Below are positions 1 to 64,000 of a stretch of DNA of 64,000 nucleotides, piece by piece; positions within the stretch are counted from its first letter, which is position 1, and each line of letters opens with the position of its first letter. Below the pieces are notes generated by a model. It did not search any database, was not told the DNA's origin, and was given only the letters and a program-made list of their open reading frames with translations. The stretch spans positions 15,456,427 through 15,520,426 of the forward strand of contig NC_023758.2 in NCBI RefSeq assembly GCF_000499845.2, in the 5' to 3' direction. A program made the translations under genes and the position numbers. The stretch comes from Phaseolus vulgaris (taxonomy: Eukaryota > Streptophyta > Magnoliopsida > Fabales > Fabaceae).

Positions 1-47
1 GGTGATTGACCCTAGCGATGCTGTCCAACGACTTGAGGTCGGAAAAA
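1..47 (+). repeat. Probable 3' tip of the A1 5' LTR
   Basis: This stretch lies directly before the primer-binding site, where the 5' LTR must end. Its last bases (GGTCGGAAAA) resemble the family A LTR end (GGACGGAACA). The rest is not clearly similar to the 3' LTR end at 18283-18329, so the two LTRs may differ strongly or the element may be recombinant. Confidence 0.4.
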
Positions 48-66
48 TGGTGCCCACCGTGGGGCC
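48..66 (+). other. A1 primer-binding site (tRNA-Lys type)
   Basis: TGGTGCCCACCGTGGGGCC matches, with one mismatch in the first 17 bases, the complement of the 3' end of plant tRNA-Lys(CUU) as I recall it. The same site follows the LTR in A2, A3 and C. Confidence 0.8.
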
Positions 67-2842
67 GATTTAAAACATCAGTCCCATCACAAGCAACGAA
101 GATCTATCAGAGCCACCATAACGTTGGCAGAAGTTGGAGGAAACAGTGAAGAATGAGGGCCACCACTAGACAAGGTACCGCACGCGCGGCGAGTGAGCAA
201 ATGTCCATGCAGCAGGTCATGGAAAGGATGCGGGGGCTGCAGGATGAGATGGCGGAGTCGAGGATGGAACAAGAGCGCATACAGGTGGATCTCGCAGACT
301 CGCGCGCGAGAAACGAAGAGCTCCATCGGGTGAATGAAGAGTTGCGTCGGGGTTTGAACAATAACCAAGGGCAACGTGAACAAGATGAGACCGAGTGTCT
401 CACCCCACCAAGGGAGTTTTCCACACCCTTCTCGCAGGAGATCCTGGATGTAGTAATCCCCAACACGTTCGCGGGACCCATGGTGATTTTCACCGGGATG
501 GAGGACCCCGAGGCGCATCTCACTGCATTCCACACACAGATGGTGTTGGTAGGCGACTCCGATGCCGCAAGATGCAAGCTCTTTATGAGCACGTTGACGG
601 GGATGGCAATGGATTGGTTCATCAGTCTTCCAAACGGCCATATCACCTCCTTTCGGCAGTTGTCGAAGCTGTTTAGGGAGCAATACTTGGCGAACAAGGC
701 TCCACCGCCAGTTTCCTACGACCTGTTTGATGTAAAACAGTATCAAGGGGAGACCTTAAAGGAATACATCAACCGTTTCGGGGCCCAAGTAGTAAAGGTT
801 GGTACTTCAGAGGAGCCCATGATCGTGTACGCATTCAGAAAAGGCGTATGCCCCGGCCCTTTTTGCGAATCCATTATTCGCAATCGCCCTAGGACCTTCA
901 CTGAAATACGGCGTCGGGCGGTGGAACATATCACCTCTGAAGGAGAGGTGTGTGAGAAGCGCACCAGCGTCGTACCCTCACGCCCGAGAACGCAGACGCG
1001 GGCTCAACCCGTCAGGGTCAATGAGACCACGACGGGGAGAAAAAAGCCAGAGGGGAGACGCCCCTATGAGACTAGAAAATCCCAGCCCCGGGGTCTAGCA
1101 GGAGGGGATCGCCCGGCCAGAGAAAGGGCAAGGCCGGCGAGGTACAACTTTGTGGTGGAGTTGAAGGACCTGATTGTCGTGCCCAATATAGCTAAAAGGT
1201 TGAGGCGACCGGCGAAGACTGACAAGGTGTTAGAGCCTCGAAAGGACTCTTGGTGCGAGTTCCACGAAGCTTTCGGTCATCGCATCGATAACTGTCTGTC
1301 GCTGGGTTACCAGCTAGATGAGTTGGTGAGAAGCGGGTTTCTGAAGGATTATGTCGCAGAGCCCGCCACGATCGCGGCCCTGCCAGCGCCAGCGGAGGAG
1401 CAAGCGCACGAGATGCCTGTCCTCAGCGAAGTCCATACCATTGCTGGTGGCTTTTCCGGTGGAGGACCCACCGCCTTCCAGCGAAAGAAGTACGCGAGGG
1501 GGGTCAACTCAATTGAAGAAAGAATCTTAGGTGATCCGTGGGAGTCGGACCTCGTGTTCACGAGGGCGGATCTGCAGGATGTTGTACCGCACGACAACAA
1601 CCCCGTGGTCATTTCGGTCGTCACGACGGGTAGAAAGGTGCACAGGGTTCTTGTCGACCAAGGAAGCTCTGCAGATGTCATGTTCTGGTCGACATTCAAC
1701 AAGTTGCGGTTGCCTCCCGACCTTTTGAGACCCTACACAGGGTGCTTATATGGGTTTGCAGATAACCAGGTGGAAGTCCGAGGCTACTTGGAGTTGAGGA
1801 CAACGTTCACAGATGGAGAGGCCTCGCATACCGAAAGCATCCGGTACTTGGTCGTAAACGCCAATTCCGCCTACAACATTTTGTTGGGCAGACCGGCGTT
1901 GAATAGGCTGAACGCAGTAGCCTCCACGCGCCATATGAAGATGAAGCTGCCGGATCTCAGTAGCAAGGTGATTGTCATTAAATCGGATCAGGAGGAAGCA
2001 CGAAAATGTTATGAGAATAGCCTGAAAACAAAGAGAGGCGTGTTTATGGTGTTCGAGCGTCTGCCAAGAGCAGAGGCAATGATGGAAATAGAACCCTTAA
2101 TTGAAGCGACGCCCACGGAGTCAACGCCTGGCCAGGCCACACTCGTTGGGGCGACACCCGAGACAGATACGCACATGGAGGAGGGGCCTGACGACACATC
2201 GCCCGCAGAAGAGGCGACGCCCATTAAGGGAAATAGCAGGGATCAACAGGCGGCTAACGTGGTGGAGAGGGAGATTGGCGGCAAAACGTTTAAACTGGGG
2301 TGTTTGCTGAGCCAAGAAGAGCAAGATGAGGTGGCAGGGGTGATTTCACGCCATTTAGATGCTTTCGCATGGTCTGCCTCGGATATGCCCGGCATCGACC
2401 TTGATTTCCTATTCCATCACCTTAGCATGGACGCCACGGTCCGCCCCGTGCGTCAAAGAAAGAGAAAGTTTAATGAAGAGAGGCAGCTTGTGGTAAGGGA
2501 AGAGACGCAGAAGCTGCTGAGTGCGGGTCACATCAGGGAGATTCAATACCCTGAATGGCTGGCCAACGTCGTCCTGGTGAAGAAGGCGAATGGGAAGTGG
2601 AGGATGTGCGTGGACTTCACCGACTTGAATAAAGCGTGCCCAAAGGACTCGTACCCACTACCCAGCATCGACGCGCTTGTGGACAGTGCCTCCGGTTGCA
2701 AGATACTTAGCTTTTTGGATGCATTCTCGGGATACAACCAGATCAAGATGCACCCGAGAGATGAGAGTAAAACTGCATTCATGACGGAGAGTAGCAGTTA
2801 CTATTACAAGGTGATGCCTTTTGGGATAAAAAATGCAGGCGC

Positions 2843-2873
2843 TTTGGAGAGTAGCAGTTAGCATTCAAGGCGC
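2843..2873 (+). repeat. 31-bp templated insertion in A1 RT
   Basis: Relative to A2, 31 extra bases sit between the codons for KNAG and ATYQ. They include GGAGAGTAGCAGTTA, which also occurs just upstream at about 2787-2801, and they end with a repeat of the GGCGC at the junction. This looks like repair that copied nearby sequence. It creates a stop at 2859-2861 and shifts the frame. Confidence 0.8.
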
Positions 2874-3490
2874 CACCTACCAAAGGCTGATGGACAAGGT
2901 CCTAGCGCCCATGTTAGGGAGGAATGTGTACGCCTACGTGGATGATATGGTAGTGGCGTCGAAGGATAGGATGCGGAACGTGGCGGACCTAGAGGAGTTG
3001 TTTGTCACCATAGCCAAGTACCGCCTCAAGCTAAACCCCGAGAAGTGTGTCTTCGGGGTGGAGGCCGGTAAGTTCCTAGGTTTCATGCTCACGGAGAGGG
3101 GAATAGAGGCAAACCCCGATAAATGCGCAGCAATCATCGCCATGCGAAGCCCGACATCAGTGAAGGAAGTGCAGCAGCTGACGGGGCGAATGGCGGCACT
3201 GTCAAGGTTTGTTTCTGCTGGAGGAGAGAAGGGCATCCGTATTTCCAGTGCCTTAAAAGAAATAGTCGCTTTGCATGGACCGACGAATGCGAAGCGACTT
3301 TCATCAAGTTGAAAGAGTATTTGGCGACGCCACCGGTCCTTTGCAAACCGGTAGCGGGCGTGCCCCTCCGGCTATACTTCACGGTAACAGAGCGAGCAAT
3401 CAGTTCTGTGTTGGTCCAGGAACATGACCAAGTTCAAAAGCCCATATATTTCGTCAGCAAGGCTTTACAAGGCCCGGAGACGAGATACCA

Positions 3491-4485
3491 TGATGGAGAT
3501 CAAGATCAAGAGAACGTAGAGGCTAATCAACAAGATCAAGAGGAGGTGGAGGCACAAATAGAAGACGCCCATGGAGGTCAAAGTCCACCTCAAAGGCTTA
3601 CAAGAAGCATGTTTAAAGCTTTAGGAACTAGAGGACATTTATTTTCTCTTTTTGTAATTTCTTTAGTTGAAGGTGCTTAGAGGGAAACTTTGGAAACCTC
3701 TTTTGTTATAGCATCTTTTAGGCTTTAGTTAGGAGCTTTAGGGGGGTGTATTAGTAGATAGGTGTAGGAGTAGAATAGGAGGTGCCAAAGTGAAGGAAAG
3801 AGTCACACCTTCCTCATGCATGGAATAGGCGCCGATTTTGAATAGTTTTAGGAGGGAATTTTGAATTCTCTTAGCTTTGTTTTTCAGCACCTTAGGCTAT
3901 AAATAGAGGTGCTCTCCTTGTAAAATTCAGATTGGAATTAATCTAAGAAAACTCTACTCAAATTTTGAGTGAACTTTGGAGAGCTTTTGGAGCCTTCTTC
4001 TCTAGTCTTATCTTGATGGATCAATGGAGTCCTCAAGTGGCGGCATCACTCTTATCTAGGAGCATTCCACACTTCTAGTGGCGAGATCATCCAACATCCT
4101 TTCATCTTCATGAGCACTCTCTTCTCCTTCCTTCCTTCTCTTTCAATTGTTCATGTTGTCTTGTGTTCTTGAGTTGTTTGGTTCGTCTTTTCTATTTTTT
4201 CCAGCACCTATGTTCTGTTCTTGCCTTTTAATTACACTTTTGTTCAGTTCAAATGTTTGCTTATTCAATTCTGTTCGGTTCCTTTAATTGTACCTCTCTT
4301 TGTTGATTCAATTTGACAATATGTGGAGCATCCAAATGAGTTTGGGATTTGGTACTAGTTTTTGGTGAGTTCTTGTCTTAGAACAATGATCCAACTCTAA
4401 GAAAAGTGCCTCTATAATGTCCAGCTCAAGGTGATTCCTAAGAATGTCAAGAATCATTATCTATATGGCTAGTGGAATCACATCA
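3491..4485 (+). mobile_element. B0: solo CRM-type LTR with TACCA target-site duplication
   Basis: A 995-bp LTR starts TGATGGAGATC and ends GGAATCACATCA. It is flanked by TACCA at 3486-3490 and 4486-4490, and the interrupted RNase H codons rejoin across it. It matches the LTRs of B2. It contains the TATA box TATAAATA at 3898-3905. Its first ~190 bp code for the acidic integrase tail with PQRLTRS that CRM elements read from their 3' LTR. Solo LTRs arise by recombination between the two LTRs of an element. Confidence 0.95.
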
Positions 4486-6600
4486 TACCAGGCGCTAGAG
4501 AAGGCAGCGTTGGCCGTGGTATTTTCGGCCAGGAGGCTCCGCCATTACTTCCACAGCTTTACAGTGGTGGTGATGACGAACCTCCCTATACAAAAGGTAT
4601 TATAGAAACCTCACGTAGCGGGAAGGATGGTGCGCTGGGCGGTGGAGTTGTCAGAGTTTGATATCCAGTATGAGCCCAGAGGATCCATCAAAGGGCAGGT
4701 ATATGCAGATTTTGTGGCAGAGCTCTCGCCCGGAGGCGAACAAGAGGTGGAGGCGGGCTCGCAGTGGTTGCTCTCGGTCGACGGCTCTTCCAACCAGCAA
4801 GGAAGTGGTCCGGGGATAGTCTTGGAGGGACCCAATGGCGTGCTGATTGAGCAAGCTCTGCGCTTCGCCTTTAAGGCATGTAATAATCAGGCTGAGTACG
4901 AAGCTCTGATTGCAGGGATGCTCTTGGCTAAGGAGATGGGCGCGCAGAACCTCTTGGTGAAAAGCGATTCCCAGCTGATTACGGGATAAGTATCGGGCGA
5001 GTTCCAAGCAAAAGACCCGCAAATGGCGGCGTATTTGAAATACGTCCAATTCTTGAAAGGAGCGTTTAGCGCTCTTGAGCTAATACATGTCCCACGAGAA
5101 CAAAATGCCAGAGCTGACCTGCTGGCCAAGCTGGCCAGCTCAGGCAAGGGGGGCAGGCAGAGGACAGTAATCCAAGAGACGCTCAAAGCCCCGAGAAAAT
5201 TCGTGGAGGACAACAGGGTGAATGTCCTCCATGTTAGTACAGCGAAAGGGAGGCTAAGGAGTCATCGTTCTTTGACTCAAGATACGGTGAAGACGCCCCA
5301 TATTAGCACATACGTGGACACGCCCGAACGAGGAAGGCACACGCAGATATGTGCTTTAGCCGAAGGAGATACCTGGATGACGCCATACAGACGGTATTTG
5401 GCGGATGGGGTTCTCCCAGCGGAACCTGAAGAAGGCAAGAAGGTTAAGAGGAATGCCGCAAGATACACCCTGGTGGATGGAGTATTGTTCAGGCACGGGT
5501 TCACCCACCCTATCCTAACCTGCGTAAGCGGCGACGAGTGCACCAGAATAATGGCGGAGCTCCACGAAGACATTTGTGGGAGTCACGTAGGGGGAAGGTC
5601 CTTAGCCTCTAAGGTGGTACGCGCAGGTTTCTACTGGCCAACAGTAAAAGAGGATTGCGTGCGGCACGCCCAGCATTGCAAGCAATGTCAAAAACACGCT
5701 GACTGGCACAAGGCGCCGCCAGAAGAGCTGCGATCCATATACAACCCGTGGCCTTTCCATACGTGGGGGATCGACATCCTAGGTCCATTCCCATTGGCAA
5801 TAAGGCAGATGAAGTATTTGATTGTTGCCATTGAATACTTCACCAAGTGGATAGAGGCGGAGCCCGTGGCCCAGATTACTGCGCACAAGGTGCAACACTT
5901 TGTTTGGAAGAACATTGTGTGTCGCTTTGGCGTACCTAGGCGGATAGTATCCGACAATGGAACCTAGTTCGCCAGCCAGCAGTTGAGAAACCTGTGTGCA
6001 GAGGTAGGCATCAAGCAAGTGTTCGCATCAGTCGAACACCCCCAGACTAACGGGCAGGTAGAGTCAGCGAATAGAGTTTTGCTGAGAGGGCTAAAGAGAA
6101 GGCTAGAAAAGGCTAAAGAAGCGTGGGCGGAGGAAGTGCCAAGGATCGTATGGGCATACCACACCACGCCCCAATCTTCCACCATGGAGATGCCTTTCAG
6201 CTTCGTATATGGGTCGGATGCGATGATCCCGGTTGAGATTCACGAAAGCTCGCCCCGCTTCCAAAATTTCGTGGCTGAGGAATCCAACGAAGAAAGGCGG
6301 GTGAATCTACACCTACTGGACGAGGCCAGGGAGGAAGCAAGAATAAAGGCCGAAGCAGTAAAGAGAAGAGTAGAGCGACAATATAGCTCTAAGGTGAAGC
6401 CACGGCAGTTTCAGATTGGCGACTTAGTTATGAGGAAGGCTCACCCATATGAGCTGGAAAATAAATTGTCTCCCAAGTGGACCGGACCCTTCAGAATCAC
6501 CGAAGCTAAGGGGAGCGGTTCATACAACTTAGAGACTTTGGAGGGGGGTCCCATTCCGCGCAGCTGGAATGCGGCCAATTTGAAGTTTTATTTTAGTTGA

Positions 6601-7135
6601 ACTATGTAAGTAAGCAGCCATGTAACAATTTTATAGAAGGGGACACTCTTTTTCCCTCTCGGGGGTTTTTTAACGAGGTCACCCAAATAAAAGAAAGAGA
6701 AGTTCAAGAAAAGCTTTGCCTCAATTTTTATCTTCTTTCCACTCGAAGTGCAAGGCCAAGGGGTAAAAAGATAAAAGACAAAGATTCGAAATAGGCGACA
6801 GGCGTCGCCAAACATACGCGTCGCCAAGAGCAGGCGTCGCCAGGAAAGGGGTGTCGCCAGATGCAGGCATCGCCAAGAAACATAACGAAGGAAACGTGCA
6901 CAGTATGTTAAAAGAAGCGAATGTAGGCGAAGGTGTGCAAAAATGAAGCGGCGTTACAGAAAGAAAAAACATGACACCAGAGATTTAATATTACTAATAG
7001 AGTTCGAGATAAAGGTCAATGAGATAAATGAGGCGAACAGGTACATGCCCTATGCTCAAACAAAAAGTACAAACAGACCACTTTTCAGTGGCCTCCGGAG
7101 TCAAAAGCGGAAGTTTCTAAGGCAGTCACTCGTAC
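6601..7135 (+). other. A1 spacer after pol with conserved post-pol block
   Basis: No gene was seen. At 6639-6695 lies a block (GGGGACACTCTTTTTCCC, a G-rich run, TTTTTTAACGAGGTCACCC, then AATAAA) that follows the pol stop in A2 (32409-32464) and C (52568-52620) as well. It could help end or process the pol transcript. Several GGCGTCGCC-type motifs occur at 6790-6880. Confidence 0.7.
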
Positions 7136-7901
7136 ATATATACTTCTCCAAGGTTTCGGCGTTGAACTCCAAACTAATCAGAGTGGCGGAGTCAAAACCC
7201 CCCGCCTTAGCCAGGATCCGGCAAACCACCTGGTCGTTCGGCGTTAGTTTCTTGAAGGGTTTGGACTTCAGGGCTCTCGTCTCCCTCACCCAGTACAGTG
7301 GAAAACCATCTAGGGCGGAAGGCACGAGATCGGAGCAACAAACTTTGAAAAACCTACCCTTCCACCCTGTGAAGGAGTTTTGGAAAGGAGTCAGGAGAAC
7401 CCTGTCGGGAACGTTACTGAAGGTCACCCAGAGGTTGTTCCTTTGCCTCTTCACCTCAAAGAAGTGAAGAAAGATATCAACCGAGGGCGCACACCCCAGA
7501 AAGCCAAAGAGTATGTCAAAGGCCTTGACGAAAGCCCAGCTATTAGGATACAACTGGGCCGGAGCAGCGTTAATTTCCGTCAGTAGTTCCCTCTCAAACC
7601 TGGAGAAGGGCAGGCGCACGCCGATGCTCTTGAATACCACCTGATAAAAGTAGAAGAAGGGGACCCCGTCGTTGGCCCGTTCATCCCCGCACACCGGCTC
7701 CCCCAAGGTGCAAGGGAGTACGGCAATATCGTCATCATGCCTCCTAGCGAAGGCACGATGATCGTAGGAACACGAATCCCCTTTGTGTTCCCTTATGGCC
7801 CTCGTAGAAAGCAAGCATGAGCACTCGTCAAGGAGCTCGCGCGAGGCCCATGCATACAGGTCCTTGGGGCTAACCCTAGGGGGAGGAACATGGGAAGACA
7901 T
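7136..7901 (-). CDS. A1 antisense gene aORF1, exon 1 (PF04195-type domain)
   Basis: This is a minus-strand gene inside a + strand element, in the 3' region after pol. I choose the ATG at 7901 because the protein then begins MSSH like its A2 copy at 31094. The run from this ATG to the predicted splice donor (GT at 7134-7135) is 766 nt in both copies. The protein carries the block LLTEINAAPAQLYPNSWAF and FLHFFEVKRQ, typical of the Pfam family 'Putative gypsy type transposon' (PF04195) as I recall it. The molecular function is unknown. Unspliced, the frame stays open to 7101. I could not find the small second exon that A2 has at 31956-32056, so this copy may be incomplete. Confidence is high for the family and lower for the gene model. 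Confidence 0.75.
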
Positions 7902-9339
7902 GTCGCTACAAGAGGTGAGCAAAGAGCTGGGAGTTCAAAGGAGAATAGCGCGTTAGGAATACGGGAGGTAAAGCGCCAACTAGGAGGAATGCAGAAGGAA
8001 CTCTTTGTGTAGCGGTGCAAGGAGGGTGCGAAACACAGGGATGATGAACGCAGGTATAAGATTCTGAAGATCTAAATATTGCAGTTGGAGCGCCAAGCGA
8101 CGCAAATGGGAGCACCGTGCGATCGAGCCACGTGTGAGATGATGGGAGGATGATCCTGGCGCCACTGGTTAACATTCAGAAAACGTCGCGTCGACAGAAT
8201 GCCCAAGGCTACGATGCGCCGCCAAGAATGGGAGCATCTTGTCAGAAGCTCAGAAAATGTCAGGATCAAGTCAAGTGAGGGAACGTCCCATCAGCCATAC
8301 GGGAAGTACCACGTGGATGGCGCGGGCGAGACCCTTAAGCTCTCCGCTACCCCCAGGCGTCGACCAGAGTCGAAGTCAAAGTCAATGTCAGGGTAAAGTC
8401 AACGGGTTGACTGCATCAGGCGTCGCCAGTATAAGACGCTGAGGGCGTCGCCAGTATAAGACGCTGAGGGTGTCGCCAGCATGAGACGCCGAGGGCGTCG
8501 CCAGTGTAAGTTATCAGCGGCGTCGCCTCCCTGATACCCACAGGTAGGAAAGACTGTGGAGGGAGACGAAATCGAAGAAGCCAAAACTGGTCACCAGCGG
8601 CGTCGCCTCCCCGATACCCACAGGTAGGAAAGACTGTGGAGGGAGACAAGATCGCCAGAGGCCGAGTGAACCACCGGCAGGGTTGCTCCCCGATACCCAT
8701 GGGAAGAAAAGACCATGGAGGGAACGACCCCATGGGGGGCTTCGAGCCTTCCCTGTGCTTGGCATTTCTAGACACCCTGAGGACGATACGGCCCTGCTGT
8801 AGCAGACCTCTCCTCCGGCGTGGGCGCCAAGCACCAAGAATTAAGGGACAGATCGCCTTGATGCTTAAGACACCCCATGGACGATACGACGCTGATTAGA
8901 CAGGCCTCTCCATGGGCGTGGGCATTGAAGCGCGACCTTGTCCCAAGTGTTTAAGACACAGAGCAGGTCTCGACCTTTGCGTTCGCAGCGATGGCGGAGC
9001 GGCCAGCGTCTTCACGAGGCAGAGGCCTCACAGATACGAAGGCTGAGCAGGGTTTGAGGTACACGTTAGAAGTGAGGCACCGGGTGCACAGGATCGCCCG
9101 ACACAGCGAAAGAAACGGATAAAAGTACAGGCAAAGCAATTGAAGTACACAAAAATGTAGAACGAAGGTAAAAATATCATACAAACAGAACTCGATACCT
9201 CAGAAGTGTAAAATTGTCATGCAAAACCCATGGTTCTGACAAAGGTGCAAATAGTTCAAAGGGTTTACAAGTTTATCGGAGATTGACAAGAACAAATATA
9301 AAGCACAAAAAGTAAAGGTGGCAGTTGAGAGTCAGCGTT
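7902..9339. other. A1 spacer between the two antisense genes, including a U3 relic
   Basis: No protein gene was recognised. About 8305-8725 resembles the start of the family A LTR together with the DNA just before it. It has CCACGTGGATGGC, then CTTAAG, then a run of AAAGTCAA-type repeats, GGCGTCGCC motifs and the hairpin motif. The polypurine tract and the TGTACC terminus are missing. The rest is probably the 5' leader of aORF1 and the 3' end of aORF2. Confidence 0.6.
8528..8725 (-). repeat. Three tandem copies of the family A hairpin motif
   Basis: Stems lie at 8538-8559, 8618-8639 and 8697-8718, spaced 80 and 79 bp. On the minus strand each reads CCACAG or CCATGG, a 10-base loop TCTTTCCTAC (TCTTTTCTTC in the third), then CTGTGG or CCATGG, followed by GGTATC. 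All three stems pair perfectly. Confidence 0.85.
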
Positions 9340-11610
9340 TCAATCATCCAACTCAAGGGGCATGACGTGTCCATCAACGACATGGTGGGTGGAATCGCAA
9401 TTAGAAACGTTGATCCCCGGGTTCTCGCTGACGGCCTGGGCCAAAGCCTCTTTGAATCCCTCCTCGAAGGTGCCGGCCATGTCATCGATGAACGCCTTCT
9501 TGGCCTTCTCCAACTCCTCGATGGTAGAGTCCCCGGAAGCCACCTGCTTCTCCAGAGCCTCCTTCTCCACTCTGAGCCGGCTGACCTCGATCTGCAGGTT
9601 GTCATGGTCAACCCGGAGAAGGTCCAATGTCTTGGCCTGGGTAGCTATCTCCTCCTCCATCCACTCCAGTTTTTCGGCCTGCCCATAGCATTGATCCTCC
9701 AAGTCCTTCTGAAGCTCTTCGGAGGCTTCGGCCATGTCTTGGAGGTCCGTTATTTGAACCTGGAGAGAGACTTCCCGAAGGTAGAAGTCAGCCTGAAACT
9801 CCATCGCCTCACCCAGCTGCCTTTCAGCCTCTTCTTTGGCCTCTTGTGCCAACTTTAGAGAGGCTTGGTAGGCCTCATTTTGGCGTCCCAGAGCTTTCTT
9901 TTCCTACTCCAGAGCGGCCACTCTTGCTTCCAGGGCTTATGTGTTTAAAGTTGCGTTTCTAGCTTGGGCGCGCCAATCAAGGGCCACGACCAAGAAGGCT
10001 CCCAAGTAGAAGGGCATTCCTTCTTTCCTGTCGGAGCCTTCTGGCATTAATCCCCCGTTGAAGCCTCTCATCAGATGCATGATTGGAGGAGGAATGGCAA
10101 TAAGATCGGGGGCGGCAAAAATGGAGGCAGGATCAGCGGGGACCTCTGCTGGTGGTGGAGTCGGAGCAGACTCAGCCCCTTCGCCTTTCTCCTCTTGGAC
10201 TATTGTGGGAGGGGGAGAGGTAGCACTAGGGGGATTGTCCCTGAACGAATCCCCTCCCTGGGGTGATGCTGCTGGTAGGATGGGAACCCTCACAGCCTTT
10301 CTCCTCTTGAAGGATACCACGCCATCAGAGTCCTCATCATCGGAGAGGATCTCCAACACCCTCTTCCCTTTGTCCCGGGGGGCTGGGGCAGGTGATGAGG
10401 CCACAGCCAATGGGACTGCGGCGATGGGTGTAGGTGAGCTGGGTGTTTGAAGTGTTTGGGGGCTACGTGGGGGTGGTGAAGATGGGCCTAGTGGAGTTTC
10501 GGTGGTGGTTGGTGTTGGTGAGGGCGAGGATAGTGGGAGGCTTGGATCAGCAGCGGGAGCGGAGGAGGCGCCAGCCTTGGTGGCACGAGCAGCATTCAGT
10601 GCTTTCGCCAAGACCATCCTCTTAGAAGAATCCATCACTGATCCTACATTCAGACAAACCAAAGAACAGAAGTTAAGGCCAATGCAGTTATATAAACCCA
10701 CAAAGTGCGCAGATAAACGGAACATAAAGACACTTAGCAACGAGGGAAATAGGTGGAGGAGGCCAACAGAAAAAGCATGATGCAGTAAAACACAGATAAG
10801 AAAGGGCAACAAGAAACGAGCCTCCCTACCAAAATAGGTGGACAGGGTGTGTGCGTTGTATTCGCACGCTATGAGCTTCAGCGTGTCGAAAACGATCCCC
10901 AGGCCAGCCAAGGCCTTGCAGACCCCCCTATCAGTAGAGGACAACTCATCCAGGGCCTTAGGCTTGACCAGCTTGGGATGCTCTGTCCAGTATAATGGGA
11001 AGCCATCCAAGGCTGTGGGATCCTGTTTGGCGCAGCACACCCTGAAGAATTTTCCTTTCCAGCCTTTATACGAGTTCTGGAAGAGGGAAAGGAGGATCCT
11101 GCCAGCGATCCCGGAAAAGCTCACCCAGAGGCTTTTCCCTTGCTTCTTCACCTCGAAGAAATGTAGAAAGACGTCCACAGAAGGGAGAACGCCTAGATAT
11201 CCACAAAGAATTTGAAAGGCCCGAACAAAGGCCCAGCTATTGGGATGTAGCTGGGCAGGGGCCGTATTAATCTCCGTGAGGAGTTCCCTCTCGAAGGGTG
11301 TGAACGGAAGGCGTACACCAACGCGTTTGAATACAGTTTGATACATGAAGAAAAAGGGGGTCCCACTCCTGGGTCTGTCATCTACACAAACAGGTTCCCC
11401 TGGCCTGCCGGGGCGGACGGAAATGTGGGCATCATGGGTGCGGCAGAAGGCATTGAAGTTGTGTAAATGGGGATCACCCCGATGGTTCTCCAAGTCCTGA
11501 AAGGTCGTCAAGGTGGTGCATTCGTTTAGAAGATCGTCAGGGGCCCATTTATAGAGGGCCTTGTAGTCGGTCTTGGGGGGAGAACTGGACCTTGGTTTCA
11601 GGCGCACCAT
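9340..11610 (-). pseudogene. A1 antisense gene aORF2 (PF04195 domain, acidic/basic linker, coiled coil)
   Basis: This is a minus-strand gene starting at the ATG at 11610. Exon 1 (11610-10830) encodes a PF04195-type domain with LLTEINTAPAQLHPNSWAF and FLHFFEVKKQ. A GT-AG intron (10829-10644, 186 bp) is supported by A2, where joining the equivalent exons gives the same YFGSVM junction. Because 186 is a multiple of three, the unspliced frame stays open here. Exon 2 encodes a Pro/Ser-rich linker, RVLEILSDDEDSDG followed by the basic FKRRKAVRVP, then a heptad-rich coiled coil ending in LELDD. In-frame stops TAA at 9937-9939 and TAG at 9904-9906 separate the coiled coil; the TAA is shared with A2. 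The function is unknown; a nuclear location is inferred from the basic stretch. Confidence 0.75.
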
Positions 11611-12322
11611 GATGCGGATAAATAGCTGGAGAAAGAAGAAAGGAAAAGGGTTTTAACAAGCGATGCCAAGGCAGAAAGGGGAAGAGAAACCCTAGAAAAT
11701 GCCACTCACGCGAAGAAACCCAGAAAGGGGAGAAGAGAGCGGAGAAGGACGAAGGAGCGAAAAGAACGCAGAAATGCAGAAACACAAATAGTCCCAGGCA
11801 GTTCATACACAGTAATGCAACGCAATGAAGAGGAAGAATCATGGATGTAGAAAAGTCATACCTTTGAGTGTCGAAGTAGGGAAGGAATGGAAGCACGAAG
11901 GAGAGAGTGGGGATTGCAGAGAAAGAGCTCGAAGGAGATGAACAGTGCGGGAATGCAGAGAAAGTGGATGAAACAGTGGTTTTGAGCGCGGGGTTTTAGG
12001 TAACTTAAACGTGACATTTGCAACCCAAGAGGCGCTAATTTGGGACCGTGCGATTGAGCCGCGTGTCAAAGGATCAGGCGCTCAATGGGAGCGCAAGAGA
12101 CTTTTGAGGCTAACGTGGCACGCGATTAAGCGTGGCCCCAAAAGGTGTTAGCTGCCTCGCTTCAGAGGATGTCCAATCAGCCATTAAGAGCACCCCAATG
12201 GTTCAGAGTATGTCGCGTCAATAGTTTGGGAGGGTCACGTCAGCAAGAATGACACGTCACCGGGATGCCACGTGGATGGCATGGGCGAGGCCTTAGTCTT
12301 TTTGCTGAAGAAAAGTCATCCT
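11611..12322. other. A1 noncoding region between aORF2 start and polypurine tract
   Basis: No gene was seen. It must hold the promoter and leader of aORF2 (minus strand) and the 3' end of the element on the + strand. Near 12270 it has CCACGTGGATGGC with a G-box core CACGTG, which recurs in the A2 equivalent and near the internal U3 relic. Confidence 0.5.
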
Positions 12323-12341
12323 CTTAAGATTGGGGGACTTG
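12323..12341 (+). other. A1 polypurine tract
   Basis: CTTAAGATTGGGGGACTTG directly precedes the LTR start TGTACCGTCC. Near-identical 18-19-base tracts precede the 3' LTRs of A2 and C. It would prime plus-strand DNA synthesis. Confidence 0.8.
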
Positions 12342-12399
12342 TGTACCGTCCCGTACCCGGGCGTTGATAAAGTCAAGGTCAAAGTCAACGTCGAGGTCA

Positions 12400-12545
12400 A
12401 AGTCAACATAAGGCGTTGCCTAGGTAAGGCGGCGCCCAGTGCAAGCATCGCCAAGGCGGGGCGTCGCCAAGGTGAAGCGTCGCCAAGATGAGACGTCGCC
12501 TAGAGTAGGCGTCGCCTAGGTAGGGCGTCGCCCAGGTAAAATGTC
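12400..12545 (+). repeat. Degenerate GGCGTCGCC tandem tract in U3
   Basis: Short units of roughly 15-25 bp repeat the 9-mer GGCGTCGCC, which is an inverted repeat around one central base. The same tract occurs in the U3 of A2 and A3. Confidence 0.75.
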
Positions 12546-12914
12546 ACAAAAGCAAGGCAACCACAGCGTTGCTCCCCGATACCCATGGGTAGGAAAGACC
12601 ATGGAGGGAGTGACGCCGTGGGAAGGCCTCGAACCCCGATAACCCGGGGTAGCAATAAAGAGAAGAGAAAGGTGGCTTCAAGGCCATAGTAATAGCGCCA
12701 GTGGAGAGCAATCTGACTCGTGAAGTGCCCATGCCGCCCCAGAGACACCATTGGGATAGTTACGACTCATGAGAAGGGTCACGCCCGGGGGCAGCCAGGT
12801 GCAGGGTACGAGAGGAAGGTAGATACGCTCTCAAAGTGAGTGACTAGAGGTTTGGGGGCGTGAGTTGGCATCCAAAAAGTCACCCCTTGCGCAGATGCAC
12901 TCCCAGGTAGGAGG

Positions 12915-13072
12915 ACTCACATGAGGAAATACCCCCAAGTGGGGTCACGGTGCTGTGAGGCCTTCCACGTGTAATAGTAGCCAAGTCAGAATAGAAACGT
13001 CAATTTGTCAGGTACAAGGTAATTAAAGCTATTTAATAAAGTTTACGTTTCGAGCGTTTAAGGTACTATAAA
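12915..13072 (+). repeat. 158-bp direct repeat, left copy, flanking B1
   Basis: This segment of the A1 LTR recurs at 17711-17868 with two mismatches (near 12965 and 12971). It brackets B1 in place of a simple 5-bp duplication. Confidence 0.9.
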
Positions 13073-13171
13073 GCTATTCTTTATTATTTAATACTTGGCC
13101 TTGCCCTTCATGAGATGAACTTGGGCTTTTTGGGCTTTGGCCTTCTTGGGCTTGGGCTTGGGCTTTGGGCC

Positions 13172-15340
13172 TCATCTTTTTGCAAAGAATAATAAGAAGA
13201 ACTTTAAATGTGAGGGCGAATGATCTTGTCCTTCATTATTAAAAGCCTTCTTTATTTGATTCGCATCATACTCCCCGAGTTGGAGAGAATTCGCCCACGA
13301 ATTCTGAATCCCTGCATATAACAAAGTCAGTTTACTTTTATAATCAAAAGTGTAAGAAAAAGGAATACATGACTTAGCGGATGGAACCAAAGGGATTGCA
13401 GAAAAGGACGTCCTATAAATCGACCAAGTTGGAAAAATTTGTTTGGGAATGATGATGTTTTTTGGAAAAAGACCTCTTAAATGGTGAAACCCATTAGGAG
13501 GTATGAAAAAATCATCCCTAACATATTTTAACCAAGTTGGTGTTGAAATAGGAACCTTGGGTAATGAAAAAGATAAAGAAGAAGAAGACCTTGGAGGGTC
13601 CATTTGAGGCACAGCACGAGTCAACATGATGGATTTAGAGGAGAAAATGGTGTGACTCGGTGTAGTACTTACTTCTTTTTCTTTCTCATTTTCTCTTTTA
13701 GTTTTCATTTTTATTTGGTCCTCATGAACCTCTTTGGGAGAGAGGGGTTTTAATATAACCTTGCGCCCTAGGAAGGAAAAAGACATTGTATTGGATAGGC
13801 CATCATGTAAAACATGTCTATCATATTGCCAAGGCCTTCCAAAAAGAAGATGAGATGCTTCCATGGGCACAACATCACATAAAACCTCATCTTTATACTT
13901 TCCTATTGCAAAGTTAATGAGGACTTGTTTATTCACCATGAATTCACCTACTTCACTAAGCCATTGTAGTTTGTAGAGCTTGGTATGAGAGATAGTGGGT
14001 AAGGCTAACTTCTCCACGACTCTTGTACTAGCCACATTAGTGCAACTTCCCCCATCAATAATCAAGGAACATAACTTGTTGTTGATAAGACATCGGGTGT
14101 GAAAAATATTTTCTCTTTGAGTATCATTCAAAGATTTTGGAAAGGTGCCCAACATACGTCTTATCATCAATAAGTCACCTTCACAAGGACTTTCACTCTT
14201 ATTTTCACTTGATGGTCTAGAAGGTGAAGAATGCCTAGGTGAATTGGAATCATGCTCACTAACTACAATGCCTTCATGCATGTACATACTTCGTTTAGAA
14301 GGGCAATTAGCAGCAATGTGACCATATCCCAAACATTTAAAACACTTTTGACTAGACGATTTAATTGGGGATTTAGGCCTAGAAGTAGATGGCGTAGGAT
14401 CCTTGGGTTTGAAAGAAGAATCTTTGGAAGGAAATTTTGAAAAAGACTTTTTGTTCTTCCAAGAATTGTTGTAGTAATCATCTATGGGAATATTTTTAAA
14501 AATATTTTTCTTTGCAAGTTGGGCTTCCACCTTCATTGCAAGATGAACTAAAGAGCCCAATGATGAATACTCTTGTAACTCAACAATGTCTTGAATATCC
14601 TTCCTAAGACCACTCACAAACCTAGCAATCATAGCTTCCTCACTTTCTTCTAATTCAATTTTAAGCACAAGCGTTTCTAGCTCCTTATAATATTCATCCA
14701 CATTTAGCGTGCCTTATTGAAACCGTTGGAGTCTTAACATGAGGTCTTTCCTAAAATGTGGGGGTACAAACCTAGCGCGCATTTGATCCTTTAAAGAGTT
14801 CCAAGAGTCCACGGGAGGACCCTTGTGATAGATAATGTCCTTTACAATTCCATGCCACCATTTCATGGCATAATCACTAAACTCTAAGGTGGCTAGCTTA
14901 AGCTTATGCTCATCTTGGATCTCAAATATTTGTTCACACTTAGCCTCCCAGTCTAAATATACATTAGGATCACTTGAGCCATTGAAACAAGGAAGCTTGA
15001 CCGAAGGTAGCCTAGCCTTTGCATCTTGGTAGTAGCCATTGCCATAGTGAGGTCTCTCCTCTTGGTTGTGATGTCTATGTCCAAGGAATTGGGGTGGAGT
15101 TCTCCTTCTCCTATGGTCCTCTTCACGGCCTATGTCATTGGAAGAACCTCTTGTTGAAGGTCTATGTGAATGATGCCCATCATGGATAGAAGGAGATGGT
15201 CTAGCTTGTTGGACCTCCATCTTTTGTATTTTCTCTTCCAAGCGTCAAATAGTTCTTTGTGCTTCATGTAATTCACCAAGGATTGAAGCTTTGAAAGGAG
15301 AATTCTGCTTGTATGATGCATCACTTGAAAATCCAGCCAT
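13172..15340 (-). pseudogene. gag: B1 gag-protease frame, interrupted
   Basis: Read on the minus strand from the ATG at 15340. The gag core matches B2 closely (KWWHGIVKDIIYHKGPPVD). A CCHC zinc knuckle CFKCLGYGHIAANC and the protease motif IIDGGSCTNVAS follow. An in-frame TGA (15245-15247) lies near the start and is shared with B2. A TAA (14714-14716) replaces a CAA codon of B2. After protease the protein does not continue into RT. It ends with the NSWANSLQLGEYD tail and reads on into the LTR to a stop at 13172. Compared with B2 all of RT, RNase H and integrase is missing. Confidence 0.85.
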
Positions 15341-16678
15341 TTGTAATTAAAAACAGCAAACACACAAAAACAGCAAACAAGTTAAGAAACAAAATTAGCA
15401 AAAACAGTGAGTGTTTTAAGCAAAATGCCGAAGTGAATTGAGGCAGAAAAAGAGGTCACTCTCAAAGAAATAATGTCCTTGCACCAATCTGATCTTGAGG
15501 TCTTGGAATCCTCAAATGAAAGATGTCAAAGCAAGCACACCAATCTCAAAGGCAACCACCACAAAACCAATGAAACAATAAAGACAAACAAGAAAAGGTA
15601 TAAGCAAAGAAAGGTAATGGCAAAAGGAATACTATATGTAAGACAAACTCAAAGATTAAAGAATGAAAGACAAGCAAGAAAATAAAGAACTCAATGAGAA
15701 AGTAGGCACAAAAAAGAATACTTAAGGAAAAGCACTAGAGTAGATGAAGAAAACAAAAATTAGCTACTGGAAATTTTTTTTTTTAAAATGCAAACTGTGC
15801 TTGATATTCACTGATTTAACTGGAATGATGTAGAGCGAACTGGATTATGAAATTTATACCACAGAAACTTCAAGATGTTAACTCAATAATGGCACTGGAA
15901 TCAATTAAAAACAGTAAGCCAATTAATTGAGATAAATTATTTTAAATTGCTGCCAGATTACCGTATTCTTTTCGGCAGAATTGTACACTTTTTTTATTTT
16001 ATTTATCATTTTTTGTGTACTTTGAATTTTTGAATGATTATTTTTTCTACTCTTTTCTAACACTTTGAATATCACAAATCCAGAATTTCAGAATTTTCCA
16101 GTGCGTAAATCAATTGCAATAAGGAAAAACAGGTAAGCACTTTTTTTTCAGAAACAGAGGAATCCTAATAGGAATAAAAAACAGAATTATGAACTAGCAA
16201 AGACATAATGGAAAATGATGTATTGGAACTTGTATAGGTCTAAAATACAAGTATGAACTCAATTCTAAAAAGAAAAATGCACAAAGGATCAATATCAATT
16301 CAGAAAATTATTTGACACCAAAGCAAGAAACAATCAAAGCAATAAAAGTACTACTAGAAGTAATGACATATATGGAATAACATGACTAAGACAAAACTTG
16401 ACATGATTACAAAATTAAAAGACACATCACAAATTTTAACAACAAGTGAAAGGAAGCTTAAGGTAAACTCTAGGAAGGATAATGCCATTCCAAAAGAGCA
16501 ACCGTACTCATAAGAAGAATGAGTGCCATAAACCTTTTCACAAGCACTTGGTGTAAAAGAAAAACAGCAAGAAAACTCAAGCAAAAATCTAAAACAGAAA
16601 CTTAAATTGCAAGAAATTAAAGAGTTCTTGAAATTAAAGTGCACACAACTCAACAATTAAACAAGAATGAACCTAAGA
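15341..16678 (-). other. B1 5' leader
   Basis: AT-rich untranslated leader of the CRM element, similar over its length to the B2 leader (21461-22686). No gene was seen. Confidence 0.8.
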
Positions 16679-16690
16679 CTCATGATACCA
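16679..16690 (-). other. B1 primer-binding site (iMet-like)
   Basis: The minus strand reads TGGTATCATGAG two bases after the LTR end CACATCA. The first eight bases match the complement of the initiator tRNA-Met 3' end. Confidence 0.75.
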
Positions 16691-16692
16691 CA

Positions 16693-17710
16693 TGATGTGA
16701 TTCCACTAGCCATATAGAGAATGATTCTTGACATTCTTAGGAATCACCTTGAGCTGGACATTATTGAGGCACTTTTCTTAGAGTTGGATCATTGTTCTAA
16801 GACAAGAACTCACCAAAAACTAGTACCAAATCCCAAACTCATTTGGATGTTCCACATATTGTCAAATTGAACCAACAAAAAGAGGTAAAACTAAAAAGCA
16901 CCGAATAGAATTGAATAAGAACACATTTGAATCGAACAAAGTGAAATTAAAAAGGCAAGAACAACAAATAGGTGCTGGAAAAACAGAATAGCCGAACCAA
17001 ACAACAAGACAACAAGCTAGAACAAAGAATTAACAAAGAAGAAAGGAAGGAGAGAAGAATTGCTCATGAAGATGGAAGGATGATGGATGATCTCGCCACT
17101 AGAAGTGTGGAATGCTCCTAGATGAGAGTGCTACCGCCACTTGAGGACTCCATGGATCTATCAAGATAAGACTAGAGAAGAAGGCTCAAAAGCTCTCCAA
17201 TGCTCACTCAAAAATTGAGTATAGTTTCTTTACTCTCATTTCAATTTTGAAAAATACAAGGGCTGCACCTTAATTTATAGCCTAAGGTGCTGAAATGTAA
17301 GCTACACAAATTCAAAAAACTCCCTCCTAAAAGCTTCTAGAATTGGCGCCTAAAACAATGCATGAGGAAGGTGTGATCCCTTCTCTCACTTTGGCACCTC
17401 CTTATTTACTCCTACACCTATCTACTAACACACCCCCCCTAAAACTCCTAACTAAAGACTAAAAGATGCTTTAACAATAGAGGTTTCTAATGTTTCCCTC
17501 TAAGCACCTTCAACAATATTCTTTATTATTTAATACTTGGCCTTGCCCTTCATGAGATGAACTTGGGCTTTTTGGGCTTTGGCCTTCTTGGGCTTGGGCT
17601 TGGGCTTTGGGCCTCATCTTTTTGCAAAGAATAATAAGAAGAACTTTAAATGTGAGGGCGAATGATCTTGTCCTTCATTATTAAAAGCCTTCTTTATTTG
17701 ATTCGCATCA
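16693..17710 (-). repeat. B1 5' LTR
   Basis: 1018 bp on the minus strand, from TGATGCGAATC (17710) to GGAATCACATCA (16693). The first 194 bp (17710-17517) are specific to B1 and identical to the 3' remnant at 13268-13075. The remainder is CRM-type sequence like B2. Confidence 0.88.
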
Positions 17711-17868
17711 ACTCACATGAGGAAATACCCCCAAGTGGGGTCACGGTGCTGTGAGGCCCTCCACCTGTAATAGTAGCCAAGTCAGAATAGAAACGTCAAT
17801 TTGTCAGGTACAAGGTAATTAAAGCTATTTAATAAAGTTTACGTTTCGAGCGTTTAAGGTACTATAAA
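17711..17868 (+). repeat. 158-bp direct repeat, right copy, flanking B1
   Basis: Second copy of 12915-13072, continuing directly into the rest of the A1 LTR. It starts ACTCA, which may be the original 5-bp target site. Confidence 0.9.
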
Positions 17869-18379
17869 TGCTCCAAGCGGTTTAAACGTCTTAAAGGCGC
17901 TGAACGTTTTATAATTAAATGCGCTTTAAGACGCTTTAAATGCTAGAGTAGTTTAAATAGCGCCTTGAATGTTGGAAACGGGGTTGGAACTTTTGGCAGA
18001 CTTTCCCAGAACACACTCTAGTTGCTTGCTCGAAATCTTGAGGCTACGCATAAGGGACTAGGGAGAGAGGTTGTTTGCCAGGAGGAGAAAATAGACACTA
18101 GACACAGTTTCTTTTAACCACCTTCAGAGTGCCAACCACGGTGCTCGGATACGGAGGTGTAGAGTTTTGGTGTTTCTTGCTAGCTGACTTGAGCGTCGGA
18201 GTGCAAACGGCCACTAGGGCGCCCTTTTGTCCTTCTTTGCAGGAATCCACAGGTGACCAGTGGGAAGGAGTCCCTAGCTGACGGGTGAGGTTGCGCACAA
18301 AGACGTCCCAGGTCAACCGGCCGGAACAGATTTAGTTTTAGGGGTTAGTCTACCAAATAGACCAGCTTATGGAACTAGT

Positions 18380-19303
18380 CATGATGATCAAGTTACATAA
18401 GGTTTATGCATCATGTCCTTAAGAATTTCATAGATAAATATGTAGTAGTTCATTTTGAGCATATGCTAAGATATTACCAACAAGTGAAGATCAAGTTATC
18501 TATAGGCATCAACAAAGATAAATTTTTATGTGATGTAGTGCATAAACAAACTTGTCATGTCTTATTGAGACGACCACTACAAAGTGTTAAAAATTCCATG
18601 CTCAATGGTCGTACCAACGAGACTACCTTCACACATAAAAAAGAAATTTTTCATGAAGGAGAACTCAAGGGCCAATTTAGAGTTGATAAAACTCTAGAGC
18701 TTTTAAAAATTCTTTTGGCCACCCATGAGGAAAAATGTTCAAAGACATTACCCTATATGCATTTCTTGTTTTAAAACTAAATCTAAGGCAATGTCTCATG
18801 AACTTTATACCCCTTTACCTTTTGCAAATGCTCCATGGGAAGATATAAGCATAGATTTTATTTTAGAACTTCCTAGGACAACAAAAGGTTTTTATTCCAT
18901 TTTTATGGTTGTGGATAGGCTCTTCTTTAGAGAAGTGGTAAGACTTCATGGTTTCTCTCCAAGAATAGTTTTAGATAGAGATCCAAAATTTGAAGACCAT
19001 TTTTTGAGGATTCTTTTGCAAAAACTTGGAACTAAGTTGAAATTTTCAATTTCGTATCATCCTCAAACGAATAGTCAAAATAAAGTTGAAAATATAGCTC
19101 TTTCTACTATGCCTAGGGTAATCATGAGAGACAACCACAAATCTAGGGATGAGTACCTATCCCATTTTGAGTTTGAATACAATAGGGTAGTTCATAAAAC
19201 TACTAATATTTCTCCATTTGAGGCTGTATATGGGTTTAATCCTCTTACTCATTTAAATTTGTTACCACTTCCTAATCCACAAGAATTTGTGCCTAGCAAA
19301 TGA
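18380..19303 (+). pseudogene. F pol fragments in the order RT, protease, integrase
   Basis: Near 18400-18470 the frame reads MHHVLKNFIDKYVVVHF, matching the RT segment [17 protein letters not shown] of B2. Next, 18480-18660 (KLSIGINKDKFLCDVV, CHVLLRRPLQ) matches the protease-RT linker that in B2 lies upstream of RT. From about 18690 it matches the integrase zinc region and core ([60 protein letters not shown]). The motif order and many substitutions show it is dead and rearranged. Confidence 0.8.
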
Positions 19304-20411
19304 GTAACAAAAACTAAATTTGTTAAAAAAATGCAAGAGAGGATTAAAGAACAAATACAACAACAAACAGAGAAATATTGTGAGAAACTGCCAAAAACAA
19401 TAGAAAAACAACTTAATAAGAATGATTATTATACAATTGCTTAAACTAACTCATTTGCTTTGTTTGATGACTCCCAGAGATGGACATTTCATCCTTGAGA
19501 ACGAGCCTAGTTTTCAAAGCAGGAATAAGGTTGTTGTTCGAGATCAAACCTGTAGATCTGAGGGCAGATCCTCTCAAGACGGAGGGGATGATGGAAACCA
19601 TCCAGCCACATACATCCACATAATGATGATGGAGAAGAAACATTGGATTTAAGGACAAATCCTTTTCAAGAGGGAGGGGATGATGGAAGATGCCCAAGCC
19701 CATGATAGAAGAAGCCCAAGCCCAAACCCAAATACAAGTTCAAGCTTCAGCTCAAGCCCAACAAATAAAAGATCTGGGCCAACTAAGCATCATTGGATGT
19801 CTTTTTTTGTAATTACTTTTGAGTATTTTTAATAGAACAGAAAGAGAGGTGTAGATATAGATATAAGAGGTGCAAATGAATAAAGATAAGTCACACCTTC
19901 CATGTGACATAAAAAGAAGGTGTAGGTGTAGATTTATGAGGTTCCAAAAAAAGAAACCAAGTCACACTTCCCTTGTGACTAGGAATTGGCTCCAAATTCA
20001 AATGCTTCTCATTTGAATTTCCCTCCACTTTCGTTTGAATTTTCATCTCTCTAAACACTATAAATAAGAGGGTTTGGCTCATGTATTAGCAAGATTAATA
20101 TAATAGTGAATTGCTGCCAAATTTGAGCCAATATCACTACTTGTCAAAAACCTCTCAAGGTTAGACTATTGATCTTCAATTTCCATTCTACCAAAGAGAG
20201 ATGGTCTCACCTCTCTCATTTCATACCTAACCTGCACCACCAAGGCATCCACATCTCCTAGGAGAGCCTTGATCATGAACCTCCATTAAGCTTCTGCAAA
20301 ATTCCACCAACAAATCCTCCAAGCATGAAGGCACTCTTCCATCACCTTATGAAGGCGCCTTTCTCTGTCAAGGGCAGTCCACCAATACATAGCATTACCT
20401 TGAAAACTTAG
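19304..20411 (+). repeat. F pol tail and probable 3' LTR (from 19681)
   Basis: 19304-19680 is a decayed end of pol with a local repeat of a GAGGGGATGATGGA motif. From 19681 (TGATGGAAGATGCC) it looks like an LTR, with GCCCAAG repeats and a TATA box TATAAATA at 20059-20066. It is cut by B2 at 20412 and its end beyond 42029 was not defined. Confidence 0.55.
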
Positions 20412-21446
20412 TGATGGAGATCAAGCTCAAGAGGACATGGAGGCCAATCAACAAGATCAAGAAGAGGTAGAGGCACAAATGGAGGACGCCCATGGAGGTC
20501 AAAGCCCACCTCAAAGGATTACAAGAAGCATGTTCAAAGCTTTAGGAGCTAGGGGACATTTATTTTCTATTTTTGTAATTTCTTTAGTTGAAGGTGCTTA
20601 GAGGGAAACATTAGAAACCTCTTTTGTTATAACATCTTTTACGCTTTAGTTAGGAGCTTTAGGAGGGGGGGGTTGTATTAGTAGATAGGCGTAGAAGTAG
20701 AATAGGAGGTGCCAAAGTGAAGGAAGAGGTCACACCTCCCTCATGCCTTGCAATTGGCGCCGGTTCTAGAATATGTTTAGGGGGGAAATTTGAATTTGTT
20801 TAGCTTGCATTTTCAGCACCTTAGGCTATAAATAGAGGTGCTCTCTTTGTAAATTTCAGATTGGAATTTTAAGAAAAGAAACTATACTCAAATTTTGAGT
20901 GATCATTGGAGAGCTTATGAGCCTTCTTCTCTAGTCTCATCTTGAAGGATCCATGGTGTCCTCAAGTGGCGGCAGCACACTCATCTAGGAGCAGCCATCC
21001 TTCTAGTGGCGTGATCATCCAACCATTCTTCCATCTTCATGAGCACTCTGTTTCTCCTTCCTTTCTTCTTTTGTTAATTCCTTGTCTTAGCTTGTTTCTT
21101 TGTTGATTTTGGTTCGGCAGTTTTCATTTTATTTGTGTTGCTTCGGTTCTTTTATGGAGCCTTGCTGTTCTTCATCTTTCTTCTTCATTTTCCAGCTTTT
21201 TGTTCGGTTCATTTTAATTTCCAGCATTCAAATTCAGTTTGCTTAGCTTTTGTGCCTTTTTGTTCGGTTCAATTTGAAAATAATTGGATCTTCTATATGA
21301 GTTTGTGTTTTGGCACTAGTTTTGGTGAGTTCTTGTTCATAGAACCTTGATCCATTTCTATGATAAAGTGCCTAGCTCTTAACCAACTCAAGATGATTCC
21401 TAAGAATGTCAAGAATCATTCTAATTGTGCTAGTGGAATCACATCA
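20412..21446 (+). repeat. B2 5' LTR
   Basis: 1035 bp. TATA box TATAAATA at 20827-20834. The first ~190 bp encode the acidic integrase tail ending in PQRITRSMFKAL; this copy of the tail is open, unlike the one in the 3' LTR. Confidence 0.93.
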
Positions 21447-21448
21447 TG

Positions 21449-21460
21449 TGGTATCATGAG
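21449..21460 (+). other. B2 primer-binding site (iMet-like)
   Basis: TGGTATCATGAG, two bases after the LTR. The first eight bases match the complement of the initiator tRNA-Met 3' end. Confidence 0.75.
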
Positions 21461-22686
21461 TTTAGGTGTGTTCTTGTTTAATTGTTGAGTTGTGTAGCAC
21501 TTTATTTCAAGAGCTCTTTTAATTTCTTGCAATTTAAGTTTCTGTTTTAGGCTTATTTTGAGTTTACTTGCTGTTTTAATTCTTTTGCCTATCATATGTT
21601 TGAGTATTTTCCTTTTTGAATCATGTCAAGTTTTGTCTTAGTCATGTTATTCCATAATTGTCATTACTTCTAGTAGTACTTTTATTGTTTTTGATTGTTT
21701 CTTGCTTTAGTGTCATATAATTTTCTGAATTGATATTGATCCTTTGTGCATTTTCTTTTTAGAATTGAGTTCATACTTGTATTTTAGACCTATACAAGTT
21801 CCAATACATCATTTTCCATTATGTCTTTGCTAGTTCATAATTCTGTTTTTTATTCCTATTAGGATTCCTCTGTTTCTGAAAAAAAGTGCTTACTGTTTTT
21901 CCTTATTGCAATTGATTTACGCACTTGAAAATTCTGAAATTCTGGATTTGTGATATTCAAAGTGTTAGAAAAGATTAGAAAAAAGAATCATTCAAAAATT
22001 CAAAGTACACAAAAAATGATAAATAAAATAAAAAAAGTGTACAATTCTGCCGAAAAGAAAACGGTAATCTGGCAGCGATTTTAAAACATTTATCTCAATT
22101 AATTGGCTTACTGTTTTTAATTGATTCCAGTGCCATTATTGAGTTAACATCTTGAAGTTTCTGTGGTTTAAATTTCATAATCCAGTTCGCTCTACATCAT
22201 TCCAGTTAAATCAGTGAATATCGAGCACAATTTGCATTAAAAAAAAATTTCCAGTAGCTAAATTTTTGTTTTCTTCATCTACTCTAGTGCTTTTCCTTAA
22301 GTATTCTTTTGTGTGCCTACTTTCTCATTGAGTTCTTTATTTTCTTGATTGTCTTTCATTCTTACTCTTTGAGTTTGTCTTACATATAGTTTTCCTTTTG
22401 CAATTACCTTTCCTTGCTTATACCTTTTCTTGTTTGTCTTTATTGTTTCATTGGTTTTGTGGTGGTTGCTTTTGAGATTGGTGTGCTTGCTTTGACATCT
22501 TTTATTTGAGGATTCCAAGGCCTCAAGATCAGATTGGTGCAAGGACATTATTTCATTGAGAGTGACCTCTTTTTCTGCCTCAATTCACTTCGGCATTTTT
22601 GCTTAAAACACTCACTGTTTTTGCTAATTTTTTGTTTCTTAACTTGTTTGTTGTTTTTGTGTGTTTGCTGTTTTTTTATTTCCAAA
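21461..22686 (+). other. B2 5' leader
   Basis: T-rich untranslated leader before gag. No gene was recognised; the B1 leader is its homologue on the opposite strand. Confidence 0.8.
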
Positions 22687-25362
22687 ATGGCTGGATTTTC
22701 AAGTGATGCATCCTACAAGCAGAATTCTCCTTCCAAAGCTTCAATCCTTGGTGAATTACATGAAGCACAAAGAACTATTTGACGCTTGGAAGAGAAAATG
22801 CAAAAGATGGAGGTCCAACAAGCTAGACCATCTCCTTCTATCCATGATGGGCATCATTCTCATAGACCATCTTCAAGAGCCTCTTCAAATGATTTTGGCC
22901 GTGAAGATGAGCATAGGAGAGGGAGAACTCCACCCCAATTCCTTGGACATAGACATCACAACCAAGGGGAGAGACCTCACTATGGCAATGGCTACTACCA
23001 AGATGCAAAGGCTAGGCTACCTTCGGTCAAGCTTCCTTGTTTCAATGGCTCAAGTGATCCTAATGTATATTTAGATTGGGAGGCTAAGTGTGAACAAATA
23101 TTTGAGATCCATGAGATCCAAGATGAGCATAAGCTTAAGCTAGCCACCTTAGAGTTTAGTGATTATGCCATGAAATGGTGGCATGGAATTGTAAAGGACA
23201 TTATCTATCACAAGGGTCCTCCCGTGGACTCTTGGAACTCTTTAAAGGATCATATGCACGCTAGGTTTGTGCCCCGACATTTTAGGAAAGACCTCATGTT
23301 GAGACTCCAACGGTTTCAACAAGGCACGCTAAATGTGGATGAATATTATAAGGAGCTTGAGACGCTTGTGCTTAAAATTGAATTAGAAGAAAGTGAGGAA
23401 GCTATGATTGCTAGGTTTGTGAGTGGTCTTAGGAAGGATATTCAAGACATTGTTGAGTTACAAGAGTATTCATCATTGGGCTCTTTAGTTCATCTTGCAA
23501 TGAAGGTGGAAGCCCAACTTGCTAAGAAAAACTCTTTCAAAAATGCTTCCAATGATGGATACTACTCCAAGTCTTGGAGAAACAAAAATTCTTTTTCTAA
23601 ACATCCTTCCAAAGATTCTTCTTTCAAACCCAAGGAAACTAAGCCATCTACTTCTAGACCTAAGTCTCCCACTAGAACATCCAATACTAAATGCTTTAAA
23701 TGTATGGGTTATGGTCATATAGCTGCAAATTGTCCTTCCAAACGAAGTATGTACATGCATGAGGGCATTGTAGTTAGTGAGCATGATTCGGATTCTCCTA
23801 AGCATTCATTGCATTCTCATGCATCTAGTGAGGAAGAGAGCGAATGTCCACTTGAAGGGGACTTGTTAGTTGTGAGAAGACTTCTTGGACAAGTTTCACA
23901 ACCTTTTGATGAAAGTCAAAGGGAAAATATTTTCCATACAAGATGTCTTATTCAAAACAACATTTGTTCCTTGATAGTGGATGGGGGTAGTTGTGCAAAT
24001 GTGGCTAGTACAAGAGTAGTAGATAAGCTTGGATTGCCTACTATCTCTCATACAAAGCCCTACAAATTACAATGGCTTAGTGAAGTAGGAGAAATAATTG
24101 TTAATAAACAAGTCCTCATCCATTTCTCCATTGGAAAATACAAAGATGAGGTATTATGTGATGTTGTGCCCATGGAAGCCACTCATGTTCTTTTGGGAAG
24201 GCCTTGGCAATTTGATAGAAAAGTTTTACATGATGGCTTTACCAACAAACTATCTTTTGAATTCCATGGTCACAAGGTTACTTTAAAATCTCTCTGTCCA
24301 AGAAAAGTTCATGAGGACCAAGTTATCATGAAGAAAAAGAGGGAGAGTGAAAAAGATAAAAAAGATAAAAAAGATAAGAGTTCTAAGCCTACACTTCTTG
24401 TGTCTAGGCGTGACATTGAGAGGGAAATAGTGGCTCATCATCCTCTTTTCTTAGCCATCCCTAGAACTCTTAGAGTAGAATCACTTGTTGATAGTCCTCA
24501 TTGCTTGGAAAATTTGGTAGAAGAGTTCCAAGATGTGTTTCAAGATCCTCCAAATGGACTTCCACCTTTGAGAGGGATTGAGCACCAAATTGATTTGATA
24601 CCGGGCTCTTCTTTACCAAACCGTCCAGCATATAGGACCAATCCAAGTGAAACCAAGGAAATTCGCCAACAAGTTGAGGCTTTGATTGAGAAAGGGTGGG
24701 TGCAAGATAGCATGAGTCCTTGTGCTATGCCTATCATCTTAGTGCCAAAAAAGGATGGCACATGGCGAATGTGTTCGGATTGTAGGGCCATCAATAACAT
24801 AACAATTAAGTATAGGCATCCCATACCTAGACTAGATGATTTGTTGGATGAATTACATGGTTCAAAAATCTTTTCAAAGATTGATCTTAAAAGCGGCTAC
24901 AATCAAATCCGTATCAAACCGGGTGATGAATGGAAGACGGCTTTTAAGACCAACTTTGGTTTATATGAGTGGTTAGTTATGCCTTTTGGCCTAATTAATG
25001 CACCAAGTACTTTCATGCGCCTCATGCATCATGTTCTTAGACCTTTCATTGGTAAGTTTGTTGTTGTTTACTTTGATGACATTCTCATTTATAGCTTATC
25101 TTTGAATGACCATAGGTTGCATGTTAGGCAAGTTTTAGAAACCCTTAGGAAGGAACATTTGTATGCTAACCTTGCTAAATGTATGTTTGCTCTTGATCAT
25201 ATAGAATTCCTAGGGTTTGTTCTGAGTTGTAAAGGGGTCCATGTGAACAAAACAAAGGTGGTGGCCATTCAAAATTGGCCTACACCAAAATCTTTAAATG
25301 AGGTCCGAAGTTTTCATGGACTTGCTTCTTTCTATAGAAGATTTGAACCAAACTTTGGTACC
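22687..25362 (+). pseudogene. gag-pol: B2 gag, protease and first half of RT (CRM clade)
   Basis: The ATG at 22687 starts MAGFSSDASYKQ. An in-frame TGA at 22780-22782 (shared with B1) follows; the next in-frame ATG is 22798. Gag core is at about 23040-23520, CCHC knuckle CFKCMGYGHIAANC near 23690, protease IVDGGSCANVAS near 23980. The RT block is typical of CRM elements: [53 protein letters not shown], then YFDDILIYS at about 25070. The frame runs open to 25362, where A2 is inserted within codons for PNFGT. Its continuation is at 39269. With the TGA and the insertion the polyprotein cannot be made from this copy. Confidence 0.92.
25358..25362 (+). repeat. A2 target-site duplication, left copy
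   Basis: GTACC, repeated at 39264-39268. The second copy fits the uninterrupted B4 sequence, where RT reads straight through. Confidence 0.95.
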
Positions 25363-26335
25363 TGTTCCGTCCGGTTGACCGGGACGTCTTCGTGCGCGAC
25401 CTCAACCGTCAGCTAGGGACACCTTCCCACTGGTTGCCTGTGGATTCCTGCAAAAAAGAGGACAAAGAGGCGCCCTAGCGGCCGTGTGCACTCCGACGCT
25501 CAAGTCAGCCAGCAAGAAACACCAAAAACTGTCCACCTACGTGTCTGAGCACCGCGTGTGGCACTCTGAAGGTGGTAAAATAACTGTGTATATGTGTGTG
25601 TTGTCTCCTTCAGGCAAAAATATTCCCCAGTCACTTGTACGCAACCTTGAAGCACGAGCAAGCAACTAGAGAGTTCTCTGGTAAATTTGCCGAAGGTTCC
25701 AACCCTTTTTCCAACATTCTCCGCGCTATTTAAACTACCCAAGCATTTAAAGCGCCTTAAAGCGCTTTTACTCACAAACGTAACGCACTCATTAAAGCGC
25801 TTAATTAGAAAACGTAGCGCATTTAAGACGTTTGAAACGCTCGGGAGCCATTATAGTACCTGAATGCTCGAAAGGGAAACTGTATTGAATAACTTTTAAT
25901 TACCTGGCACCTGACTAAAGGGTGTTTCTATTCTGGCATGGCTGTCGTACACGTGGAGGGCCTCCCGACGCCATGACCCCATCTGGGGGCGCTTCGGCCC
26001 ACCTGGGGACGTTTCTACGTGTGAGTCCTCCTGCTGGGAGTGCTACTGTGCTAGGGGTGACTTTTTGGGGTGCCAACTCATGCCCCCAAGTATCTAGTCA
26101 CTTACTTTGAGAGCGTATCTGCCTTCCTTTTGTACTCTGCACCCGGTTGCCCTGGGCGTGACTTTCCTCTTGAGTCGTATCTGCCCTACGGGCGTCTCTG
26201 GGGCGGCAGGAGCACGTCACGAGTCAGGCTGCCCTTCACTGGTACTGTTACTATGGCTTTGAAGCCACCTTTTCTTTCTCTTTACTGCTGCCCCGTGCTA
26301 TTGGGACCTGAGGCCTTCTCACGGCGTCGCTCCCT

Positions 26336-26357
26336 CCATGGTCTTTCCTACCCATGG
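26336..26357 (+). repeat. Hairpin motif in the A2 3' LTR
   Basis: CCATGG, loop TCTTTCCTAC, CCATGG, followed by GGTATCGGGGA. Identical copies lie in the other A2 LTR (38981-39002) and the A3 LTR (57776-57797). Confidence 0.85.
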
Positions 26358-26404
26358 GTATCGGGGAACCACACCGCGATTGCCTTACTTTAGCACTGTT
26401 TGAT

Positions 26405-26560
26405 CTGGCGACGCCCTAGCGAGGCGATGCCTCCATCTGGGCTACGCTTTGCCTTGGCGACGCCTTCCCCTGGCGACGCCTTGCCTTGGCGACGCCTGGC
26501 CTTGGCGACGCTTCCTCTTGGCATCTCTACACCTAGGCGACGCCTTGCGTTGACTTTTGA
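26405..26560 (+). repeat. GGCGACGCC tandem tract in A2 U3
   Basis: Degenerate repeats built on CCTTGGCGACGCC. Also at about 39049-39190 (other LTR), 57843-58010 (A3) and 12400-12545 (A1, reverse orientation). Confidence 0.75.
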
Positions 26561-26618
26561 CCTTCCAGTTGTTGACTTTGACCTTGACTTAGTCAGCGCC
26601 CGGATACGGGACGGTACA

Positions 26619-26636
26619 CAAGCCCCCCAGTCTTAA
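26619..26636 (-). other. A2 polypurine tract
   Basis: The minus strand reads CTTAAGACTGGGGGGCTTG (one base beyond this span) directly before the LTR start TGTACC. Confidence 0.8.
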
Positions 26637-27337
26637 GTCGAAGACTTGTCTTCAGCGCAAAGACTAAAGCCTCGCCCACGCCGTCCACGTGCCTTCCTGA
26701 TGACGTGTCATTCTCTGCTGACTCAGCAATTTTTTCGAATTACTGACGTGACAATTTCTGAACCAGAGGTATTCTTAATGGCTGATTGGACATCCCTGAA
26801 ATGGGAAAAATGATGTCTTTTGAAGTTGCGCTTAATCGCGTGCCACGTGGTTCATCGTGCGGTCGTCTTCAAGAACCCCTCGCGCTTCCCTTGAGCGCTT
26901 AATCTTGCAACACGTGGCGTCATCACACAGTTACCCTTTGCTGCCCCTCGCGCTTCTCGTAACGTTTAAGTTACCAAACCCCGCGCTTGCCACTACTGTT
27001 ACATTCACTTTCTCTGCCCTCAGTCACTGTTCATCTTCTCTAAATCCCTTCTCTTGCGACCCCTGTTCGTTCGCGTTTCCGCTCTCCACACCCTTCAGCC
27101 CCCAAAGGAACGGTTTTTCCCTCCTTGATGATTCTCTTTACTGTATGAACTGCCTGGGACTGTCCATATTACCGCATTTCTCTGGATATCGTTTGTATGC
27201 TTCTTTGTTCCTCTCGTTTCCCTTCGTTCTCTTGTGGGTAGGGCGCTCCTAGGGTTCTTCCATTTTTCCCTTTTCTTCTCCCAAACCCCTTTTCTCTGAA
27301 CCCTTTCTTTCTCTTTTGATCTTCAGCATTGGCATTG
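26637..27337 (+). promoter_or_regulatory. Region upstream of A2 aORF2 (no gene)
   Basis: No ORF was recognised. It lies between the polypurine tract and the aORF2 start codon, so it should hold the promoter and leader of that + strand gene. G-box-like CACGTG occurs near 26686 and 26842. I could not name a confident TATA box. Confidence 0.4.
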
Positions 27338-29645
27338 ATGGCGAAAACTAAAACCACCGCGCCTCCCCCGCTCCCCAAGTCTCATTATAAGGGCGAATAT
27401 GACTGGGCCCCCGACAAACTTCTGGACGAATGTTCCCTCCTGAACTCTGTTGAGGACGTGGAGGCTCATAGGGGGGACCCTGCTCTCTATAACTTCAATG
27501 CTTTCCACAAAAATCACGACTCCCAAGTCCTGGTAAGCCGGGTGCGACCTGGGATGCCCGTTTGTGCAGACTCACGGGATACTGGGGGATGCCCTTTCTT
27601 CTTCCTCTATCAGATGGTGCTCAAGAGGGTGGGCCTGCGTCTACCCCTCACTCCCTTCGAAAAAGAGCTACTGACAGAGATAAACACTGCTCCCGCCCAA
27701 CTCCATCCCAACAGTTGGGCTTTCGTGAGGGGGTTCCAAATTCTCTGCGGCTATCTAGGCGTTCCCTCCTCTGTGGACGTTTTTCTTCACTTCTTCGAGG
27801 TAAAGAAGCAAGGGAAAAGCCTTTGGATGAGCTTTTCTGGCATCGCCGGGCGCATCATCCTTACGCTCTTCCAGAATTCGTTCAAAGGATGGAAGGGGAA
27901 ATTCTTCAAGGTACGCGCGACCAAGCGCGATCCTACTATCCTAGAGGGCTTTCCCCTGTACTGGACAGACAAACCCATAACCATGAAGCCCTTGGCTCTG
28001 GACGAGCTCGCCCCGCCTGACCGGGATGTATGCAAAGCCTTGGCGGGACTGGAAATAGTCTTCGATACCGCCAAACTCATCGCGAATGAATTCAATGCCC
28101 ATGGGCTTTCTACCTACTTCGGTATCTGCTCTTGGTGATTTATGATGCATTAGTTGTTGTGGTTATCTGCATGTATTCGGCCATAGAATCTTCCTTCTGA
28201 TTCATCTGAATCAAACTTATGCTACCAATTTTCGCTGTACAATGTTACTTGCATTTCACGCCTCTTCATGTATTGTGAATTCGCATAACTGTTCTAGTGC
28301 TAACCCTTGTCGATTGGCCTGTCTTGATGTAGGATCGGTGATGGGCATTTCCAAAAGAATAATGTTGGCGAAAGCACTGAAGGAGGCTCGTGCCGCCAAG
28401 GCAGGCGTCTCCTCCAGCCCTGTTGCCAATCCGGTTCTCCCACCGGCTCCGTCACCGCCACCTCCAGTCATTGCTGAAGCTGCTTCTAGCCCATCTCCGA
28501 CGTCTCCACCTGGCTCCGACGTGCTTCCAACTCCCAATTCTCCTCCGCCTGTCGCCGCTATTCCCCTAGCTGCGGCCTCGTCACCGGCTCCAACCCCCCT
28601 TGACAAAGGGAAAAGGGTTTTGGAGATTCTGTCAGATGACGAGGATTCGGAAGGGGTGGCACCCTTCAGGAGGAGAAAATCCGCGCGGGTTCCTCTTCTG
28701 GTAGAGACGTCGCCGCAGGGAGGGAACCCCTTTATGGACAACCCTCCAAGCGCAACCTCACTCCCTCCTAGGATACTCCAAGAGGAAAGGGGCGAAGGCG
28801 CCGAATCTGCCCCGCCTCCGCCGCCGCCAAAAACCACTGCTTCCCCGGCTCCCGACGCTGCTGCCCCCGACTTCATCGCCATCCCTCCTCCAATCATGCA
28901 TCTGATGAGGGGTTTCAGTGGCGGGACTATGCCAGATGGTACCGACAGGAGGGAAGGCATGCCTTTCTACTTGGGGACCTTCTTGGCGGTGGCCCTTGAA
29001 TGGCGCTCCCAGGCCAGAAACGCGGTCCTGCAAGCTCATACCCTCTAAGCCTTGGAAACAAAAGCATCTACTCTGGAAGAGGAAATGAGGACCCTGGGAC
29101 GCCAGAACGAAGCCTATCAAACTTCTCTGAGACAAATACAAGAGTCCAAAGCGGAAACAGAGAGGCGACTGGCGGAGGCATTGGAGCTCCAGGCAGGCTT
29201 CTACACTCGGGAAGTTGCTCTTCAAGTGCAGGTAACGGGTCTTCAGGAAGTGGTCAAAGCGGATGCAGAAACTCAAAAGGACCTGAAGGACCGTTGCTGC
29301 GAACAGGCCGCCAAGGTAGAGCGGATGGGGGAGGAAATGGCCACCCAGGCCAAAGCTATGGACCTTCTCCGAGTTGACTACGACAAACTGCGGGTCGAGG
29401 TTAGCCGGCTTCGCGTGGAGAAAGAGGCTCTGGAGAAGCAGGTGACCTCTGGAGACGCCGCCATTGAGGAACTGGAGAAGGAGAAAAAGTCCCTTATCCA
29501 GGAGATGGCGGGTACCTTCGAGGAGGGGTTCCAAGAGGCCCTGACCCAGGCGTCCTGCGAGAATCCGGGCGTCAACCTTTCGAACTGCGACCCCACACAC
29601 CACGTCGTCGACGGGAAGGTCGTGCCCATGGATCTGGATGACTGA
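27338..29645 (+). CDS. A2 antisense gene aORF2: PF04195 domain, SIM/NLS-like linker, coiled coil (spliced)
   Basis: This gene is opposite to gag-pol. The start is the ATG at 27338 (MAKTKTT). Exon 1 (27338-28121) encodes the PF04195-type domain with LLTEINTAPAQLHPNSWAF and FLHFFEVKKQ. The intron 28122-28332 (GT-AG, 211 bp) rejoins the frame as YFGSVM, as in A1. Exon 2 encodes a Pro/Ser-rich linker, then RVLEILSDDEDSEG and the basic FRRRKSARVP (about 28615-28695), and LMRGFSGG. A TAA at 29046-29048 ends a 499-residue product. The same frame then stays open through a strong coiled coil to 29645 (ends MDLDD), and A1 has a TAA at the same place. The function is unknown; antisense ORFs of this kind are known from other Tat elements such as maize Grande. 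The linker suggests a nuclear, possibly SUMO-binding protein (inference). Confidence 0.8.
28122..28332 (+). other. Intron of A2 aORF2
   Basis: Donor GGTATCTG, acceptor GATGTAG. The A1 counterpart (10829-10644, minus) is 186 bp with unrelated interior length but the same exon junction. Element C has one at the equivalent place (58507-58319). Confidence 0.8.
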
Positions 29646-30117
29646 ACCGCTGCCTCTCATCCGCCGCCTTCCTCTTCAAGCTCAACTCTTTTATTCTTTA
29701 CCTTCGTTTCTTGATTTTATCTGTCAAAACTTGTAATTCTTTGAACTATCCGCACTCTTGTTACTGATTTGGGACGTTCGTATGGTTGCCTTTATTTCTT
29801 TGTCACATACGATTCTGTCTATGCGATCTCATTCTCATCTTTTCCCTTCACACGCTTCAATTATTTTATCTGTGTTCTGCCCATTCCTTTCACTTCGTTG
29901 GGCGGTTTGGTATGATCGGGAAAGGTTGCGCGCTAACCCTCACGCCCATGGAGAGGCTCACTTAGTGACGCCGTATCGTCCACGGGATGTCTCTGATACC
30001 GAAAGGCCCTTTCTTTGATCCTTAACGCCCGGCGCCCACGCCTAAGGAGAGGCCTGCTACAGCAGCACCGTATCGTCTCCGGGCGTCTAAAACGCTGAGC
30101 GCTCTGGAGAGGGTCTA
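29646..30117 (+). other. A2 spacer downstream of aORF2
   Basis: No gene was seen. It probably includes the 3' untranslated end of aORF2, T-rich just after the stop. Confidence 0.5.
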
Positions 30118-30655
30118 TTCCCTCCATGGTCTTTCCTTCCCATAGGTATCGGGGAACGCCCTGCCAGTGATTTGCTGGCGTTTGGCGGTCTCGTCTCCCT
30201 CCACAGTCTTTCCTACCTGTGGGTATCGGGGAGGCGACGCCTGTGACTAACTTTGCCTTCTTTGACTTCGTCTCCCTCCACAGTCTTTCCTACCCGTGGG
30301 TATCGGGGAAACAACGTCAGCAACTAACTCTGCTTCCTTCACTTTCGTCTCCCTCCACAGTCTTTCCTACCTGCGGGTATCGGGGAAACAAAGCCAACAA
30401 CTAACTCTGCTTCCTTCACTTTCGTCTCCCTCCACAGTCTTTCCTACCTGCGGGTATCGAGGAGGCGACGCCAGTTGGTATTTGGGTTGGCGACGCCCGT
30501 GACGTCTCTCGCTGGTGTCGCCCTTCACATCCTTCCGGGCGACGCCTCGGGCGTTACCTTTGCTTCGACATTGACTTTGATTCTTGCCTTGGTCGATGCC
30601 TGATGGCAGCGAAGAGCTCAAGGCTTTGTCGGTGCCATCCACGTGGCGCTCCTTG
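30118..30655 (-). repeat. Internal U3 relic of A2 with five-copy 77-bp array
   Basis: On the minus strand this reads CCACGTGGATGGC, GAGCTCTTCGCTGCC, a stretch of AATCAAAGTCAATGTC-like text, GGCGTCGCC motifs and then the hairpins. That is the order found around the real LTR start, but without polypurine tract or TGTACC end. Five hairpins start at 30124, 30201, 30278, 30355 and 30432, exactly 77 bp apart. The 30201 copy pairs perfectly; the others have one mismatch. Confidence 0.75.
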
Positions 30656-31093
30656 TACAGCTGATGGGACGTTCCGTCATTCGACTTGATCCACGTGGCG
30701 CTGCTTGTATTGATGGGGCATCTAGTCATTCCATTTTCTGACTAATGCTGTTCCCCTGACTCACTTTCGACGGTGCATCGTACCACTGGATATTCTGCTG
30801 ACACGACGCTTTCTGATTTAAACCAGTGGTGCCAGCGTCATCCTTTCATCTTCTGCCACGTGTATCAATCGTGCGGTGCATCCATTCACGTCGTTTGGCG
30901 CTCTAACCGCTTTATTTAACTCTTCAAACTCTGGAACTATCCTCATCATTTTCTCACTCTTCATAACCTACTTACGTTCTTTCTTCTTGTACCCTTCCTT
31001 CTTGCACCCTTTCTTCTCTGTCGAAGGGTTGTTCTAGCCTTCGCTCCCCTCACCCAACTCTTGCGTTTCTGGCAGTCCTGATCTTGTTAAAGA
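30656..31093 (+). promoter_or_regulatory. Region upstream of A2 aORF1 (no gene)
   Basis: Expected promoter and leader of aORF1. GATCCACGTGGCGCT near 30690 resembles a second copy near 30635 (both contain CACGTG). TTTATTTAA at about 30911 is the best TATA-like stretch, with no proof. Confidence 0.4.
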
Positions 31094-32056
31094 ATGTCAT
31101 CTCACGCTGCTTCCTCCAGAGTTCGTCCCAAAGACTTGTACCCTTGGGCTTCGAATGAACTTCTTGACGAGTGTTCATGCTTACTCTCTACCAGGGCCAT
31201 ACGGGAGCACAAAGGAGAGTCATGTTCCTATGACCACCGGGCCTTTGCGAGGAGGCATGACGACGACATCGCTGTGCTCCCTTGCACTCTAGGGGAGCCA
31301 GTATGTGGAGACGAACGGGCCAACGAAGGGGTCCCTTTCTTTTACTTTTACCAGGTGGTGTTCAAGACCATCGGAGTGCGCTTACCCTTTTCTTGGTTCG
31401 AGAAGGAACTGCTGACAGAGATCAACGTGGCTCCGGCCCAGTTGTATCCCAACAGCTGGGCCTTTGTCAAGGCCTTCGATGTCCTCTTCGGGTCTCTGGG
31501 TTGTGCACCCTCGGTTGACCTCTTTCTTCACTTTTTTGAGGTGAAGAGACAGAGACACAACCTCTGGGTAACTCTCAGTAATGTGCCCGGGAGGGTTCTC
31601 TTCACACCCTTCCAGAGCTCGTTCACCGGGTGGAAAGGCCGGTTCTTCAAGATCTGTCGTACTGACCTTGTCCCCGACGCTCTGGATGGGTTTCCGCTGT
31701 ACTGGGTGAGAGAGGAAAAGGTCCTCAAAGCCAAACCCCTCAAGAATCTAGCTCCAAGTGATCAAATAGCTTGCCGGATTCTTGCTGAGGCGGGAGGTTT
31801 TGACTCTGCCACGGTGATCAGCCTGGAGTCTAATGCTGGGACTCTTGAGAAGTACATATGTAAGAACCGCTGCCTTGGCAACTCCGGCCTTTGTTGCTTT
31901 TTGTACGTGCATGTCTTGCCTTGGTATCTCTAACACGTCTTTTTCCCTGGTGCAGGTTCGAAAATAAACCAAGAAAAGAGGGCACGACTTATTCGAGCTC
32001 TGCGGGCTGGAAAAGAGGCTTCGTCTTCCTCTAGCGATGACTCTGATGACCACTGA
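31094..32056 (+). CDS. A2 antisense gene aORF1: short PF04195-type protein (spliced)
   Basis: The start is the ATG at 31094 (MSSHAASS). Exon 1 (31094-31859, 766 nt, the same length as in A1) encodes the PF04195-type domain: FFYFYQVVFKTIGVRLPF, LLTEINVAPAQLYPNSWAF, FLHFFEVKRQ, FPLYWVREE. The intron 31860-31955 (96 bp) runs from GTAAGAAC to TGCAG. Exon 2 (31956-32056) adds a basic stretch NQEKRARLIRALRAGK and an acidic Ser/Asp tail ending SDDSDDH. The spliced frame is exactly 289 codons including the stop. It is a diverged paralogue of aORF2 that lacks the long linker and coiled coil. The function is unknown. It ends 437 bp from the convergent end of gag-pol. Confidence 0.78.
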
Positions 32057-32493
32057 GGAATGGCTTGTTAGCCTTTTTGTATGATTTGCAGCGTTTGCTT
32101 CGTTTGTACCACTCCCATTGTATTGAACATTGCTTGTAACAACAACTTTCAATATCATACTTGATTTTTTGCAACGCCACTTTACTTTGCATGTGCCTCA
32201 TATACCACGCGCTATCCTTTCGTCTCGTTCTGCCCACGATGCATGCCTTCACTTTGGGCGACGCCCTCTTTCGGGGCGACGCCACGACCTAGGCGACGCC
32301 TTCTTCCTTGGCGACACCATGGCCTAGGCGGCGCATCACATTACTTCTAACAAGGAAAGATAAAGGCTGAAAACCAAGGCACTTCTTTTTCTCAACTGGT
32401 TTTCCCGTTTATTAGGGTGACCTCATTAAAAAACCCCCGAAAGGGAAAAAGAGCGTCCCCTTCGACTAAATTGTTACATACTGCTTACATAAG
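32057..32493. other. Convergent spacer between aORF1 and pol, with post-pol block
   Basis: No gene. 32409-32464 is the reverse complement of the block found after pol in A1 and C, including AATAAA on the minus strand. GGCGACGCC motifs lie at 32260-32335. Confidence 0.7.
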
Positions 32494-35400
32494 TCAACTG
32501 AAATAAAATTTTAAGTTGGCTGCATTCCAACTGCGCGGGATAGGGCCTCCATCTAAAGTCTCCAGGTTGTACGAACCATTGCCCTTAGCCTCAGTAACTC
32601 TGAAGGGCCCGGTCCACTTGGGAGACAGCTTATTCTCCAACTCGTATGGGTGGGCTTTCCTCATCACCAGGTCGCCCACCTGAAACTGTCGCGGCTTTAC
32701 CTTAGAGCTATATTGCCGCTCTACTCTTCTCTTCATCGCTTCAGCTTTTATTCTAGCTTCTTCCCTGGCCTCTTCTAGCAGATCTAGGTTCACCCGCCTC
32801 TCTTCATTAGATTCCTCCACCACAAAGTTTTGAAAACGCGGTGAGCTTTCGTGTATTTCTACTGGAATCATCGCGTCTGACCCGTATACCAAACTGAAAG
32901 GCGTCTCCATAGTAGAGGATTGGGGCGTGGTGTGATATGCCCATATAATCCTTGGCACCTCTTCTGCCCACGCCCCTTTGGCATTCTCTAACCTTCTTTT
33001 TAACCCCCTCAGAAGGACTCTGTTTGCTGACTCTACTTGTCCATTGGTCTGGGGGTGTTCAACCGATGCGAACACTTGTTTGATTCCCACTTCAGCGCAC
33101 AGATTTCTCAGCTGCTGACTGGCAAACTGGGTCCCGTTGTCAGATATCAGGCGCCTGGGTACGCCAAAGCGACACACGATGTTTCTCCACACAAAATGCT
33201 GTACCTTATGCGCAGTGATTTGTGCCACAGGCTCCGCCTCTATCCACTTAGTGAAGTATTCTATGGCGACGATCAGATACTTCATCTGCCTGATAGCCAG
33301 TGGGAAAGGGCCCAGGATGTCAATTCCCCATGTGTGGATAGGCCACGGGCTGTATATAGACCTGAACTCCTCTGGCGGCGCCTTGTGCCAGTCGGCGTGC
33401 TTTTGGCATTGCCTACACCGCTGGGCGTGCCGTGCGCAGTCCTCTTTCACTGTTGGCCAGAAAAAACCTGCGCGTATTACCTTGGAGGCTAAGGATCTTC
33501 CCCCTACATGGCTTCCGCAGATGCCTTCGTGTAGCTCCGCCATTATCCTGGTGCACTCATCGCCACTGACGCATGTTAGGATAGGGTGAGTAAAGCCGTG
33601 CCTGAACAGCACCCCATCCACCAAAGTATATCTGGCGGCATTTCTTTTGACTTTTTTGCCCTCTTCAGGGTCCACTGGAAGAGCCCCATCCGCCAGGTAC
33701 CGTTTATAGGGCGTCATCCAGGTGTCTCCCTTGGACAAAACACAGACCTGCCTCTGCTCTTCCTCAGGCCCACCTGCGTATATGCTGATGCGGGGCGCCT
33801 TCTGCGTATCTTGAGTTAAAGAGGAATGGCTCCTCGGCCTTCCCCTTGATGTATAAATCTGGAGGACATCCACCCTGTTGTCTTCCACGAATCGACGCGG
33901 AGCTTTGAGAGTCTCCTGGATCACTGTCCTCTGTCTACCCCCCTTGCCTGAGCTGGCCAGCTTTGCAAGTAGGTCAGCTCTGGCATTCTGCTCCCTCGGG
34001 ACATGTATCAGCTCAAAAGCGTTGAACGCCCCCTTCAATAACTGGACGTATCTAAGATACGCCGCCATCTGTGGGTCCTTCGCCTGGAATTCACCCGACA
34101 CCTGCCCCGTAATCAACTGAGAGTCGCTCTTCACCAGGAGGTGCTGTGCGCCCATCTCCTTCGCCAAGAGCATTCCTGCTATCAGGGCTTCATACTCTGC
34201 CTGATTGTTACTTGCCTTGAAGGCAAAAAGCAAGGCCTGCTCGATGAGTATGCCGTCGGGTCCCTCCAACACTATTCCCGCACCGCTCCCTTGTTGGTTT
34301 GAAAAGCCATCAACCGAGAGTAGCCACTGCGAACTAGGTTCCACCTCTTGCTCACCTCCGGGCGAAAGTTCTGCTACAAAATCCGCGTACACCTGCCCTT
34401 TGATGGATCCTCTAGGCTCGTACTGGATGTCGAATTCTGACAGCTCCACTGCCCAGCGTACCATTCTTCCTGCCACATCGGGTTTCTGCAGCACTTTCTG
34501 TATGGGGAGATTGGTCATCACTACCACCGTAAAACTGTGGAAGTAATGACGGAGCCTCCTAGCAGAAAACACTACTGCCAGCGCCGCCTTTTCTAGTGCT
34601 TGGTGCCTCGTCTCAGCCCCCTGTAAGGCCTTGCTCACGAAGTAGATGGGCTTCTGACTCTGGTCCTGCTCTTGGACCAACACAGAACTAATGGCCCGCT
34701 CCGTTACAGTAAAATACAAACGGAGGGGCACGCCCGTCACCGGCTTGCAGAGGACCGGTGGCGTCGCCAGGTACTCCTTCAGCTTAATGAAAGCCGCTTC
34801 GCACTCATCAGTCCAGGCAAAGCGACTGTTTCTCTTAAGGCACTGGAAGTACGGGTGCCCCTTTTCTCCTCCGGCGGAAACAAACCTCGAGAGCGCCGCC
34901 ATCCGCCCTGTCAACTGTTGCACCTCCTTTACCGATGTCGGACTCCGCATGGCGATAATGGCCGCACATTTGTCGGGGTTCGCCTCTATCCCCCTCTCGG
35001 TGAGCAAAAAACCCAAGAACTTACCGGCCTCCACCCCGAAAACACACTTTTCGGGGTTCAACTTGAGGCGGTATTTGGATATTGTGTTGAACAACTCCTC
35101 GAGGTATGCCATGTGCTGCACCCTACTCTGCGACGCCACCACCATGTCGTCGACGTAAGCGTACACATTCCTCCCAAGCATTGGCGCCAGGACCTTATCC
35201 ATTAGCCTCTGGTACGTGGCGCCCGCATTTTTCAGCCCGAAGGGCATCACCTTATAACAGTAACTGCATGTCTCCGTCATGAATGCAGTTTTGCTCTCGT
35301 CTCTTTGGTGCATCTTAATTTGGTTGTACCCTGAGAAGGCGTCCAGGAAACTTAACACCTTGCTATCGGACGCGCTGTCTACCAAGGCGTCGATGCTGGG

Positions 35401-37929
35401 CAACGGATAGGAATCCTTTGGGCACGCCTTGTTCAGGTCCGTGAAGTCAACGCACATTCTCCACTTTTCGTTCGCCTTTTTCACCAAGACGACATTGGCG
35501 AGCCACTCAGGGTACTGAATCTCCCTAATGTGGCCAGCACTCAGCAGCTTCTGCGTTTCGTCTTTCACCACCTGTTGTCGTTCCTCATTGAACTTCCTCC
35601 TTCTCTGACGCACGGGGCGGACCGTGGCGTCCATGCTGAGGTGGTGACACAGGAAATCAGGGTCGATGCCTGGCATATCCGAGGTGGACCATGCGAAGGC
35701 ATCCAGGTGGCGCGAAATCACTTCTAGCACCCCTTCCTGTTCTTCTGGGCTTAGCGAACTTCCTAACTTGAAAGCTTTGCCACCAATCTCCCTTTCTATG
35801 GCGTTAGCTGCAGGCTGCTCCCTGCTATCATCTTCGACGGACGCCGCCTCTTCGACAGGCGCCGCCTCTTCTACGGGCGCCGCGTCGTCAGGGCCTTCCT
35901 CCATTGGCACATCTGCTTCGGGCCTCGCCCTCTCTGCTATGGCCGCTTCAGGCGTCAGCCCAGCGGGCGTCGCCTCAACCATCGTCGTGTCCGCTCTTGG
36001 CGGACGTTCATACACCATAAATACGCCTCTCTTCGTCTTCAGGCTGTTTTCATAGCATTTCCTCGCCTCCTCCTGGTCTGACCTGATGACTATCACCCGG
36101 CCACTGAGGTCCGGTAGCTTCATCTTCATGTGACGGGTGGAGGACACTGCACTCAGACGGTTTAACGCCGGTCTGCCCAGCAAAATATTGTAGGCAGAAT
36201 TAGCGTTCACGACGAGGTACCGGATGCTCTCTGTACGGGAGGCCTCTCCGTCTGTGAACGTAGTCCTCAACTCCAGGTACCCCCGGACTTCTACCTGGTT
36301 ATCCCCGAACCCATACAAACATCCCGTATAGGGACTCAGCAGATCGGGGGACAACCGTAACTTATTAAAGGTCGACAGAAACATGACGTCTGCCGAGCTT
36401 CCTTGATCAACAAGCACTCTGTGGACCTTCCTTCCAGCTGTGACGACTGAGATGACAACGGGATCGTTGTCGTGGGGCACCACATCTCGGAGGTCTCTTC
36501 TTGTGAACACAATATCTGACTCCCAGGGCTCCCCCGAGAGCCTCTCCTCGATTGAATTCACCCCCCTCGCGTATTTCTTCCGCTGGGAGGCGGTGGGTCC
36601 TCCGCCAGAAAAACCTCCAGCAATGGTGTGGACCTCGCCAAGCACAGGCATCTCGTGTGCTGGCTCATCTGCCGGCGGCGGCAAGGTGGCGGTCGTTGTG
36701 GAATCTGCGACATAATCTTTCAAAAACCCAGTCCTCACCAGCTCATCTAGCTGGTAGCCCAACGACAGGCAATTATCAATTTGGTGCCCGAAAGCCTCGT
36801 GAAATTCGCACCAAGAGTCTTTACGGGGCCCTAACACCTTGTCGGTCTTCGCCGGTCGCCTCAGCCTCTCGGCTATGTTGGGTACGGCGATCAAATCCTT
36901 CAACTCAACTACGAAGTTGTACCTCGCCGGTCTTGCTCTTTCTCTGGCGGGGCGTTCGCCTCCTGCTGGGCCCCGGGGCTGGGGCTTTCTGGCCTCGTAG
37001 GGGCGTCTTGCCTCTGGCTTCTTTCTCCCTATCGTGGTCTCATTGACTCTGACGGGTTGAACTCGCGCCGGTCCCCTCGGGCGTGAGGGCACGGCGCTGG
37101 TGCGCTTCACACATACCTCCCCTTCTGAAGCAATATGCTCTACTGCCCTGCGCCGTAATTCAGCGAAAGTCCTAGGGCGATTACGGATAATGGATTCTCC
37201 GAAGGGGCCGGGGCATACGCCTTTCACAAATGCGTACACGATCATAGGCTCTTCTATTGTGCCAACCTTCACGACCTGGGCCCCGAAGCGATTGATATAC
37301 TCCTTCAGGGTCTGCCCCTGATATTGCTTCACGTCGAACAGGTCGTAGGAGACCGGCGGCGGGGCCTTGTTGGCTAAGTACTGTTCTCGGAATAACCGCG
37401 ACAATTGGCGGAAGGATGTGATATGACCTTCTGGGAGGCTAATGAACCACTCCATAGCCATCCCGGTCAGGGTGCTCATGAAGAGCTTGCACTTGGCAGC
37501 ATCAGAACCGCCTATCAGGACCATCTGCGTATGAAATGCAGCCAGGTGCGTCTCTGGGTTCTCCATCCCGGTGAAGATCACCTTGGGTCCCGCGAACGTG
37601 TTCGGGATCGCTGCGTCAAGGATCTCCTGTGAGAAAGGAGTGGAAAACTCCCTTGGTGGGGAATGGTTCTCCGTCTCGTCCTGTCCAGGTCGCCTCCGAT
37701 CGTTTCTCAGGCCTTGGCGCAACTCTTCATTCACACGGTGGAGCTCTTCGTTCCGCTCGTGCGAGGCATCGAGGTCTGCCTGCATGCGTTCTTGCTCCAG
37801 TTTCGAATCCGCCATGTCCTGCTGCAGCCCCCTCATTATCTCCAGGACCTGTTGCATGGATAGGTCTGTTGGGGCTGCGCGCGCCGCTCTTCGTCTGGTG
37901 GGGGCCATTGTCGCTCCCAACTCCTTCAA
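32494..37929 (-). CDS. gag-pol: A2 gag-pol polyprotein, uninterrupted
   Basis: 1811 codons without a stop. It may really start at the internal ATG at 37908 (MAPTRRR), which aligns with the A1 start. Approximate residues: N-terminal coiled coil 20-75; gag core 100-230 (MEWFISLPEGHITSF); zinc knuckle CEFHEAFGHQIDNC near 371, a C-H-H-C form; protease VDQGSSADVMF near 508, with DQG where DTG or DSG is usual. RT spans about 760-1000, with CVDFTDLNKACPKD and YVDD near 926. The first RNase H is near 1095-1180. A second, archaeal-type RNase H is near 1204-1320 (SVDG, QAEYEAL, KSDSQL, ARADLLAK). Integrase follows, with an HHCC region 1468-1510 and DDE residues in GIDILG (1537), SDNGTQ (1598) and QVESAN (1631). 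A GPF module is near 1773. There is no chromodomain. The dual RNase H marks the Tat lineage. Confidence 0.96.
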   Translation of the reverse strand: MKELGATMAPTRRRAARAAPTDLSMQQVLEIMRGLQQDMADSKLEQERMQADLDASHERNEELHRVNEELRQGLRNDRRRPGQDETENHSPPREFSTPFSQEILDAAIPNTFAGPKVIFTGMENPETHLAAFHTQMVLIGGSDAAKCKLFMSTLTGMAMEWFISLPEGHITSFRQLSRLFREQYLANKAPPPVSYDLFDVKQYQGQTLKEYINRFGAQVVKVGTIEEPMIVYAFVKGVCPGPFGESIIRNRPRTFAELRRRAVEHIASEGEVCVKRTSAVPSRPRGPARVQPVRVNETTIGRKKPEARRPYEARKPQPRGPAGGERPARERARPARYNFVVELKDLIAVPNIAERLRRPAKTDKVLGPRKDSWCEFHEAFGHQIDNCLSLGYQLDELVRTGFLKDYVADSTTTATLPPPADEPAHEMPVLGEVHTIAGGFSGGGPTASQRKKYARGVNSIEERLSGEPWESDIVFTRRDLRDVVPHDNDPVVISVVTAGRKVHRVLVDQGSSADVMFLSTFNKLRLSPDLLSPYTGCLYGFGDNQVEVRGYLELRTTFTDGEASRTESIRYLVVNANSAYNILLGRPALNRLSAVSSTRHMKMKLPDLSGRVIVIRSDQEEARKCYENSLKTKRGVFMVYERPPRADTTMVEATPAGLTPEAAIAERARPEADVPMEEGPDDAAPVEEAAPVEEAASVEDDSREQPAANAIEREIGGKAFKLGSSLSPEEQEGVLEVISRHLDAFAWSTSDMPGIDPDFLCHHLSMDATVRPVRQRRRKFNEERQQVVKDETQKLLSAGHIREIQYPEWLANVVLVKKANEKWRMCVDFTDLNKACPKDSYPLPSIDALVDSASDSKVLSFLDAFSGYNQIKMHQRDESKTAFMTETCSYCYKVMPFGLKNAGATYQRLMDKVLAPMLGRNVYAYVDDMVVASQSRVQHMAYLEELFNTISKYRLKLNPEKCVFGVEAGKFLGFLLTERGIEANPDKCAAIIAMRSPTSVKEVQQLTGRMAALSRFVSAGGEKGHPYFQCLKRNSRFAWTDECEAAFIKLKEYLATPPVLCKPVTGVPLRLYFTVTERAISSVLVQEQDQSQKPIYFVSKALQGAETRHQALEKAALAVVFSARRLRHYFHSFTVVVMTNLPIQKVLQKPDVAGRMVRWAVELSEFDIQYEPRGSIKGQVYADFVAELSPGGEQEVEPSSQWLLSVDGFSNQQGSGAGIVLEGPDGILIEQALLFAFKASNNQAEYEALIAGMLLAKEMGAQHLLVKSDSQLITGQVSGEFQAKDPQMAAYLRYVQLLKGAFNAFELIHVPREQNARADLLAKLASSGKGGRQRTVIQETLKAPRRFVEDNRVDVLQIYTSRGRPRSHSSLTQDTQKAPRISIYAGGPEEEQRQVCVLSKGDTWMTPYKRYLADGALPVDPEEGKKVKRNAARYTLVDGVLFRHGFTHPILTCVSGDECTRIMAELHEGICGSHVGGRSLASKVIRAGFFWPTVKEDCARHAQRCRQCQKHADWHKAPPEEFRSIYSPWPIHTWGIDILGPFPLAIRQMKYLIVAIEYFTKWIEAEPVAQITAHKVQHFVWRNIVCRFGVPRRLISDNGTQFASQQLRNLCAEVGIKQVFASVEHPQTNGQVESANRVLLRGLKRRLENAKGAWAEEVPRIIWAYHTTPQSSTMETPFSLVYGSDAMIPVEIHESSPRFQNFVVEESNEERRVNLDLLEEAREEARIKAEAMKRRVERQYSSKVKPRQFQVGDLVMRKAHPYELENKLSPKWTGPFRVTEAKGNGSYNLETLDGGPIPRSWNAANLKFYFS

Positions 37930-37986
37930 CGTTACTGTAACATGATAAACCTTCTCGAACTTGTGATGGGACTGATGTTTTATATC

Positions 37987-38005
37987 GGCCCCACGGTGAG
38001 CGCCA
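37987..38005 (-). other. A2 primer-binding site (tRNA-Lys type)
   Basis: The minus strand reads TGGCGCTCACCGTGGGGCC, two bases after the 5' LTR end. One base differs from the complement of tRNA-Lys(CUU) in the first 18. Confidence 0.8.
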
Positions 38006-38007
38006 AA

Positions 38008-39263
38008 TGTTCCGTCCGGTTGACCGGGACGTCTTCGTGCGCGACCTCAACCGTCAGCTAGGGACACCTTCCCACTGGTTGCCTGTGGATTCCTGCAAAA
38101 AAGAGGACAAAGAGGCGCCCTAGCGGCCGTGTGCACTCCGACGCTCAAGTCAACCAGCAAGAAACACCAAAAACTGTCCACCTACGTGTCTGAGCACCGC
38201 GTGTGGCACTCCGAAGGTGGTAAAATAACTGTGTATATGTGTGTGTTGTCTCCTTCAGGCAAAAATATTCCCCAGTCACTTGTACGCAACCTTGAAGCAC
38301 GAGCAAGCAACTAGAGAGTTCTCTGGTAAATTTGCCGAAGGTTCCAACCCTTTTTCCAACATTCTCCGCGCTATTTAAACTACCCAAGCATTTAAAGCGC
38401 CTTAAAGCGCTTTTACTCACAAACGTAACGCACTCATTAAAGCGCTTAATTAGAAAACGTAGCGCATTTAAGACGTTTGAAACGCTCGGGAGCCATTATA
38501 GTACCTGAATGCTCGAAAGGGAAACTGTATTGAATAACTTTTAATTACCTGGCACCTGACTAAAGGGTGTTTCTATTCTGGCATGGCTGTCGTACACGTG
38601 GAGGGCCTCACGACGCCATGACCCCATCTGGGGGCGCTTCGGCCCACCTGGGGCCGTTTCTACGTGTGAGTCCTCCTGCTGGGAGTGCTACTGCGCTAGG
38701 GGTGACTTTTTGGGGTGCCAACTCATGCCCCCAAGTATCTAGTCACTTACTTTGAGAGCGTATCTGCCTTCCTTTTGTACTCTGCACCCGGTTGCCCTGG
38801 GCGTGACTTTCCTCTTGAGTCGTATCTGCCCTACGGGCGTCTCTGGGGCGGCAGGAGCACGTCACGAGTCAGGCTGCCCTTCACTGGTACTGTTACTATG
38901 GCTTTGAAGCCACCTTTTCTTTCTCTTTACTTCTGCCCCGTGCTATTGGGACCTGAGGCCTTCTCACGGCGTCGCTCCCTCCATGGTCTTTCCTACCCAT
39001 GGGTATCGGGGAACCACACCGTGATTGCCTTACTTTAGCACTGTTTGATCTGGCGACGCCCTAGCGAGGCGATGCCTCCATCTGGGCTACGCTTTGCCTT
39101 GGCGACGCCTTCGCCTGGCGACGCCTTGCTTTGGCGACGCCTGGCCTTGGCGACGCTTCCTCTTGGCATCTCTACACCTAGGCGACGCCTTGCGTTGACT
39201 TTTGACCTTCCAGTCGTTGACTTTGACCTTGACTTAGTCAGCGCCCGGATACGGGACGGTACA
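38008..39263 (-). repeat. A2 5' LTR
   Basis: 1256 bp, the same length as the 3' LTR, with about 10 substitutions and no indels that I saw. Hairpin at 38981-39002; R/U5 block near 38092-38152. Confidence 0.96.
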
Positions 39264-39268
39264 GTACC
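39264..39268 (+). repeat. A2 target-site duplication, right copy
   Basis: GTACC, the partner of 25358-25362. Confidence 0.95.
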
Positions 39269-41052
39269 ATTGCCGCACCACTCAATGACATAGTGAAAAA
39301 GGATGTGGTCTTTCATTGGGGAGAAGCACAACAAAATGCTTTTGACACTTTGAAAGAAAAATTGACTAATGCTCCCATCTTGGCCCTTCCTAATTTCACT
39401 AAGACATTTGAGATTGAGTGTGATGCTTCAAGCATAGGTATTGGGGTTGTTCTCCTTCAAGAGGGCCACCCCATAGCCTATTTTAGTGAGAAATTGAAGG
39501 GAAGTCATCTCAATTATTCCACCTATGATAAGGAATTATATGCACTTGTTAGGGCTTTGTTTACTTGGCAACACTATCTTTTTCCCAAAGAGTTTGTGAT
39601 ACATAGTGATCATGAATCTCTTAAATATTTGAAAAGCCAAAACAAACTTAACAAGAGGCATGCCAAGTGGGTGGAATTCATTGAGCAATTTCCTTATGTG
39701 ATCAAACACAAGCAAGGCAAAGTAAATATTGTGGCGGATGCTCTTTCTAGAAGATATACTTTGCTAAATCTTTTAAGCTCTCAATATCTTGGTTTTGATA
39801 TCATGTCTTAAGGGAGGACACAAAGACTTTTTTATACAAGATGGCATTCTTTTTAAAGGAAAACGTCTTTGTGTTCCTCAATGCTCTATTAGATTATCTC
39901 TTGTTAGAGAAGCTCAGGAGGGGGGTTTAATGGGACATGTTGGGGTTGCTAAAACTTTGGATGTATTGCATGAACATTTCTTTTGGCCTCATATGCATAA
40001 ACATGTTCATAGTTTGTGTGATAAATGCATAGCTTGCCGCAAATCTAAGTCTAAGATGCATCCCCATGGTCTATATACTCCTCTTCCTATTCCTTCAATG
40101 CCTTGGGTAGATATATCTATGGATTTCATCTTAGGCTTACCCAAGACATCAAAGGGAAAGGACTCCATTTTAGTGGTAGTGGATCGTTTTTCAAAGATGG
40201 CTCACTTTATTCCTTGCCACAAAGTGGATGATGCATGCCACATTGCAAACCTCTTCTTCCAATAAGTGGTTCGCCTACATGGGATTCCTAGGTCTATAGT
40301 GTCCGACAGAGATCCCAAGTTCTTGAGTCACTTTTGGAAGACCTTGTGGGGCAAGCTTGGGACTAAGCTTTTATTTTCTACCACTTTGCCACCCACAAAC
40401 TGATGGTCAAACCGAGGTGGTGAATAGAACTTTGGGACAACTATTGAGATGTTTTATTTCGGGGAATCCTAGAGTGTGGGAGAATTTACTACCCCATGTT
40501 GAGTTTGCATATAATCGTGTAGTAAATTCTACCACCTCACATTCTCCTTTTGAGGTGGTCTATGGGTTTAATCCCCTAACACCTCTTGATCTTCTTCCTA
40601 TTCCCCTTCTTGGAGATGTCTTGTGCAAAGATGGGGATGAAAAGGCTTCTTTTGTGAAAACTTTGCATAAAGACATCAAGAAGAGAATTGAGAAGAAGGT
40701 TGGCAAGTATGCTGAACTTGCCAATAAGAGGAGAAAAGCATTGTTGTTTGATGAGGGTGATTGGGTTTGGCTTCACTTGAGAAAGGATCGCTTTCCTACT
40801 CAAAGGAAGTCCAAACTAATGCCTCGAGGGGATGGACCTTTCCAAGTCCTCAAGAGGATTAATGACAATGCTTATGAGTTAGATATGGCTGATACATTCT
40901 TAGGTAGTCATACTTTTAATGTCAGCGATCTAACTCCTTTTTCTGTAGGTCTCCAGAATTCGTGGTCGAATTCTCTCCAACTCGAGGAGTATGATGGAGA
41001 TCAAGCTCAAGAGGACATGAAGGCCAATCAACAAGATCAAGAAGAGGTATAG
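39269..41052 (+). pseudogene. pol: B2 second half of pol: RNase H and integrase, several lesions
   Basis: Continues the RT frame after A2. RNase H shows [40 protein letters not shown] and VADALSRR (about 39410-39755). Near 39803 bases present in B4 are missing and the frame changes. The integrase zinc region [13 protein letters not shown] is near 40020, core [16 protein letters not shown] near 40110, [12 protein letters not shown] near 40300 and [13 protein letters not shown] near 40410. Lesions: TAA at 40263-40265 where B4 has GAA, one extra T near 40386, and TAG at 41050-41052 in the LTR-encoded tail where the 5' LTR has GAG. The protein end overlaps the 3' LTR from 40992, as in CRM elements. 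Confidence 0.92.
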
Positions 41053-42024
41053 GCACAAATGGAGGACGCCCATGGAGGTCAAAGCCCACCTCAAAGGATT
41101 ACAAGAAGCATGTTCAAAGCTTTAGGAGCTAGGGGACATTTATTTTCTCTTTTGTAATTTCTTTAGTTGAAGGTGCTTAGAGGGAAACATTAGAAACCTC
41201 TTTTGTTATAACATCTTTTAGGCTTTAGTTAGGAGCTTTAGGAGGGGGGGGTGTATTAGTAGATAGGTGTAGAAGTAGAATAGGAGGTGCCAAAGTGAAG
41301 GAAGAGGTCACACCTCCCTCATGCCTTGCAATTGGCGCCGGTTCTAGAATATGTTTAGGGGGGAAATTTGAATTCGTTTAGCTTGCATTTTCAGCACCTT
41401 AGGCTATAAATAGATGTGCTCTCTTTGTAAATTTCAGATTGGAATTTTAAGAAAAGAAACTATACTCAAATTTTGAGTGATCATTGGAGAGCTTTTCAGC
41501 CTTCTTCTCTAGTCTCATCTTGAAGGATCCATGGTGTCCTCAAGTGGCGGCAGCACACTCATCTAGGAGCAACCATCCTTCTAGTGGCGTGATCATCCAA
41601 CCATTCTTCCATCTACATGAGCACTCTCTTCTCCTTCCTTTCTTCTTTTGTTAATTCCTTGTCTTAGCTTGTTTCTTTGTTGATTTTGGTTCGACAGTTT
41701 TCATTTTATTTCTTGTTGCTTCGGTTCTTTTATGGAGCCTTGCTGTTCTTCATCTTTCTTCTTCATTTTCCAGCTTTTTGTTCGGTTCATTTTAATTTCC
41801 AGCATTCAAATTCAGTTTGCTTAGCTTTTGTGCCTTTTTGTTCGGTTCAATTTGACAATAATTGGATCTTCTATATGAGTTTGTGTTTTGGCACTAGTTT
41901 TGGTGAGTTCTTGTTCATAGAACCTTGATCCATTTCTATGATAAAGTGCCTAGCTCTTAACCAACTCAAGATGATTCCTAAGAATGTCAAGAATCATTCT
42001 AATTGTGCTAGTGGAATCACATCA
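40992..42024 (+). repeat. B2 3' LTR
   Basis: 1033 bp, TGATGG to CACATCA. The integrase frame enters it and stops early at 41050 because of a GAG to TAG change relative to the 5' LTR. Confidence 0.93.
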
Positions 42025-42102
42025 CTTAGGGTGGCTAAGGGTACTTTTCTTTCCTCACTCACATGGTGACAGATAAAAAGTTGTTCTACCTTCATTTCGT
42101 AG
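42025..42102. other. Short flank between B2 and solo LTR D
   Basis: Begins with the B2 duplication CTTAG (42025-42029) and ends with the D duplication CGTAG (42098-42102). No feature otherwise. Confidence 0.6.
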
Positions 42103-43278
42103 TGATCCGATCGGTCATCGGTAGTCGATGACGTCAGCAGCAGATAACCACATGGACCACTCGCTTGGGGACACGTGGATCAGGTGGCAGAGTAATCATG
42201 GAGGAGATTCCCCAGTATGGAGATCGGTGGTCAGTAACCGAGTGGCCACTGACAGATCAGTTCCAAGATAAACGGGGGACATGTGGATCAGGTGGCAGAG
42301 TAATCATGGAGGAGATCCCCCGGTATGGAGATCGGTGGTCAGTAACCGAGTGGCTACCGACATATCAGTTCCAAGATAAACACCCGGGGGAGAACGCGAG
42401 AAGCAATAGAGCACCGATCAGTCATCGGGTGCATGGTCATCGGGGTTTCGTGTTACACGCAGTTAAACTGGGACTGAGATTCCCAGCGAGAGCGTTACGC
42501 ATGGACCTCGCATGATCATACCTCAGAGAAAGAAGAGCTCCTCGTCGGTATAGTCGTGCACGAGAGTGGCCTGAGGGTGTCAGTAAACCGGTCAGTGATT
42601 GGTTACTCTCTCAACCCATTACGTGCATGGCATCGTGAAGGGGAAATCGTGTATGCAGAGAGCAACGCTTGGTGAGTGTGCCTAGTCCAGTCACACCTGG
42701 CGTTCTCCTGGGAATGTGCGATTTCACCCAGATGGAAGAAACGCGCTAAGTTACTCCGCAAGGGAATAACTTAGGCGCATAAAGAGATGTGCTAGAGCCC
42801 TTCAGGTGGTGGCACGTGCACGGTTAGATGTGAGTTGCATGCCTCCACGTGTCACTGTCTGAGAGGGGCGCGGCCCAGATAAAGGTGCACTCCGTGTCGT
42901 GAAAGGTACAGACAGAAAACCCAGACACCGACGACCCTGACTGTGGTACGTTTTCGTACAAAAGCATAACAGAATTCTGACACACGCAGAGAACAACGTA
43001 GCAGAATTCTGTTAGGCACAGACACAGAGGAAGATAAAAAGGGAATCAGAGAGAAATACACACACTGTTTTACACACATTATTTTCTAGTGATTCTGTGA
43101 TCTAACTTGAGCGTCAGAGTGCAAATGGCCGCTAGAGGCGCTGTGTGTGTTTGCAGGTTGCGTTCGGAGTTCCCAAGAAGGAGGTTCTAAGAGTGTTCTT
43201 GCAGATAGCACAATTGCCAGAGGCGGGTCAAGCAAGCGACAAGGCAATTCCTCCACGCTCGAGTTGTCGGCAGGATCA
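42103..43278 (+). mobile_element. D: solo LTR of a third Tat-like family, TSD CGTAG
   Basis: 1176 bp with inverted ends TGATCC and GGATCA, flanked by CGTAG at 42098-42102 and 43279-43283. It is mostly unlike the A and C LTRs but contains the same R/U5 block: CTTGAGCGTCAGAGTGC, then CGGC-like text, then TTTGCAGG (43103-43156). Its U3 carries two tandem 108-bp units. Orientation + is taken from that block. Confidence 0.88.
42167..42382 (+). repeat. Two tandem 108-bp units in D U3
   Basis: Units at 42167-42274 and 42275-42382 share GTGGATCAGGTGGCAGAG and GGAGATCGGTGGTCAGTAAC with a few differences. Such repeats can be enhancers; function not shown. Confidence 0.8.
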
Positions 43279-43283
43279 CGTAG

Positions 43284-43667
43284 TTTAAATATGTTTCAAC
43301 ATTTTCTTTTCCATAGAATGAGGTAAATCTACCCTAACCTCCTTTGGGATTTCTTTTCTTTCTCTTCTAACTCTCCTAGGTTGAGGTTGATAATATTCAT
43401 TCATTTTAAGACTTTCCTCACCATATGAATCACTCAACCTAGAGCTAGATGCATGCGAAGATTTTTTTTTTTGGTGTATTCATCCTTTTCTTTAACAAGT
43501 TTCAACTCTTCTTCTAATTTAGAAAAATGAGCATCCTTTTCTTTTAGTTGGGCCTCATGTTGCAATTGTCTATATGATAGTGCTTGAAAGTCTTTGGCTA
43601 GTTGTTTTAAAAGAGATTTTGTAGACTTTCTATCACGTTCATTTGGACTAGAAGAATGAGAAGACAT
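43284..43667 (-). pseudogene. E gag N-terminal fragment
   Basis: The ATG at 43667 starts MSSHSSSPNERDRKSTK, followed by a Lys/Glu-rich coiled coil (QLKEKDAHFSKLEEELKLV). The frame is lost at a run of about ten A on the minus strand near 43465. Beyond it another frame continues with SSSRLSDSYGEESLKMNEYY and a basic/acidic stretch. This looks like a plant gypsy gag start, not a host gene. No zinc knuckle, protease or pol is present. Confidence 0.6.
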
Positions 43668-45600
43668 GTTTAAAGTTATGTGTTAAAAGTAAGTTACCAC
43701 AAGAAAGATAGGTGGAGTAATGTAGGTAGATTCCCGGGAAAGGGAGGTGGATCACTTGGATCACTTAAGTACCAAGCCTTTTCTAACCAAATCCTACCCT
43801 CCAAGAGTTTAACAAACATTTCTCTAAGTAATTCACTTATAGCACAATCAAGAATGAAAACACAAGTTTTATGCAAGAAAACAATGCAAAGCAATAAAAC
43901 ACACAATTGAAAAATGCTAACTAGAAAGCTTTAAACTAGGCGAATCCTAAAGGTAAGGCTTCTTGGCACTTAGAACCTCAATGACACACTCACCGTCTAA
44001 TTGCGCTATTAATCCACTAATTTTTCAAGGTTTAACAAAATATAACTCAAAGAAAATATAATGACAATTGAAACAACAAATTTTTGAAGCACCTCAAATT
44101 TTAAATCCTAGTCTATGCACTCCTTCTTTTTGCACCCCCTCTTTGTGTATATTTTGGTACAAACTTGTTGTTGTCCCTTGTTAAACCTTTTAAGAATATT
44201 CAACTCTGAGTACTCAAATCTGCACCTCTTTGGTGATAAGGATTCTCACCGAAAATTGTTAGCACCAAACTCAACAAGGCACTTTTGAAATACTTCACCA
44301 AAAAAGAGGTCAACAAAATTTTAAAGCAACAAAAGTTTCAATTTAAAATTGGACTACAGCAAAGAGAGTAGATATATGACAAAACTTGAAAGAGTATTGA
44401 ATGAAAATGACAAGAAAACAAAATAAGGCACTCAATAAAAGGTGGCACACAAATTGAACCTAAAGAATGGTACTAGATTTGGATTAAGAAAACCAAAACA
44501 GCACTACTGAAAATTTGAGGTGTAAAAATGCTTGACTTCAAACAAATTATGCTGAGCTGGATAATTCAAATTTTAATTTGAAATTTAAACCACGGAAAGT
44601 TCAAGATCTTAACTCAAATTTGACGCAAGAATTACACGAAAATGATGCACCAATTAATTGTGATAATTTTTCAAATATACTGCCACTTCACCTTTTTTTT
44701 TCATGCCAGAATTGCACACTGAATGTATTTGATTTATCATTTTTTTTATTTTGAATTTTGATTCACTTTTTTATAACACTTCAAACTACTCAAATCCACA
44801 GTTTCAGAATTTTTCTCCAACGAAATTAATTTTCACAAACATTTTCAGTCATCACAGATTCAGTGAAACAGAGGAAACCTACACTAGAATGAAAAACAGG
44901 ATTGAAAAACTTCAAAGACACAATGGAATTGATGTATATGAACTTATATGGATCCAACACACAAGCATGGACTCAAAGATAAAAATAAAAATGCATCAAA
45001 AGCTCAAAAACAGAATTATAATTGAACTCAAATTAAAATCAATCAACCAAACTTATCAATAAAGGTACAACATAGATTGATGACATTTTAGGAGAAACAT
45101 GACCTAACAAAACTAAACTGGATTCAAAAATTAAAATGACTCAAACAAAATTAATTTGCACCAATTAAAACAGAAAGAAACACTCAATTAAAGAAAAAAC
45201 AGAACAGCAAACACAAAAGAAGCTATGACAACTTACAAGTCACCTAAAATCACCAAATAATACTCTGACTAATATTAATAGTAACCTCACATATTACACA
45301 ACATAATCATATATGAAGTCCAATGATTTACTAGTGCATTATTGGTCAATTATGTCAATACTCATATTAGATGTTTTACCAATGCATTTTACAATTTATT
45401 TTGTCAAGTAAACAATGCATCAAATGATTTACCAATGCATTTCATATGCTTTATTTATAAGATGCCTGACCAATGCATATCAACCCTTCCCTCAAACTGT
45501 ATTTACCAATATATATTCAAACCAACATTTCAAAATATTATTCGGCATAGATTACTATAGACAATGGAAATACACAAAAACAGGATACCAAAAAAGAACA
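43284..45600 (-). mobile_element. E: old gypsy remnant (gag start and leader), minus strand
   Basis: Gag N-terminus at 43667 downward, then upstream DNA (about 43700-45060) that resembles the CRM leader of B1 and B2 in scattered stretches (for example around the TTCAAGATCTTAACTC block near 44600). Its LTRs were not found. The right limit is uncertain. Confidence 0.5.
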
Positions 45601-45775
45601 TAACCTTGCAAAAAAAGAGGATCATTGCGACGAATAACCAGCAAACTCATTGCAAGGAGGACATCAGACCAACAACTGACAACGGTAATGGCAGCCAGAA
45701 ACAACAATTGTCGTGTGAAGGGTATTCGCACCTTTGTTGTATGATAGTGAGAAGTGTGCGAGGGGTAAGATACTT
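43668..45775. other. AT-rich noncoding stretch (E leader and unknown)
   Basis: Only short ORFs with no recognisable family. The left two thirds fits a retroelement leader; 45060-45775 is unassigned. Confidence 0.5.
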
Positions 45776-45850
45776 GCAGTGAGACTGTGAACAGTGAGAA
45801 GGCTTTGCAGTGAGACTGTGAACAGTGAGAAGGCTTTGCAGTGAGAGAGT
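45776..45850 (+). repeat. 31-bp tandem repeat, two and a half copies
   Basis: GCAGTGAGACTGTGAACAGT plus GAGAAGGCTTT, at 45776-45806 and 45807-45837, with a partial third unit. Confidence 0.85.
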
Positions 45851-45942
45851 GAATATGGATTTTTGGTAAGACTGAGAAGTGAGTTTTACGGTGAGAAAAG
45901 AAGGGAGGGTTTGCTAATGGATTATAATGAATTTGGCCACTA

Positions 45943-46209
45943 CTAAAAAGAGATCCTTACAACCATGTTTGTTTGTTCATGATAGTCTTTTTTATCTATT
46001 GTTGGATTTTTTTCCTTAGTTTTCTTTTGCTGATACTCGATGGGTTCTTCTACATGTTTGTCAAAGAAGTTAACACCACATAAACCTATTTGAACTTCAT
46101 GATTTTTATAATATTGCTTAAGCCAACCATCATGATAGCAGTAGAGGAACCTCTGACAATGGATATTGCAACAGATAGCTACGTAGTTAAAATTGATAGT
46201 CTTTCCCAA
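45943..46209 (-). CDS. Unidentified 88-codon ORF
   Basis: I do not recognise it. The protein is rich in Tyr, Cys, His and Asn (CCNIHCQRFLYCYHDGW) with a Lys-rich C-terminus, and no known motif is visible. It lies in AT-rich DNA outside the defined elements, so it is one of few places where host or unclassified sequence remains. It may be a decayed exon or a chance ORF. No promoter or splice evidence was seen. Confidence 0.2.
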   Translation of the reverse strand: MGKTINFNYVAICCNIHCQRFLYCYHDGWLKQYYKNHEVQIGLCGVNFFDKHVEEPIEYQQKKTKEKNPTIDKKDYHEQTNMVVRISF

Positions 46210-46716
46210 AACTGAAGGTTGAATGTGTCTATTTTAGTTACCTTGGAACATCTTGATAAGCGCCAAATTCTTCTTCCAATTCAAGAATTCAAGAATATCG
46301 CCTTATGTGTAAGCTAGTGTGAAAGATAGTCCTCTGGCATCTAACACTTAAACGTCTACATTGTACTCAAAGTATATGACTTTCCACAATAAATGTTCAT
46401 GAAGGACATGTGTTGTTTTTTTATGAGTTTAACTATTTTTTAAAGATCTTAGAATGGTTTTAGTAACTTAAGTGAGAAGACAATAAAAAATTACTCTTTC
46501 AAAATTTGAGAGATAGAGAATGCATGTTTATTTTGGAAATGGACATTTTAGCCTCAATTTTAAAACTTGATCTCAACCTAGTCAAATATACCTTTCCTCA
46601 AAAGATACCATCCGCATTTTGTAGAAGTTTTTTTTTATGATAACCAATAAAATTAAGTTTTGAAGTATTAATGATCATATATTTCAATTAAGCATTAAAA
46701 TAGCTTCATGGGATGT
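46210..46716. other. Unassigned AT-rich DNA left of solo LTR B3
   Basis: No ORF of note. It ends with the B3 duplication GATGT (46712-46716). Confidence 0.5.
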
Positions 46717-47735
46717 TGATATGATTCCAATAGCAAGATATAGATGATTCTTTGACATTTTATGGAATCAACTTGGGCTGGAATATGATTAGGCACTTTT
46801 CTAGAATTGGATCAATGTTCTATCATTCAAGAACTCACCAAAACTTAAGTAACCAAGCCAAAACTCATATGGAAGTCCATATCTTGTCAATTGAATCGGT
46901 TAAAAGACATAAGAATTAAAATGAACCGATTAAAATGCTTATCAATTGAAATGCACCGAACAAAAGCAAGAAAGAATGTAGATGAACCGATTAAACTCAG
47001 CAAGGAAGAAGATGAACCGAACAAAACATGAATTAAAGCTAAAACACCGAATAGAACTTCCAAGAAAGGACCTAAGACATGTTTATGAGTTCATACGGAC
47101 ATGGAGATGAAAGGAAAAGATGGAAAAGAGAGAAGACTTATGTGGTTGAAGAACTTGGTTTATGAACACGCCACTTGAAGTGTGAATGCTCCAAGATAAG
47201 TGTGAATTGCCACCACTTGAGGAATCAAGGCACTCAAGATGAGACTAGGAAGAGGAGAAGGCAAGTTCTCACTCACTCAATCAACAAATTGGGAGAGTTT
47301 CATTACTTCAAAAATCAACCCTATTATTTGAAGGACCTAAGCCCTCCTTTTATAGGAGCAAGGGCTGGTCATGAGGCTACAAAGCTTGCACCACAAGCTA
47401 ACCAAAAGTCCCCTTTCACTCACTTCTAACGCCTATAGTGAGTCATGAAGAGTCACCTTCTAGAAAATTCTAAACTAAAGCCTAAAGATGCTTTACAAAA
47501 GAGGTATCTAATGTTTCCCTCTAAGAACCTTCCTAAAAATTATATATTTAAACATTCTACAAAAGACACTATAAAAAGAGAAAACATTCTACCACTACTT
47601 CCTAATTCTTTAAAGTTGCTCCTTGTAAGCCTTTGAGGTAGGCTAATGTCTTCTTGAGCCTCTTCAACTTCGACCTCTACCTCCTCTTGATCTTGATCTT
47701 CGGCCTCTACCTCTTCTTCATCTTGATCTCCATCA
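46717..47735 (-). mobile_element. B3: solo CRM-type LTR, TSD GATGT
   Basis: 1019 bp. On the minus strand it runs from TGATGGAGATC (47735) to GGAATCATATCA (46717). GATGT lies at 46712-46716 and 47736-47740. It is a diverged subfamily: its first part encodes an acidic tail DGDQDEEEVEAEDQDQEEV, then SLPQRLTRSNFKELG, comparable to the B2 tail. Confidence 0.93.
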
Positions 47736-47740
47736 GATGT

Positions 47741-48195
47741 CAATTTCAATATTTAAGAACAATGAATCATCTATTGTCCATATCAACATACTAAAATCAC
47801 AAAACATTATATAAATCATTGAACAAACATTTTATTTAGTTTTTTATACACACAACATTATGTTGACTCGACTTCTTATATGGATATAAAAAAATGTGTT
47901 TTTTTGATAAATTTGTATTTTTTTTCAATAATAAGCATTATGATACTATAAAGAACCATTGAAGAAGATGAAACAAACCTAGGAGCTCATGTGACCTATA
48001 AGGATCTATCACATGCATGGAAATTCTTATAAAGGAAAAAGTTAAATTGCATGAAAAGTAATAGCAAAGACACCAAATTGTATGATGTCCCAAAACAACT
48101 TTTATATGTTTCTCACATTTTGAGATATTCAAAGGACCTTGTGACTACCATCTTCTAACTCAACTCAATTTGAAAAGTTCATCTTCTACTTCCTT
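47741..48195. other. Unassigned AT-rich DNA between B3 and B4
   Basis: Only small ORFs. The last five bases TCCTT (48191-48195) should be the left target duplication of B4; the partner is off the window. Confidence 0.5.
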
Positions 48196-49157
48196 TGATG
48201 TGATTCCAATAGCATAGAAGAGAAAGATTCTTGATCTTCTTAGGAATCAACTTGAGTTGGACAATAGTTAGGCACTTTTCTTAGAATTGGATCAATGTTC
48301 TAAGTCAAGAACTCACCAAAACTAGCACCAAATCCAAAACTCATATGGAAGTTCCAATTTGATCAAATTGAACCGAAAAGAATGGAACAAAAGATATGCA
48401 AACTGAATTAGAAGTGCTGGAAATTAAACACACCAAACCAAATCAAACAAAGGAAGAAAAGCTTGCAGGAAAATGGAAATAGCCGAACCAAAAAAGGCAA
48501 GAACAATTACGCTAGACATGAAAATGAAGAAGACACAAAGCTAGAGAAAAGAACACTTATGGAGATGGAAGAGTAGGTGATTGATCACGCCACTTGGAGG
48601 ATGGCTGCTCCAAGATTAGTGTGCTGCCGCCACTTGAGGACACCATGGATCCATCAAGATAAGACTAGAGAAGAAGGCTCAAAAGCTCTCCAATGCTCAC
48701 TCAAAATTTGAGTATAGTTTCTTTACTCTCAATTCCAATCTGAATTTTACAAAGGGAGCACCTCTATTTATAGCCTAAGGTGCTGAAATGCAAGCTACAC
48801 AAATTCAAAAACTCCCTCCTAAAAAGCTTCTAGAATCGGCGCCAAAAACAATGCATGAGGAAGGTGTGACCTCTTCCTTCACTTTGGCACCTCCTATTCT
48901 ACTCCTACACCTGTCTACTAACGCACCCCCCCTCCTAAAGCTCCTAACTAAAGCCTAAAAGATGCTATAACAATAGAGGTTTCTAATGTTTCCCTCTAAG
49001 CACCTTCAACCAAAGAAATTACAAAAAGAGAAAATAATTGTCCCCTAGCTCCTAAAGCTTTGAACATGCTTCTTGTAAGCCTTTGAGGTGGGCTTTGACC
49101 TCCATGGGCGTCCTCCATTTGCGCCTCTACCTCTTCTTGATCTTGTTGATTGGCCTC
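48196..49157 (-). repeat. B4 3' LTR, larger part
   Basis: 962 bp ending (minus strand) GGAATCACATCA at 48196. The remaining 28 bp with the TGATGGAG start are at 60935-60962, beyond element C. Confidence 0.92.
49153..49157 (+). repeat. C target-site duplication, left copy
   Basis: GCCTC, repeated at 60930-60934. Confidence 0.93.
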
Positions 49158-50044
49158 TGTACCGCCCTGGTAGTCGGAAGAGATGACGTGGCATCAAGCT
49201 ATTGTATAGGCGTGTTGATGGACGCCTTGCTGGCAGAAGGGAAGGAAGTCGGGGGGCTCGTGTAGTCGCCAGTTATTAAGTTGGCGTGCTCCGATCTCCA
49301 TACACCAGAACCGGCGGTCACCGGGTTGAAGATGAAGTCGCCAGATGCGAACCCAGGCGACCTAGTGGTTAGAGATCGCCGAAACAAGGACATCGCCGAA
49401 GATGAAGGCAGATGGCCATTTCCCAACTGGCCAGAGAACGAGCTCGGGAGATAGCACACTTGAGCATACACGGTGAAACAGGTGGTACAGATCATGAAGG
49501 CGGCCAGCGAGACCACAGGGAAGGTGTGTATGAAGGCACCCGAACTCGCCATCCAGAAGAGATCACGCTCCAAGGCAACTATGCACTGAGTAGTATCATG
49601 CACAAGTAGCTTAGCCAAAGAAGAGTCAGAAGTAGCGCCCAAGTCAAGGATGCTCCAGATGAAGGCACGTGTACAGCTGGATGCGAGCCACGTGTCCAGA
49701 TGTGTAACTGCCAGGAGAGAGAAAGTATCCAGGTATATAAGAGTTTCCAACGAACTTCTGAGGTACGCACGCGTTTAGAATTACTTCTTTACAACTGCGA
49801 GAACGAGAGTGCACTGAGAGAGAACTGGTTACGGTTCCTTAGAGTTCTTGAGTTTTACTCTTGAGTAATTGGTGGTTCAGTCGTTGACTTGGGCGTCGGA
49901 GCGCGATCGGCCGCAGCGGCGCCGTTTCGTCTTTTGCAGGTTCTTGAGGTGGATCGCGGTGAAGGACGAAGGCTAACACGGCGCATACGTCGATCCAAGT
50001 TTGACGAGGCAAAGCTCCAGCGTTTTGGTCAACAGGCAGGATCA
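49158..50044 (+). repeat. C 5' LTR
   Basis: TGTACCGCCCT to GGCAGGATCA. R/U5 block with GGGCGTCGGAGCGC and TTTTGCAGG at 49884-49940. Confidence 0.94.
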
Positions 50045-50046
50045 TC

Positions 50047-50065
50047 AGGCGCCCACCGTGGGGCT
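50047..50065 (+). other. C primer-binding site (tRNA-Lys type)
   Basis: AGGCGCCCACCGTGGGGCT, two bases after the LTR. It differs from the complement of the tRNA-Lys end only at its first base. Confidence 0.8.
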
Positions 50066-50455
50066 GTGTAAAACCTGTTCCCATCCGTAGCGTGAGTTCT
50101 TTAAGGTTTCTGCAGTTTCTGCGTGGTTGTGTGCTGGTGCAACCATTGTCCGCTGTTCATCTAGGTTTTGTTCGGTAATTTCGCGTTTTCCACCGTTCGT
50201 TTGGGTTTTTGTTCGGTAAGGTGAAGTTTTCTGCTGATTGCGCGAGTTTCGTTCGGTGAGATCTGAGTTCTTTGGATCGTTTGGTTTTTCGTGGAAGAAG
50301 CGTTGGTTTTTGGTGGAGTTGCGGGTTTCTGTGGAGGTTTTCTGTGTTCTTGAGGTTTCTTTCGATGTTTCGCGAAGTTCTGACCGGTTGATCGCTGAAT
50401 TGATCGTCGCTGAAGGAGGTGTTGTTCATTGCACTTTGTGATTTGCCAAGTTTTC
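50066..50455 (+). other. C 5' leader
   Basis: T/G-rich untranslated leader with repeated TTCGGT-type stretches (GTTCGGTAA, GTTCGGTGA). No gene. Confidence 0.7.
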
Positions 50456-52506
50456 ATGAGAAAAATGAGAAGCAACCGTTCAAGTCCAGTTGCGCCCGTT
50501 GCTGCTGAAGGCGCCATGACTATGGCGCAGATGGTGGAAATCATGCGTTCGTTGCAGGCGAATGTGGAAGCCTCGCGTATAGAGCAGGCGAGAATGCATG
50601 AGGACCTGGTCGCCTCTCGGGCCAGAAATGATGAGCTTAGCAGAGTGACTGAAGAACTGCGTCAAGCTCTCCAGGAGCAGCGAGGGCGTCCAGTCGCTGA
50701 AGAGGTCGCGCCGTCAACGCCGCCTCGCGTTTTCCCTATGCCTTTCGCTCAGGCGATTACCGACACGCCTATCCCTGCGAGTGTGGTACCTATGAAGGCT
50801 GTTTTTACCGGCGTGGAGGATCCTGAGGCACATCTCACCACGTTCCATACGCAGATGATGCTGTCAGGAGGGTCAGACGCCGTGTACTGCAAGATGTTTG
50901 TGAGCACACTCCAGGGAACGGCGCTGGAATGGTTTGTGAGCCTGCCTACAGGTCACATAACCAATTTCTAACAGTTTTCAAAGATCTTCGTCGAGCAGTA
51001 CATCGTGAACAAGGCACCGCCCAGGGTGTCTTATGATTTGTTCGACATCAGGCAGTATCAGGGAGAGTCCCTCAGGGACTACCTGAATCGTTTTAGGACA
51101 CAGATGGTCCGCTCGCCAGCCAAAGACGAAGAGATGCTGGTCTACGCATTCAAGAAGGGCGTGCTGCCGGGACCATTCTGCGAGGCATTGATCAGGGCTC
51201 ACCCCGCCACGTTTGCTGAGGTCAGGCGACTTGCGGTGGCCCACATCGCCGATGAGAGTGAGGTCGCCGAGAAGAGGGAAGCGTGGCTCCCGCTAGGCCA
51301 CGTGCCCAGACCAGGATCCAGCCACAGAGGGTGCTGGAGACAGCGGCGGCCAGGAGGGATCAGAGGACTCACCATCCTTATGATCCAAGGAAGAACAAGG
51401 GCAGGGGCCCAGGGCGGCCTCAACCAGCACGCCGGGAGTACAATCGCCCGCCAAAGCACAAGTTTGTCATGGGATTGGCAGACCTGATCGCCATTCCTAA
51501 TATATCAGCTAGGTTGAAAGCGCCCGAGAAGGTGGGTGACAAGGTGCTGGAACCAAAGCCAGACACCTGGTGTGAGTTCCACCAGGGCTTTGGCCACACC
51601 GTGGATTCGTGCTTGGCTTTAGGATACCAGCTCGACGATCTGGTCAAGAGCGGGTTCCTAAACGACTATTTGCTGGATAGAAGGGCGGGGGGCGCGTCGA
51701 GCTCTGAACCAGCAGGTGGTGAAGCTCAGCAGCACGAGATGCCTACCCACGGGGAAATCCACACCATTGCAGGAGGTTTCTCGGGGGGTGGATGCACCGC
51801 GTCACAGAGGAAGAAGTATGCGAGGTCTGTGATGACGGTGGATATGTTTGAAGACCACTCGCCGGATGTGGACATTACGTTCACAAAGCAAGATCTTCGG
51901 GACGTTGTGCCTCATGACAACGACCCCATAGTCATCTCGTTGATCACAGCAGGAAGGAAGGTCCACAGGGTTCTGGTGGACCAAGGAAGCTCGGCAGACG
52001 TGATGTTTTGGCCGACTTTCACGCAGTTGGAACTACCCCTTGACCAGCTGAGGCCCTATGGAGGGTGTTTGTATGGTTTCGCTGGTGACCAGGTGGAGGT
52101 CAGGGGGTACATTGAGTTAAGGACTACGTTTACAGATGAGGCAGGTTCGAGAACGGAGAAAATCAAGTACCTTGTCGTGAACGCTCCTTCAGCATACAAC
52201 ATTCTGCTGGGAAGGCCCACGCTTAACAGAATAGGCGCTATACCGTCGACCCGGCACATGAAGGTGAAGCTGCCGTCTATGGAGGGGGTGGTGATCACCA
52301 TCAAGTCCGACCAGAAAGAAGCGAAGAAGTGCTATGAGAATAGCCTGAAGAACAAGAGGTCGGTGAGTTACGTGACAACCACCCCACCTCCTGGTGTGAA
52401 GCCCAGACCGACGGTAATAGAAGAGACCGCCGGAAGTGACGTGGTGATGGTGGATGCTGAGCTGGGGGAGGGGAACGCCACGCACCTCAAGTTATATTAC
52501 AGTTAA
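50456..52506 (+). pseudogene. gag: C gag-protease, joined to the end of pol
   Basis: Start ATG at 50456 (or 50465). Gag shows an N-terminal coiled coil and LEWFVSLPTGHITNF, then a TAA at 50969-50971 and a frameshift near 51290. Downstream are the C-H-H-C knuckle CEFHQGFGHTVDSC (about 51570), protease VDQGSSADVMF (about 51975) and NILLGRP. The frame runs from the acidic post-protease segment straight into NLKLYYS-like residues (52480-52506), equivalent to the last codons of A2 pol. So more than 1000 codons of RT, RNase H and integrase are absent at one clean junction. It is about as diverged from A2 as a different subfamily. Confidence 0.88.
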
Positions 52507-53801
52507 GAACTTTGTAAGTAAAAACAAACACGAAGAGTTTTACAATGTTTCTGTTAAAACGGTTTGGAGGGGGCACTCTTTTTTCCCTAAGGAGGGTTTT
52601 TAATGAGGCCGCCCAATAAAGAAGAGTTTTCGAAGTTTAAAGTGTTTTAGATTGCATGCTTGTTGTTTTCCGAAAGTTTTGAAGAAAGACCTTGTCACTT
52701 ATATGTGATTTAAGGCAAGTTAAAGATATATTGCATGCTTTCTAAAAAGTTTCTAAGTCCCCATCGTCTTTCGGCGATTGGCGGCATCAGTTAAAGTTAA
52801 AGTCCTCATCGTCTTTCGGCGATCGGAGGCACCAGTTAAAAGACCTCAACGCCCTCGCGCGTCCTGAGGCGAGATAAAGACCTCCTCGCCATCGAGCGAG
52901 TGCAGGCGAGAAAGAGTAAAAAGTCCTCAGTGCTTCCAGAGGAGAGAAGATGTAGCCTCTGGGGCAATGTAGAGGCACCAGTAAAAAAGTCCTCAGTGTT
53001 TCTGGGGGGAGAAGATGTAACCCCTGGGGCAATGTAGAGGCACGAGTTAAAGACCTTCTCGTCGATGAGCGAGTTCAGGCGAGTTAAAGACCTTCTCGCC
53101 GATGAGCGAGTTCAGGCGAGTTAAAGACCTTCTCGCCGATGAGCGAGTTCAGGCAAGATAAAATCCTTCTCGTCTCGAATGAGTTCAGGTATGGTGTAAA
53201 GGGTGGAAGAAGTTTGGAGGGTGGTTAAGGTAGGTTCGAAGAGAACGCCTAGCCACCCAGTCTTTTGTTCTGAAGCTCAGGGAGGTAGAGAAGGATCCGA
53301 AAGGCGCCTCTGCCCCCAGATAAAGGAACAATGGCCAAGTCGTGAAGGCAAGAGGAAGCTGATAATCGCCAAGAGTCTTTGGCGACCAGGAGAAATTCAA
53401 GCAATGGCGAGAAAGTCAAGACCCGTTTTGATAAGGCAGATCAGATGAGCTGTGTTTTAAGCCATTAGTTGGATTGAAGTTCGTTATTTGAAGAGCGATT
53501 TCACGCTAAGGTTCATTACCTTGAGGTAACAAGTTGTTAGAGTGTTATTGTTCGAAAACTGATGGTTCGAGGCGGGTAGTATACAATTGCGTTTACGAAG
53601 TTACTAAGTTAATTTGTCTAAAGAGGTTTGTGCAAGGAAGATAAAGTTAACAAGAAGAGAGCATAAAAAGAAGTGGAAAATGTCATAGCATAAGTAACAC
53701 CAGTTCAGAATACATGTACAAGAAAAGAGAAAGTTTATTACTAGTAAATATATCTAAAGGAAAAAGCACGGGAATCGTGGATGGAGGGAAGCAATCAGTC
53801 T
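52507..53801 (+). other. C spacer after gag-protease, rich in short tandem repeats
   Basis: The post-pol block recurs at 52568-52620, ending in AATAAA. Then come repeats: TCCTCATCGTCTTTCGGCGA units (52757-52840), two ~65-bp units with GAAGATGTA and CAATGTAGAGGCAC (52915-53045), and a 37-bp array (53046-53190). No gene seen. Confidence 0.75.
53046..53190 (+). repeat. 37-bp tandem array
   Basis: Units start at 53046, 53083, 53120 and 53157 with GTTAAAGACCTTCTCGCCGA; the last is diverged. Confidence 0.88.
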
Positions 53802-54128
53802 TCAGAAGGAACAACCTTCCCGTCCACCAGCAGCGAGAATCTGTTTCTTTAGCCCCTCGTTTTGCTGCTTCAACTCTTCAGCCCCCTCCCGAGCTTGAAG
53901 AAGGTCTTTAGTAACCTTCTTGGATTCCGCCTGCGCCTGGGCCAGCTGTGTGGTGATCTTCTCATTTTCCTTGTTGGCTTCGGCGAGTTTAGCCATGGTG
54001 TCGTCTCTCTCCTTTTCGACTTTGCCCAAAATGACCTCCCGATCTGCTGACCTTTTCTCGAGGTTTTTTACCTTGGCGGCATCTGCTTTGATCAACGCCT
54101 CCAGGTCAGCCACTTGCTCTCCAGCTTG

Positions 54129-56730
54129 CTCTGTTACAGTAAAATACAACCGGAGGGGCACGCCCGTTACCGGCTTGCAGAGGACTGGTGGCGTCGCCAG
54201 GTACTCCTTCAGTTTAATGAAAGCTGCTTCGCATTCATCAGTCCATGCAAAGCGACTGTTTCTCTTGAGGCACTGGAAGTATGGGTGCCCCTTTTCTCCT
54301 CCGGCGGAAACAAACCTCGAGAGCGCCGCCATCCGCCCTGTCAACTGTTGCACCTCCTTAACCGATGTCGGGCTCCGCATGGCGATAATAGCCGCACATT
54401 TGTCGAGGTTCGCCTCTATCCTCCTCTCAGTGAGCAGAAAACCCAAGAACTTACCGGCCTCTACCCCGAAAACACACTTCTCGGGGTTCAACTTGAGGCG
54501 GTACTTGGATATTGTGTGGAACAGCTCTTCCAGGTCTGCCATGTGCTGCACCCTATTTTGCGACGCCACCACCATATCGTCTACATAAGCGTACACATTC
54601 CTCCCAAGCATTGGCGCCAGGACCTTATCCATTAGTCTCTGGTATGTGGCGCCCACATTTTTCAGCCCGAAGGGCATCACCTTATAGCAGTAACTGCATG
54701 TCTCGGTCATGAATGCAGTCTTGCTCTCGTCTCTTGAGTGCATCTTAATTTGGTTGTACCCCGAAAAGGCGTCCAAGAAACTTAGCACCTTGCTGCCGGA
54801 CGCACTGTCTACTAAGGCGTCGATGCTGGGCAACGGATACGAGTCCTTTGGGCATGCCTTATTCAGGTCCGTGAAGTCAACGCACATCCTCCACTTTCCG
54901 TTCGCCTTTTTCACCAAGACGACGTTGGCGAGCCACTCGGGGTACTGAATCTCCCTGATGTGGCCAGCGCTCAGCAGCTTCTGCGTTTCGTCTTTCACCA
55001 CCTGTTGTCGTTCCTCATTGAACTTCCTCCTTCTCTGACGCACGGGGCGGACCGTGGCGTCCATGCTGAGGTGGTGACACAGGAAATCGGGGTCGATGCC
55101 TGGCATATCCGAGGCGGACCATGCGAAGGCATCCAGGTGGCGTGAAATCACTCCTGCCACCCCCTCCTGTTCTTCTGGGCTTAGCGAACTTCCTAATTTG
55201 AAAGTTTTGCCGCCAATCTCCCTTTCTACGGCGTTAGCTGCAGGCTGTTCCCTGCTGTCATCTTCGACGGGCGCCGCTTCTTCGACGGGCGCCGCCTCTT
55301 CCGCGAGCGTCGCGGCGTCAGGGCCTTCCTCCATTGACACATCTGCTTCGGGCATCCCCCTCTCCGCTATGGCCTCTTCAGGCGTCTGCCCAGCGGGCGT
55401 CGCCTCAATCATCGTCGCGTCCACGCTTGGCGGACGCTCATACACCATGAATACGCCTCTCTTCGTTTTCAGGCTGTTTTCGTAGCATTTCCTCGCCTCC
55501 TCCTGGTCTGACCTGATGACTATCACCCGACCACTGAGGTCCGGCAGCTTCATCTTCATGTGACGGGTGGAGGACACAGCGCTCAGACGGTTTAACGCCG
55601 GTCTGCCCAGCAAAATATTGTAGGCAGAATTAGCGTTCACGACGAGGTACCGAATGCTCTCGGTGCGGGAGGCCTCTCCGTCTGTGAACGTAGTTCTCAA
55701 CTCCAGGTACCCCCGGACTTCTACCTGGTTATCCCTGAACCCATACAGGCACCCAGTATAGGGACTCAACAGATCAGGGGACAACCGTAACTTATTAAAG
55801 GTCGACAGAAACATGACGTCTGCCGAGCTCCCTTGGTCAACGAGCACTCTGTGGACCTTCCTTCCAGCTGTGACGACCGAGATGACAACGGGGTCGTTGT
55901 CGTGGGGTACCACATCCCGGAGGTCTCTTCTCGTGAACACAATATCTGACTCCCAAGGCTCCCCCGAGAGCCTCTCTTCGACTGAATTCACCCCCCTCGT
56001 GTATTTCTTCCGCTGGGAGGCGGTGGGTCCTCCGCCGGAAAAACCTCCAGCAATAGTGTGGACCTCGCCAAGCACTGGCATCTCGTGTGCTGGCTCCTCT
56101 GCCGGCGGCGGCAAGGTGGCGGTCGTTGTGGTATCTGTGACATAATCTTTCAAAAACCCAGTCCTCACCAGCTCATCTAGCTGGTAACCCAACGACAGGC
56201 AATTATCGATTTGGTGCCCGAAAGCCTCGTGGAATTCGCACCAAGAGTCTTTACGGGGCCCTAACACCTTGTCGGACTTCGCCGGTCGCCTCAGCCTCTC
56301 AGCTATGTTGGGCACGGCGATTAAATCCTTCAACTCAACCACGAAGTTGTACCTCGCCGGTCTTGCTCTTTCTCTGGCGGGCGTTTGCCTCCTGCTGGGC
56401 CCCGGGGCTGGGGCTTTCTGGCCTCGTAGGGGCGTCTCGCCTCTGGCTTCTTTCTCCCCGTCGTGGTCTCATTGACTCTGACGGGTTGAACACGCGCCGG
56501 TCCCCTCGGGCGTGAGGGCACGGCGCTGGTGCGCTTCACACAGACCTCCCCTTCCGATGAAATATGCTCTACCGCCCTGCGCCGTAATTCAGCGAAAGTC
56601 CTAGGGCGATTACGGATGATGGATTCTCCGAAGGGGCGACACACGCCTTTTACAAATGCTTACACGATCATAGGCTCCTCTGTCGTGCCAACCTTCACGA
56701 CCTGGGCCCCGAAAACCTCCTTCAACGTTA
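54129..56730 (-). pseudogene. gag-pol: A3 gag (5' deleted), protease and RT
   Basis: Very similar to A2. The gag start codons after the leader are joined near 56715 to codons for GAQVVKVGT, removing about 620 bp. A lost G near 56380 shifts the frame. The knuckle CEFHEAFGHQIDNC, protease VDQGSSADVMF and RT with YVDD follow in a single open frame that then runs into the coiled coil of C's antisense gene. Dead copy. Confidence 0.88.
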
Positions 56731-56782
56731 CTGTAACTTGGTAGATTTTCTCGAACTTGTGATGGGACTGATGTTTTATATC

Positions 56783-56801
56783 GGCCCCACGGTGGGCGCC
56801 A
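56783..56801 (-). other. A3 primer-binding site (tRNA-Lys type)
   Basis: The minus strand reads TGGCGCCCACCGTGGGGCC, the closest match to the tRNA-Lys complement among the family A copies. Confidence 0.82.
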
Positions 56802-56803
56802 AA

Positions 56804-58053
56804 TGTTCCGTCCAGTTGACCGGGACGTCTTCGTGCGCGACCTCAACCGTCAGTTAGGGACTCCTTCCCACTGATTGCCTGTGGATTCCTGCAAAAAAGA
56901 GGACAAAGAGGCGCCCTAGCGGCCGTTTGCACTCCGACGCTCAAGTCAGCCAGCAAGAAACACCAAAAACTGTCCACCTACGTGTCTGAGCACCGCGTGT
57001 GGTACTCTGAAGGTGGTAAAAGAACTGTGTATATTTGTGTGTTGTCTCCTTCTGGCAAAAATATTTCCCCAGTCACTTGTACGTAACCTTAAAGCACGAG
57101 CAAGCAACTAGAGAGTTCTCTGGTAAATTTGCCGAAAGTTCCAACCCTTTTTCCAACATTCTTCGCGCTATTTAAACTACCCAAGCATTTAAAGCGTCTT
57201 AAAGCGCTTTTAATCACAAACGTAACGCACTCATTAAAGCGCTTAATTAGAAAACGTAGCGCATTTAAGACGTTGAAACGCTCGGGAGCCATTATAGTAC
57301 CTGAATGCTCAAAAGGGAAACTGTATTGAATGACTTTTAATTACCTGGCACCTGACTGAAAGGTGTTTCTATTCTGGCATGGCTGTCGTACACGTGGAGG
57401 GCCTCACGACGCCATGACCCCATCTGGGAGCGCTCCTGCCCACCTGGGGACGTTTCTACGTGTGAGTCCTCCTGCTGGGAGTGCTACTGCGCTAGGGGTG
57501 ACTTTTTGGGTGCCAACTCGCGCCCCCAAGTATCTAGTCACTTACTTTGAGAGCGTATCTGCCTTCCTTTTGTACTCTGCACCCGGTTGCCCTGGGCGTG
57601 ACTTTCCTCTTGAGTCGTATCTGCCCCACAGGCGTCTCTGGGGCGGCAGGAGCACTTTACGAGTCAGGTTGCCCTTCACTGGTACTATTACTATGGCCTT
57701 GAAGCCACCTTTTCCTTCTCTTTACTACTGCCCCGTGCTATTGGGACCTGAGGCCTTCCCACGGCGTCGCTCCCTCCATGGTCTTTCCTACCCATGGGTA
57801 TCGGGGAACCACACCGCGATTGCCTTACTTTAGCGCTGTTTGATCTGGCGACACCTTGGTTGGGCGACGCCTTTACTTAGGCGACGCCTTGCCTTGGCGA
57901 CGCTTCCTCTTGGCGTCTCTCCAACGAGGCGACGCCTTCACCTAGGCGACGCCTTGCCTTGGCGACGTTTCCTCTTGGCGTCTCTCCAGCTAAGCGACGC
58001 CTCGCGTTGACTTTGACTTTGACTTAGTCAACGCCCGGGTACGGGACGGTACA
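56804..58053 (-). repeat. A3 5' LTR
   Basis: 1250 bp, TGTACCGTCCC to GGACGGAACA on the minus strand. Hairpin at 57776-57797; GGCGACGCC tract at 57843-58010, arranged differently from A2. Confidence 0.93.
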
Positions 58054-59450
58054 AGGCCATCTTCAGTCGCCTCATCGTCTTCCTCGTCATCCTCTTGGAT
58101 CACCTGAGGGGTTTTCCTCTTTGGCTTCCTGAGGATGAGCTTTTTGCGCTGTTGGGCGGGCTGGGCCTCTGAAGGAGTTGGGCCTTTAGGGGGCGATCTG
58201 CCCTGTGCAGCGGCGATCTCCACCACTGAATTTGGCACGGTCTGGGAACCCGACGCCAACCCATGGGCTCGGGCAAGCGCCCTCAGTTCAGCTAGTTTTC
58301 CCTTGCCCAACATACGATCTGCATAATGCAAAGGTACATGGGTTAGCTCAGAGAGAAAGATAAACACATAAGTCAGTATGCAACAAAAGCAGATAAGTGG
58401 TGCAGAAAATAAAACCAAAGTCTTGTGCACAACAGACAAGACGCCCAGAAACAGTTAGCAGAAGTAACGTCAAGTGTAATGACTTAGACACTGAGGTGAG
58501 CTCTAACCTATGCGAACTTCGAGTTGATCTTCGAAGAACTCGAAGGAGATGAGCGCAGTGGTGAGGAAGGTGATATTGGCGTCCGCCACGCTCTTCCAGA
58601 AGAGGCACAAATCCTTGTCCAAAGCACCCATGCTGTCAGGACTTCTTGGCCTCCTGAAGCTTCCCTTGGCGTCTTTGTTTCCCTTGTTTACCCAGTACAA
58701 GGGAAACCCGTCGAGCATCGAGGCGTCCTGGTCGTTTGGGCGCACTTGGACAAATTTGCCCTTCCAATCCTTGTAGGATTGCTGGAAGATAGAGAGGATC
58801 GACCTCCCAGCAATCCCGTTCAGACTCACCCACAGGCGATCTCCCGGGTGTTTGGCTTCAAAAAGGAAAAGAAAAACGTCCACTGACGCTGGTAGCCCCA
58901 AACGCGCGCACATGATTTGGAACGCCCTTACGAACGCCCAGCTGTTGGGGTGAAGCTGGGCGGGGGCAATATCGAGCTCGGTTAGCAGCTCTCGCTCGAA
59001 ACGAGTGAAGGGAAGTCGGAGCTTCACCTTCTTGAAAAACGTGGTGTAGAGGAAGCAGAACGACCCGCCACCGCTTGCTTTGTCGTCAGCACAGATCGGC
59101 TCCTCAGGGTGGCAAGGCAGCACGGTCACCTTGCTATCGTGCTCCTTGTGAAAGGAAAGATCCGACTGGTCCCCTTTCCTTAGTCGGAGTACCGCCGGTT
59201 CAGAGTTTATCGAAGACGTTTCTTTCAGCAGTGCCGAGCTGGCCCAAGGGTAAAGTTTTTTATAATCTGGAGTGGGGGCGGAGGCTCCTCTGGCGACAGG
59301 TGGAGTAGCCTGAGCCAGGTTAGGGCGGGAGGTTGCTGGCCTCTCAGCCTGGGAAGAAGAAGCACCAGGTGCTCGCGGTGGGTTGTGAGCTTGAGATGAA
59401 GGGTTTCGTGACGAGGGAGGAGGATTTGGGGTGATCTTTGAGCGAGCCAT

Positions 59451-60023
59451 CGCGGAAGCTGCAAAGGAAAAAGAAAAGGAAAGGTGAGCAGGGGTCGCAG
59501 AGGCTGACTCGATCGTGAAAGAAGGGTGAAAAACGAACGAACGAAAGTTCGTTGTAATGGAGACGAAGCCCTAAGTTACGAGAAGGGAGAAACAGAAGAA
59601 ACAGCCCACAACGTATGCACCAGACAGTTAATGGATGATGCGAATCGGTTAAAATGCAGGAAAAATCAGCAGAAGAAGTAAAGGGGGTACCTTTTTATGA
59701 TCAGAAGAACGATGAAGGAAGTTGAGGATTCAGGAGGTTGAAGAGCGTCGTGAGTTTTGCAGAAGAAGCTTGAAGCGTTTGGAAAAGCAAAGAAGTGATG
59801 GAACAGTAGACGTGAAATGGGTTTAAGGGTTTTTCGAATGAGTTTTGGAAGCGCAAACGACAGTTAAAGGTAACCGTTGATGAAGCCACGTGTCGAGCGA
59901 TTGGAAGAGTGTTTGGTGGAGCGTCAAAAAAGCAGAAAGTACAAACGTTTGGAATTCTGCGCCAGCGCCACGTAGATCGGTAGTGACGTGACTCCTTTAG
60001 TCTTTTCGCTGGACAAGTCTTCG
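59451..60023. other. C region upstream of the antisense gene
   Basis: No gene. Expected promoter and leader of the minus-strand gene. It ends next to the polypurine tract with GCCACGTAGAT and GTGACGTGACTCC, positioned like the CACGTG module of family A. Confidence 0.45.
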
Positions 60024-60042
60024 CTTAAGACTGAGGGGCTTG
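60024..60042 (+). other. C polypurine tract
   Basis: CTTAAGACTGAGGGGCTTG directly before the 3' LTR. Confidence 0.8.
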
Positions 60043-60929
60043 TGTACCGCCCTCGTAGTCGAAAGAGATGACGTGGCATCAAGCTATTGTATAGGCGTGT
60101 TGATGGACGCCTGGCTGGCAGAAGGGAAGGAAGTCGGGGGGCTCGTGTAGTCGCCAGTTATTAAGTTGGCGTGCTCCGATCTCCATACACCAGAACCGGC
60201 GGTCACCGGGTTGAAGATGAAGTCGCCAGATGCGAACCCAGGCGACCTAGTGGTTAGAGATCGCCGAAACAAGGACATCGCCGAAGATGAAGGCAGATGG
60301 CCATTTCCCAGCTGGCCAGAGAACGAGCTCGGGAGATAGCACACTTGAGCATACACGGTGAAATAGGTGGTACAGATCATGAAGGCGGCCGGCGAGACCA
60401 CAGGGAAGGTGTGTACGAAGGCACCCGAACTCGCCATCCAGAAGAGATCACGCTCCAAGGCAACTATGCACTGAGTAGTATCATGCACAAGTAACTTAGC
60501 CAAAGAAGAGTCAGAAGTAGCGCCCAAGTCAAGGATGCTCCAGATGAAGGCACGTGTACAGCTGGATGCGAGCCACGTGTCCAGATGTGTAACTGCCAGG
60601 AGAGAGAAAGTATCCAGGTATATAAGAGTTTCCAACGAACTTCTGAGGTACGCACGCGTTTAGAATTACTTCTTTACAACTGCGAGAACGAGAGTGCACT
60701 GAGAGAGAACTGGTTACGGTTCCTTAGAGTTCTTGAGTTTTACTCTTGAGTAATTGGTGGTTCAGTCGCTGACTTGGGCGTCGGAGCGCGATCGGCCGTA
60801 GCGGCGCCGTTTCGTCTTTTGCAGGTTCTTGAGGTGGATCGCGGTGAAGGACGAAGGCTAACATGGCGCATACGTCGATCCAAGTTTGACGAGGCAAAGC
60901 TCCAGCGTTTTGGTCAACAGGCAGGATTA
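60043..60929 (+). repeat. C 3' LTR
   Basis: 887 bp. The terminal CA has become TA (GGCAGGATTA), otherwise like the 5' LTR with about 12 differences (roughly 1.3%). Confidence 0.94.
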
Positions 60930-60934
60930 GCCTC
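60930..60934 (+). repeat. C target-site duplication, right copy
   Basis: GCCTC, the partner of 49153-49157. Confidence 0.93.
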
Positions 60935-60962
60935 CATGTCCACTTGAGCTTGATCTCCATCA

Positions 60963-63900
60963 TACTCCTCGAGTTGGAGAGAATTCGACCACGAATTCTG
61001 GAGACCTACAGAAAAAGGAGTTAGATCGCTGACATTAAAAGTATGACTACCTAAGAATGTATCAGGCATATCTAACTCATAAGCATTGTCATTAATCCTC
61101 TTGAGGATTTGGAAAGGTCCATCCCCTCGAGGCATTAGTTTGGACTTCCTTTGAGTAGGAAAGCGATCCTTCCTCAAGTGAAGCCAAACCCAATCGCCCT
61201 TATCAAACAACAATGCTTTTCTCCTTTTATTGGCAAGTTCAGCATACTTGCCAACCTTCTTCTCAATTCTCTTCTTGATGTCTTTATGCAAAGTTTTCAC
61301 AAAAGAAGCCTTTTCATCCCCATCTTTGCACAAGACCTCTCCAAGAAGGGGAATAGGAAGAAGATCAATAGGTGTTAGGGGGTTAAACCCATAGACAACC
61401 TCAAAAGGAGAATGTGAGGTGGTAGAATTTACTACACGATTATATGCAAACTCAACATGGGGTAGTAAATTCTCCCACACTCTAGGATTCCCCGAAATAA
61501 AACATCTTAATAGTTGTCCCAAAGTTCTATTCACCACCTCGGTTTGACGATCAGTTTGTGGGTGGCAAGTGGTAGAAAATAAAAGCTTAGTCCCAAGCTT
61601 GCCCCACAAGGTCTTCCAAAAGTGACTCAAGAACTTGGGATCTTTATCGGACACTATAGATCTAGGAATCCCATGCAAGCGAACCACTTCTTGGAAGAAG
61701 AGGTTTGCAATGTGGCATGCATCATCCACTTTGTGGCAAGGAATAAAGTGAGCCATCTTTGAAAAACGATCCACTACCACAAAAATGGAGTCCTTTCCCT
61801 TTGATGTCTTGGGTAAGCCTAAGATGAAATCCATAGATATATCTACGCAAGGCATTGAAGGAATAGGAAGAGGAGTATATAGACCATGGGGATGCATCTT
61901 AGACTTAGATTTGCGGCAAGCTATGCATTTATCACACAAACTATGAACATGTTTATGCATATGAGGCCAAAAGAAATGTTCATGCAACACATCCAAAGTT
62001 TTAGCAACCCCAACATGTCCCATTAAACCCCCCTCCTGAGCTTCTCTAACAAGAGATAATCTAATAGAGCATTGAGGAACACAAAGACGTTTTCCTTTAA
62101 AAAGAATGCCATCTTGTATAAAAAAGTCTTTGTGTCCTCCCTTAAGACACTCTTGATATATGAGAGAAAAATCAAGGTCTTCATGATATCAAAACCAAGA
62201 TATTGAGAGCTTAAAAGATTTAGCAAAGTATATCTTCTAGAAAGAGCATCCGCCACAATATTTACTTTGCCTTGCTTGTGTTTGATCACATAAGGAAATT
62301 GCTCAATGAATTCCACCCACTTGGCATGCCTCTTGTTAAGTTTGTTTTGGCTTTTCAAATATTTAAGAGATTCATGATCACTATGTATCACAAACTCTTT
62401 GGGAAAAAGATAGTGTTGCCACGTGAACAAAGCCCTAACAAGTGCATATAATTCTTTATCATAAGTGGAATAATTGAGATGACTTCCCTTCAATTTCTCA
62501 CTAAAATAGGCTATTGGGTGGCCCTCTTGAAGGAGAACAACCCCAATACCTATGCTTGAAGCATCACACTCAATCTCAAATGTCTTAGTGAAATTAGGAA
62601 GGGCCAAAATGGGAGCATTAGTCAATTTTTCTTTCAAAGTGTCTAAAGCATTTTGTTGTGCTTCTCCCCATTGAAAGACCACATCCTTTTTCACTATGTC
62701 ATTGAGTGGTGCGGCAATGGTACCAAAGTTTGGGACAAATCTTATATAGAAAGAAGCAAGTCCATGAAAACTTCGGACCTCATTCAAAGATTTCGGTGTA
62801 GGCCAATTTTGAATGGCCATCACCTTTGTTTTGTCCACATGGACCCCTTTGCAACTCACAACAAACCCTACGAATTCTATATGATCAAGAGCAAACATAC
62901 ATTTAGCAAGATTAGCATACAAATGTTCCTTCCTAAGGGTTTCTAAAACTTGCCTAACATGCAACCTATGGTCATTCAAAGATAAGCTATAAATGAGAAT
63001 GTCATCAAAGTAAACAACAACAAACTTACCAATGAATGGTCTAAGAACATGATGCATGAGGCGCATGAAGGTACTTGGTGCATTAGTTAGACCAAAAGGC
63101 ATAACTAACCACTCACATAAACCAAAGTTGGTCTTAAAAGCCGTCTTCCATTCATCACCCGGTTTGATACGGATTTGATTGTAGCCGCTTTTAAGATCAA
63201 TCTTTGAAAAGATTTTTGAACCATGTAATTCATCCAACAAATCATCTAGTCTAGGTATGGGATGCCTATACTTAATTGTTATGTTATTGATGGCCCTACA
63301 ATCCGAACACATTCGCCATGTGCCATCCTTTTTTGGCACTAAGTTGATAGGCATGGCACAATGACTCATGCTATCTTGCACCCACCCTTTCTCAATCAAA
63401 GCCTCAACTTGTTGGCGAATTTCCTTGGTTTCACTTGGATTGGTCCTATATGCTGGACGGTTTGGTAAAGAAGAGCCCGGTATCAAATCAATTTGGTGCT
63501 CAATCCCTCTCAAAGGTGGAAGTCCATTTGGAGGATCTTGAAACACATCTTGAAACTCTTCTACCAAATTTTCCAAGCAATGAGGACTATCAACAAGGGA
63601 TTCTACTCTAAGAGTTCTAGGGATGGCTAAGAAAAGAGGATGATGAGCCACTATTTCCCTTTCAATGTCACGCCTAGACACAAGGAGTGTAGGCTTAGAA
63701 CTCTTATCTTTTTTATCTTTTTTATCTTTTTCACTCTCCCTCTTTTTCTTCATGATAACTTGGTCCTCATGGACTTCTCTTGGAGAGAGAGATTTTAAAG
63801 TAACCTTGTGACCATGGAATTCAAAAGATAGCTTGTTGGTAAAGCCATCATGTAAAACTTTTCTATCAAATTGCCAAGGCCTTCCCAAAAGAACATGAGT

Positions 63901-64000
63901 GGCTTCCATGGGCACAACATCACATAATACCTCATCTTTGTATTTTCCAATGGAGAAATGGATGAGGACTTGTTTATTGACAACTATTTCTCTTACCTCA
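60963..64000 (-). pseudogene. pol: B4 pol: post-protease, RT, RNase H and integrase, one frameshift
   Basis: Open from the right edge of the window (no stop up to 64000) through the protease-RT linker and RT ([25 protein letters not shown] near 63000) to RNase H ([26 protein letters not shown]). Near 62165 the frame changes; the same position is also damaged in B2. The integrase frame then runs from about 62160 to the LTR: zinc region [13 protein letters not shown], core [41 protein letters not shown], and a C-terminal [17 protein letters not shown] module ending with the [16 protein letters not shown] tail that enters the 3' LTR. The tail is cut by element C. Uninterrupted RT here defines the A2 insertion point in B2. 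Confidence 0.92.

Follow-up and report, generated by a model that had tools for sequence, protein, structure and literature searches.

Two Retand-type retrotransposons of common bean, A1 and A2, each carry a pair of paralogous accessory genes that are antisense to gag-pol and belong to the Transposase_28 family (PF04195). Antisense Transposase_28 genes as such are already known; the conserved pair of paralogues is new. Both elements lie in the window, a stretch of 64,000 nucleotides from Phaseolus vulgaris contig NC_023758.2, in which A1, A2, the LTR of A3 and element B with one Transposase_28 gene were compared. The initial annotation had described twin spliced antisense genes of one family inside one retrotransposon; the orientation antisense to gag-pol and the assignment of both genes to PF04195 hold, while splicing is predicted from the sequence.

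A Retand-Type Frame Around the Gene Pair

Element A2 is composed as follows (window coordinates):

25363–39263, minus strand: element A2, Retand-type Ty3/gypsy retrotransposon, LTRs 99.2% identical
25363–26618, minus strand: 3' LTR, 99.2% identity with 38008–39263, K2P 0.008
38008–39263, minus strand: 5' LTR, partner of the LTR at 25363–26618
32494–38046, minus strand: gag-pol ORF, stop to stop, from the ORF and Pfam on three pieces

The LTRs end in TG..CA, the flanks give a 5-bp target duplication (GTACC), and the K2P of 0.008 between the LTRs makes A2 a young element. Its gag-pol contains gag, RT, RNase H, an additional RNase H-like domain (RVT_3) and integrase, with the Pfam domains in the order RVT_1, RT_RNaseH, RVT_3, rve. 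The order RT, RNase H, additional RNase H and integrase has been described for Ogre and Retand (PMC6317226); A2 is of Retand type (Ty3/gypsy, Tat clade). Two further Retand traits are present, namely two PF04195 genes on the opposite strand of the region between pol and the 3' LTR (26619–32493, about 5.9 kb) and a tandem array with a 77-bp unit in 4.6 copies at 30119–30472, a trait of about half of the Retand elements.

Structure of the Long and the Short Gene

The two genes, termed aORF2 (long) and aORF1 (short), have the following parts:

27338–29645, plus strand: A2 aORF2, whole, ATG at 27338, Transposase_28 (PF04195)
27338–28121, plus strand: A2 aORF2 exon 1, Transposase_28 domain (PF04195 6.2e-12, codon pattern)
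28122–28332, plus strand: A2 aORF2 intron, predicted, GT..AG, phase 1, 211 nt, 51.6% identity with the A1 intron
28333–29645, plus strand: A2 aORF2 exon 2, in-frame stop at 29046–29048
31094–32056, plus strand: A2 aORF1, whole, 32056 being the last base of the stop codon
31094–31859, plus strand: A2 aORF1 exon 1, Transposase_28 domain (PF04195 5.9e-10, codon pattern)
31860–31955, plus strand: A2 aORF1 intron, predicted from the splice sites, GT..AG, phase 1, 96 nt
31956–32056, plus strand: A2 aORF1 exon 2, a short tail that is basic and rich in Ser/Asp, similar tail in relatives
9340–11610, minus strand: A1 aORF2, intron 10644–10829 (186 nt), two internal stops in exon 2
7136–7901, minus strand: A1 aORF1 exon 1, open, GT at the expected place

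As read from the sequence, aORF2 consists of the domain, a linker and a coiled coil, and aORF1 of the domain and a short charged tail. Exon 2 of A2 aORF2 comprises a basic start, a Pro/Ser-rich linker, a conserved IAIPPPIMHLMRGF block, the coiled coil and a conserved C-terminus. The intact A2 aORF1 has a predicted length of 288 residues once spliced, in agreement with the figure originally given, and ends 32 residues beyond the exon junction; in tblastn, linker and coiled-coil queries matched just the two aORF2 genes, so the claim that aORF1 lacks both parts is borne out. For aORF2 a protein of 500 or more residues with a coiled coil had been proposed. The coiled coil is indeed encoded, but the stop at 29046–29048 ends the A2 reading frame after 499 codons and upstream of it, and the view that both paralogues are kept open in A2 had to be given up. 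The pair recurs in A1, a second element of the family, as the initial annotation would require of other copies; both genes are present there, albeit with two internal stops in aORF2 and without a recognisable exon 2 of aORF1, for which the exon-2 query (tblastn, with frames also read) matched A2 only.

Neither of the two observed copies of aORF2 is thus intact. Where A2 has its stop, 65 of the 89 exon-2 relatives read through with matching flanks on both sides, the remainder having no coverage (16) or a weaker match (8), and because so many relatives continue past this place we take the stops in A1 and A2 as probable damage. A conserved gene end, considered when the stops of A1 and A2 appeared at one aligned place, was dropped for the same reason.

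A GT..AG intron was placed at the same position and in phase 1 in A2 aORF1, A2 aORF2 and A1 aORF2, so that the proposed common intron position stands for these three genes and lacks its counterpart in A1 aORF1, where exon 2 was not found; by reading of its sequence, element B has an intron at the same place and phase. The prediction is based on GT..AG borders, phase and divergence. Between the aORF2 introns of A2 and A1, mismatches by codon position number 33/24/32, i.e., there is no third-position excess; the aORF1 intron shares 51% identity, with gaps, with the aligned A1 stretch (mismatches 12/10/17), and introns plus upstream DNA are 49–54% identical between A1 and A2. At 96 nt, the aORF1 intron has a length divisible by three, and it reads open in seven of 120 listed relatives, two of which (P0015 and P0048) overlap as one sequence. 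For both genes, splicing of a single ancestral phase-1 intron is predicted. Such an intron could survive retrotransposition in an antisense gene because the reverse-transcribed RNA would be the other strand.

Purifying Selection on Both Genes

Substitutions between A1 and A2 by codon position amount to 30/16/122 in aORF1 and 66/41/145 in aORF2 exon 1, a pile-up at third positions that resembles gag-pol and is evident in each gene (Fisher p 1.2e-32, 2.4e-22, 2.7e-23). With synonymous sites near saturation, dN/dS in this same A1–A2 comparison, to which all values refer, is 0.04 for aORF1 exon 1, 0.17 for aORF2 exon 2 and 0.01–0.07 for three gag-pol stretches. For exon 1 of both genes the annotated frame gives the highest identity of all six (0.85 and 0.70) with zero stops, while the runner-up, a reverse frame (0.77 and 0.58), carries stops. 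The A1–A2 comparison thus shows purifying selection on aORF1 as well as on aORF2, as had been suspected, acting on the lineages that led to A1 and A2, as opposed to the two copies once inserted. The case for the genes rests on codon-level conservation, ORF length alone being weak evidence: the longest stop-free run on the plus strand (300 codons) was set against a mean of 169 and a maximum of 336 in shuffles (n=300), and ORF length was discarded as evidence.

These data bear on two readings that would deny the proteins a present role. The antisense transcript might act as RNA, giving rise to dsRNA and small RNAs directed against the element, with incidental reading frames; antisense RNA regulation has been discussed for such elements (PMC7264820), but the codon-position pattern in both genes, the frame controls and the conserved protein relatives show selection at the protein level and render this reading highly improbable. 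A view of both genes as decaying remnants that no longer function would agree with the stops in both copies of aORF2 and the missing exon 2 of A1 aORF1, yet we consider it very unlikely in view of the low LTR divergence of A2 (K2P 0.008), its intact aORF1 and the 65 of 89 relatives that read through the A2 stop place.

Domain Family and Origin of the Pair

The A2 pair reaches PF04195 bit scores of 46 and 39.7 against a gathering score of 26.2, and every one of the 85 sequences in alignment A4 matches the Transposase_28 profile with an E of at most 0.1. The blocks LLTEIN..APAQL.PNSWAFV and FLHFFEVK, previously noted as shared, occur in both aORF1 and aORF2. Structure prediction of the shared domain, also proposed earlier, yielded models for aORF1 (pLDDT 58.9) and for the A1 aORF2 exon 1 domain (better of two, pLDDT 70.8, pTM 0.70), and fold searches with both predicted models gave no useful match and no similar solved structure. 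A profile search of PDB sequences gave zero matches. Relatives with DNA context were found neither among viral contigs (two single proteins and one alignment) nor among genome contigs (alignment), and tblastn of aORF1 gave no relatives on plasmids. The check for paired genes covered A1, A2 and B. A predictor has called Transposase_28 DNA-binding (PMC11963269).

The initial annotation explained the pair by duplication inside one element, followed by truncation of one copy. The same orientation of the genes, their distance of 1.45 kb, the common intron phase and the presence of both in A1 and A2 agree with this explanation. The tree comprises 78 rows and has its root on B, a long branch. In it, aORF1 and aORF2 fall into two clades (each 100/100), that of aORF1 having 11 rows; a further 16 rows lie between these two clades, on the side of aORF1 (support of that side 84/92). 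Eight of these 16 intermediate rows have kept a MARTK start, which is seen in none of the nine database rows in the aORF1 clade, and in one of the 16, P0038, a long linker is still present. Because of these intermediate rows, their MARTK starts and the long-linker relative on the aORF1 side, the split between aORF1 and aORF2 looks older than the A1/A2 family, and duplication within the element, which the tree does not support, is a plausible origin, if short of probable. A separate, older lineage, with the genes joined via recombination between elements, would fit at least as well. Losses in other families could also yield the tree pattern.

An Oriented Nine-Base Word in LTRs and Spacers

A near-palindromic word, GGCGACGCC, is repeated in one orientation at the following places:

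26407–26544, plus strand: five copies in U3 of the A2 3' LTR, partly inside 16-bp repeats
39052–39189, plus strand: the same five copies in the A2 5' LTR
30233–30546, plus strand: four copies in the A2 aORF2–aORF1 spacer, overlapping the 77-bp array 30119–30472
32257–32300, plus strand: three copies in the A2 spacer from aORF1 to the gag-pol end
12428–12532, minus strand: A1 U3 cluster, three GGCGACGCC and one GGCGCCGCC on the aORF strand
8419–8607, minus strand: five copies in the A1 aORF2–aORF1 spacer
6801–6841, minus strand: two copies in the A1 aORF1–pol spacer

The form GGCGNCGCC occurs 42 times in the window versus 0.36 expected. Of the 32 copies that A1, A2 and A3 have in their LTRs and the two spacers, 31 show the central A on the aORF strand, as opposed to 0 of 10 gag-pol copies; gag-pol carries 4 and 3 copies of GGCGNCGCC, more than the shuffle means of 0.13 and 0.06, never in the oriented form. 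When six compartments of our choice were compared (LTR and two spacers, each of A1 and A2), GGCGACGCC and the overlapping GCGACGCCT were the only 9-mers present in all, and 0 of 200 shuffles gave any. The word has zero copies in the four accessory genes and in 29,650 bases of sequence taken from four stretches beyond the A elements, and is likewise absent from the LTR–aORF2 spacer of A1 and A2, the three introns and those parts of element B that are present. Parts of the motif-bearing blocks align at 77–87% between A1 and A2. The association of word and genes draws on a single window, with A1, A2 and the LTR of A3. A text search of the literature, limited to string co-occurrence, never returned GGCGACGCC together with "retrotransposon".

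U3 enhancer repeats are common. The word could be a host transcription-factor site in an LTR enhancer, with the two proteins serving as accessory factors for another step, such as insertion-site choice or the chaperoning or nuclear import of the integration complex, a reading that we hold to be plausible, if short of probable. The U3 copies sit at an enhancer-like place, 64–203 bp into the LTR in A1, A2 and A3, and the lack of the word in the pre-aORF2 spacer and the introns agrees with it, as does the nuclear import or retroviral-accessory-like role proposed for such ORFs (PMC7264820); an LTR enhancer leaves unexplained the copies in the aORF1–pol spacer, which have the same orientation in both elements.

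A Possible Self-Regulatory Function

We tentatively propose that the aORF proteins recognise GGCGACGCC in their own element and act as activator or anti-silencer, similar to VANC. The Transposase_28 proteins would have the nucleus as their site of action and their own element as target; the long form would dimerise via its coiled coil and, alone or together with the short form, read GGCGACGCC in U3 and in both spacers adjoining aORF1; the bound protein would keep the element expressible, as VANC does on VANDAL, and the short form, devoid of the coiled coil, may be a co-factor or limiter of the long one. Precedents exist for single steps: VANC21 binds a nine-base motif that forms one-orientation arrays in non-coding parts of its own element and also binds introns of that element (PMC5735166), and the Grande antisense protein is nuclear and has its own promoter (PMC7264820).

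In its full form, as an antisense-encoded two-protein system of sequence-specific self-regulation or anti-silencing that reads the 9-bp GGCGACGCC and would be the retrotransposon counterpart of VANC, the proposal appears rather unlikely at present. If true, the element would have multiplied GGCGACGCC within the enhancer region of its LTR and in the spacers that adjoin aORF1, and PF04195 would gain a function. The absence of GGCGACGCC from the LTR–aORF2 spacer and the introns slightly lowered our confidence both in recognition of the word by the aORF proteins and in the two-protein anti-silencing system, and slightly raised it for a host-factor site. The U3 repeats may also be host factor binding sites or have spread by slippage, which was counted against recognition by the aORF proteins. 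So were the excess of GGCGNCGCC in gag-pol, the lack of a solved structure resembling the better domain model, the stops in both aORF2 copies, the small number of elements and the lack of the word in element B.

Comparison With Known Systems

Among the Ty3/gypsy lineages of common bean Retand is the major one, and the I gene of bean has recently received a non-autonomous Retand copy (PMC13392006). Antisense Transposase_28 (TRP28) ORFs are reported for 97% of surveyed Retand clusters, with an unknown role (PMC11963269), and resemble the genes described here in that they lie antisense between pol and the 3' LTR, are assigned to PF04195 and are accompanied by tandem repeats in about half of the cases. 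The same survey lists 57 TRP28 ORFs over 600 bp and, by our count, a plain YES for 56 of 63 clusters in Table 1, numbers by which roughly one cluster could contain two TRP28 ORFs; the words intron, coiled, splicing and Phaseolus are absent from its main text. The ORF2 of 15 common-bean Ty3/gypsy families, e.g., pvRetro13 and pvRetro26, shares orientation and place with the genes described here, and in some families it has an SMC match (PMC4093653); it is likened here by description, and the account of these families gives one extra ORF each and mentions no second paralogue. Two extra ORFs, as here, occur in Silene Retand (ORF3/ORF4; PMC3290532, PMC11728184), and ORF4 is said to carry pfam04195 (PMC7264820). 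Grande gene23, likened by layout, is situated antisense between pol and the 3' LTR and encodes a nuclear protein from its own promoter, but is a single gene as opposed to a pair (PMC7264820).

A parallel in layout is VANC of the VANDAL DNA transposons, an element-encoded protein with a short one-orientation word in the non-coding DNA of its own element (PMC5735166); here, too, a one-orientation array (31 of 32 copies) occupies non-coding parts, with none in the accessory genes. VANDAL belongs to another transposon class, and VANC motifs are also found in introns (PMC5735166), whereas none occur in the introns studied here. Pfam scans of our proteins gave PF04195 and otherwise weak matches only. 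The paralogue pair and its candidate DNA target turn an accessory ORF of unexplained role into a question of binding, and should the VANC-like reading prove correct, the same kind of self-protection would have arisen separately in DNA transposons and in LTR retrotransposons.

Element A2, its antisense genes and its neighbours

Element A2, a Retand-type Ty3/gypsy retrotransposon, is bounded by LTRs of 1256 bp each with TG..CA termini, and a 5-bp duplication, GTACC, was read from its flanks. The LTRs are 99.2% identical (K2P 0.008), which corresponds to an insertion age of 0.3-0.6 My under two assumed rates. Its gag-pol frame encodes gag, RT, RNase H, a second RNase H-like domain and integrase in this order, and PMC6317226 gives the same arrangement from RT to integrase for Ogre and Retand. 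The 5.9 kb from the end of pol to the 3' LTR hold two plus-strand PF04195 (Transposase_28) genes, the long aORF2 and the short aORF1, as well as a 77-bp tandem array to which a sequence in A1, the second element of the family, is related (about 8508-8730).

25363-39263, minus: A2, delimited by its LTR pair
27338-28121 and 28333-29645, plus: A2 aORF2, exons 1 and 2, predicted intron 28122-28332
30119-30472: 77-bp tandem array between aORF2 and aORF1 (tandem-repeat output)
31094-31859 and 31956-32056, plus: A2 aORF1, exons 1 and 2, predicted intron 31860-31955
32494-38046, minus: A2 gag-pol, single open frame
51262-54123 and 58503-59570: element B, gag-like ORF plus, Transposase_28 gene minus
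54124-58017: A3, truncated third copy of the family, with one LTR (56804-58017) and part of gag-pol
3490-4486, 16692-17514, 20412-21447, 40991-42024, 48196-49158: copies of a repeat of roughly 0.8-1 kb

A3, 93-94% identical to A2, is apparently inserted in the Retand-like element B, for which only one Transposase_28 match was found; the coiled-coil end of this gene seems to lie beyond A3, and the end of the gag-like ORF resembles, by eye, the end of pol. An 888-codon open frame (53802-56468, minus) joins A3 pol in frame with the apparent coiled-coil end of B's accessory gene and probably arose by chance. The 0.8-1 kb repeat is present in at least five copies in both orientations, one of them inside A1 gag-pol.

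Structure and integrity of the antisense pair

The initial annotation had placed an intron near the same point after the domain in both genes, and A2 aORF1 and aORF2 indeed have predicted GT..AG introns of phase 1 at one shared position there. The same predicted site recurs in A1 aORF2 and, by reading of the sequence, in B's gene, so that the predicted intron probably predates the split of aORF1 and aORF2. Against the aORF1 intron speak its length, a multiple of three, and its being open in 7 of 120 relatives among the matches listed; in A2 it contains a stop.

Exon 2 of aORF2 encodes, in order, a Pro/Ser-rich linker, a conserved block, a coiled coil, which matched many coiled-coil families below cut-off, and a conserved C-terminus. 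aORF1 ends 32 residues past the exon junction, and its tail, SKINQEKRARLIRALR, resembles by eye the beginning of exon 2 in aORF2 as well as that of the long database relative P0038. The view that both A2 genes were kept open stands for aORF1 and fails for aORF2, which a single in-frame stop interrupts after 499 codons; A1 aORF2 carries two stops, relatives open across the interrupted region do exist, and no recognisable exon 2 was found for A1 aORF1.

Conservation between A1 and A2

All selection figures stem from the A1-A2 comparison and describe the lineages behind the two elements, not the copies after insertion. Mismatches by codon position were 30/16/122 in aORF1 exon 1 (255 codons), 66/41/145 in aORF2 exon 1 (260 codons) and 104/60/198 in aORF2 exon 2 (433 codons), a pattern resembling that of four gag-pol stretches. 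The selection suspected earlier agrees with separate dN/dS values of 0.04 (95% 0.02-0.07) for aORF1 exon 1 and 0.17 (0.11-0.23) for aORF2 exon 2, next to 0.07, 0.07 and 0.01 for three gag-pol stretches; these ratios are rough since dS is high throughout (0.8-2.2 where finite), and for aORF2 exon 1 saturation of the synonymous sites precluded a point value. The codon-position counts are the safer evidence. Introns are 51-52% identical in gapped alignment, with mismatches of 12/10/17 (aORF1) and 33/24/32 (aORF2), upstream stretches 49 and 54%, and the stretch after aORF2 62.5%. The domain is better conserved in aORF1 (85%) than in aORF2 (70%; Fisher p 0.00013).

Relatives and origin of the pair

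Antisense Transposase_28 ORFs have been described before (PMC11963269, PMC7264820, PMC6317226), and the bean ORF2s described in PMC4093653 are probably of the same kind. PMC11963269 reports 57 TRP28 ORFs over 600 bp in a survey of 63 clusters, and by our own count its Table 1 has 56 clusters with a plain YES, five with YES in a short ORF and two with NO; two such ORFs per element must therefore be rare or unrecorded in that survey. In the literature searched, mostly outside subscription papers, no report was found of a conserved pairing of a short and a long gene that share an intron, or of the repeated word described below.

Homologues comprised 245 proteins for aORF1 (120 listed), 89 for aORF2 exon 2 and 806 for the domain profile (120 listed). 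A source name accompanied 24 of the 89, in all 24 cases Phaseolus vulgaris. Six bean proteins matching aORF2 exon 2 (P0122, P0129, P0146, P0181, P0190, P0201) are named as host proteins (formin-like 18, PERK13, SH3 domain-containing, INO80-like, tropomyosin-2-like) but probably come from misannotated retroelement genes.

For the tree, 157 listed proteins and five window sequences were taken, 50 with fewer than 205 aligned residues were removed, and thinning at 88% identity, with window rows and the relatives P0038 and P0154 exempt, left 78 rows, rooted on the long branch of element B. The aORF1 types grouped in an 11-row clade and the aORF2 types in a 21-row clade (both 100/100), with 16 rows between them on the aORF1 side (84/92). 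Eight of these 16 start with MARTK, versus none of the nine database rows of the aORF1 clade, and one, P0038, has a long linker. These features make aORF1 look like a truncated representative of a second, older lineage, which may have joined the element either through duplication or through inter-element recombination. In the bean gene model P0182 a start of aORF1 type runs into an exon 2 of aORF2 type, with the interior missing, which may reflect recombination between the two paralogues or an error in the model.

A repeated nine-base word

Tandem-repeat output contained the word GGCGACGCC in the LTR and elsewhere; counted as GGCGNCGCC, it occurs 42 times in the window versus 0.36 expected. 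Copies in the 3' LTR, aORF2-aORF1 spacer and aORF1-pol spacer number 5, 4 and 3 in A2 and 4 (LTR), 5 and 2 in A1, with 4 in the A3 LTR; the five in the A2 5' LTR repeat those of the 3' LTR and are not independent. gag-pol has 4 (A2) and 3 (A1), likewise above shuffles. None was found in the four accessory genes, four stretches outside A elements, the LTR-aORF2 spacer of A1 and A2, three introns or the present parts of B. On the aORF strand the centre base is A in 31 of 32 copies of the LTRs and two spacers and in 0 of 10 gag-pol copies (A1, A2, A3).

Six compartments (the LTR and both spacers flanking aORF1, in A1 and in A2) were picked with the word already known, and only GGCGACGCC and one overlapping 9-mer are present in all of them; none of 200 shuffles yielded a 9-mer common to all six. 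LTR and accessory genes have no 9-mer in common. Within U3 of A1, A2 and A3 the word sits 64-203 bp into the LTR, and its positions shift, as they should if the repeats undergo turnover.

Comparison with VANC21

The strongest rival reading of the word is that a host enhancer factor acts on it. The domain model (A1 aORF2 exon 1, pLDDT 70.8) matched no known fold and neither supports nor excludes DNA binding. We propose that Transposase_28 proteins may act on GGCGNCGCC, with the short protein as a possible partner or limiter of the long one, because a near-palindrome would naturally be read by a coiled-coil protein and because the layout is like that of VANC21, a VANDAL transposon anti-silencing protein. 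According to PMC5735166, the motif bound by VANC21 is nine bases long and is arrayed in a single orientation across non-coding parts of the transposon that encodes the protein, and these targets are shaped by tandem-repeat turnover. The A elements are alike in their oriented word in non-coding parts, but differ in that their introns are without it.
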